In this document: positions 1-33,811 of the stretch, in pieces | How the letters are laid out: each line of letters opens with the position of its first letter | Position numbering within the stretch: position 1 is the stretch's first letter | IMG/VR virus record: IMGVR_UViG_3300021389_000082 | Location: 1-33,811 of that record | Source of the DNA: a virus | Reading direction: 5' to 3' (one strand) | DNA: 33,811 bases | Made by a program: the position numbers and the translations under genes | The notes under the pieces: model-generated | The model's database searches: none | What the model saw: only the letters and a program-made list of their open reading frames with translations | What the model was told of the DNA's origin: nothing

Positions 1-2
1 GT

Positions 3-929
3 GCGTTTACTTCTACTACGATTGATGCGACCAAGCTGACAGGTGACTTACCAGCAATTAGTGGTGCTAACTTAACTGGAGTTGGAGTTGCTGGTATTAC
101 ATCTAGTGCTGATGCTACTGCTATAACAATTGATTCAAGTGAACAGGTAGGGATAGCAAACACAAGTCCAAACTCTTATGATGCAGAAGCTAAAAATTTA
201 GTTGTAGGAAGTGGTACTGGTCATCAAGGTATGACTATTGTTGCTGGTACATCAAGTAAATCTAAAATTCATTTTGCAGATGGCACAGGTGCAGCAGCTT
301 ATAAAGGAATGGTACATTATGACCACAATGCAGACACGCTTAATTTAGCAACTTCGGGAAATGACCGCCTAAGTATTACTTCTTCTGGAAATGTAGGAAT
401 TGGCGGAACTCCCGGAGATAAACTTGATGTTTTTGGTGGCGTTGGAATGTTTAGAAGAAGTGATGTTAATAGTGGTTCTGCTGAAAGAATAGTAGCATTT
501 AAAGATGGTAGTAACACAGAAAGAGGAAGCATTAAAATTAGTAATTCCGCAGTTACATACACTACAGGCTCAGACTACAGACTAAAAGAAAATGTAGATT
601 ACACTTGGGATGCTACAACAAGACTAAAACAACTCAAACCAGCAAGATTTAATTTTATAGCAGATGACACTAATACTCTTGTTGATGGCTTTATAGCACA
701 CGAAGTATCAAGTGTTGTACCTGAAGCAATTAGTGGTGAAAAAGATGCTTTTCAAGTATGGGAGGCGTTTGAAACTTTGCCTGAAGGAGTATCTGTTGGA
801 GATAATAAACTTGATGATGATGGAAACAGAATTCCGCTAATGCAAAGCATAGACCAAAGCAAACTTGTACCTTTACTGGTCAAAACAATACAAGAGTTAG
901 AGGCTCGTATAGCTGCACTGGAGAGTTAA
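3..929 (+). CDS. Tail fibre/spike with C-terminal S74 intramolecular chaperone (5' end outside window)
   Basis: The frame is open to the left edge, so the gene begins outside the window; 308 residues are visible and any internal ATG (for example 231) is not the true start. The upstream part is low-complexity, Gly/Ser/Thr/Ala/Asp-rich beta-fibre sequence with repeats of the type seen in trimeric fibres. From about 570 the sequence reads SDYRLKENV, the hallmark of the Peptidase_S74 domain, followed by LKPARFNF and DGFIAHEVSSVVPEA and ending in a short heptad-like helix (LVKTIQELEARIAALES). In known members this domain trimerises the fibre, then cuts itself off at the Ser of the SDxRLK motif using a Ser-Lys pair. 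It is therefore probably the host-recognition fibre of the virion. The call of domain is firm; the receptor is unknown. Confidence 0.93.
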   Translation, partial: AFTSTTIDATKLTGDLPAISGANLTGVGVAGITSSADATAITIDSSEQVGIANTSPNSYDAEAKNLVVGSGTGHQGMTIVAGTSSKSKIHFADGTGAAAYKGMVHYDHNADTLNLATSGNDRLSITSSGNVGIGGTPGDKLDVFGGVGMFRRSDVNSGSAERIVAFKDGSNTERGSIKISNSAVTYTTGSDYRLKENVDYTWDATTRLKQLKPARFNFIADDTNTLVDGFIAHEVSSVVPEAISGEKDAFQVWEAFETLPEGVSVGDNKLDDDGNRIPLMQSIDQSKLVPLLVKTIQELEARIAALES

Positions 930-930
930 A

Positions 931-1497
931 ATGACAAAACAAGTTAAAGCATTGCTGTTTGGTGTTTGTATTGCGTTTGGTATTCTTACAATACCAGATG
1001 CTTTTGCTGCGACTGAAACTGTAATAACACAGGACACAACTAGTACGGTTACAACTAACGGTAATCAAACTACCACAGTTAAGTCGCCTCCGCCAAGTGC
1101 AATAGCACCTCAATTTGGTGGAAGTAATTCAGACTTATGTACAATATCTTCAAGTGGATCGGTGCAAACACAGATACTAGGTATCTCGTTAGGCGCAACG
1201 TATACAGAAGATAATTGTCTTAGACTTAAGAAAGCACAGAAGCTTTACATGTTTGGCATGAAGGTAGCTGCGGTTTCAGTTATGTGTCAAGACCCTGACG
1301 TGTGGGCTGCTATGATGTCAGCCGGGACTCCTTGTCCAATAGATGGACTTATAGGAGATGAAGCTAAGAGAGCGTGGGCTGTTAAGACAGACGCAATACC
1401 AATGCCGGAGGAACAACATGAAGCTACTGCACAAGAGAAGCGTGATAAAGCCCTTAATATTATGGGTACTGTTGCTGCTGCCTTCTTATTCTTTTAG
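931..1497 (+). CDS. Exported four-cysteine protein of unknown function
   Basis: 188 residues beginning one base after the tail-fibre stop codon. Residues 1-26 form a Sec signal peptide (hydrophobic core about 8-20, cleavage site AFA just before residue 27), so the product should reach the periplasm. A Ser/Thr-rich linker (27-56) leads to a compact domain with four cysteines (C70, C96, C119, C135) that could form two disulfides, including the block VAAVSVMCQDPDVW. The tail end (177-188) is hydrophobic. I do not recognise a named family, although similar proteins beside tail fibres in marine phage genomes feel familiar. It is the first of five consecutive exported proteins. The downstream gene starts inside it, 80 bases before its stop codon. 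Confidence 0.8.
   Translation: MTKQVKALLFGVCIAFGILTIPDAFAATETVITQDTTSTVTTNGNQTTTVKSPPPSAIAPQFGGSNSDLCTISSSGSVQTQILGISLGATYTEDNCLRLKKAQKLYMFGMKVAAVSVMCQDPDVWAAMMSAGTPCPIDGLIGDEAKRAWAVKTDAIPMPEEQHEATAQEKRDKALNIMGTVAAAFLFF
1407..1412 (+). promoter_or_regulatory. Ribosome binding site deciding the start at 1418
   Basis: GGAGGA lies five bases before the ATG at 1418, inside the upstream coding sequence. It selects that ATG over the one at 1358, which lacks a comparable site and would put charged residues before the signal peptide. Confidence 0.75.
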
Positions 1498-2308
1498 TAA
1501 TTACTACACGTTTGGTTACACAGGCAACGCTGCAGCAGACGGTTTAACTTGGACTATGAGTACAAATGTACTTGGTATTCCTACTGATGAAGGCATGGAC
1601 ATTAGTGGTGTTCTATACAATTACAATGTTGTTAAGAATGTTGAAGATGATTTTGTAGTAACAGTACAAAATAAAGACAAAGAAGACGGTTACATATTTC
1701 AAGATACAGAAGACTGGTCTGGCAAGCACGGTATGAGAATACAAAAAGTTATACCACTGCCTTACACACCAATAGAAAATATAGGTGAGGGTAGTATAGA
1801 AACAACAGGTACAGGTACTGTAGAAGATGCAACTATTTTATATATGTATAGATGGGATGAATGTCGTAACCCACAGAACAATGAGAATTGTCCGGGGTAT
1901 GTACCGATTATTCCAGAGATACCTAACATAGATGTATATGATGCATTAGAAGATGATGCAGTAGATGATGCTACTGAGGAAACTGACAAAGAACTATACG
2001 AGAAAGAAAAAGAAGAAGATACTGAAAACAGAGACAAAGAAGAAGAAGATGAAGATCGTTTAGAATTAGCGATGGCTGCGAGTGAGAATGCTTTAACAAT
2101 AGCTAATACGGCTACACAAGCATCTGTTTTACAAACTATGAATGCAGCGACCAATGTTAATTCTTATTATGTTGCAAACATTTCTGGTGGAGTATACAAA
2201 GATACTACCTCTTTGGAAGGTGGAAAAATAGTAGACAATAAGAAAGTTTTTAGAAGCTTATCACAAGACAAATTACATAATACAATGATACGGGAGCAAT
2301 ATCAATGA
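1418..2308 (+). CDS. Exported protein with acidic coiled-coil segment
   Basis: 296 residues if started at 1418. This start has a GGAGGA five bases upstream and gives a clean signal peptide (KR-rich n-region, LILWVLLLL core, cleavage near SYSFS). A longer frame from 1358 exists but spoils this. The mature part begins with an aromatic, beta-like domain (about 28-165), followed by a strikingly charged stretch at about 171-224 rich in Asp, Glu and Lys, then an Ala/Asn/Thr helix. The gene overlaps its upstream neighbour by 80 bases in another frame and its downstream neighbour by ATGA. No family is recognised. The acidic coil may be an oligomerisation stalk. It belongs to a cassette of exported proteins placed between the tail fibre and the putative lysis genes. 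Confidence 0.8.
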   Translation: MKLLHKRSVIKPLILWVLLLLPSYSFSNYYTFGYTGNAAADGLTWTMSTNVLGIPTDEGMDISGVLYNYNVVKNVEDDFVVTVQNKDKEDGYIFQDTEDWSGKHGMRIQKVIPLPYTPIENIGEGSIETTGTGTVEDATILYMYRWDECRNPQNNENCPGYVPIIPEIPNIDVYDALEDDAVDDATEETDKELYEKEKEEDTENRDKEEEDEDRLELAMAASENALTIANTATQASVLQTMNAATNVNSYYVANISGGVYKDTTSLEGGKIVDNKKVFRSLSQDKLHNTMIREQYQ

Positions 2309-2829
2309 ACAAATTAATTACTCTAGGATTAATAATAGGGCTGTCAGGCTGTGCGTTATTAATGCCTAAAGAAGTTGCAGCAGAAAACATCGACATTACG
2401 GGAACTGTACAAAGCAGATGTACTGTGAATACAGATACACCGGGTGTTTATGGAAACCCTAATGCATATACGTTAACAACTGCACCTGCAAGTGCAGGGC
2501 AAAAACCTATTGTGCGTGTAGATACAACTCTAGCTAATGCTTACAATGCACAGATTAGTTATCCTACTTCTTTTGCATCTAGCCCTAGTTTAGGAGATAC
2601 AATAGCTTGGACAGGAGCTGTTGCAGTTGTACAGACTTCATCGTCTGACATGTCGGGATATCAAGCAGGTAGTACAACTACAGGTGCTGTTAGGACTTAT
2701 CCTTTAAGTATAGCAGGAACAACTTGGTTTGAAATTGAGTCAGAAGCCACATATGGTGGTGGACAGAACAAAGCATTTCCGGGCGGTTCTTATACGGCTC
2801 ACGTTGTAGCAGAATGTATCGCTCAATAA
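2305..2829 (+). CDS. Exported pilin-like/adhesin-like protein, possible lipoprotein
   Basis: 174 residues with start overlapping the previous stop (ATGA). The N-terminus has a signal peptide ending in LSGC (C16), which fits a lipobox; an alternative signal peptidase I site is AA just before E27. The mature chain begins IDITGTVQSRCTV (C39) and ends YTAHVVAECIAQ (C171), with beta-rich Ser/Thr/Gly sequence between. A cysteine after the first strand and a closing strand of the form GxYxxxVxxxC resemble fimbrial subunit and spore-coat-protein-U-like domains. The similarity is by eye and weak. The next gene has a short domain that could be a chaperone-like Ig fold. It could act in the envelope of the infected cell or be a virion decoration. 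Confidence 0.78.
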   Translation: MNKLITLGLIIGLSGCALLMPKEVAAENIDITGTVQSRCTVNTDTPGVYGNPNAYTLTTAPASAGQKPIVRVDTTLANAYNAQISYPTSFASSPSLGDTIAWTGAVAVVQTSSSDMSGYQAGSTTTGAVRTYPLSIAGTTWFEIESEATYGGGQNKAFPGGSYTAHVVAECIAQ

Positions 2830-3185
2830 TACTAATAGCGCTGTTGTGTAGTAACGCAATGGCGCACGAAATGACTCCGACATATCCTAAATGGAAAATT
2901 ACAGCACATAATGGTATATACAAAACCACTATGGAAATGTTTAATAGCCGAACAGATGTAGAATGGTATGAGGTTGGCGTGTTTGATGATGATTGGAAAC
3001 CAATACGCTTTGTAACTAGTTACAGAGTTTTTAAATTAGAATACTTAGGTGCTACTAAGTTTGATGTTTATATTAATTCAAAAGATAAAGACAGAGCTGA
3101 ATACATATGCTCTAAATCTAAACTCAAAAATAATAGCAATGATAGACCTATGGTAGAATCTAGAATATGTTCGAGGTTTAAATGA
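2814..3185 (+). CDS. Small exported protein, Ig-like domain suspected
   Basis: 123 residues; signal peptide at 1-17 (cleavage after AMA). It overlaps the pilin-like gene by 16 bases and the next gene by ATGA, so translation is probably coupled. The mature domain is about 105 residues, aromatic and beta-rich (WYEVGVFDDDWKPIRFVTSYRV), with two late cysteines in YICSKSK and RICSRF that may pair. The length and strand pattern would suit one immunoglobulin-like domain such as the N-terminal half of a periplasmic pilus chaperone, but the second domain and G1-strand features of true chaperones are not visible. Function unknown. Confidence 0.78.
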   Translation: MYRSIILIALLCSNAMAHEMTPTYPKWKITAHNGIYKTTMEMFNSRTDVEWYEVGVFDDDWKPIRFVTSYRVFKLEYLGATKFDVYINSKDKDRAEYICSKSKLKNNSNDRPMVESRICSRFK

Positions 3186-3604
3186 ATAAACTACTCTATA
3201 TTATATTACTAACATTAAGTTGCACAGCAATGGCTGACAGTAACTCAATGACTTTCTCTTTGCCTAGCGCACCTTCTAGTTCTGGAACAGACAAGATTCG
3301 AGCAGGCGATTTAGATTGTAGTAATAGTATAGGTGGATCAACTACGTTTGAAATGGGATTTACCGGGGTGATTAATAACGCAACCGTTCCTATTATTGGA
3401 AAACCGTTAGACGACTATCCACAAACTAAAGACTTAGGATTGTATGCTCGTATTATTATTCCTTTAGATGGACCAAGCGAGCGTATTAATTGTAACACTT
3501 TGTATCAACTAGAGCTACAGCGTAGACGACTTGAAGTAGAAAAGCTTAGAGCTGAAATTGAAATGTTAAAATCACTACAAGGTAGTGGGGAGTTTGATAA
3601 CTGA
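3182..3604 (+). CDS. Exported protein with C-terminal coiled coil
   Basis: 140 residues; signal peptide 1-18 with cleavage after AMA. The mature part has a Ser-rich opening, a beta-like core with one cysteine in AGDLDCSNS and another in RINCNTLYQ, and a strongly heptad-patterned charged helix at about 107-135 (LYQLELQRRRLEVEKLRAEI). A helical tail in the periplasm could oligomerise the protein or bind a membrane partner, and the following gene encodes a membrane-anchored coiled coil. The start overlaps the upstream stop and the stop overlaps the downstream start (TGATG). I do not recognise a family. Confidence 0.78.
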   Translation: MNKLLYIILLTLSCTAMADSNSMTFSLPSAPSSSGTDKIRAGDLDCSNSIGGSTTFEMGFTGVINNATVPIIGKPLDDYPQTKDLGLYARIIIPLDGPSERINCNTLYQLELQRRRLEVEKLRAEIEMLKSLQGSGEFDN

Positions 3605-4071
3605 TGGATGATTTAGAAAAGAAAATTAAAGAAGTTGAAGACTTACCTAACAAGCAAATCAAAGTAAAAGGTTTTAAGTTTAGCGGTGCTAGTATTATGG
3701 CATTGTTTGCTTTAATATCAACAATACTTGGATCGTTGTATGGTGGCTTTTTACTCTATCAAAAAGTAGAGGCATTAGCTTCATTAGATTTAGGCGATAT
3801 TAGTTCGTCTATGGCTAAGACTTCTGCTGAGGTATTACGTATCGAAGAACATGCTAATGCAATTAAGATAGAGTTAAAGAAAGACATGACTGATTTAAGA
3901 AATAGTCAATGGAATTTAGAATCAAAGGTAGATGGTAAGTTACAGTCAGTAGACACTAAGCTTACTAACTATGATACTAAATTAGATAGATTTGAAATAA
4001 AAGTAGAGAAAGTAAAAACGGATATTGAGAAACGTATTCAAGAATCTTTAGATAACCCACTTGCAAACTAG
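3604..4071 (+). CDS. Membrane-anchored coiled-coil protein (lysis or virion-associated candidate)
   Basis: 155 residues: a short charged N-terminus, one transmembrane helix at about 28-52 (GASIMALFALISTILGSLYG), then a long amphipathic coiled coil at about 78-150 rich in Lys, Asp and Leu. No signal peptidase site follows the helix, so it probably stays as a membrane anchor with the coiled coil on one face. This architecture resembles inner-membrane spanins, but the expected small outer-membrane lipoprotein partner is not obvious. The next two genes also encode membrane proteins, which is the main reason to consider a lysis module. Confidence 0.75.
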   Translation: MDDLEKKIKEVEDLPNKQIKVKGFKFSGASIMALFALISTILGSLYGGFLLYQKVEALASLDLGDISSSMAKTSAEVLRIEEHANAIKIELKKDMTDLRNSQWNLESKVDGKLQSVDTKLTNYDTKLDRFEIKVEKVKTDIEKRIQESLDNPLAN

Positions 4072-4077
4072 GACATT

Positions 4078-4284
4078 ATGGACGAAGACAGAAGAGTACA
4101 AATACAACTTGACAAACATACTACGCAGATAGCTAAGTTGTTTAGCAAGATTGATGATACTAACGATAAGATACAAAAGATATTTAATATGTTAAACCAA
4201 ATTAGGTACTTTATATATGGAGGCTTTGCTTATTTTTTAGCGTCTGAGGTTGGTATGTTTAATTTATTACAGTTAGTAGCATGA
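4078..4284 (+). CDS. Small coiled-coil/transmembrane protein
   Basis: 68 residues: a heptad-patterned N-terminal half (about 10-42, with HTTQIAKLFSKIDDTNDKI) and one transmembrane helix at about 44-66 (YFIYGGFAYFLASEVGMF). The arrangement is the reverse of the preceding gene (coil first, helix second), so the two could meet through their coils. It could be a haemolysin-XhlA-like lysis accessory, which has the same size and order of parts; this is structural resemblance only. Confidence 0.7.
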   Translation: MDEDRRVQIQLDKHTTQIAKLFSKIDDTNDKIQKIFNMLNQIRYFIYGGFAYFLASEVGMFNLLQLVA

Positions 4285-4296
4285 AGGAGATGACAC

Positions 4297-4734
4297 ATGA
4301 TAGCACTTTTAACTAACATAGCACCAATAGCCCTTGGGTTTGTTGGTAAGTTGTTTGCATTAAAAAGTCAAGCAGCACAAGAAAATCAAAAGTTGATGAT
4401 GCAACAATTTGCAGTCAGAGACAAATCAATTAATGATGCAAGAGCTGCAGCAGACAAAGAAAGTCCAATGGCTGCACTAAACAGACGAGTAATTATATTT
4501 GTTATATTGTCTTTAATTATATTTACACAAGTAGCACCTGTATTTTTTAATGTGCCAACTGTAATTCCTACTGTAATTGAAGGAGCAAGCTTATTTGGTT
4601 TTGAACTTACACCAGATACTGTTGAGTATGTAACTGTACAAGCTGGTGCTGTTTTAAAGTTTGATGAAGTATTTGCATGGGCAACTATGATTATAGAGTT
4701 TTACTTTGGAGCACAATTAGCAAAGGGGAAATAG
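4297..4734 (+). CDS. Three-helix membrane protein, holin candidate
   Basis: 145 residues, preceded by a good ribosome binding site (AAGGAG). Hydrophobic segments lie at about 1-23, 64-84 (VIIFVILSLIIFTQVAPVFF) and 126-142, separated by a polar Gln/Ala/Asp-rich loop and a loop around ELTPDTVEYV. The size and three helices suit the three-transmembrane holins of phages and gene transfer agents (PF11351-like), as does the pattern 'N-terminal helix, KxSPMAALNRR, helix'. No endolysin gene sits next to it in this window, so the lysis role is inferred. Alternative: a virion membrane protein. Confidence 0.72.
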   Translation: MIALLTNIAPIALGFVGKLFALKSQAAQENQKLMMQQFAVRDKSINDARAAADKESPMAALNRRVIIFVILSLIIFTQVAPVFFNVPTVIPTVIEGASLFGFELTPDTVEYVTVQAGAVLKFDEVFAWATMIIEFYFGAQLAKGK

Positions 4735-4735
4735 A

Positions 4736-6292
4736 ATGCCTTACGAAACAAGTCCAGAGATTGATTTTTCAGCCATCGGTTTAGTTGTTGATGTGCCGGC
4801 TAACGCTGTGCCTACTGGTGGTTGGAGTAATTCTCTTAACGTTAGAGCAAAGAATGATTCAGTACAAGGCGTTAATGCTTTTGAAAATGATATTGTTTTG
4901 CATCCTACAGACAGTAACATTGCGAATGGAGAAGCTAAAGCAATTTGTCAATTTACACCTGCTGGCGGAGACAATCTTGTCATTGCTTATATTGTAAAAG
5001 GTGTTAATGGTAATGGTTCTGTAGTCTTATATGACACAGGAGGCTCTGGTAATAGTCGATGGAATGATGTTACAAATGCAACAGCAGATCAAGTGTTTAC
5101 ATTTGACGATGATTATCCACCACAAATATTTGTGTTTAATGAATTGTTAATTGTTAATCCAGCAACAGATGCACCGCCACAGTTTACTAATGCTTCGGTT
5201 GGTGCTGGAAGTTTAGCAGAGTTACCTAACTGGATTAATGACAGCAGCAGTCAACCAATTATATGTAGAGTTTTAAAAGGCTTTAACACAAGGTTGATAG
5301 CTATGAACGTTAAAGAAGAGCATGGTGCTGGAACAAGTGATGATGTTTATCAACCAATTGATTTATTATTTTCTTCTACAATTACAACAATAGCATCTTT
5401 AGCTGCAGTACAATGGACTGCATCTTCTACAAATACAGCAGGTGATGCGTTTCTTAATGATACGCCCGGCAAGATATTAGATGGAGGACAGCTAGGTGAA
5501 TTCTTTATTGCTTACAAATCAGATAGTGTTGTAAGAATTAGAGAGACTGGAGACAGTTTTGTACTTGCTATAGAAAGTATATTTGAAGACGATGGTATAT
5601 ACTCAACCAGATGTTTTGCTAATATAGGAAACTCACAGCATTTAGTTGTTGGTAATTATGGTGTGTACATACATGACGGGCAATCACAAAAACAAGACAT
5701 TGCTAAAGATTTATTTAAAGATACTATGTATGCTTTAGTTAAACCAGCAGAGCGTAACAGAGCTTTTGTGTTTCAACAAACAAGAGACAAAGAAGTTTGG
5801 TTTTGTTTACCAAGCACAAGTAATAGCACAACAGGTTGCGACATAGCTTTTTGTTATGACTATGATTCTACTAAAATACACAAACGTAGCTTACCGGGAA
5901 TAACTGATTTGTTTGAAACAGAATTAAATGGTGAGCTTAAAATATTTGGTACAAAGTCTGGAACTACATTGCAAACATTATCTAATACAGTGTTAGAAGC
6001 CAATGGATTTTTTGAAAGAACAGATGATAATCTTACTAACAATAGCATTATGAAACATATTAATCGTATTCATGTAACTGCTAAAGGAGCTTGTAAGCTT
6101 GCAATTACTGGAACAAAAAATTTAAGTGATTCAAAGTCATATACTGATATTGCATTTAATCCTGCAACAGATTACAAGGTTGACACTAGAACGTCTGGCA
6201 GATTTATGAATTTACGTGTGACTATGAATGGTGCAACTAATCCAGAATTAACTAAATTACAATTTGACATTAAGGTTATAGGAGTTAGATAA
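4736..6292 (+). CDS. Tail hub/nozzle-like structural protein
   Basis: 518 residues with a good binding site (AGGGGAA) before the ATG. The opening (PEIDFSAIGLVVDVPANAVPTGGWSNSLNVR) is a pattern I know from many podovirus structural proteins of this length. The rest is beta-rich with repeated blade-like stretches (for example FVFNELLIVNPATDAPPQF, HLVVGNYGVYIHDGQS, VWFCLPSTSN), consistent with a beta-propeller of the kind found in tail nozzle or tail-stabilisation proteins (P22 gp10, T7 gp12). That fold assignment is inference. No cysteine pair, signal peptide or membrane helix is seen. It ends in TAATG shared with the next gene, which encodes a fibre-like protein. Confidence 0.78.
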   Translation: MPYETSPEIDFSAIGLVVDVPANAVPTGGWSNSLNVRAKNDSVQGVNAFENDIVLHPTDSNIANGEAKAICQFTPAGGDNLVIAYIVKGVNGNGSVVLYDTGGSGNSRWNDVTNATADQVFTFDDDYPPQIFVFNELLIVNPATDAPPQFTNASVGAGSLAELPNWINDSSSQPIICRVLKGFNTRLIAMNVKEEHGAGTSDDVYQPIDLLFSSTITTIASLAAVQWTASSTNTAGDAFLNDTPGKILDGGQLGEFFIAYKSDSVVRIRETGDSFVLAIESIFEDDGIYSTRCFANIGNSQHLVVGNYGVYIHDGQSQKQDIAKDLFKDTMYALVKPAERNRAFVFQQTRDKEVWFCLPSTSNSTTGCDIAFCYDYDSTKIHKRSLPGITDLFETELNGELKIFGTKSGTTLQTLSNTVLEANGFFERTDDNLTNNSIMKHINRIHVTAKGACKLAITGTKNLSDSKSYTDIAFNPATDYKVDTRTSGRFMNLRVTMNGATNPELTKLQFDIKVIGVR

Positions 6293-7716
6293 TGGCTAAC
6301 ATGACTGAAACAGAGCTTAGAAGAAGACTTAAAAAGTTAGAATCAGAGCCAACTGCAAGCACTGCTTTAGTATCAAAGGTAGGAGACCAGTATGAATACG
6401 ATAAAAACTTTATCTATATTGCTTATGCTTCTGCTTTGGCTAACCTTTCTTCTGGGAGTATTACTAATCAAAGTGATGCTACTGACTTTCAATTTACTCC
6501 ATATACAAAAACCGGAACACTAATGCCTTTTAGAGGCTACTTTATTAATAAGTCTATATATCAGTCAGGCGATCCAACAGATTATACTTGGGAGTCTACG
6601 TCAGGTAGTGCAGGTTATACATCTACTGAAAGAGCATATACAACTAGTACTGGATTACAAAACACTTTAGGTAATCCTACTAAACCCGGCAGTGGTGTTG
6701 GTTGGACTACATTAACTACAGGTACAGCAATACCTGCTACAGCAACTTATTATGCAAGACGATTTACTTTAACCACTACTGATGGCGCAGTTACTTCTGC
6801 TTGGGATATTGAACCAGTAGGAAAACACATTGATACAACAGTAGTATCTGCTAGTGGTATTAAAGCAACTAACATGGATTTAGACGGTGCATTAAATGTA
6901 ACTGCAAACAATGGCTCTATATTATGGGGTAAAACAGGTTCAACAGATACTGTTAATACAGGATTGTTTTTAGGTCGTGACGGAAGCGGTAATCCTAGAA
7001 TTGTATTTGGTAACGCAAGTAGTTTTATTAATTTTGACGGAACAGATGTATCACTTGTTAATTGTGACGTAGATAATAATGCTGGAACAAATGCAGTAAT
7101 TATAACTAACACATCAAGCACAACTACATATACAATTGGACCAAACATAGCTACTATAAACATCCAGTTATCTGGAGGCGGAGGTGGCGGTGGTGGTGGG
7201 GAAGGAGATTTTGGAGAAAATGGAACTGCTGGTGGAGCATCTTCTGTTGTAGTTTATCAAGCAAATGGAAGTGTTCGAAGTGGAACAGGTGCTTTAAATA
7301 TTTCAGCTGCAGGTGGTAGTGGTGGAATACAAGGTGCTGTAAGTGGTAATACAGGTGGAACAGGTGCTAGTTTTACTCACGGTTCTGCTACTGAGCCTCC
7401 ATTTACAGATGCTGCAGGTGGTGCAGGAAGTACACACGTATCTGAACCAGCGTCTAGACCTGTAGCTAGTAATGGAGAAATACCCTCGGCTGGTGGTGGT
7501 GGTGATGGTCGATCTGGAAGCCAAAATTCTGGTGGAGGAGGTGGTGCAGGATCTTATAATTCTACTACTTATACTGTTGTAGATACTACAGATTATCTTG
7601 TTGTTACTGTTGGCGCTGGAGGAGAAGGTGATGACAGATATGTTAACAATCCCGGTGACGATGGTGGTGGCGGTGATGGTGGACGTGGAGTTGTAAGACT
7701 TCAAGGAGCTACATAA
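6292..7716 (+). CDS. Fibre/adhesin with glycine-rich tip domain
   Basis: 474 residues starting at TAATG. Residues 1-25 are a charged helix (TETELRRRLKKLESEP), which may dock or trimerise. The middle (about 30-290) is beta-rich Thr/Ser sequence with phage-fibre phrases such as SAWDIEPVGKHIDTTVV and SGIKATNMDLDGALNVTANNGSI. From about residue 292 the sequence is dominated by Gly runs (first run of nine Gly, then GGTGAS, GGGGDGRSGS, GGGGGAGS, DDGGGGDGGRG) separated by short variable polar segments. This layout matches glycine-rich adhesin tips such as T-even gp38, where polyglycine helices pack and the loops between them touch the receptor. The homology is not proven. A second receptor-binding protein beside the S74 fibre is likely. 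Confidence 0.82.
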   Translation: MANMTETELRRRLKKLESEPTASTALVSKVGDQYEYDKNFIYIAYASALANLSSGSITNQSDATDFQFTPYTKTGTLMPFRGYFINKSIYQSGDPTDYTWESTSGSAGYTSTERAYTTSTGLQNTLGNPTKPGSGVGWTTLTTGTAIPATATYYARRFTLTTTDGAVTSAWDIEPVGKHIDTTVVSASGIKATNMDLDGALNVTANNGSILWGKTGSTDTVNTGLFLGRDGSGNPRIVFGNASSFINFDGTDVSLVNCDVDNNAGTNAVIITNTSSTTTYTIGPNIATINIQLSGGGGGGGGGEGDFGENGTAGGASSVVVYQANGSVRSGTGALNISAAGGSGGIQGAVSGNTGGTGASFTHGSATEPPFTDAAGGAGSTHVSEPASRPVASNGEIPSAGGGGDGRSGSQNSGGGGGAGSYNSTTYTVVDTTDYLVVTVGAGGEGDDRYVNNPGDDGGGGDGGRGVVRLQGAT

Positions 7717-8069
7717 TGTTTACTATAATAGACGACAAACACAAAGATGTTTTATATACTGGTTTAAATGTAGAGCAAAGACAAGCTAAACTTAAACCAG
7801 ACAATCGATTCTTACTTACAGAAAGTTACGATACTACACCACAAGTAGGTAAAACTAAATTAGATACAACTACACACGATTTTGTTTTAATGACATGGAC
7901 AGAAGTTAAAGCGTGTAGAGATAGAATACTTGCTGCTTCTGATTGGAGAGACTTGCCTAGTTATGCAGGCTCTGATCAAGCAGCATGGAGAACATATAGA
8001 CAAAAGCTGAGAGACCTTCCACAAGATTACACTAACGTGGAGGATATTGTATTCCCAACGGAGCCATAA
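7716..8069 (+). CDS. Phage tail assembly chaperone-like protein
   Basis: 117 residues starting at TAATG. The second half reads ACRDRILAASDWRDLPSYAGSDQAAWRTYRQKLRDLP and ends with a Phe-Pro motif, the recognisable signature of the small tail assembly chaperone family (Phage_tail_APC, PF16778), usually found just after a tail fibre gene as here. The N-terminal half is a short beta domain (about 1-60). It probably helps the fibre fold or attach and may be absent from the mature virion. Confidence 0.82.
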   Translation: MFTIIDDKHKDVLYTGLNVEQRQAKLKPDNRFLLTESYDTTPQVGKTKLDTTTHDFVLMTWTEVKACRDRILAASDWRDLPSYAGSDQAAWRTYRQKLRDLPQDYTNVEDIVFPTEP

Positions 8070-8506
8070 TGTACACAATACAAAGAATAGTAGGAGAGGA
8101 TTTACTTCTCAATTATCAAGCAATTAAAACAGAACTAGAAAAAGCACTGGAATACTCAGATGGTGAGAGAAGTGCAGCACAAATTATACTCAATAGTGTC
8201 TCACAGCCCCAAATTTACCAGATATGGCAAGTTTATAAAGATGGTAAGGGGGTAGCACTAGGTTCAACAAGAGTCGTCCAATACGAAGGATTTGTGGCTC
8301 TACACATAATTACATTAGCTGGTGATACTGATGGAGATTTAACAGAGTGGTCAGCTATGTTTGAACAAGAAATGAAAGACCAACCTATTGACATGTTAGA
8401 ACTAACAGGTCGCAAAGGGTTTGTAAAACAATTAGAGAAAGCAGGTTGGACTGAAAGGTATACAACTATGCGCAAGTTAATCAAGGAGAAAGCCAATGGC
8501 GAATAG
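8069..8506 (+). CDS. GNAT-fold protein, T7 gp13 (internal virion protein A)-like
   Basis: 145 residues starting at TAATG. The pattern is that of a degenerate acetyltransferase fold: a strand and helix start, a central strand pair (YQIWQVYKD, VALHIITLAG), and a C-terminal ELTGRKGFVKQLEKAGWTERYTTMRKLI, which matches the end of GNAT domains. T7 gp13 has the same fold, size and place in the genome, just before the gp14-like gene. A clear acetyl-CoA binding Q/RxxGxG/A loop is not visible, so enzymatic activity is doubtful. It overlaps the next gene by 11 bases. Confidence 0.72.
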   Translation: MYTIQRIVGEDLLLNYQAIKTELEKALEYSDGERSAAQIILNSVSQPQIYQIWQVYKDGKGVALGSTRVVQYEGFVALHIITLAGDTDGDLTEWSAMFEQEMKDQPIDMLELTGRKGFVKQLEKAGWTERYTTMRKLIKEKANGE

Positions 8507-9095
8507 TACAATGACATCAATAACATCTTATGCAGATGATTATAAAGATCAAGCCAAAAAGATATTAGATGATGCTCAGAATCTTTACGATACTGGACAG
8601 CTAGGTAATGTTGCTGGGTTTACACAAGCACAGACAGATGCACAAGCTGCTGGTTTGGCTGCGGGTCAAGCACAGATAGGTCTTGAAGGTCAGCTTGCAG
8701 GCATGGCTGGTCAGACTGATTTGTCTGGTATGAGACAGCAAGCCAAGAATGAAGCGTTACAAGCTTTAGGTTTGAATGCTGCTGCAGCTGGACGTATGGG
8801 AGGCATTGGTGGCTCTCGGCAGTTTATAAATAATCAATCGATAGCTAATGATTTAGCAGCATCGTTTGGTCAAATAGACATGCAAAGACAACAAATGGAT
8901 GTTGCAAATACACAAGCAGCATTACAAGCACAAGGCACAGGTGCTGGGCAAATGGCACAGATTGGTCAAGCTCAACAGCAACAACAACAGAATGTTAATG
9001 ATGCTGGTTATACTGGACTAACACAATTAGGTGAAATGTTTTCTAATATTGCATCTAAGAAAACGAGAACAGAGTCAGACCAAGGAGGTAAATAA
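8496..9095 (+). CDS. Internal virion protein, T7 gp14/P22 gp7-like
   Basis: 199 residues, Ala/Gln/Gly-rich, almost entirely helical by composition, with repeated AQAAGLAAGQAQ and a QAQQQQQQN run. Residues 75-110 (GMRQQAKNEALQALGLNAAAAGRMGGIGGS) carry a small-residue helix that could insert in membranes. Gene position between the gp13-like protein and the large internal proteins, size and composition fit the pilot or DNA-transfer protein class (T7 gp14, P22 gp7), which leaves the capsid and enters the cell envelope at infection. A ribosome binding site (AAGGAG) precedes the ATG. Confidence 0.72.
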   Translation: MANSTMTSITSYADDYKDQAKKILDDAQNLYDTGQLGNVAGFTQAQTDAQAAGLAAGQAQIGLEGQLAGMAGQTDLSGMRQQAKNEALQALGLNAAAAGRMGGIGGSRQFINNQSIANDLAASFGQIDMQRQQMDVANTQAALQAQGTGAGQMAQIGQAQQQQQQNVNDAGYTGLTQLGEMFSNIASKKTRTESDQGGK

Positions 9096-9610
9096 TGCAT
9101 CCAAGAATGATGGGACCATTAGGTATGTTTGGTATAGCTGAGTCACAAGTGGAAAGAATTGGATACAATCCTTTAGAAGCGTCTAACCCAATGGGTGAAC
9201 CTATGTCTGGAGGTGGCGGTGGTGGTTTTGGTTTTTCATTAGGTGGACCACAAAGAATTAATCAAGGTTTTGCAGAAAAAGATTATGTAGGATTTGACGA
9301 CCATTACACTGGTGCTGGAAGAAGAGGTGCGGGTTCTTATGGTTTTGGTGGTAGTAATTATAATGTTGAAGCATATAAAAAATTAAGTCCAGTAGAGCAA
9401 AAAGCATTTACAGATGATTATATGAAAAACAATAGATATTCTAATGTTACTATGGGAAGCAAATGGGCAAAACCAGTAGCAGCACCATTGGCTTCTAGAG
9501 TTATTGTTGGTGGTAGAGGAAGAGGTGGAAGAGGTGGAGTTACAAGAGTTTCTAGAAGTACACCTTCTAATAGTTATTCAAATTATAGCAGAAGAGTAGG
9601 GAGCAGATAA
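9095..9610 (+). CDS. Gly-rich basic virion protein with RGG-like tail
   Basis: 171 residues starting at TAATG. Three parts are visible: a Met/Gly-rich opening (1-60, with GGGGGFGFSLGG), a small folded middle around VEAYKKLSPVEQKAFTDDYM (about 90-112), and a basic tail (about 137-171) with GGRGRGGRGG and closing SNYSRRVGSR. RGG-like tails bind nucleic acids in other systems, so contact with packaged DNA or a role in ejection is plausible. No family is recognised. It sits inside the internal virion protein series and probably belongs to the particle. Confidence 0.7.
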   Translation: MHPRMMGPLGMFGIAESQVERIGYNPLEASNPMGEPMSGGGGGGFGFSLGGPQRINQGFAEKDYVGFDDHYTGAGRRGAGSYGFGGSNYNVEAYKKLSPVEQKAFTDDYMKNNRYSNVTMGSKWAKPVAAPLASRVIVGGRGRGGRGGVTRVSRSTPSNSYSNYSRRVGSR

Positions 9611-10227
9611 TGGCAAATGTATACGCACCGTTATATAATAGTTTGCAAGCTAGAGGTAGGATGTCTCCGCTTGGTCAACCTGCAGCTATCAGACCTTATG
9701 AAAAGAAAAAAGGTTTAGGTGAAAAAGCAGCAGGTGCATTAGGTCAAATGATATCTGATAGTATGGCTCCAGCAAAAAAACCATCAACATCTGAGCGTCT
9801 TGCAAGAGCAAAAAAGAAAGACAAAGAACTTAGAAGTGCTTTACAAAATCAAAAAAGTATTGACCAGCAACCAAAAGTAATGCAGGCTCCTTATGTTCAA
9901 GTAGGAACTGACGCAGAAGGAAATAAAGTTTTTGGATTTCCTGAAGGTGATGAATACAAAATACCAACTAGACCAGTAGGACGAGCAACACCAGGACCTA
10001 GTTTGTTAGAACAAGAATGGTTTCATAACAGAGCATTGATTCAAAATTTACAAGGTGAAAGTGGAGAAAGAACAAGCGGGTTTAGTGATCCAAAATTAAA
10101 CAATCAATTAATATATGATAATTATGTTATGCCAGACAGATGGGATGATTTTACTCAACCAGTGGGTCAAACAAACGATCCTGTAAGAAATTTTCTATCT
10201 AGTCTTTCTAAAATGGGATTAAATTAA
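9610..10227 (+). CDS. Hypothetical virion-associated protein
   Basis: 205 residues starting at TAATG. The N-terminal half is basic and probably disordered or helical (EKKKGLGEKAAGALGQMI, then SERLARAKKKDKELRSALQNQ). The middle has a small beta motif (APYVQVGTDAEGNKVFGFPEGDEYKIP). The C-terminal part is polar with aromatic residues. No signal peptide, membrane helix or recognisable motif. A placement between the gp14-like and large internal proteins suggests a structural or ejection-related role. Confidence 0.68.
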   Translation: MANVYAPLYNSLQARGRMSPLGQPAAIRPYEKKKGLGEKAAGALGQMISDSMAPAKKPSTSERLARAKKKDKELRSALQNQKSIDQQPKVMQAPYVQVGTDAEGNKVFGFPEGDEYKIPTRPVGRATPGPSLLEQEWFHNRALIQNLQGESGERTSGFSDPKLNNQLIYDNYVMPDRWDDFTQPVGQTNDPVRNFLSSLSKMGLN

Positions 10228-10238
10228 AGGAGAGTTAC

Positions 10239-12488
10239 ATGACTTTTGAAGAATGGGATGCAATAACTCCTGACTATGGACAGCCCGGTGGTTACATAAA
10301 TGGCATGGGAAGTACTATGACTATACCTAGTACAAGAGAATCTAGATTAAGAGATTATCAAAATTCTTTATCACCACAAGCTATAGATGAAATAGTTACA
10401 AATGTTATGCAAAGAGATGAACCTACTTTATTAACAAATGAGTTTGGTGCTGTATTAGATAGTCCTGAAATTATTGCAGGTTCTCCAGACAAAGCAAAGT
10501 TTGAAGTGTCTATAGCAAATGATGGCGCTATAGAAACTAAATCACAGACTACTATGTCAAACGGTGATACTACTGAAATAAAAAACAAAACACAAAATGA
10601 TACAGACAAAAGTATTTTAGATACTGTATTAGCAACTTTAGGTATTGGAGAAGCTAAAGCATCAACTGATAGTGGTTCTTTTATTACAAGCACAGATCAA
10701 TTAGAAACGCCAGCTCCTACTGGAGTTTACGAGTCAGATTATTTTGATGATGTAAGTGGCGAATTAATTAAGAGTAGCGCAATTGATCCTAAGCAAGATA
10801 ATTTAACTTCTGAATTATTTGATGGTACATACAATCCTGATTTATACGAGAATCCTAAATATGTTATAGATGGCTCTGGAGCTTTTGTTCCAAATCCAAA
10901 CTATGATCCAGAAGCTGGTCAAGGAGCAAAAAGTTCTGCATATCCTGATACACCTGAAGGTAATCTTAATAGAGTTATTGCAAAGACACCTTACGATGAA
11001 ACGCAGTCTGTTATGGCAGCTCTTAAAATAGATACAGACACACCAATAACAGCTGAAAGTTTTATAGCAGAATTAGAAAGACAAAAAGAATTAAAAAAAA
11101 TAGCAGAGAGTTCTATTTTAGATACAACTGAATTACCAATTGTCACTGAAGATAAATCAAAAGCAACTGGAGAAGAAAAAGAAGCAACAAAAGATATGGT
11201 TCAAGAAGCTGTTCAAGTTATTGCTAGCGAGCAGCCAAATGAATTAACTCGTTTAAATGATTTTGCTTTGTGGGCTGATGGTGTTTCTGATGACCAAGCT
11301 ATAAGAGAAGCTGAAGCTGTATTAGAACAAATTGCAAATGCACCTACAGTAACTGACAGGTTTAAAAAAGCAATGGGTGTGGCTTTTGGAGCTATGTTAT
11401 TTGGAGATGATTTTGTTACAGCAATGAACACAGGACTAGGGGTAGTCGCTGATGATTATTCAGCAGAAGCAACCGCAGCTCAAGAAGCAAGAGATGCACA
11501 AATAGAATTGCAACAAGAAATAGCTAAAGAGCAAAGAGCTTTACAAAACGATTTGTTTAAAGCTGATTACAATTCTTCAAGAGATGCACAAGAAGCAATT
11601 ACAAAAATGATTGCAGAATATGAAATGAAACTTCCTGAAGAAGAACGTAAGGCAGCAGCTAATAGAATGAAAGAAAACATTGCTGCTGGTAGAGTTATTA
11701 TGGAAGACACTATCAACTCTATAGGTGAAGATAAAGCAAACTTTATTGATTTAGATGGAGAGTGGGCAGGTTTATTAGTTGCACTTGAAGAATCAAAACC
11801 AGCAGGGTTTTCAGTAGATGTAACAGAGCCGTTGCAAAGAGCAGCTTTAAATGGTTTGTTTAGAAAATATATAACTGAACAAAAATCTATGAGTGAGTAT
11901 GGAAATAAAGCAGCTCCTCTTGCATCTTATGCACAAGAATTCTTTATTAAGAATGAGCTAAGAGAGTTTACTGAAGGCATGGGTGCTATTGATCCTAATA
12001 TAGTTTCACCATCAAGAGCTTATCTAGAAGACAGACCATTTATTGGTCCAATGAATGCAGATGGTGTAAGGACCAAACAAGTTTATGTTGGTAATTCTAA
12101 AGAGTTAGGACCACTTATTAAGGCTGGAACTGAAGCTACTCAACAACTTGGTACAGAAATAGAAAAATTAGGAGCTTCTGGTTTAGGTGAAAGAGGCACA
12201 ACTATTCTTTTGTATAAAGATTACACCGACTTTATGAAACAATCTTTTGACAAAGGTGATGGTGTATTTGAAACAATGGAAAAAGTTGCTTATCAAAAAG
12301 GTTGGGGTCCATTTACACAATTTGTTTTAGTTCACATGAAAAACAAGTTAACTCTTGACAATATAGGTAAAAACTTTGATTCTTTGTTAGCAAATGAATC
12401 AGAAGAAATTGATGTTAGAGCTTTGAAAATGTATATGGAAACTGGAGCTTACGATTTAGAACAAATAAAACGTGAGCTAAACAAATAA
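10239..12488 (+). CDS. Large internal virion protein (749 aa)
   Basis: 749 residues, preceded by AAGGAG. The first 400 residues are acidic, low in aromatic residues and likely extended. At about 325-550 there is a long helical region (SAEATAAQEARDAQIELQQ, EERKAAANRMKENIAAGR) typical of coiled coils. A globular C-terminal part follows (GAIDPNIVSPSRAYLEDRPF, then ERGTTILLYKDYTDF, YQKGWGPFTQFVLVHMKNK). I find no transglycosylase, peptidase or nuclease motif. Its place, first of three ever larger proteins, corresponds to T7 gp15 or an equivalent ejection protein, but sequence similarity to gp15 is not evident. Confidence 0.7.
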   Translation: MTFEEWDAITPDYGQPGGYINGMGSTMTIPSTRESRLRDYQNSLSPQAIDEIVTNVMQRDEPTLLTNEFGAVLDSPEIIAGSPDKAKFEVSIANDGAIETKSQTTMSNGDTTEIKNKTQNDTDKSILDTVLATLGIGEAKASTDSGSFITSTDQLETPAPTGVYESDYFDDVSGELIKSSAIDPKQDNLTSELFDGTYNPDLYENPKYVIDGSGAFVPNPNYDPEAGQGAKSSAYPDTPEGNLNRVIAKTPYDETQSVMAALKIDTDTPITAESFIAELERQKELKKIAESSILDTTELPIVTEDKSKATGEEKEATKDMVQEAVQVIASEQPNELTRLNDFALWADGVSDDQAIREAEAVLEQIANAPTVTDRFKKAMGVAFGAMLFGDDFVTAMNTGLGVVADDYSAEATAAQEARDAQIELQQEIAKEQRALQNDLFKADYNSSRDAQEAITKMIAEYEMKLPEEERKAAANRMKENIAAGRVIMEDTINSIGEDKANFIDLDGEWAGLLVALEESKPAGFSVDVTEPLQRAALNGLFRKYITEQKSMSEYGNKAAPLASYAQEFFIKNELREFTEGMGAIDPNIVSPSRAYLEDRPFIGPMNADGVRTKQVYVGNSKELGPLIKAGTEATQQLGTEIEKLGASGLGERGTTILLYKDYTDFMKQSFDKGDGVFETMEKVAYQKGWGPFTQFVLVHMKNKLTLDNIGKNFDSLLANESEEIDVRALKMYMETGAYDLEQIKRELNK

Positions 12489-12496
12489 GGAGTCAC

Positions 12497-15400
12497 ATGG
12501 CTACTGAAATACAACGTTCGAAAAGAATTAATGCTTTGCTAGATATACTTCCAGAGGTTCGCACAGTTGATGCAGATACAGTTCTTGATGATCGTGGACC
12601 AGTACGTTTTGTCAATGCTCGTGCGCCTGAAACACAACATATTATTCCTCAAGGTTTAAAAAAAGCAGAAGCTGGTGGACAGTTTTATACTGAGCTGTAC
12701 GAAAAACTTTGGAATGAATCTGGAATGAATCAGGTATATCGTACTGGCAAGAAAGGATATTATGGTCGTGACTTAGGTGGATTGCAAGATAAATACGGCA
12801 ATGACTTTATGGACAAAGCTGTCTATGAAGGCATTGCTACTCCACAAAATAAACATCAGCGTGAGCTGTATGACATGGGTTTGTTTGAAAGAGCATTTCA
12901 AACAGATATTTCTGGAGATGAAAACACAGACATATGGTCGCAAGCCAGAGACGAAATAAATGACTATCAATCGAAAACATCTATTGGTATTAGGCGTACT
13001 GCTTTAAATGAAGTTGAGTTACGTGATTATCAAGATTATTATGGAGCTACATATAGTCCGTTTTTTGATTCACAAGTACAGTTTAGACATCCCGGTAGAA
13101 CATTAGATAATGAATCGACATCTGATTTTGCTGGAGGTTGGTTACAAGGATGGGGTGGAATAAAAGAAAGTTTAAACAACGCAATCTCTTTAGGTGGAGA
13201 TGTAATTGGTAGTCAGTATATGTTTGACAGAGGTCAAATAAGAGCTGATGAATCTGCATATAGATTGTCACAAATGCCTAGAATCAAAAATGATTTTACT
13301 CAAATAGAAAACTTTGGTGATTTTGTTGATTGGGCACAAACATCTACTGGCGTAGCTTTGCCATACATATTAGGTATAGTTGGCTCAGCTGTTGCTGGTG
13401 CAGCAGTTACTGCTACAGCTCCAATTACTGGAATCTTAGGCACAATTTTTGGTGCTGCTTTAACTTGGCAAGCTCCAATGGCATGGATATATGCTGGTGA
13501 AGTATATGGAAACATGGAAGGTGACATGGATCAACGTAATGCTGCTATCGGATTAACTGGTGGTATTGCAATGGCATCTTTAGATAGATTAGGACTGGCT
13601 GGTATATTTAGTACTGGTCAAGTTTTAAAAAGACAAGGACTAGAAGAGGTTGCAAAGGCTTATGCAAAGAAAGAAGGTGTTGGCATAGACGAAGCACGAC
13701 TTAAAGTACAAGATGTTTTTGGAAACATTACTGTAGCTGCATTAAAAGATTTAGATACTATTGCTACATTACAAATGAGCAAAGCTGTTCTTGCAAAACA
13801 AACTGGCAAAGGAGTTTTGTTAGGTGCAGGAATAGAAGGATTAACAGAAGTTGCTCAAGAAAGTATTTCATATCAGGGTGGTAGACTAGGTACTGACGAA
13901 CAAATAAGAAAGCCTTTTGATGTAGATGAATACAAAAGAATCATGGCTAATGCAGCAGCAGGTGGTATGTTTCTTGGTGGAGCTATTAGAGGTACAACAA
14001 CTTTTACAAGTGAAGTTGGCGGATTTCAAAAGCTCAAACGTCAAGGGAAGATGGACGCTAAAGTTGAAGGCAGATATATTGGCGGACGACTTGAAGATAA
14101 CCTAGACAAAATGGTACAAAATATAGATGCTAACAAACCAAAGCATGGAACGCCACCACCAACAGCGCCATATGGCTCACCTGAGTATTACAACCAAAGA
14201 AATTCAGCAGGTGAATTAGAGTCTTCTCAAAGTATAGCAGAAGAAATAAGTGCTGAAAGAAAGAAGGGTGATTATGAAGACAAGTCTAAATGGAGAGGTG
14301 GAGCAAAAACAATTTACCAAAACTTTAAAGAGTTTCCTAAAAGGTTTACACAAAAGTTAGGTGCGTTTTGGGAAAACAAAGTATTAAACAATCCAAACAT
14401 ATCTGACAAAGGCAAAGAAGCATTTCAAATTTTACAAACAATAGCTGGCTCTGGTAAATTTTCTAGCATGCAAGGTGTTGATTTGTTTGAAATGAAAAGA
14501 ATGATGCAGTCTGGTTTGATGGCTGAGGTTAAAACAATACAAGATGATTTGTATATGTTACTTGGTGTTGGTTTAGAGGCTGGTAGATTTAATACTGGAA
14601 GAACTAAATCAGAGGCAAACAGTTTGTTTCTTGATTACTTAGATGAAAGAGCTTCTGGTAAAAGCACTACACAAGTCTCAGCCAAGTTTAAACCTTATAT
14701 TAATAAGCTAGAAGAATTACGTTTAGCTATTGGTGGTCAAGAAAAGAAAGGCACAGGTGTTACAGACAAACTTTATGATGCAGTTGATGGTTTGATTGCA
14801 CGTACTGGACCAAATAAAAAACCATTTTGGTTTCAAAAAAGTAAGCGTCTTAAAAAAGATACTGTACTTGAAAACAAAGATGAGTTTATTAAAACATTAG
14901 AAGACAATGGTTGGACATCTGAACAAGCAACAGATTTTTTTGACATGATTGAAAATGGTCCTACTGGTTATGACTTGAGCACAGTACATGAGTTAGGTTT
15001 TATGAACTTTCCGTCTAAGTCTTTAAGAACTGGTAAAGGAATTCTTGAAGATGTATTTGGAGATGACTCTAAGTTTTTAGAAAACGATCCGTTTCAAAGG
15101 CTTATGGAAAACATTCAAGAACAAACTAACTATGCAATAGATAGAAGATATCTGGGTGAGAATGGAAACAACATAAACATTTTGCTTAAAATAATTAAAG
15201 ATGAAATGGGTGGTGATTGGGATTCACGTATTGCTACACACTTTATGGATTATATTGCAGCAAGTCGTGGTGATTATAGAAGATTAAAAAGTAAAAAACT
15301 TGAAAGACTTATAGGTCATATTACTTTCTTTAATACTTTTGGTCATCTTGATTTATCAGCATTAGCGTCAACACCGGAAGCAGCAATTGTTTTGCTCGGT

Positions 15401-16639
15401 GCAAAAAATGATAAGAAGCTTATGCCTATGATTGCTAAAGGTGTTGAAGAGTTTTCACAAAAATTACGCAATGATATTAGTGACAACTGGTCATATATAA
15501 ATCCAAAGTCTGGTGTTACTCGTGATAAATATCTTAGAAATTTAATAGACTTTTATAGATATGGTTATGACACTGGTGCACATGGTGCAATTGGACAGGT
15601 TGGTATTGATGAAGCTGTGTATAAAGCATCAAAAGTAAAAGAAGCTGTTATGAAAGCATTCTTTTCTGTTAACTTGTTAAAAGTTTATACAGATGCTACA
15701 AGAGTAGGTCGTCTGTCGCTTGCCAATGATATGATATTTGGTGATTTTGAAATCATATCAATGTTTCCTGAAGGCAGCGCAGAAAGAAGTTCAGGTTTAT
15801 ATATAGATGCATTTGAAAGATTAAGAGAGTTAAATATTGATCCTGTTCCTGCAGCAGAAACATACAAGGTTATGGTTGACCTAGCAAAAAGAAAGTTAGG
15901 TGAGGGTGCAGACCCTGAAGCTATCTATGAAACAATGATTCAGTACAATCCAGACTTTATGAAGACTATGGATATTGCACGAGTTAGTTTTATTGATAAT
16001 GCTATTGCTCATCCAACAGCTATGAATAGACCTATATGGTATTCTAATCCTGCATATAGAATCTTTACTCAGTATAATGGTTTTATGTCTGTGTTTACTG
16101 CACAGCTTCTTCCTAAAATTTGGAGAAGAATTAAACGTGGCGATCCTACTGCACGATACAATGCTGTAGCTGTAGCTGCTTCAATGATTGCATTAGGTTT
16201 TCTTAATCAAATGTTAAAAGATGAATGGAAGTATGATGGTGCACCGGGTTGGATTACTACTAAAGGTTATGTTCAAAGAGGTATATCATCTTCAGGTTTA
16301 ATTGGAACACCAGAAAGATTGTTATCTGCTATCAGTCCAATTTACGACATGAGTAAAACATGGAATGAAAGTAGAATGGATAATATTTTAAGAAGAGCTG
16401 GTCATGCAATTACAGAAGGACTTGGTCCAACGTATGCACATGGTGAGCAATTAAGCAAGATATTTTTAAATCAACTTGAAGGTAATAAGAAAATGAGAAA
16501 CTTTTATCTTTCAAAAGAAATACCTTTCTTAGGTAAGTTAAAAGACTTCAAAGATTATAATCTTGGAGTAAATGATTCTGGTATGGATTTAAATGAAACA
16601 TTAAAAAATTCTATACCAACTATTAGATATCCGTTATAA
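12497..16639 (+). CDS. Giant internal virion protein with N-terminal staphylococcal-nuclease-like domain
   Basis: 1380 residues after a good binding site (AAGGAG). Residues 20-130 follow the staphylococcal nuclease pattern: VDADT (D27 for D21), VRF (R37 for R35), APE (E45 for E43), YYGRDLGGL (R91 for R87) and AVYEGIA. The position of metal ligand D40 is Arg (R42), so activity is uncertain. A hydrophobic Ala/Gly-rich region at about 283-337 and weaker ones near 445-500 (KGVLLGAGIEGLTEVAQES, ANAAAGGMFLGGAI) could insert in or span membranes. The rest is helical, and the C-terminal part (around 1180-1290) carries RPIWYSNPAYRIFTQYNGF and an AVAVAASMIALGFLNQML helix. The order of domains suggests an ejected protein that passes the envelope with the DNA. 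No lytic transglycosylase motif is seen. Confidence 0.78.
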   Translation: MATEIQRSKRINALLDILPEVRTVDADTVLDDRGPVRFVNARAPETQHIIPQGLKKAEAGGQFYTELYEKLWNESGMNQVYRTGKKGYYGRDLGGLQDKYGNDFMDKAVYEGIATPQNKHQRELYDMGLFERAFQTDISGDENTDIWSQARDEINDYQSKTSIGIRRTALNEVELRDYQDYYGATYSPFFDSQVQFRHPGRTLDNESTSDFAGGWLQGWGGIKESLNNAISLGGDVIGSQYMFDRGQIRADESAYRLSQMPRIKNDFTQIENFGDFVDWAQTSTGVALPYILGIVGSAVAGAAVTATAPITGILGTIFGAALTWQAPMAWIYAGEVYGNMEGDMDQRNAAIGLTGGIAMASLDRLGLAGIFSTGQVLKRQGLEEVAKAYAKKEGVGIDEARLKVQDVFGNITVAALKDLDTIATLQMSKAVLAKQTGKGVLLGAGIEGLTEVAQESISYQGGRLGTDEQIRKPFDVDEYKRIMANAAAGGMFLGGAIRGTTTFTSEVGGFQKLKRQGKMDAKVEGRYIGGRLEDNLDKMVQNIDANKPKHGTPPPTAPYGSPEYYNQRNSAGELESSQSIAEEISAERKKGDYEDKSKWRGGAKTIYQNFKEFPKRFTQKLGAFWENKVLNNPNISDKGKEAFQILQTIAGSGKFSSMQGVDLFEMKRMMQSGLMAEVKTIQDDLYMLLGVGLEAGRFNTGRTKSEANSLFLDYLDERASGKSTTQVSAKFKPYINKLEELRLAIGGQEKKGTGVTDKLYDAVDGLIARTGPNKKPFWFQKSKRLKKDTVLENKDEFIKTLEDNGWTSEQATDFFDMIENGPTGYDLSTVHELGFMNFPSKSLRTGKGILEDVFGDDSKFLENDPFQRLMENIQEQTNYAIDRRYLGENGNNINILLKIIKDEMGGDWDSRIATHFMDYIAASRGDYRRLKSKKLERLIGHITFFNTFGHLDLSALASTPEAAIVLLGAKNDKKLMPMIAKGVEEFSQKLRNDISDNWSYINPKSGVTRDKYLRNLIDFYRYGYDTGAHGAIGQVGIDEAVYKASKVKEAVMKAFFSVNLLKVYTDATRVGRLSLANDMIFGDFEIISMFPEGSAERSSGLYIDAFERLRELNIDPVPAAETYKVMVDLAKRKLGEGADPEAIYETMIQYNPDFMKTMDIARVSFIDNAIAHPTAMNRPIWYSNPAYRIFTQYNGFMSVFTAQLLPKIWRRIKRGDPTARYNAVAVAASMIALGFLNQMLKDEWKYDGAPGWITTKGYVQRGISSSGLIGTPERLLSAISPIYDMSKTWNESRMDNILRRAGHAITEGLGPTYAHGEQLSKIFLNQLEGNKKMRNFYLSKEIPFLGKLKDFKDYNLGVNDSGMDLNETLKNSIPTIRYPL

Positions 16640-16650
16640 AGGAGTTATAA

Positions 16651-19600
16651 ATGGCTTTACAACTTAGACCAACAACAGGGTCTGGACAAGAAACGTTTAG
16701 ACCAGACAGACCGCAATCATCTAGGATGAATGCATTGATTGAGGCATTAAATGTTGGACCAATTACTGAAGGTGCATTAGATAGAATTCATGATGAAATG
16801 AGAACTATTTATCCATCTGTTGTTGATGAAAGTACACAACAAATAAGTCCAACAGTTGGAGGTGGAGTTGAACCTGCACGATCTGTTGAAAAAACTTATC
16901 AGCCTAGTTCAATAGGTTATAAAGGTCCGGGAGATGTTCAAGCAAGAGTAGCTGGCAATGTAGGATTAAGTCAAGAAAGATTTAGTCCAGAGTTAATGCA
17001 ACGAATAGCTCCTAACTATGCTGGATTAGACCCTAATCAAGACAAGCCATACTTATCTCCTGATGAAGAGATATATTATTTGCAAGAATTTGCTAGACTG
17101 AAAGGAGTAACTACATTAGAAGTAGAGCAAAGCCCAGCTTTAACAGAAGAGTTTGGCAGATATCTTGGTCAAAAAACAATGACTATGGATAATGATAGGT
17201 ATGTTAATTACACTAGGGAAGGACAAAGTTTTGGCGGAAGAACTCCAACGCTTTATAGAACGCCTTCACAAATTAGTAATTATAATCGTCAAGCATATCC
17301 TGATGCAGCAGGCAATCCAGAATTTGCTATTACTGATTTAGCAAGAGGTGACAGAGAACAAATAGTTCAGAACCTTGTAGACTATGGAATGTTAAGAGAG
17401 CATGCAGAAGAAAGATATGATGAAGCTGTAAAATTAAATCCAGAGGAAAGTGTGTTAGCAAAAAACATGCACTTGATTGCAGCAGCAGCTACTTCTAAAA
17501 AAGCTAAACAAGAATATGCTTATCATGAAAATGGTTTGTTTGGTATAGCTGACAAGGTTCATAAATCTTTAATGGGAACTATGCGTTCAGGACCAATGGG
17601 TCCAGCTGCAATAGAAAGGTTTGCTATGAAGATTGAACAAGGCAATCCAAATTTCTCAAGGTCTCAAGCCAGAGATTTTCTTTATAGTTTTGTTTCTAGT
17701 TATGCAATGGTTAAAGAAGCAAATCCAAATGCTGGTCGAGCTTACGCTGACTTTATGGTTCTTGCTGTATTACATCACGCAAAAACTAAACTATCTAATT
17801 ACGAAAGAAAGAAAAGTTCTGATGATGCAGACAGACAAATGAGAAACGAGTCTACAGAAGAAGCAGCTATAAGAGGCGAAAGAAGTTTAATGGTTGGCAT
17901 TTCTGATGATAGAAAAATTGGCAAGTTAATACTTGACGCTATGGGCTTTGCACAAGCAAGAAGCGAAGAACATGCAATTGCAGGATCAATGGCTAAGAAC
18001 ATGATGGTTGATGCTTTTGAATCACAAGATGCTAATCCAGATAGTGAAATGTTTGGTGATTGGAATGAACAATTGTTTCAAAAAGAAATGATTACTGAAA
18101 CTAATTCAGATGGTTCTATAAAGTTAGATGAAAAGAATCAGCCAAGAAAACATATGAACTTTACTCTTACATCTAAAGGTTTAGACATAGCTGAAAGATT
18201 AACACCGATGATTGAAGTTGTAATGCCCGGTGCTGTTAAAGATGTTAGGTATAACAGAAGACCTGTAGTGCCATCAATTGAATCTGTAACAAAGTCAAGG
18301 TCAGGTGGTCCAAGAAAAATGGTTGGTAAAACAATCAAACAAACAGGTAAGCCAGTAGATATAGGTGATGTTACTGAAATGGACGAGATGAAAAACGTTT
18401 CAGAAAACACAGGTGTTGGCATTAATATTGCTATGGCTGCGCTTGTACAAGAAATATTAACTGAGTTTCAAAACATACTTGCACGCAATGGCAACGATAC
18501 AAACTCTATTGGTTTTTTAAATGACTATAAGAACTCTATGATGTTTGCCATTGAGCATTCGAAGTATCAAAACATGAAAGGTGATGGCACAGGAAACAGA
18601 GGTATTTATGGTGATCGTCCCGGTGTTGTTTTAAAAAGAGATAGACAAGGTAATTTTCTTAAAACAAATAAACAATCTGGTATTGATGAAATAGTAGAAC
18701 AAGAGTTTGCTGATGAGTTAGGTGACTTTAGTGATAGAATTAAAGACGGACAGTTCGATAGTGCTATAGAATTTATTCAAAGAAATGTTGTTAATGGTGT
18801 ATCAAAAGAATTTTTCTATGATTATTTTTATGGATTAAACACTAGATTAAATGTTGACCAGAACGTAGGAAATTATCAACATAACAAATTGATTAGGTCT
18901 TTAATTGAATCACACAAGAAGTTTGCATATGAATTAAATAATCCTATGCACGTTATATCTTTGAAAGCTGGAATTATGAAACGTTTTGGTTACGACAAGA
19001 TGGATGTCTTAACAGCAGCAGATCAATTTGATAAAGAAGTTGATTTGTGGGAAGGAACTACTACAGCAGAAAAAATAAACATAGGTAAAAATTGGGAAGG
19101 CTGGGCTTCAGTTGCAGCAATTGCAGAAGCAGTCCAATTTAATCAGGCAATCAAAGACCCAAATGTTCCAGTATATACATCAGGTTTTTACACAGAAGTT
19201 GATGGACTTACTAATGGTATGGCTCACTCTGCAGCACAGGCTGGTGACATGAGAACTGGATGGGGTGCAGGTTTGTTTGATCCAATTCGTTATGACCATT
19301 GGGTTAGAAACTATGATTTAATTGAAAAGTTTCAAAGAGAAGGAAATCTTGATGCGTTGGCAGATTTAGAACATGAACAAGGAAACTCAATAAACTTTGC
19401 TGTTTACTTAGATGCTTACAATAGAGTTAATGAAAGCATGAAGAATGACATAAGACGTTTATGGGATGGCTCATCTAAACCCGGTGTACCTATGAGTATA
19501 GGTTTGCCCGGCTTGATAACTGATGCTGCACATGAAGGTGCAATGGCTATCATGCAGTTAGCACATGCAGGTGGTGACGGCAAAGGTCAAGGCAGCAGAA

Positions 19601-20856
19601 AGTTTGTTGATGCTATACGTATTATGTCTAAAGAAGACCCAGTAACTGGAAAACTACGTAATAAATTAGGTCGTTCATTTGTTAAAAAACCAGTAATGAT
19701 TTTTGGTTATGGCGCAGGTGCTGCAAGAATAAGAGAGTCAGTTAGAAATTTTGTAGATGATTTGTTTCTTAAAGACCCTAGTTTACGTGAAGAGTTTATA
19801 GCTAATGGTATAGATATTGATAAAGAATTTATTGATCCATTAGGTGTTATTGCAGCAGAAGCAGTTAATCAAAGCTTTGGAATAATAAAAGAGTTTGCAA
19901 CAACACTTTCTGAAACTGCTACAGTAGCTAAACAACAAGGCTTTCCACTTAACATACCTACTTTGGCTGGCTATAAAATAAATCTTGGTGGTGTTACTTA
20001 TCAAGCAGACGAAGGCAACAGGGTTAGATATAAGTATAATCCAGGTGCTAGTGCTTTAGAAAGAGATAGATATTTAACAAGCACTGATCCTGAGTATGTT
20101 AAAAAAGAAAAAACACCAAATGCATTTGAAGGTATATCTCAAATGATGGTGTCTGATTGGAATCCTTTCTTTGAAACAAATGGATTTCTTAAGGCAGCTA
20201 CTCAGATTACTGTAATGTTAAATCATGCTAATGACAATATTAATATGAACAGACATTTAGTTAATGTTCATAAAAGAAAGCTAGCCAATAGAAAAAATCC
20301 TATTGAGTACAATTCAAGTGTTACAGAAGCAGGCAACACAGCGCTACATATTTTTGATGGCTTGCTTGTTATGCCTATAGAAGCAGAGATGCACACTAAA
20401 GAGTTAAACAAAGTGTTTGGTAACATGGCTAAAGCAAATAAAGGTCATACTAGTTTTGTTATAGATGCGTTAACATATGAATTGCACGCTAATGGAGACA
20501 GAATATCTGACCCTAAAACTGATTTAGGCACTAGGGGAGATGTTTTTAAAATTGGTGCAGTAGAATTTGACACATCATTTAAAAGATTGTTAAACTCAGA
20601 AGGAGAAGCAGTGCTAGCAACACATGAAACGTGGGGCACATGGCATCCGGGATTAGATAAGTATGCTTTCCAATGGAAAGATGATTCTGCAACAGTTTTA
20701 GAAAAGTTAAATCTTTTTGACAATAGAAGACAAAAGATGGCAAACAATATTTCTAATTACCATCAGTTTTTTTGGGCAACACAAGATGTTAATACACTTC
20801 TAAACAATAATCCAGATAGAGTATCTGCACACGTTAAACCAAGAAACAAAGTATAA
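16651..20856 (+). CDS. Candidate virion-packaged single-subunit RNA polymerase
   Basis: 1401 residues after a good binding site (AAAGGAG). In order it shows four motifs of the T7/N4 RNA polymerase family: DYFYGLNTRLN (R732, like the DxxGR motif), EVDGLTNGMAHSAA (D851, motif A), RSFVKKPVMIFGYG (R1008, K1012, Y1020, motif B; aligns without gaps to T7 R627, K631 and Y639) and HIFDGLLVMPIEA (D1236, motif C; Pro six residues on, as in T7 after D812). The motif C His is Phe. The N-terminal 700 residues are unlike T7 polymerase and may serve packaging, ejection or promoter binding. It is the last gene of the internal virion series, the context of N4's virion polymerase. N4's protein is about 2.5 times longer. 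Proposed role: enters with DNA and transcribes early genes. Confidence 0.8.
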   Translation: MALQLRPTTGSGQETFRPDRPQSSRMNALIEALNVGPITEGALDRIHDEMRTIYPSVVDESTQQISPTVGGGVEPARSVEKTYQPSSIGYKGPGDVQARVAGNVGLSQERFSPELMQRIAPNYAGLDPNQDKPYLSPDEEIYYLQEFARLKGVTTLEVEQSPALTEEFGRYLGQKTMTMDNDRYVNYTREGQSFGGRTPTLYRTPSQISNYNRQAYPDAAGNPEFAITDLARGDREQIVQNLVDYGMLREHAEERYDEAVKLNPEESVLAKNMHLIAAAATSKKAKQEYAYHENGLFGIADKVHKSLMGTMRSGPMGPAAIERFAMKIEQGNPNFSRSQARDFLYSFVSSYAMVKEANPNAGRAYADFMVLAVLHHAKTKLSNYERKKSSDDADRQMRNESTEEAAIRGERSLMVGISDDRKIGKLILDAMGFAQARSEEHAIAGSMAKNMMVDAFESQDANPDSEMFGDWNEQLFQKEMITETNSDGSIKLDEKNQPRKHMNFTLTSKGLDIAERLTPMIEVVMPGAVKDVRYNRRPVVPSIESVTKSRSGGPRKMVGKTIKQTGKPVDIGDVTEMDEMKNVSENTGVGINIAMAALVQEILTEFQNILARNGNDTNSIGFLNDYKNSMMFAIEHSKYQNMKGDGTGNRGIYGDRPGVVLKRDRQGNFLKTNKQSGIDEIVEQEFADELGDFSDRIKDGQFDSAIEFIQRNVVNGVSKEFFYDYFYGLNTRLNVDQNVGNYQHNKLIRSLIESHKKFAYELNNPMHVISLKAGIMKRFGYDKMDVLTAADQFDKEVDLWEGTTTAEKINIGKNWEGWASVAAIAEAVQFNQAIKDPNVPVYTSGFYTEVDGLTNGMAHSAAQAGDMRTGWGAGLFDPIRYDHWVRNYDLIEKFQREGNLDALADLEHEQGNSINFAVYLDAYNRVNESMKNDIRRLWDGSSKPGVPMSIGLPGLITDAAHEGAMAIMQLAHAGGDGKGQGSRKFVDAIRIMSKEDPVTGKLRNKLGRSFVKKPVMIFGYGAGAARIRESVRNFVDDLFLKDPSLREEFIANGIDIDKEFIDPLGVIAAEAVNQSFGIIKEFATTLSETATVAKQQGFPLNIPTLAGYKINLGGVTYQADEGNRVRYKYNPGASALERDRYLTSTDPEYVKKEKTPNAFEGISQMMVSDWNPFFETNGFLKAATQITVMLNHANDNINMNRHLVNVHKRKLANRKNPIEYNSSVTEAGNTALHIFDGLLVMPIEAEMHTKELNKVFGNMAKANKGHTSFVIDALTYELHANGDRISDPKTDLGTRGDVFKIGAVEFDTSFKRLLNSEGEAVLATHETWGTWHPGLDKYAFQWKDDSATVLEKLNLFDNRRQKMANNISNYHQFFWATQDVNTLLNNNPDRVSAHVKPRNKV

Positions 20857-20860
20857 AAAA

Positions 20861-20899
20861 AACCCCCAACAGTTTCCGTAATGGATTCTGTTGGGGGTT
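20861..20899. terminator. Bidirectional rho-independent terminator between convergent blocks
   Basis: A 12-bp stem, AACCCCCAACAG (861-872) with CTGTTGGGGGTT (888-899), and a small inner helix (TCC with GGA). It is flanked by seven or more A on the left and T on the right, so it works on both strands. It begins five bases after the stop of the polymerase-like gene and lies four bases from the end of the last minus-strand gene. Confidence 0.95.
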
Positions 20900-20902
20900 T
20901 TT

Positions 20903-21190
20903 TTAATAGCCTCGCTTTTGCTTGACTTGATTTAATAAATTTCTAGCTTCTTGTCTACCTTTGTTTGCAACTTTTTTAGCCCAAGAGTTTGCTTCTTGCT
21001 CAGACCTTCCCATTTTAATTGCAGCATTGTATTCTAATTCAAGATTCTTTTCATAAGTATCATTGATTAACCAGTTGTTTATTTCTGGTGTGTTAGCTAA
21101 CTTTGGTGGAACACCATAGGAATCTACATATTCCTTATCTGTTACACCATCCAGAGCTAGAATATTATGTTCTCTTTTCTTCTCTGCCAT
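20903..21190 (-). CDS. Hypothetical small charged protein, last gene of the early block
   Basis: 95 residues; AGGA precedes the ATG. The chain starts with a charged stretch (AEKKREHNILALDG), has a Pro/Asn segment (VPPKLANTPEINNWLIND) and ends in a long basic helix (AIKMGRSEQEANSWAKKVANKGRQEARNLLNQVKQKRGY reads as helix-turn-helix-like). DNA or RNA contact is possible because of the basic end, but no family is recognised. It ends against the shared terminator at 20861-20899. Confidence 0.7.
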   Translation of the reverse strand: MAEKKREHNILALDGVTDKEYVDSYGVPPKLANTPEINNWLINDTYEKNLELEYNAAIKMGRSEQEANSWAKKVANKGRQEARNLLNQVKQKRGY

Positions 21191-21191
21191 G

Positions 21192-21377
21192 TCAATGTCC
21201 TGATGTTAATATGGTTGAACCTTCTTGAGTCTCTTCGTCATCTTCTAGGTAGTCTATTAATGATTTTAGAAAGTTTCCTTCTTCATTCATAGGGTATACC
21301 ATCTCGATTACTTCTGTTCTCTTTGCTTTCTCACTGTCATCTATTATAGTAAAGGTTGCTTTAACCATGGTTTGCAT
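21192..21377 (-). CDS. Hypothetical small acidic protein
   Basis: 61 residues. AGGAGATCAAC precedes the ATG at 21377; a second in-frame ATG lies nine bases on. It overlaps the upstream gene by 17 bases and ends one base before the next gene. The sequence shows a beta-like start (VKATFTIIDDSEKAKRTEVIEM) and an acidic end (LEDDEETQEGS). Unknown function. Confidence 0.68.
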   Translation of the reverse strand: MQTMVKATFTIIDDSEKAKRTEVIEMVYPMNEEGNFLKSLIDYLEDDEETQEGSTILTSGH

Positions 21378-21555
21378 GTTGATCTCCTGATACCATGTTA
21401 TATCCTAAGATAGCCATGCTTTTAATTAAACTTCTTAGAGCGTCTTCTGCTGCAGATTTTATTTCATCTGATACAGTTTCTTGCTCTAGTACGTGTATAC
21501 ATGTGTTAGTCATATCGACTAATGAGTATGCTTTGTTATGCTGTTCTTCTGTCAT
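21361..21555 (-). CDS. Hypothetical small helical protein
   Basis: 64 residues, preceded by AAAGGA. Composition and pattern suggest two helices (EQHNKAYSLVDMTNTCIHVLE and DEIKSAAEDALRSLIKSMAIL). No membrane segment or known motif. It belongs to the tail of the early operon, with 12 bases between it and the upstream micro-gene. Confidence 0.68.
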   Translation of the reverse strand: MTEEQHNKAYSLVDMTNTCIHVLEQETVSDEIKSAAEDALRSLIKSMAILGYNMVSGDQHANHG

Positions 21556-21567
21556 TATAATTTCCTT

Positions 21568-21702
21568 TTATTTTTTCCAGTCATTTCTCCAAAATGGTCT
21601 GGACTTTTTTTTTAAATCCTTGTAAAGTTCGGCAGTCTTATCCATTTGAACAAGACCACCGGGTTCTTTTTTTTTCCTCTTAGACTTTACGCCTCCAGCC
21701 AT
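21568..21702 (-). CDS. Basic 44-residue micro-protein
   Basis: A 44-residue frame starting within the end of the upstream micro-gene (overlap of 16 bases). It is strongly basic, with a KSKRKKKEP segment near the start, a short helix (LVQMDKTAELYKDLKKK) and RPFWRNDWKK at the end. It fills an otherwise empty stretch in a gene-dense operon, which is the main support; its ribosome binding site is poor and translational coupling would be needed. The basic N-terminus could bind nucleic acid. Confidence 0.55.
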   Translation of the reverse strand: MAGGVKSKRKKKEPGGLVQMDKTAELYKDLKKKSRPFWRNDWKK

Positions 21703-21803
21703 CGTGCTAGTAATGCTACTACTACAATGCCTGCCAAGATAGCGTACGTTTTATGTTCGCTAACTTTATTCTTGAGGGTTTTCGGATCAATTCTCCAAGT
21801 CAT
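21687..21803 (-). CDS. 38-residue single-pass membrane micro-protein
   Basis: A frame too short for most gene finders, with AAGGAG six bases before the ATG at 21803. The first 18 residues are polar and basic (TWRIDPKTLKNKVSEHK), followed by a membrane helix at about 20-34 (YAILAGIVVVALLARW). It directly follows another small membrane protein gene (gap of 10 bases), so the two may work together, for example as a pinholin and antiholin pair or a superinfection-related pair. That is speculation from topology and position. Confidence 0.68.
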   Translation of the reverse strand: MTWRIDPKTLKNKVSEHKTYAILAGIVVVALLARWLEA

Positions 21804-21813
21804 TTATGTCTCC

Positions 21814-22056
21814 TTACTTAGATAACTCATTTGTTATATCTTTGTCTAGTAACTTCCAGATAATTCCAGCAGCAATTAAGCCTGCTAATCCAGCGTTACC
21901 TAACGTCCATACTATATTTAGTATAGAACCAATTACATCTCCAGTTAAGAAGGCAACCTTCTGACCAAAGATAACTTGCAATACAATTGACAAGCTAATT
22001 AGTTTGATGCCTACATCTATTGCAGCATCAGCACCGTTTTTTATTTTCTCTAACAT
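21814..22056 (-). CDS. Small membrane protein with two hydrophobic segments
   Basis: 80 residues, preceded by AAAGGAG. Hydrophobic segments at about 14-31 (DVGIKLISLSIVLQVIFG) and 41-67 (VIGSILNIVWTLGNAGLAGLIAAGIIW), with Gly/Ala spacing in the second and a charged tail (KLLDKDITNELSK). Holin-like by size and topology, but it lies in the early block rather than near the late putative lysis genes. It could be an early membrane modifier or a second, antagonistic lysis component. Confidence 0.7.
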   Translation of the reverse strand: MLEKIKNGADAAIDVGIKLISLSIVLQVIFGQKVAFLTGDVIGSILNIVWTLGNAGLAGLIAAGIIWKLLDKDITNELSK

Positions 22057-22057
22057 T

Positions 22058-22459
22058 TTAACTCCTTTCGTTATTGTGTTTCTTCATGTAGTTTGTAAGA
22101 CCTTGAGCTACTTCCGGGCTGCCTTTCAAGTATCCTTCTGCTGAATTGCACCAGTGACATAACAATCCTCTGACTGTTCCTGTCGCATGGCAATGGTCAA
22201 CAAAAAGTTTGTGGTCGTCATCCTTTCCATAATCACAAAACTCATTAGCACATGTACCACCTTGTTGTTTGAGCATGTTATCGTACTCTTCAACTGTTAG
22301 GTTGTACTCAGACTTGAGATGATACTCATGTCTAATGATTGCTTTGCAAGGTTTGCATCGTCTATCTTTTCCAAGATGTGAGCTACTCTTTATATGGAAT
22401 GCGCTCTCATCTTTTACTGTCTCACAAATTGTACATCTGATTTTGACTACGTTAGACAT
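22058..22459 (-). CDS. Recombination endonuclease VII-like HNH nuclease
   Basis: 133 residues. N-terminal zinc finger CTIC...CKPC (C9, C12, C35, C38), then YNLTVEEYDNMLKQQGGTC and the catalytic part with DHCHATG (D88, H89, H91) and VRGLLCHWCN (C101, C104, N105). This order is the signature of the Recombination_endonuclease_VII family (PF02945), whose T4 member (gp49) resolves branched DNA before packaging. It starts one base after the ribonucleotide reductase stop. It would be the second branch-cutting enzyme here after the RusA-like protein; homing-type HNH activity is an alternative, since such nucleases often sit beside ribonucleotide reductase genes. Confidence 0.92.
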   Translation of the reverse strand: MSNVVKIRCTICETVKDESAFHIKSSSHLGKDRRCKPCKAIIRHEYHLKSEYNLTVEEYDNMLKQQGGTCANEFCDYGKDDDHKLFVDHCHATGTVRGLLCHWCNSAEGYLKGSPEVAQGLTNYMKKHNNERS

Positions 22460-22460
22460 G

Positions 22461-24422
22461 CTACTCTTGGTCGTTATCCTCTTCCACTAGGTCAACTAAC
22501 TCGCATACGCTTCCAGTACAAGCAAGCGTTTTATTACCTACTGTTGTATCTTCCAGCTCGTACTTACTTATCAGGTCCCAATCAACTGACTTGGGCATTG
22601 CTTTGGCTAGCTCGTTGTACTGTTCTTTAGTACAGTCTTCATACGGAGCTTGCTGGTACGTGTGGTCTGAATGCGGTAGGAAACTTACACCTGACACCTC
22701 GTCAAAGTGTTTGTATACCCACGCACCTACTTCCATCCATTCATGTTCCTTGACGGAAACAGTAACACTAGGTTTATGTTCGCAGTAATACCTTTGATAT
22801 GTTAGCCATAACTCAAGTTGTTCAATAGCATTTCTATCATTCCTAAGTACCGCACCATCAGGTGCTTTCATAGGAAATGTAAAGACCTTGACGCTGTTTG
22901 GTTTCATAACGTCTGCTTCACATGGTATACCTTGGTCTTCCATAAGTTGAGCAATCGGATCTTTTGAGTCTGCTCTTACTCTACGGAAGTAGTAGTCATT
23001 GTGTCTGGTGTGGATACCTGACGCAGAGTCTACTAGTTGGCTTACTGTACCGCTAGGTTTAATAGCAGTTGTTGCAGTAGCCTGACTGATTCCAAGAAAT
23101 CCTGACCAGTCTTTGTTTGTATCTACAGAAGCTTGCCTTATCTTTTTAAGGAAGTCGGGTAAGCTCATCTTTCCATGGTAGCCTCTGTTTGTATTGCTGC
23201 CATTCATGAATGAGTTGTCCATGATGCCAGTTAACGAGACACCTAGCAATGCTTCTTCTTCTGTATTAGAGACCCACTTAGGTCTCAGTCTTTTAATATT
23301 AGTAAGGGATGCTTGGAACGTACCTAATATAGTAGCCAGCTTAACCTTATTTAATATGTCTTTCTGATGGTCGTCTGCTCTAACAACAACTTCAGTTAGG
23401 TTACAGAACTGACCGTCTCTTAATATGATTTCACTACAAGGGTTGCAGCCAAAGTCATGTTCAGTATCACGTCTGCCTATAGATGCTACCTGTTTCTTTG
23501 CAGCTTCTCTATTAAAGATACCACGCTCACCAGATTTAGATTCGTAGAGGGCGTTCCATTCTTTCATAAAGATACTCATGTCGGGCTTTTCTGTATAGCA
23601 TACGCTGTTATTACTTAGTGCCATCTCTGGTGTATCGCTCCACCACTGACCAGACTTAGCACTTCTCATGCGTTCGTCAGTCAAATTACTGAGGGAAATC
23701 AATGCACTACGTCTAACACCACCAACGACAACAACCTCTGCTACCTTACACATCATGCGGTGACACTCATAGCTTGTTAACTTTCTGCCTGCAGCATCTT
23801 TAAAAATGTTGGTTGAGAAGTTAAACAAATCTAACAATGGCTCTGGTCCACTAGCTCTACCGCCAAATGTTTTAAGCCTTGATCCTTTCTTTCTAATTCT
23901 AGAAAAATCCCATTTGGGCATCTCGCCATTATATAAATATGTAATTAGTTTTCTGAATGCAGACTGCCATCCTTCTTTAGAATCTTGAACAACTATAACA
24001 TCATCGACATCAATAAGTTCTTCTGGTATCTCTGGTAGTTTATTTATGTGTTGGCGTTCAACACTAAAGCCAACACCAGTACCATGCATAAGAATGTACA
24101 AGCACTCATCGAATGCTTTAGGATGGTCAACACTAAGATATGCACAGTTGTATCCAGCTATATGATTCTTGGCTAGCGCTGGTCCAGCAGTCATTAGTGC
24201 TCTCATGCTTGGCATAATTTCTAGGTTAAGCACTGCATGCTCTAGTCTTTTTCTAGTTTTAGTATCTAATTCGTAATCTGTATTTTCTTTGAGGTGCTCT
24301 GCCATAAAATCAAAATACCTAGCTACAGTTTCTTCCCATGTTTCTCTTCTATTTTTTTCTGGTAGCCATCTTGCATACCTACTTAATGCTATAAAGTTTT
24401 GATAATCATTAGGTAACTTCAT
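22461..24422 (-). CDS. nrdJ: Adenosylcobalamin-dependent (class II) ribonucleotide reductase, monomeric type
   Basis: 653 residues, somewhat shorter than the 739-residue Lactobacillus enzyme. It reduces ribonucleotides to deoxyribonucleotides with a B12 radical, needing no oxygen and no small subunit, so it supplies the phage with DNA precursors. Visible residues match the known mechanism: redox pair C93 (in YNCAYLS) and C340 (in QFCNLTEV), thiyl cysteine C329 with N327 and E331 (NPCSEI), and the shuttle pair C635/C640 as CX4C in the C-terminal tail. HGTGVGFSVE (113-122) is the typical loop. All catalytic residues are intact. The host must provide or import B12. An endonuclease VII gene follows immediately. 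Confidence 0.96.
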   Translation of the reverse strand: MKLPNDYQNFIALSRYARWLPEKNRRETWEETVARYFDFMAEHLKENTDYELDTKTRKRLEHAVLNLEIMPSMRALMTAGPALAKNHIAGYNCAYLSVDHPKAFDECLYILMHGTGVGFSVERQHINKLPEIPEELIDVDDVIVVQDSKEGWQSAFRKLITYLYNGEMPKWDFSRIRKKGSRLKTFGGRASGPEPLLDLFNFSTNIFKDAAGRKLTSYECHRMMCKVAEVVVVGGVRRSALISLSNLTDERMRSAKSGQWWSDTPEMALSNNSVCYTEKPDMSIFMKEWNALYESKSGERGIFNREAAKKQVASIGRRDTEHDFGCNPCSEIILRDGQFCNLTEVVVRADDHQKDILNKVKLATILGTFQASLTNIKRLRPKWVSNTEEEALLGVSLTGIMDNSFMNGSNTNRGYHGKMSLPDFLKKIRQASVDTNKDWSGFLGISQATATTAIKPSGTVSQLVDSASGIHTRHNDYYFRRVRADSKDPIAQLMEDQGIPCEADVMKPNSVKVFTFPMKAPDGAVLRNDRNAIEQLELWLTYQRYYCEHKPSVTVSVKEHEWMEVGAWVYKHFDEVSGVSFLPHSDHTYQQAPYEDCTKEQYNELAKAMPKSVDWDLISKYELEDTTVGNKTLACTGSVCELVDLVEEDNDQE

Positions 24423-24428
24423 TATTAC

Positions 24429-24632
24429 TTATCCTCCATTAATTTTTACTTCTATATGTTCTTCTCCAAACTTATCTTTAGTGATTTTGTATTGAAGTTC
24501 TTTTCTATAATGCATATGTATTGCATCAGTTATACCTTTAGCATGTTGTAATTCTCCATGCTGTTTAAAAGCATAAGCTATTCCAATTGCTATTAATACC
24601 CATAAAAGGATATATATATTTTCAATTATCAT
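24429..24632 (-). CDS. Small N-terminally anchored membrane protein
   Basis: 67 residues overlapping the rusA-like gene by 11 bases. One transmembrane helix at about 5-22 (NIYILLWVLIAIGIAYAF) is followed by a polar domain with HGELQHAKG and a basic-acidic end. No cleavage site, so probably anchored with a cytoplasmic tail. Unknown function; it may hold replication or nucleotide-synthesis proteins at the membrane, which is conjecture. Confidence 0.7.
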   Translation of the reverse strand: MIIENIYILLWVLIAIGIAYAFKQHGELQHAKGITDAIHMHYRKELQYKITKDKFGEEHIEVKINGG

Positions 24633-25029
24633 TTGTAATTTCCTTTAATATTATTTTAATACTACCTGTTTCTGCCCATATTTTTTTGGATTGCTGCACT
24701 ACGATTTGCTTATCATCATGAAAATATACATTATTTAAGGAGTCTAAGATTGCTTTCTCGTAATTATCTAGATCAGCATTGTTGTCACAGAATTGTCCAT
24801 TCTTGGACGTTTTCTTTTTATTAGACCATGACTTAGCCATTGGAATAAAGAACGTCATATCAGCAGATATGAGCTCTTCAAGCCATTCTTTGTCTTTATT
24901 GACTAGTAATTTCTCCATGTCTTTCTTAAATTGTTTGTATTTTTTACCATAATATGTACCCCACCTCGTAACCCTAGGTCTTGAGGCAGGCACAGGATTG
25001 ATGTCAAATAGCAAATCGATTTGATTCAT
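24622..25029 (-). CDS. rusA: RusA-like Holliday junction resolvase
   Basis: 135 residues, close to the 120 of E. coli RusA. The start INPVPASRPRVTRWG and the acidic catalytic cluster DLDNYEKAILDSLNN (D86, D88, K92) plus YFHDDKQI (D105/D106) followed by a Lys before Trp are diagnostic of PF05866. The enzyme is a dimer that cuts four-way junctions formed by recombination-dependent replication. Its ATG overlaps the stop of the YqaJ exonuclease gene (ATGA), so the two recombination enzymes are co-translated. Confidence 0.92.
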   Translation of the reverse strand: MNQIDLLFDINPVPASRPRVTRWGTYYGKKYKQFKKDMEKLLVNKDKEWLEELISADMTFFIPMAKSWSNKKKTSKNGQFCDNNADLDNYEKAILDSLNNVYFHDDKQIVVQQSKKIWAETGSIKIILKEITNDN

Positions 25030-25907
25030 AGCATTTTGATGTAGTGTTTAGTTATATCATCACCTCGGTAGTCTTCTAAGTTTACACCTTGAAGTTCTGG
25101 AATTGCTTTGTAGTTTACTCTACCTTTAGAGGTTCCGTGTTTTAATTGCACACCACCACCTATAAATGATTGTCCTTGAGAGAGGTCGATCAGTTCTTGA
25201 CGGAGCTTTTCTTCTTTCTCTTTGACAGCTTGTAGTGAAGCATGTATTTCTCTCCACTCTTTAGCTTTCTTCAACCATTCAGCATCATTTGTTTCTATTA
25301 AGTCTTCTGCTGTTGGTGCTGGTTTATCTACAGAAAAGTATTGAGTCCAAGCATTTATTATTTTAGCTTGTGTTTTCATGTGTGGCACAACAACTTGAAG
25401 CAATCCTGATGTATTCTTAACATCATATATCCAGAAGAATAACTTGCTGGAGTTTGTTACTAACAATTGTTGTTGACATTGCAGCCAGTATTGTTCTGGC
25501 AGCAGCGCTGTCTCAGCCACCTCTTTCCATAGTTCAGAACCAGTGCCTTTGATTGGGCATTTGATTTCTAATATTGTATTGTCAGACTCTCTGTAACCAT
25601 CAAGTGATGCACCAATAGGTACGCCATCGAAGTCGTTGATAACTACAACGGGTGGATACTTTGCACCCATGTCATCTTCGAACATGTTACGAGCTTCGTC
25701 TTCATATTTGTTGCCATGATCCATAGCAAAGTTTGTTTCTATTTTAGTTACACCATTCTTTACATTCCATAAAGCTAACGGTGTCTTCGGGTCCCACTTA
25801 GAACCTCCTAATAATGCACCAACTTCTGATGCCATTCCACATTTGCTACGTACATCTAGCCATTCTTGTGAACCTTGTGGCAAGTCCTCATCTTTAATTA
25901 TTTTCAT
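25026..25907 (-). CDS. YqaJ/lambda-type exonuclease
   Basis: 293 residues. Conserved blocks of the YqaJ viral recombinase family (PF09588) appear in order: GSQEWLDVRSKCGMASEVGALLG (12-34), HGNKYEDEAR (E69), GASLDG (D103), LEIKCP (E114, K116) and PEQYWLQCQQQL (Q143, Q146), i.e. a PD-(D/E)XK nuclease core. It digests one strand from duplex ends, leaving single-stranded tails for annealing. The gene overlaps the primase end by 14 bases and carries its own GAGGAA site. No annealing protein gene (Erf, Bet or RecT) is beside it; the phage SSB at 28534-29052 may serve. Confidence 0.93.
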   Translation of the reverse strand: MKIIKDEDLPQGSQEWLDVRSKCGMASEVGALLGGSKWDPKTPLALWNVKNGVTKIETNFAMDHGNKYEDEARNMFEDDMGAKYPPVVVINDFDGVPIGASLDGYRESDNTILEIKCPIKGTGSELWKEVAETALLPEQYWLQCQQQLLVTNSSKLFFWIYDVKNTSGLLQVVVPHMKTQAKIINAWTQYFSVDKPAPTAEDLIETNDAEWLKKAKEWREIHASLQAVKEKEEKLRQELIDLSQGQSFIGGGVQLKHGTSKGRVNYKAIPELQGVNLEDYRGDDITKHYIKML

Positions 25908-26826
25908 TTAGTAATTCCTCTAGTTTAAGTTTATTAAATTCATCAAGCCAGTCTTCTCCGGGAGTTGGCGAGATGTGTACATCAACATGTATCTGTTTAG
26001 CAGCAAGCCTCTCAGCCAGTTGGTAAGCAGATTTCTGTCCTACATATGACTTGTCGTTATCAGCGTAGATTTGCACTTCAGTTATATCTTCTGGTGGCTC
26101 GAAGGTTGCCATGCAGTGTGCATTCATTACAGAAAATGCAGGCAGCCCAGAGATTTTACTTGCAGCTAACGCAGTTTCTATACCTTCGGCTAAACAAATA
26201 GTTCCTTCGTGTTCGTGAAGTCTAATTGCAGCACCAGTTATTGTACCTTTTGGTGGCATAATTTTTCTTGCCGTACCTCCTTGAAGTTTTCTACCGTTCT
26301 TAGTATACGTTAAATGCCATGATACACCAACACCTTTTGCATCTTGTATTAATCCTAACATTGTAGGGAACGGTCCAAGCTTAGCACCATGCTCCCATGT
26401 ATATAGCATAGCTTCTTTCAAGGTGTCTGGATAATCATGAATGCCACGCAGCGTTAGATATGTTTCAACATCGCTGTTTGGTCTGATTGGTTCTGCCATC
26501 TTAGCTACTTTACGCAATGCAGGTACAGGGTCTTTCTTTTGTTTAGCTGGTTGAAATGTTGTATGATCTATAATAGGTCGTATAGCATCCAAACAATCTG
26601 TAAAACTCCAGCCATGTACTTTTTGTAATAGTTCGAACCCATCGCCAGCACCACATGTATTGCAGTAGTATGTGCCACGACCATCTTTATCATCGAACCT
26701 AAATCTATCTGTCCCTTCCATGCATATTGGACAAGGACCATGTTTATTTTGTAAGTAGTTTCTATCTATTCCTAATGAGGATAGAACGCCATACCACTTT
26801 CCTGTTACATCTAGTTTATTACTCAT
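25894..26826 (-). CDS. DNA primase with zinc ribbon and TOPRIM domain
   Basis: 310 residues. The zinc ribbon is CPIC (C32, C35) and CNTCG (C55, C58) around GTDRFRFDDKDGRGTYYC, as in the P4-alpha type Prim_Zn_Ribbon. The TOPRIM part has AEGIETALA (E214) and IYADNDKS (D256, D258), with its typical spacing. It should lay RNA primers for replication. No helicase domain is fused, in contrast to T7 gp4; the only helicase nearby is the RadD-like SF2 protein, so a replicative helicase, if phage-encoded, lies outside the window. Confidence 0.93.
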   Translation of the reverse strand: MSNKLDVTGKWYGVLSSLGIDRNYLQNKHGPCPICMEGTDRFRFDDKDGRGTYYCNTCGAGDGFELLQKVHGWSFTDCLDAIRPIIDHTTFQPAKQKKDPVPALRKVAKMAEPIRPNSDVETYLTLRGIHDYPDTLKEAMLYTWEHGAKLGPFPTMLGLIQDAKGVGVSWHLTYTKNGRKLQGGTARKIMPPKGTITGAAIRLHEHEGTICLAEGIETALAASKISGLPAFSVMNAHCMATFEPPEDITEVQIYADNDKSYVGQKSAYQLAERLAAKQIHVDVHISPTPGEDWLDEFNKLKLEELLNENN

Positions 26827-26835
26827 GTTTACTCC

Positions 26836-28335
26836 TTACTTATTTTTACTTTTTGCTTTTCTTATTTGTAAATGTTTTATGTAGCTATAACATTCGCTAC
26901 TTGGTTTTATTGGTTCTGCGTTTTTATAGTTTGGATAATCATTAAATCTTAGTTTGTATGTGTGATATGCCCAGCCCGGTTTGTAGTTATACATTGCACA
27001 ATAACCTAATAGCATTTTATAAAACTCTTCTTTAAATGCAGGTGCATATGACAATTTATTTTTAACTGTTTTAGTTTTCTTATCTACAAATCCTAGTTCT
27101 TTATCTAAGACTGCAACATATTTCGATTTCTTTAATTGTATATGCCCACACTTACTACATATATTAGAGCCAGAGTAAACAGAAAAACATCCTTCACATA
27201 TAATCTGAGCTTCTTCTTTTGGTTGGGCAAGCTTTCTTTCTTTGACAGTTAGTTTAGTTTGACGATCAAGTGTCCAGTTAATATCTTCTTCAATAAATCC
27301 GTGCATGTATACAGCACCAGAGTGATCTATAATTGTTGCTTTTTCTTTACCTTTATATGGTCTTAGTACTCTGCCAACCATTTGTATATACATGCCTAAC
27401 GATTTAGTTGGTCGTGCAAGCACACATATCTCAGCTGGGGGGCAGTCAAATCCCTCAGTAAGAACCATACAATTACAAATTATTTTTGTATCACCATTAT
27501 TAAAATCGTTTAATACACGTTCTCTTTCTTTGTTATTTGTTTCGCCATCTATATGTGCAGCTTTAACACCAATGTCAATAAAAGATTCTGCTAAGTTTTT
27601 ACTATGTGCAACAGAAGAAGCAAAGACAATAGTCTTTTTGTTATTGCCTATCTTTTTCCATGACGTTACTATGTCGCCTATTAACTTAGGTTTGTCCATT
27701 CTATCTGCAAGTTGTACAGAATTGTAATCACCCATTGAAGTTTGTATTCCATTGAGGTCAGGTATTGTTGGCGCATAATATTCACAAGGGACTAGGTGTC
27801 CTTCTTCTGTAAGCTTTTTAATAGAAGGTGCTTGAACCATATCTGAAAATATAAATCCAAGACCCTTGCCATCTGAACGTACAGGTGTAGCTGTTAGTCC
27901 TAACACTTGACTGTCTTCGTACATACCTACAAGTTTTATGTAAGTTCTACTCAAAGACCTGTGTGCTTCGTCAATAATTACTACATCTGCTTTTGGCAGA
28001 GGCTCTGTTTTATTTGTAATTGAACGTGACCTTAATGTATCTATTGAAGCTACTTGTGTTTTATGCCAGAATTCTGAGGTCTCACCAGCCATAATAATTC
28101 CATGTCTGATTCCTTCATTAGTTAATTTATCTGAGCATTGTTGTATTAATTCTCTTCTGTGTGCTAAAAATAATACGTTCTTACCTTCTTGTATTAAGTA
28201 TTTAACATAAGCTGAAGCCATGATTGTTTTACCAGAACCAGTTGCAGCTTGCAGTAATATGTTTTTGTTCCCTTTTCTTTGAGATCGAATGATATTATTA
28301 AGAGTGTCTTTTTGATACTGTCTTAACGCCATCAT
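26836..28335 (-). CDS. SF2 DNA helicase, RadD-like
   Basis: 499 residues. Walker A ATGSGKT (31-37), DEAH (D122-H125), LTATP (147-151) and motif VI QMVGRVLRP (318-326) define superfamily 2. A zinc finger CEGC...CSKC (C380, C383, C393, C396) and a C-terminal AMYNYKPGWAYHTYKLRF block resemble E. coli RadD (YejH), which acts with SSB in recombination and repair. Start choice: ATG ATG at 28335 and 28332 after GAGGAGGAGG; the second has the better spacing. It overlaps the upstream coiled-coil gene by 38 bases. It may unwind replication or recombination intermediates; phage SSB ending in IPF could be its partner. Confidence 0.92.
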   Translation of the reverse strand: MMALRQYQKDTLNNIIRSQRKGNKNILLQAATGSGKTIMASAYVKYLIQEGKNVLFLAHRRELIQQCSDKLTNEGIRHGIIMAGETSEFWHKTQVASIDTLRSRSITNKTEPLPKADVVIIDEAHRSLSRTYIKLVGMYEDSQVLGLTATPVRSDGKGLGFIFSDMVQAPSIKKLTEEGHLVPCEYYAPTIPDLNGIQTSMGDYNSVQLADRMDKPKLIGDIVTSWKKIGNNKKTIVFASSVAHSKNLAESFIDIGVKAAHIDGETNNKERERVLNDFNNGDTKIICNCMVLTEGFDCPPAEICVLARPTKSLGMYIQMVGRVLRPYKGKEKATIIDHSGAVYMHGFIEEDINWTLDRQTKLTVKERKLAQPKEEAQIICEGCFSVYSGSNICSKCGHIQLKKSKYVAVLDKELGFVDKKTKTVKNKLSYAPAFKEEFYKMLLGYCAMYNYKPGWAYHTYKLRFNDYPNYKNAEPIKPSSECYSYIKHLQIRKAKSKNK

Positions 28336-28474
28336 CCTCCTCCTCGTAATCTACGCCTAATGTTTCTAAAACGTTTTTAAGTTTTTCTTTAAGAGCATCA
28401 TTTTCTTTTTTAAGCATTCGATTTATTCTTAACGCTTCATCATTGAAGTGTTTATTATTATTAGGGTTTACCAT
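28298..28474 (-). CDS. 58-residue acidic coiled-coil micro-protein
   Basis: A frame just under the usual length cutoff with GGAGG five bases before the ATG at 28474. Residues 12-40 form a clear heptad helix (EALRINRMLKKENDALKEKL) and the following part is acidic (DYEEEDD). The 3' end runs 38 bases into the helicase gene in another frame, so the GAG-rich codons of its acidic patch double as the helicase ribosome binding site. Probably a dimeric accessory factor between SSB and helicase; function unknown. Confidence 0.75.
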   Translation of the reverse strand: MVNPNNNKHFNDEALRINRMLKKENDALKEKLKNVLETLGVDYEEEDDGVKTVSKRHS

Positions 28475-28533
28475 TATTCCTCCATGTTAAGTGAGCAGTT
28501 TTACTTGTCATGCTCAGGACCATTAAGGATTAT

Positions 28534-29052
28534 TTAGAACGGAATGTTCTCGTCATCATCATCAGTTTCTGTAATTTCAGCAGTCGGTCTTTCAAGATAA
28601 GTAAACTCATCTCCACCAGCTCCGCCTTCATACTCTACTAGCTCCATGACCTGTACACCTACGAGTGTAGCAGTGACGCCACTTTTGCCAGCGTATTCCC
28701 ATGGTCTTTCCATGTACTGTACGTTGCATAACGATCCATTACCTATAGCTGTGTCGCCAAGGTTATCACCGTATTTATCTTTAACAAATGGTGCAGATAT
28801 TTCCATCTTTTCCATAGCTCCAGTGATAGGATTCTTTTTGTTAAAGTGTGTGTTACGTTTGATTTTAACAAATGGCGTTCCATCTTCAGGATCAAAGCGT
28901 TCTTTCTGTGCAAATCCTTTAGCAACCCATTCTTTAGATTGTTCTGGTGTTACATGACAATCTACAGTCCATTCAGTATCTTCTGAAGCATACTTTTGAG
29001 CAGGGTTGTCACCAACCCTTGCCCATTTTACTTTTACATTGTTTAGAATCAT
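28534..29052 (-). CDS. Single-stranded DNA-binding protein with SSB-type tail
   Basis: 172 residues, preceded by AAGGAG. An OB-like beta-rich core (about 1-135; NNVKVKWARVG, FVKIKRNTHFNKKN, GNGSLCNVQYMERPWEYAGKSG) matches the phage ssDNA-binding group around DUF2815 by eye. The C-terminus is disordered and acidic, ending DDDDENIPF, which is almost the DDDIPF tip by which bacterial SSB recruits partners. It should coat single strands in replication and recombination and perhaps recruit host SSB partners. It follows a 215-base hairpin-rich gap and leads the operon section helicase, primase, exonuclease and RusA. Confidence 0.87.
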   Translation of the reverse strand: MILNNVKVKWARVGDNPAQKYASEDTEWTVDCHVTPEQSKEWVAKGFAQKERFDPEDGTPFVKIKRNTHFNKKNPITGAMEKMEISAPFVKDKYGDNLGDTAIGNGSLCNVQYMERPWEYAGKSGVTATLVGVQVMELVEYEGGAGGDEFTYLERPTAEITETDDDDENIPF

Positions 29053-29083
29053 TTAGATTCTCCTTATTACTTGTTATAAAAAT

Positions 29084-29102
29084 GTCAAGCCTTACACTTG
29101 AC
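29084..29102 (-). terminator. Hairpin followed by T-run on the minus strand
   Basis: GTCAAG pairs with CTTGAC around a seven-base loop; the minus strand continues ATTTTTATAAC. It resembles a weak terminator or attenuator 32 bases before the SSB start codon. Confidence 0.4.
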
Positions 29103-29109
29103 TCCGTAA

Positions 29110-29127
29110 AAAGACTTTATAGTCTTT
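29110..29127 (-). terminator. Hairpin with short T-run (7-bp stem)
   Basis: AAAGACT pairs with AGTCTTT across a four-base loop; on the minus strand the stem runs into TTTTT before ACGG. It could be a weak attenuator or one of a series of structural signals. Confidence 0.35.
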
Positions 29128-29139
29128 CTGTTCTTATAG

Positions 29140-29160
29140 AAAGCCACTGAAAGTGGCTTT
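29140..29160. promoter_or_regulatory. Perfect 9-bp hairpin with three-base loop
   Basis: AAAGCCACT and AGTGGCTTT are perfect inverted repeats around a three-base loop (GAA on the plus strand). N4 virion polymerase promoters are short hairpins with three-base loops on the template strand; for rightward-to-leftward (minus) transcription the template is the plus strand, whose loop has a central purine. This is a candidate only: the stem is longer than in N4 and the expected start-site sequence is not evident. Confidence 0.35.
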
Positions 29161-29166
29161 TACTTC

Positions 29167-29228
29167 AAAAAAAAGAGCCATACATTCTGAAGGAGGTGTG
29201 GTAGTTTCAGAGTGCATGGCGTTTTTTT
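29167..29228. terminator. Bidirectional rho-independent terminator
   Basis: Stem of 15 positions (177-191 with 206-220; GCCAT with ATGGC at the base, TCTGAA with TTCAGA near the loop; one mismatch, one wobble) and a 14-base loop. Plus strand continues GTTTTTTT; minus strand continues TCTTTTTTTT. It ends transcription coming from the DUF3310-like gene and would also stop rightward antisense transcription. Confidence 0.8.
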
Positions 29229-29230
29229 GT

Positions 29231-29256
29231 GTTGCATAACTACCACATAATGCAAC
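29231..29256. repeat. Inverted repeat with 12-base loop
   Basis: GTTGCAT and ATGCAAC flank a loop containing ACTACCACA, which is complementary to the GTGTGGTAGT loop of the adjacent terminator hairpin (192-205). A loop-loop (kissing) contact between the two is thus possible. Confidence 0.45.
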
Positions 29257-29267
29257 ATTAATTTTTA

Positions 29268-29543
29268 TTACTTCCCCTTTAAGGGGTATCCCGAGATTTT
29301 TTCTTCTTTTTCTATAAGTTTATCTAAGAACCATCTAGCTTTCTTTAAATCACAAACACCATCTTTAAACCTCCAACGTGATATATATTTTGTGACTGTA
29401 CCAGTTAAGTAATCCATTTTTTGGTCAAGTATAAAGTCTATTACTTCTATGTTACCTTGTTGGTAATGTGGTGGATTGATTTTATCTGGTATATCTGATG
29501 GTCTATTTTCATTCCATTTTACTTTAATTTCTTTATCTTTCAT
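29268..29543 (-). CDS. DUF3310-like protein (phage nucleotide-kinase-annotated family)
   Basis: 91 residues from the ATG at 29543, which follows AAGGAAAATACA; a longer frame to 29636 would overlap the upstream gene by 83 bases with no binding site. The core DKINPPHYQQGNIEVIDFI...YLTGTVTKYISRW...LKKARWFLDKLIE is the full DUF3310 pattern (PF11753), widely found in phages and related to a part of T7 gp1.7. Despite the common annotation 'nucleotide kinase', no ATP-binding loop is visible here. Terminator 29167-29228 follows. Confidence 0.85.
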   Translation of the reverse strand: MKDKEIKVKWNENRPSDIPDKINPPHYQQGNIEVIDFILDQKMDYLTGTVTKYISRWRFKDGVCDLKKARWFLDKLIEKEEKISGYPLKGK

Positions 29544-29553
29544 TGTATTTTCC

Positions 29554-29787
29554 TTATCTCCATGGTGATTCATCTTCACTACTTCCATCTGGATAGTACC
29601 ATACTCCTTCCATTCCATATATAGGTGCGTGTCCATCTCCGCCTAGTATTTCATACATACTTAGTTCTTTTCTTCTGCTTTCTTTTCTACAGTAGTCAGA
29701 ACAATATTTATCTGTTTTTCTGTAGGGTTTGTATTCGTATGCACATATTTCACAACGTATTCCTGTTCCTTCTTTTTGTCTGTTCAT
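29554..29787 (-). CDS. Small zinc-finger protein
   Basis: 77 residues; the start overlaps the upstream stop (ATGA). Residues 12-33 have CEIC and CSDYC (C12, C15, C29, C33) with a YKPYRKTDKYCS motif typical of treble-clef fingers in phage HNH or replication accessory proteins, followed by RKESRRKE. The C-terminal half is acidic and Gly-rich (GGDGHAPIYG, GSSEDESPW). No catalytic HNH residues remain, so it is more likely a nucleic-acid or protein binding factor. Confidence 0.72.
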   Translation of the reverse strand: MNRQKEGTGIRCEICAYEYKPYRKTDKYCSDYCRKESRRKELSMYEILGGDGHAPIYGMEGVWYYPDGSSEDESPWR

Positions 29788-30224
29788 TGTATTTTCCTCA
29801 CGTGTAATGCTGTATCTGTTATTAAAAGTTTATTAATTAAGTACGCTCGTTTGTAATACGGATCACCCGGTCCTTTAAATCTAGCAGGTTGTAATCCGTT
29901 CTTTGCTATTACTTCAAATAAAATTCTTGGTGTTGTTACTATTACTTCTGCACCTGTATGAAATACCCAGCGATAAGCTTTAGTAGTTGAGAGGGCGGAC
30001 GGCTTGTCGTTATATTCTATTTCAACTACAAGATTGCCTGTCTGTTGTGACATCGGGTCGTATTTAACTTCAACTCCTTTATCATCGCAGGGTATATGTA
30101 TATCCCATTCTTTACAGTATCCTTCAACTAAGTAAGCGTCATCGTATTTCTTTTTAACCCATACTAATATTTCGTTTTCTATTTTCTGACCTCGTTTAAG
30201 GTCTTTTGCAAAACTTGTTTCCAT
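29784..30224 (-). CDS. PD-(D/E)XK nuclease-like protein
   Basis: 146 residues from the ATG at 30224; AGGAGG overlaps the RNA polymerase stop codon and sets this start (a TTG at 30239 gives five extra residues). The core has GQKIENEILVWVKKKYDD (E16), then WDIHI (D41), a short spacer and VEVKYD (E52, K54), the E...D...ExK arrangement of PD-(D/E)XK nucleases such as archaeal-type junction resolvases. TGNLVVEIEYNDKPSALSTTKA and WVFHTG follow as the expected strand and helix. It probably cuts phage or host DNA early after infection; the substrate is unknown. Confidence 0.75.
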   Translation of the reverse strand: METSFAKDLKRGQKIENEILVWVKKKYDDAYLVEGYCKEWDIHIPCDDKGVEVKYDPMSQQTGNLVVEIEYNDKPSALSTTKAYRWVFHTGAEVIVTTPRILFEVIAKNGLQPARFKGPGDPYYKRAYLINKLLITDTALHVRKIQ

Positions 30225-30228
30225 GTTG

Positions 30229-30234
30229 CCTCCT
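30229..30234 (-). promoter_or_regulatory. Ribosome binding site deciding the start at 30224
   Basis: AGGAGG, four bases before ATG and overlapping the upstream TAG stop. It indicates coupled translation and rules in favour of the ATG over an upstream TTG. Confidence 0.75.
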
Positions 30235-32677
30235 AGCAAAAGAAGAAGTCTGACCCGTATATATCTTCCAGTATTAAATTACCTACTGAAGGTATATTTT
30301 TATTAAAACTTTCATCGTTCCATATTATTTCTTCACGCATTTTTGCAAATATATCTTTAGCATACATCTTTATAAATTCGCTTTTTGTTGTTTGTATTAA
30401 TTGTTCAACGTCACATGCATGTACACTGAAACTATCATGTATAGCACCAAAGCTTGGCAAGTCTAATTTATTTATTACTAAAGACATGTGGCTTGCATCG
30501 TATGAGTGTACCCAGTTAGCACCAATAGCAGATAGATGTTCAGCTAGTGCAGGTTTATCTGTTACGTCTAAATATACATGACTTATTCTATGTGTTTGTA
30601 TATAGCCTTTGTATACTTTTTTACGTGCTACCCATTTTTGAGTGAGTACCGGGAAACCACTTGGTGTATTCCATGATATGTCCTTCATGTTCATGTCTTT
30701 TAATTTGTGTTCAACCAGTGCTTGTAAATATTTTTTAATTTCTACAGGTCCATGACAAATTGAATCATAAGCTTCAACTAAATCTTTACCTAAAGCTTTT
30801 GAATCCGATCGTGTTATGTTGTATGTAGATGTTATTCCAGCATCATAACAATCTTGATATATTATTTCACCTATTTTTCTTGCGCCTGCATCATATGCAC
30901 GTGTCATAGAGCCACGTTTGCTTATACCTTTACGTATTAGTTTCATTGGTATGTGTTGCATTTTGTTACCAATTTGAGTTTTTTGATTTAATTCTAATAT
31001 TTTCTTACCCATTACTAAATAAAAATCTTTAGGCATTTGCATTGGCATTAATCCTACGAGCTTACCAGCTTTTTCATCTAAAGACATTGCTGCTAAATGT
31101 TGCGTACCGTTGTTAACTCCGTCAATTGAGATTGGCATTGATGAATAATATGGTTCGCCAGTGAGGGCGCTGCCAATTATTCCTCCTATTTCAAAACACA
31201 ATGATAAAAATACCCATGGTTTTTCAGCTGACATCCAGTATTTTTGTGTGCTAATTGGGTTTTCAGCTACGTTTAATATCATGTCAATGTGTTCAATAGT
31301 CCAATTATGTTTATCTAACACACCCATTTTGTCTACTGAGATGTCCACTAAGCCATCATTTTCAAGAGATGTTTTGTAATCTAACTCTAACCATTCTTGT
31401 AAAGGTAACTCGTCTATTTTGTACGTTTGATTAAATGATGTAGCTGCATGTATAAATGTATATTCTGCACCTTTTTGGTCAACAACTTTTTCTTCAGCAA
31501 ATAAAAAATGTCCTCGCGCTAAATCATTTGATTGATAACTAAAGTATGGATCACGATTATAAATACGTCCACGGTAATCTAAGTACATTGATTGATAAAA
31601 TTTGTAACCCAACCAACCCGGTGAATTATTGTTACCGTTTATTGTTTCTAAAATCGCTCTGTTTCTTGTTGCTTGTGACTGGATGCGAAGGCAGTATTGC
31701 TTGTCCGTCCAACGCCTATTTTCAAGGTTGTATCTATCTTTTACTTTTTGTAATTTTATTTGTGTTTCTTTTATTTTAATTTGGTTTTTTAATTTATTAA
31801 TTCTTAGATTAAGCTTTTCAATTTCTTTTTCTAGTATGGGTACAGAGGAAGAGTTTCCTAATTCAGGTTCAAACAAATCTTGTTCTCTGTATAACAACAT
31901 GCCTTTCAAATGTTTATTTACATGCTCACGTTTAATGTCTATTGTGTCAAACATTATTACCATACCATCACTGTTTATTAGTTCTATTTTTGTGTTTGTG
32001 AGTTGTTGAGTGAGTTGTAAACTTACAGCAGCGACTTGTGGGTTGATTTGCCATTGTACGTTTTCAAGTTTGTTAATAGATTTATAAAAGCATTTATTAT
32101 TATAGCTGTCATCTATATCTACATTAGATTTGACTAATCTTTCTTTAACACCATTGGTATTACGAAAACCTCTTATCCATTTTTTATATTTATAACGTGA
32201 TATCCCGGTACGTTGAGTTTGATCTATTGAGATTTTAAATAATTTCTCACCCATTTCTAGTTTGTATGGATTGTAGTTAAATTTCTTTTTGATATTTTGT
32301 AAATACACTTCTTCTATACGAAAATATGGCTCACGGGCTAAGATAAGGTACTTTTCTTCGATTAAAACGTCTAAGATGAAGTCCCCTAGCATTATTGATG
32401 TTTTGTTGCTGTAATCGAATTCTGTGAGGTTTAAGATATTTATGCAATAACTGCCAATTTTTGCACTTGTGTTTGTTAATTTTGTCGAGCCGTTGTCTTT
32501 TTTAAATTGTTGAATAAGAAAATCAAACGTCATATTCAAAATTTTTACAGTTCGATAATCATTGTACACACACTGAGCATCACGAAATAATCGTGCAGCG
32601 TGTGTGTTGTTATGATTTCTTGAAGTTATTTTGTATTCTAATATGTCAGCAAGCTGATTAATTAAATTTGTTTGCAC
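30233..32677 (-). CDS. T7-like single-subunit RNA polymerase
   Basis: 814 residues (T7: 883), GTG start with AGGAGGT four bases upstream. Motifs: LDYRGRIYNRD (D367, R371), motif A SIDGVNNGTQH (D519), motif B ISKRGSMTRAYDAG (K587, Y595) and motif C AIHDSFSVH (D748). The C-terminus YGSDFFFC recalls the hydrophobic foot of T7 polymerase. Two differences from T7: motif B has Tyr-Asp rather than Tyr-Gly, and Lys583 stands where T7 has R627. It likely transcribes the middle and late genes, including the structural block, from its own promoters; a direct repeat lies just upstream. The polymerase is in one chain, unlike N4's split RNAP II. Confidence 0.96.
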   Translation of the reverse strand: MQTNLINQLADILEYKITSRNHNNTHAARLFRDAQCVYNDYRTVKILNMTFDFLIQQFKKDNGSTKLTNTSAKIGSYCINILNLTEFDYSNKTSIMLGDFILDVLIEEKYLILAREPYFRIEEVYLQNIKKKFNYNPYKLEMGEKLFKISIDQTQRTGISRYKYKKWIRGFRNTNGVKERLVKSNVDIDDSYNNKCFYKSINKLENVQWQINPQVAAVSLQLTQQLTNTKIELINSDGMVIMFDTIDIKREHVNKHLKGMLLYREQDLFEPELGNSSSVPILEKEIEKLNLRINKLKNQIKIKETQIKLQKVKDRYNLENRRWTDKQYCLRIQSQATRNRAILETINGNNNSPGWLGYKFYQSMYLDYRGRIYNRDPYFSYQSNDLARGHFLFAEEKVVDQKGAEYTFIHAATSFNQTYKIDELPLQEWLELDYKTSLENDGLVDISVDKMGVLDKHNWTIEHIDMILNVAENPISTQKYWMSAEKPWVFLSLCFEIGGIIGSALTGEPYYSSMPISIDGVNNGTQHLAAMSLDEKAGKLVGLMPMQMPKDFYLVMGKKILELNQKTQIGNKMQHIPMKLIRKGISKRGSMTRAYDAGARKIGEIIYQDCYDAGITSTYNITRSDSKALGKDLVEAYDSICHGPVEIKKYLQALVEHKLKDMNMKDISWNTPSGFPVLTQKWVARKKVYKGYIQTHRISHVYLDVTDKPALAEHLSAIGANWVHSYDASHMSLVINKLDLPSFGAIHDSFSVHACDVEQLIQTTKSEFIKMYAKDIFAKMREEIIWNDESFNKNIPSVGNLILEDIYGSDFFFC

Positions 32678-32680
32678 TAC

Positions 32681-32687
32681 ACCTCCT
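32681..32687 (-). promoter_or_regulatory. Strong ribosome binding site for the GTG start of the RNA polymerase
   Basis: AGGAGGT three bases before GTG at 32677. No ATG occurs at a suitable distance, so the GTG is the start; the strong site compensates for the weaker codon. Confidence 0.8.
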
Positions 32688-32704
32688 TTGTTTATTTTGA
32701 GTAT

Positions 32705-32736
32705 ACCCTTATTAGAAAAAAGAAAACACCCTTATT
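32705..32736 (-). promoter_or_regulatory. Tandem AATAAGGGT repeat upstream of the RNA polymerase gene, possible phage promoter
   Basis: On the minus strand AATAAGGGT occurs at 32736-32728 and 32713-32705, 23 bases apart, each followed by a short A/T-rich stretch, between a terminator and the polymerase ribosome binding site. The A/T block followed by GGG resembles the initiation region of T7-type promoters (TATAGGG). It could be a paired promoter or an operator for the polymerase gene. Confidence 0.45.
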
Positions 32737-32750
32737 TTAATGTGGGTTTT

Positions 32751-32786
32751 GAAAAAAATGTGGAGCACCGCTATTAACAGTGCTCC
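32751..32786 (-). terminator. Rho-independent terminator upstream of the RNA polymerase gene
   Basis: GGAGCAC and GTGCTCC pair (plus an inner wobble and G-C pair) around a seven-base loop; the minus strand continues ACATTTTTTTC. It lies between the first small-gene operon and the RNA polymerase, so the polymerase needs its own promoter or read-through. Confidence 0.85.
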
Positions 32787-32791
32787 TATAA

Positions 32792-32890
32792 TTATTTTTG
32801 CCTTCTCTTTTTTAAGTTTTTTGCTGAGATTATGTTTATTGATATCACAACAAGCCATGCACATAATGTTACAAAACCAATGAATAGCAT
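32792..32890 (-). CDS. 32-residue single-pass membrane micro-protein
   Basis: The ATG shares TAATG with the upstream stop. The product is one membrane helix (LFIGFVTLCAWLVVISINII, residues 2-21) followed by a basic tail ending KNLKKRRQK, giving a clear inside-positive C-terminus. The stop lies five bases before the terminator stem. An alternative 61-codon frame from a TTG at 32897 would run through the terminator and is rejected. Early membrane micro-proteins of this type often affect the host envelope, but no specific role can be given. Confidence 0.68.
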   Translation of the reverse strand: MLFIGFVTLCAWLVVISINIISAKNLKKRRQK

Positions 32891-33357
32891 TATGCAAACA
32901 ACTCTTTCATGCGTGCTGGTATTACATGATTGGTGTTACACGCATCACAACAATCACCATCTTTTTTTACAGGGTCTGGATTATTTCCAAAACCTGTAAA
33001 GTGTTCATTACATATTACACATTCCCATATTTCTATACCATCACGTTCACTACCTTCTGTTGAACCAGCTACAAAAGTGTCTGTTATTTCTAATCCATGG
33101 TGAAGTTCTTCATCTTCTACTCTGTCTGGCGCAACCATTTCTGCAAACAACATATTATGTTCATTGAATTCATCTAACCCGATGTGATTATGTTTTATAT
33201 TCTTCTTTTCTAGGTATTCTTTATCATAGTATTCGTCAACAAATTTTTCCATTTCATCAACATATATTCTTTTGTTTACTGTTACAATGCATTGATATTG
33301 TATTTCGACATCGTAGTATTTACGTTGGTATTCGTCAAGTAATAATTTATCAGTCAT
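32890..33357 (-). CDS. Zinc-finger early protein of unknown function
   Basis: 155 residues; TAATG joins it to both neighbours. The N-terminal half is charged with a beta-strand and long helix pattern (VEIQYQCIVTVNKRIYVDEMEKFVDEYY has the alternating look of a strand followed by a helix). The C-terminal part has a zinc finger CVIC...CDAC (C113, C116, C137, C140) and ends NTNHVIPARMKELFA, a phrase I associate with small conserved phage proteins. It may bind nucleic acid or a host protein early in infection. Confidence 0.75.
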   Translation of the reverse strand: MTDKLLLDEYQRKYYDVEIQYQCIVTVNKRIYVDEMEKFVDEYYDKEYLEKKNIKHNHIGLDEFNEHNMLFAEMVAPDRVEDEELHHGLEITDTFVAGSTEGSERDGIEIWECVICNEHFTGFGNNPDPVKKDGDCCDACNTNHVIPARMKELFA

Positions 33358-33542
33358 TATTTTGCTCCTGTTATGACTACATCGTAGTAACCGTCTTGTT
33401 GATATTTTAACAGTAAGGCTTTTGCATCTGTATAAGTTAACAATTTAGGTGACATTCGTTCACCGTCAACCCAAACAATATATTTTTTGATTTCTTTACC
33501 TGTTAACATACTTTTCCATTCAGTCTTCTTCTTTATCATCAT
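33357..33542 (-). CDS. Hypothetical small basic protein
   Basis: 61 residues, overlapping both neighbours (23 bases upstream, TAATG downstream). It begins MMIKKKTEWKSMLTGKEIKK and has a small alpha/beta pattern (YIVWVDGERM, TDAKALLLKYQQDGYYDVVI). No known family; part of the first early operon. Confidence 0.7.
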   Translation of the reverse strand: MMIKKKTEWKSMLTGKEIKKYIVWVDGERMSPKLLTYTDAKALLLKYQQDGYYDVVITGAK

Positions 33543-33690
33543 TGAACCTCTCTGTTAACTCATTACAATCTAACATGTCAAACACATCATGATTTGACAT
33601 ATATTTTAAGCAACATAGTAGAAGATGGTCTGACGTTACACGACCTTCTTCTACCATTTGCATTGCATTATCACGCCAGTCACGATACAT
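33520..33690 (-). CDS. 56-residue conserved-looking phage micro-protein
   Basis: An ATG start sharing TAATG with the upstream partial gene. The sequence reads as three helices: MYRDWRDNAMQMVEEGRVTS, LLLCCLKYMS and HDVFDMLDCNEL, with an acidic end. The phrase 'W..AM.MVEEG.V......L..CLKYMS..DV..ML..NEL' is one I associate with small proteins in cyanophage and other marine phage genomes. Function unknown. Confidence 0.72.
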   Translation of the reverse strand: MYRDWRDNAMQMVEEGRVTSDHLLLCCLKYMSNHDVFDMLDCNELTERFNDDKEED

Positions 33691-33811
33691 TATTGTCCAC
33701 CTTGAGGAATTATAAGCATTTCTTCCATTGATGTATAGAATGCCCCACCAGAGTTACCTTCGTCATCGCTACTAGCAATGATTGAATGACCATCAGTGAA
33801 TTCAATGAATG
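33689..33811 (-). CDS. C-terminal end of an early protein (5' part outside window)
   Basis: Forty codons of an open frame running to the right edge (phase begins at 33809), ending in TAA that overlaps the next ATG. The visible end is FIEFTDGHSIIASSDDEG and later MEEMLIIPQGGQ. Too little is present to name it; the TAATG coupling is the main evidence that the frame is used. Confidence 0.6.

Follow-up and report, generated by a model that had tools for sequence, protein, structure and literature searches.

The best-known enzymatic domains at the front of phage ejection proteins are peptidoglycan hydrolases. In T7, the giant ejection protein gp16 carries an N-terminal lytic transglycosylase that is periplasmic after ejection (PMC8954989), and no occurrence of the word "nuclease" turned up in that review of ejection proteins when its text was read. 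Nuclease and other effector domains are delivered with the virion by the multi-domain polyvalent proteins and MuF toxins (PMC5512222, PMC5576092); no mention of SNase, the staphylococcal nuclease domain, turned up in the text of the survey on polyvalent proteins. The one precedent we found for an SNase-related domain on a virion protein is the baseplate hub of the BtI1 phage-like element, where the domain is likewise N-terminal (PMC2147016). The BtI1 element is related to the large phage 0305phi8-36, however, and its hub is a homologue of gp147 of that phage, not a podovirus ejection protein. A literature search of open-licence papers found none on an SNase front of a podovirus ejection protein.

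Here we describe a probable front of this kind in an uncultured virus, IMG/VR record IMGVR_UViG_3300021389_000082, of which we analysed a stretch of 33,811 nucleotides that we call the window. Ejection proteins with enzymatic fronts are already known; what is new is a front of the SNase type, with an unusual change in its metal site. The closest annotated protein is gp34 (QBQ72827.1) of CRP-7, a cultured Roseobacter podovirus with a short tail (PMC6918029). No other annotated relative with an SNase front came to light. Its annotation is hypothetical protein, and a look for "nuclease" in the text of the paper describing the phage gave no hit (PMC6918029). Like the window protein, gp34 is an orthologous giant protein with the front in register and occupies the same place in a cassette of three giant genes. 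It differs in having Asp at position 40 (staphylococcal nuclease numbering) and a longer first hairpin, and its downstream neighbour shows no detectable likeness to RNA polymerase, whereas the window's does. The only cultured relative of this short-tailed group is a marine one.

The window gene (12497-16639, + strand) starts at an ATG preceded by AGGAG, stops at 16639 and encodes 1380 amino acids. The SNase-like domain spans approximately residues 20-120 (12554-12856, +), as placed by a subthreshold Pfam match, a PDB profile search, hhalign and the model of a relative. It does not fill the whole of 12497-12890, the range given in the initial annotation. The residues that annotation had named are where it had put them: D27 in VDADT, R37 in VRF, E45 in APET, R91 in YGRDL, and R42. 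The segment D25-A-D27-T28 (12569-12580, +) occupies the D19/D21/T22 positions of staphylococcal nuclease, so that the D19 position is kept as well, and R37 (12605-12607, +), E45 (12629-12631, +) and R91 (12767-12769, +) correspond to the catalytic R35, E43 and R87. A list of metal and catalytic residues of the same kind has been used for a Mycoplasma SNase (PMC3585158). Of the metal ligands, the D21 position is retained as D27, and the D40 position, five residues past R37 where SNases have a calcium ligand, is R42 (codon CGT, 12620-12622, +).

The front is almost certainly a divergent SNase-homologous domain, a reading that draws on profile comparisons across its family and on a predicted fold. 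SNase (PF00565) was the top Pfam family for window residues 36-119 at 14.6-14.7 bits, and the window, L019 and L030 scored 14.6-15.2 bits against a gathering cut-off of 21. A profile of nine orthologous fronts (A11, window included) aligned to 91 bacterial SNases using hhalign with a probability of 96.4, an E-value of 1.3e-9 and a score of 57.8, whereas the top score of 60 column shuffles was 19.5. With a six-sequence profile (A4), staphylococcal nuclease was the top PDB match (E 0.0017), and the alignment placed the catalytic residues in register. Because the Pfam score lies below the cut-off and the profile comparison is clear, we class the front as a divergent relative of SNase and not as a member of the Pfam family. 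In addition to that score, it departs from the family in the D40-to-R change and in being fused to a 1380-residue ejection-type protein; it shares with the family the D21, R35, E43 and R87 positions, the residue spacing and, judging by a relative's model, probably the fold.

The fold evidence comes from that relative, since the window's own front model (mean pLDDT 41) was too poor for fold searches. The AlphaFold model of the L005 front, which is of the CRP-7 type, has the order of strands and helices of the SNase fold, a five-stranded barrel with helices, with a mean pLDDT of 48.6 and values of about 60-73 in much of the core. Staphylococcal nuclease was its top match both with Foldseek (E 7e-4, prob 1.00) and with VIA (Z 9.6, 105 residues aligned, rmsd 3.7 A). 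A tudor-domain chain, 7oc3_A, is also in the VIA match list (Z 9.2) and is not counted as separate evidence. Chance resemblance could be argued from the window's poor model and from its sequence alone, which scored 6.7 bits on a local bacterial SNase HMM, within its shuffles (maximum 8.8). The case for SNase therefore rests on the family. Against chance, the profile-profile, PDB profile and fold searches agree, the first two with the catalytic residues in register, and we regard this explanation as scarcely credible and already strongly disfavoured. The SNase homology proposed from the window sequence thus holds for the family, and the match between the L005 model and staphylococcal nuclease supplies the fold hit whose absence would have spoken against it.

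Close-relative scans with P0001 and P0002, the latter being the window protein, returned no viral-contig relative, and no related prophage turned up in a scan of genomes. Relatives were instead reached through CRP-7 and alignments of conserved stretches. A BLASTP comparison of CRP-7 gp34 with P0002 aligned the two fronts in register, IMG/VR contributed five homologues of the CRP-7 type (L005-L009), and alignment scans yielded five members of the window's own clade (L019, L030, L032, L033 and L034). As far as these sequences indicate, the SNase front is ancestral to the family made up of the CRP-7 type and the window's clade. Nineteen of the 101 front columns are invariant in nine orthologues, and D25, D27, R37, E45 and R91 are all included (hypergeometric 1.5e-4, with columns treated as independent); T28 is invariant as well.

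Position 40 behaves differently. It is D in CRP-7 and L005-L009, N in the five members of the window's clade and R in the window only, among the family members compared. The substituted metal ligand noticed in the initial annotation is real, and the comparison with homologues adds that the nearer relatives have N and the CRP-7 type D. We surveyed SNases in 286 genomes of a single bacterial phylum, reached via the Patescibacteria locus L036. In the 75 bacterial SNases that had the other four residues intact, position 40 was D in 60, N in 15 and R in none, so that within this phylum N counts as a usual variant, in contrast to R. We considered whether R42 could be a single sequencing error. Since CGT differs from AAT or AAC by at least two base changes, one base error fails to explain it. 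A second copy of the R42 allele was not found; the approximately 95% identical contigs L003 and L004 begin downstream.

The front is also the best-conserved segment of the protein between the window and L005 (35% identity, vs 18-27% elsewhere). Between L005 and L006 the fronts are 97% identical with a dN/dS of 0.025, compared to 78-87% identity elsewhere in the protein, a pattern which, at the level of sequence, is that of a front whose function is kept. Pairwise front identity was 54-56% for the window and 70% for L019 with L032. Relaxed constraint on the window front, which these values suggested, was evaluated by relative-rate counts against L019 and L032, and no comparison was significant. 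The window front is thus not simply decaying, as these counts show no faster change. Its net charge is -1, whereas those of the five clade relatives range from -9 to -11 (8-10 charges more acidic), a post hoc observation on one sequence; the rest of the window protein is not unusual. At four positions of the front, that of R42 included, the window departs from a residue common to the five relatives.

The protein behind the front is of the virion type, in agreement with the initial placement of the domain at the front of a giant virion protein. PHROG family phrog_6958 (virion structural protein) matched it with an E-value of 5.3e-20 and a best stretch at residues 886-1249, and its C-terminal part is shared with structural or particle proteins from three phages, NV1 and KPP25 of Pseudomonas and BA6 of Vibrio. 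No SNase front was detectable in the NV1, BA6 and KPP25 homologue records, and a PDB profile search with the whole protein gave no match at E 1 or better. A hydrophobic segment lies behind the front at residues 286-304 (13352-13408, +; Kyte-Doolittle sliding means 1.4-2.0). Hydrophobic peaks in this region fall at about residues 275-325 in the window, L032 and L034 and at 391-444 in CRP-7, a weak signal drawn from hydropathy; a gp16-like protein would be expected to have such a segment. Taken with the cassette order and the short tail of CRP-7, the PHROG match and the hydrophobic segment make it very probable that the window gene (12497-16639) encodes an ejection protein.

The gene is the middle member of the three-giant-gene cassette. 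The upstream member of this presumed ejection cassette (10239-12488, +) encodes 749 amino acids, its gene order is kept in L019, L030, L032 and L034, and no enzymatic front was found in its product. By comparison, the N-terminus of CRP-7 gp35 (L002 25696-29367) matches PF16754, a phage-lysozyme-type domain (E 3.6e-6), and a second giant protein of the CRP-7 cassette therefore has an enzymatic front. Over approximately 9.3-20.85 kb, the cassette has about 65-80% DNA identity to L019, L030, L032 and L034 where alignable, whereas its flanks (8069-9256 and 20855-24645) are 94-97% identical to L034 and 93% identical to L030 and L019 (94% for the right flank of L019). The window from about 9256 to 20850 is a sharply bounded variable cassette. 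At its right edge, positions 20841-20904 also match L003, L019, L030 and L034 in inverted orientation, perhaps as a bidirectional terminator. Within the right flank, the window's ribonucleotide reductase copy (22461-24422) is one ORF; in CRP-7, gp44-gp46 (L002 35552-38170) comprise an adenosylcobalamin-dependent ribonucleotide reductase annotated in two pieces around gp45.

The downstream cassette member (16651-20856, +) encodes a 1401-residue RNA-polymerase-like protein. It matched PF00940 (RNA_pol) over the cut-off with an E-value of 1.4e-5 and phrog_414 with 4.7e-8, and PF00940 matched three of five orthologues. Stretches resembling motifs A, B and C are present (EVDGLTNG, KKPVMIFGYGAG and HIFDGLL); a PDB profile search with this protein gave no match at E 1 or better. 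The protein may act as an RNA polymerase of the virion without belonging to the N4 group. The window also encodes, separately, an early-type RNA polymerase at 30233-32677. In L030 (12123-16312) the RNA-polymerase-like gene is divided among three ORFs by frame changes and is whole in the close relative L034; the split probably reflects contig errors.

We propose that the front is an SNase domain delivered by the virion to the periplasm, which would act as a nuclease in relatives whose position 40 is D or N and would be weakened, or would only bind, in the window phage. As a whole, we hold this account to be about as probable as all others together. The ejection protein would leave the capsid ahead of the DNA, the hydrophobic segment behind the front would insert into the inner membrane, and the front would remain at the periplasmic face of the channel as it forms, by analogy with the T7 gp16 transglycosylase. 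Sea-water-like calcium at the periplasmic side would suit an SNase. Fronts of the D and N types could then act as divalent-metal-dependent nucleases, attacking nucleic acid of the host or competing nucleic acid during the passage of the phage DNA inside the channel, and we lean towards a nuclease in these relatives. The R-type front of the window would use the former active-site cleft to bind nucleic acid, which it would cut poorly or not at all. Because an arginine replaces the calcium ligand and most of the negative charge is lost, a binder is likelier than a cutter, and we judge an impaired or binding-only front the somewhat better supported reading for the window.

The main rival is that the window front is still an active nuclease, using a displaced or different metal and perhaps, like Tudor-SN domains, with a preference for RNA or single strands. 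D27, R37, E45 and R91 are all kept and the front shows no acceleration, contrary to what a dead domain would lead one to expect. The Tudor-SN of C. elegans is still a calcium-dependent RNase despite SN1 and SN3 domains that retain only one of the calcium ligands (PMC5900569), so R42 need not abolish cutting, and the Mycoplasma SNase prefers magnesium over calcium (PMC3585158). However, the absence of Arg at position 40 from all 75 of the otherwise intact bacterial SNases weighs against activity, and a positive charge in the calcium site should oppose metal binding. We consider retained activity rather unlikely, if still a serious contender. Alternatively, the family may use the SNase fold only to bind DNA, as a clamp on the genome end or the channel, and never to cut. 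Drift at position 40 would then be tolerated, which fits its variation between D, N and R while the phosphate-binding arginines stay, and another ejection protein, gp44 of 80alpha, is reported to bind genome ends and protect them (PMC7290940). Yet E45 and D27, residues that catalysis requires and binding does not, are invariant, the CRP-7 type has a complete site, and the acidic fronts of the relatives do not favour DNA binding, so we regard such a clamp as unlikely. The NV1, BA6 and KPP25 scaffolds indicate that the remainder of the protein does not need the front, and they would permit a purely structural module of the ejection channel that has no role with nucleic acid. We find this very improbable given that the invariant columns of the front include catalytic residues.

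The virion-delivered nuclease that we propose, weakened in the window phage, also admits a broader and quite tentative reading. Virion-delivered SNase-fold fronts at the entry channel of short-tailed phages could form an unrecognised class, in which the D, N and R series would run from cutting to gripping, as part of an ejection cassette that is sharply different from one phage to the next even where the flanking genes are near-identical. Polyvalent proteins and MuF toxins would be comparable in bringing effector domains with the virion; their MuF, portal and MPTase scaffolds differ from that of the window protein. With D, N and R occurring naturally at a single calcium ligand, the family supplies proteins by which cutting and binding can be told apart, and since CRP-7 is cultured, the question of virion location can be settled there. 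The conservation of an SNase-type front in CRP-7 and its uncultured kin raises the question of whether the phage brings a periplasmic nuclease with it and, if so, what that nuclease would cut.

Follow-up and report, generated by a model that had tools for sequence, protein, structure and literature searches.

Phage N4 packages a giant virion RNA polymerase (vRNAP, gp50) and injects it into its host; the C-terminal domain of N4 gp50 autoinhibits the enzyme, and the phage has two RNA polymerases (RNAPs) that are active in the cell at different times. In phages with one T7-type RNAP, this enzyme serves the late genes. The virion RNAP of Crassvirales is unrelated, being a multisubunit-RNAP-like enzyme with double-psi beta-barrels; the literature describes it as packaged and injected, as we propose here for a different protein. 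Reference schitovirus vRNAPs are 2842–3820 amino acids long, and ExDGxxxG is the signature used for defining N4-vRNAP (PMC10654107). Residues K437, R440, and E557 of the N4 enzyme bind the initiating nucleotide, with K437 and R440 contacting the initiating NTP (PMC4496689), and N4 vRNAP also belongs to the DNA ejectosome (PMC12633501). Outside Schitoviridae, a vRNAP was detected by PSI-BLAST as ORF30 of the Poorviridae phage vB_PunP_Y3 (PMC11654794). Here, we describe P0001, a new and compact form of the N4 virion RNAP that comes from another phage lineage.

The window analyzed is a 33,811-nucleotide stretch (IMG/VR record IMGVR_UViG_3300021389_000082) from a short-tailed phage known from environmental DNA only. 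The P0001 gene (16651–20856, plus strand) encodes 1401 amino acids, comprising an N-terminal extension of about 262 residues, a polymerase domain at about 263–1374, and a 27-residue tail. A first-pass annotation had assigned it the catalytic residues of a single-subunit RNAP; when rechecked on the protein sequence, the open reading frame and all named residues were exact, and motifs T, A, B, and C were all present in order. Motif T (18844–18897, plus strand) contains R732, N741, Q743, K746, and R749, corresponding to R424, N432, Q434, K437, and R440 of N4. Motif A (19195–19218, plus strand) reads EVDGLTNG at residues 849–856, which fits the ExDGxxxG signature and has the ExDGxTNG form seen in schitovirus vRNAPs, with E849 and D851 matching N4 E557 and D559. 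Motif B (19672–19710, plus strand), R1008-x3-K1012-x7-Y1020, corresponds to N4 R666/K670/Y678 and, as previously claimed, aligns without gaps to T7 R627/K631/Y639. Motif C (20350–20376, plus strand) contains IFD1236G, like the IFDG of N4 (D951; T7 D812), followed by P1242. This proline, six residues after the aspartate as in T7, had also been put forward as a point of resemblance; it is present but not diagnostic, as neither N4-type enzymes nor the canonical T7-like RNAP of the window (HDSFSVHAC) have it.

R732, D851, R1008, K1012, Y1020, and D1236 are unchanged in all 13 aligned family members (P0001 and 12 relatives), 11 of the 12 relatives being only 20–49% identical. The counterparts of the N4 initiating-nucleotide residues K437, R440, and E557 are K746, R749, and E849; the latter two are invariant, and K746 is retained in 11 of 13 members. 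Comparison of P0001 with its relative L001 gave a dN/dS of 0.0196/0.244 = 0.08, indicating purifying selection.

Profile searches, structural comparison, and phylogeny all identified P0001 as a single-subunit RNAP, as the first-pass annotation had proposed. P0001 was matched by Pfam RNA_pol PF00940 (E = 1.4e-5; score 24.6 bits, above the cut-off of 22) and by PHROG 414 'RNA polymerase' (E = 4.7e-8). In hhalign comparisons, the family profile matched an N4 mini-vRNAP profile (gp50 residues 998–2103) with an E of 8.8e-22 and the T7-type profile with an E of 2.3e-8; 20 column-shuffled N4 profiles gave E values of 0.11–0.94, and a reversed profile gave 0.33. For an AlphaFold model of residues 202–1401, the top 50 PDB matches were single-subunit RNAPs throughout, including N4 mini-vRNAP and T7. 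The model aligned with the T7 (Z 24.3) and N4 structures across the entire core, and the structural alignment of the polymerase domain extended to residue 1374. In the tree, the compact proteins formed one clade (support 95/93), sister to the schitovirus vRNAPs and four other vRNAP-like proteins; all three groups were united at 100/100, with T7-like RNAPs outside. By sequence, P0001 is thus placed specifically with RNAPs of the N4 vRNAP type, beyond mere membership of the T7 family.

Other sequence searches were less revealing. Neither phmmer with P0001 nor hmmsearch with the family profile found a polymerase among PDB sequences, though the fold comparison succeeded, and tblastn with P0001 and with the L030 protein gave no match in 50,697 phage records. 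A genome collection scan returned no relative and therefore tied the protein to neither a host nor a prophage. The N4-specific Pfam domains (plug, helical, vRNAP_dom), which are narrow models that match N4 itself, were not detected in P0001 at E ≤ 1.

The catalytic domain, motifs T, A, B, and C, and the ExDGxTNG and IFDG sequences are common to P0001 and N4 gp50, and in both cases the gene lies in a late operon adjoining ejection proteins. However, the proteins differ greatly in size. Members of the compact family have 1023–1668 amino acids, compared with the 2842–3820 of reference schitoviruses (PMC10654107), and P0001 is less than half the size of the N4 polymerase (about 3500 residues), without the 900-residue N-terminal domain and the 1400-residue C-terminal region with HExxH of gp50. 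The earlier suggestion of a distinct class far shorter than N4 gp50 is thus borne out by hhalign, fold matches, and the tree. ORF30 of vB_PunP_Y3, in contrast to compact P0001, is of full N4 size (10266 bases) and accompanies an N4-gp56-type capsid, and tblastn with P0001 found no match there. With T7 gp1 and mitochondrial RNAP, P0001 shares the fold and catalytic residues; unlike T7-type RNAPs, it is nearer N4 in sequence, falls in a separate clade, and is encoded among virion proteins instead of early genes.

The polymerase gene is the last late plus-strand gene and, as had been noted, closes a series of ejection-protein genes. It starts 11 bases past the gene for a 1380-amino-acid virion (ejection-type) protein (12497–16639, plus strand; PHROG 6958 'virion structural protein', E = 5.3e-20), which has homologues in 13 related loci and is kept upstream of the polymerase gene in related contigs, as shown by blastp; as a query of a viral contig collection, this protein gave no match. 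Upstream lies a probable second ejection-type protein of 749 amino acids (10239–12488, plus strand), assigned by position, with homologues in L031, L033, L035/L036, and L039–L041. Downstream, the polymerase gene is convergent to the early module. A 95-amino-acid gene of unassigned function (20903–21190, minus strand) was found by blastp in convergent orientation across the family and weakly in two CRP-7-group contigs. The position of the polymerase gene is conserved in related loci wherever flank is present.

The virion neighbors had been described as T7-like, which did not hold: those that can be recognized are similar to proteins of LUZ24/PaP3-type podoviruses and of roseophage CRP-7, and TerL, portal, and MCP of related contigs are CRP-7-like at 38–44%. 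LUZ24-like NV1 and Vibrio phage BA6 have structural neighbors in common but were set aside, having no such large gene at the polymerase position. The phage backbone also differs from that of schitoviruses; the packaging and capsid genes and heterodimeric RNAPII that define Schitoviridae were not found for the P0001 phage, the window itself containing no packaging genes. The P0001 phage is therefore related to CRP-7 and is neither T7-like nor a schitovirus.

A second RNAP, absent from the first-pass annotation, is encoded in the early/replication module (30233–32677, minus strand). This canonical T7-like single-chain enzyme of 814 amino acids (GTG start; R371, D519, K587, Y595, D748) matched PF00940 (E = 1.8e-60) and PHROG 414 (E = 9e-91), and a canonical RNAP shares the contig with the compact polymerase in ten related records. 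In having another RNAP of its own, presumably for later genes, this phage resembles N4, though the enzyme is a single chain rather than the gp15/gp16 heterodimer of N4.

CRP-7 also has a canonical RNAP, gp30, and its gp33 (QBQ72826.1, 1235 amino acids, 'hypothetical protein') occupies the same genome position as P0001, after a homologue of the 1380-amino-acid protein. The motif C region of gp33 aligned to a combined polymerase profile with E values of 0.0011 and 2.4e-4, where the best of 30 shuffles reached 0.067, and nothing outside this region was significant. Neither Pfam nor PHROG matched gp33 to a polymerase, and comparisons with the N4, T7, and compact profiles singly were not significant, a weak test in which even N4 against a small T7 set fell short of significance (E 0.04). 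AlphaFold gave no usable fold for the gp33 group (pLDDT 38.5). We consider gp33 a probable homologue of the compact polymerase. As a lead only, KxxxR...YG and IHDA were seen in gp33 by eye.

We also searched for early promoters, using a hairpin scan that recovered the three early hairpins of N4. Repeated N4-promoter-like hairpins with an 8-bp stem and a 3-nt loop, of the form GGAAGACAC-NNN-GTGTCTTC-TAGGTAG, were found upstream of early genes in the contig G009 group (three copies in G009, plus four further fragments from the same phage group). The signal was weaker in contig G004, and the scan found no repeated hairpin in contigs G007, G014, and G015. The window, which stops short of the start of the early module, shows no such promoter hairpin; a hairpin at 29140–29160 was rejected as a promoter because its A/T flanks make it terminator-like. 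Repeated 12-mers were only ribosome-binding-site-like or coding repeats, and a sigma-70 promoter scan showed no excess over shuffles.

Taken together, these data make it likely that P0001 is a compact vRNAP of the N4 lineage that is made late, packaged, and ejected, and that starts early transcription ahead of the T7-like RNAP; its position in the ejection-protein operon is what suggests packaging and ejection. P0001 would go into the capsid alongside the other ejection proteins, enter a new host with or ahead of the DNA, and there transcribe the earliest genes. Their promoters would probably be hairpins in the template single strand, as in N4. The T7-like RNAP, among the early products, would then take on the middle and late genes, as RNAPII does in N4.

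An active N4-type enzyme might instead remain unpackaged and work in the cell late in infection, on late genes or in priming DNA replication. The use of a single T7-type RNAP for late genes in other phages, and the two intracellular RNAPs of N4, offer precedents. However, the closest kin of P0001 by hhalign and in the tree are virion enzymes, its gene comes after those for ejection-type proteins, within one operon, in every locus where flank is present, the early module already encodes a canonical RNAP, and an enzyme from the late operon would arrive too late for starting late transcription; we consider this reading unlikely. Since N4 vRNAP is part of the DNA ejectosome (PMC12633501), a structural role alone could persist in a descendant that kept the fold and lost activity. 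In such a relic, some loss would be expected among the six catalytic and two of three initiating-NTP residues that are invariant here at 20–49% identity, which makes this alternative quite improbable. Relocation of an ordinary T7-type RNAP gene into the late region, which the Pfam RNA_pol and T7 fold matches might suggest, is hardly credible, as P0001 groups with N4 vRNAPs by its ExDGxTNG and IFDG motifs, by hhalign, and in the tree, and the genome's T7-type enzyme is already encoded elsewhere.

A packaged and ejected P0001 has consequences for how infection would proceed. As P0001 is without the autoinhibitory C-terminal domain of N4, some other form of control must act on the enzyme both before it is ejected and afterwards. 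With an N4-related polymerase beside a second, T7-like one, the phage could probably begin reading its genes without the host enzyme. More broadly, we hold it about evenly balanced that CRP-7-like short-tailed phages (about 45–58 kb) constitute a second widespread lineage independent of host RNAP, using a compact ejected N4-type RNAP on hairpin early promoters and then a single-chain T7-like RNAP. The ejected polymerase would then be ancient and common to schitoviruses, the N4 giant an elaborated form to which C-terminal autoinhibition was added later, and CRP-7 gp33, from a phage in isolation, a strongly diverged third branch.

A natural polymerase this compact points to the parts of the 3500-residue N4 protein that packaging, ejection, and transcription may be able to do without, a question that is now testable. 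The family could also be a source of small polymerases for in vitro work with hairpin promoters. Phages of this lineage are predicted to be able to transcribe their early genes even when host RNAP is blocked.

P0001 is encoded on the + strand at 16651-20856 (1401 aa), and we determined its fold, catalytic residues, phylogeny and operon position, as well as the presence of a second RNA polymerase (RNAP) in the window. Re-reading of the protein confirmed exactly the open reading frame (ORF) and every residue named in the first-pass annotation. P0001 was matched by Pfam RNA_pol with a score exceeding the curated cut-off and by PHROG 414 'RNA polymerase'. Iterated searches of IMG/VR gathered relatives at 14 loci (L001, L002, L030-L040 and L042), of which L035 and L036 are near-identical. 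Complete family proteins range from 1023 to 1668 aa and share 20-49% identity with P0001, except that of L001 (97%); for the window and L001 polymerase genes, dN/dS was 0.0196/0.244. All 13 aligned sequences share R732, N741, Q743, R749, E849, D851, G852, N855, G856, R1008, K1012, Y1020, D1236, G1237 and P1242. At a further locus, L041, the polymerase gene (9656-13845) is split into three ORFs of 443, 520 and 448 aa, reflecting either a decayed gene or assembly errors. In the largest family member (L037:7046-12052, 1668 aa), the polymerase domain is preceded by a 3'-5' exonuclease domain (Pfam RNase_T, residues 327-502, E=8.3e-13); this exonuclease-polymerase fusion is presumably ejected.

To place P0001 between the N4 and T7 types, it was compared alone with a profile of 12 schitovirus virion RNAPs (vRNAPs), which gave an hhalign E of 1.4e-8 spanning motifs T, A and B, versus 0.012 with the T7-type profile. 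The family profile matched the N4 type at E=8.8e-22 across 757 columns and the T7 type at 2.3e-8 (controls: reversed, 0.33; 20 shuffles, 0.11-0.94; neighbouring virion protein, 0.1). Motifs A (ExDGxTNG) and C (IFDG/VFDG) of the family are like those of N4 and its closer kin, whereas T7 has DGSCSG and HDSF. In N4, the initiating nucleotide is held by K437, R440 and E557 (PMC4496689), whose equivalents in P0001 are K746, R749 and E849. In a maximum-likelihood tree of the core, the compact proteins form one clade (95/93), whose sister group comprises the schitovirus vRNAPs and four further vRNAP-like proteins; T7-type RNAPs are separated from all of these (100/100). More distant vRNAP-like proteins grouping near the schitovirus vRNAPs were found at L043 (1464 aa, truncated by the end of the locus), L044, L045 and L046 (3817, 2360 and 1862 aa); the contig with L046 measures 111 kb, which is unusual for an N4-type phage.

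An AlphaFold2 model of residues 202-1401 had a mean pLDDT of 67.8 (80-92 across much of the catalytic core) and a pTM of 0.65, and its top 50 Foldseek matches in the PDB were all single-subunit RNAPs, namely mitochondrial, T7 and N4 enzymes. VIA-align gave Z 24.3 over 535 residues for T7 (8dh5), and Z 21.9 over 704 residues (3c46) and 21.7 over 740 residues (3c3l) for N4 mini-vRNAP. By fold, T7 and N4 are tied or nearly so; it is sequence that favours N4. As the polymerase-domain alignment stops at residue 1374, almost no sequence follows this domain in P0001, whereas N4 vRNAP continues for ~1400 further residues, a part that includes an autoinhibitory domain (PMC12633501).

The P0001 gene is the final gene of the late (+) series. 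It lies 11 bases downstream of a gene for a 1380-aa virion-type protein related to PHROG 6958 'virion structural protein', a homologue of which precedes the polymerase gene in 13 related loci; a small convergent gene like that at 20903-21190 follows it in related loci. The opposite-strand module contains RNR, helicase and primase-like genes and a canonical T7-like RNAP (30233-32677, Pfam E=1.8e-60). Both polymerases occur on one record in ten related records; no canonical RNAP was found in G001, G005, G016 and G018, records that are short or end within ~7 kb past the polymerase gene. A strong terminator-like hairpin (32762-32786, - strand; 11 pairs then ACATTTTTTT) immediately precedes the canonical RNAP gene, indicating that this gene may have its own promoter. 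The window, a 33.8-kb virus record of IMG/VR, has no recognisable terminase, portal or capsid gene and is probably a fragment. In related contigs, TerL, portal and MCP share 38-44% identity with their roseophage CRP-7 counterparts; the phage is therefore neither a schitovirus nor T7-like, and the T7-like surroundings proposed earlier are not supported.

The cultured CRP-7 has the same gene layout as the window, and its paper names no ORF other than ORF30 as an RNAP (PMC6918029). The position of the P0001 gene is occupied by gp33 (L004:17859-21566), annotated as hypothetical, for which Pfam and PHROG gave no polymerase family match and structure prediction no usable fold. Its C-terminal part aligned with the combined polymerase profile at motif C and the preceding region (E 0.0011 and 2.4e-4; best of 30 shuffles, 0.067), suggesting that gp33 is probably a divergent RNAP, a relative as yet unproven. 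Two genes upstream of gp33 is the large gp35 (L004:25696-29367), whose N terminus gave a lysozyme-like match (Pfam Pesticin, E=3.6e-6), in keeping with an ejection protein that opens the cell wall.

N4 vRNAP recognises hairpins with 3-nt loops (PMC4496689), and our hairpin scan recovered the three upstream of N4 gp1, gp2 and gp15. Contig G009, which carries the relative L042, has three copies of GGAAGACAC-(GAT/GCT/GCT)-GTGTCTTC-TAGGTAG at its early-module start (~32192-32210, 32852-32870 and 34517-34535), each with an 8-bp stem, a 3-nt loop and TAGGTAG downstream. They lie upstream of early genes, two of them ~50 nt before start codons, resemble the early promoters of N4, and are 25-27/28 identical (highest among 100 shuffles, 21). 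A pattern scan of all viral contigs returned five stretches: G009 and four fragments from its phage group (L070, L071, L072 and L074), with loops GAT, GCT and GTT across the matches, upstream of early genes; the fragments are too short for a polymerase gene to be visible. In G004, a contig nearer to the window, the first early gene is preceded by two weaker hairpins (an equally similar pair arose in 4/100 shuffles), and the scan found no such pair in G007, G014 and G015. The window itself does not include the early-module start region. These hairpins are a lead rather than proof for the use of hairpin promoters by the compact enzyme.

N4-like vRNAPs were described as confined to N4-like phages (PMC5512222), and one survey dropped candidates <2500 aa (PMC10654107). 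A later exception is Poorviridae phage Y3 (PMC11654794), whose vRNAP gene is full-size, unlike that of the compact P0001. Within the open-licence literature searched, a compact N4-type vRNAP outside N4-like phages appears to be new. Given its membership of the virion-RNAP lineage and its place in a late operon, P0001 makes most sense as an enzyme acting in the next infection: it would be packaged in the virion and ejected into the host, where it may carry out early transcription before handing over to the T7-like RNAP.
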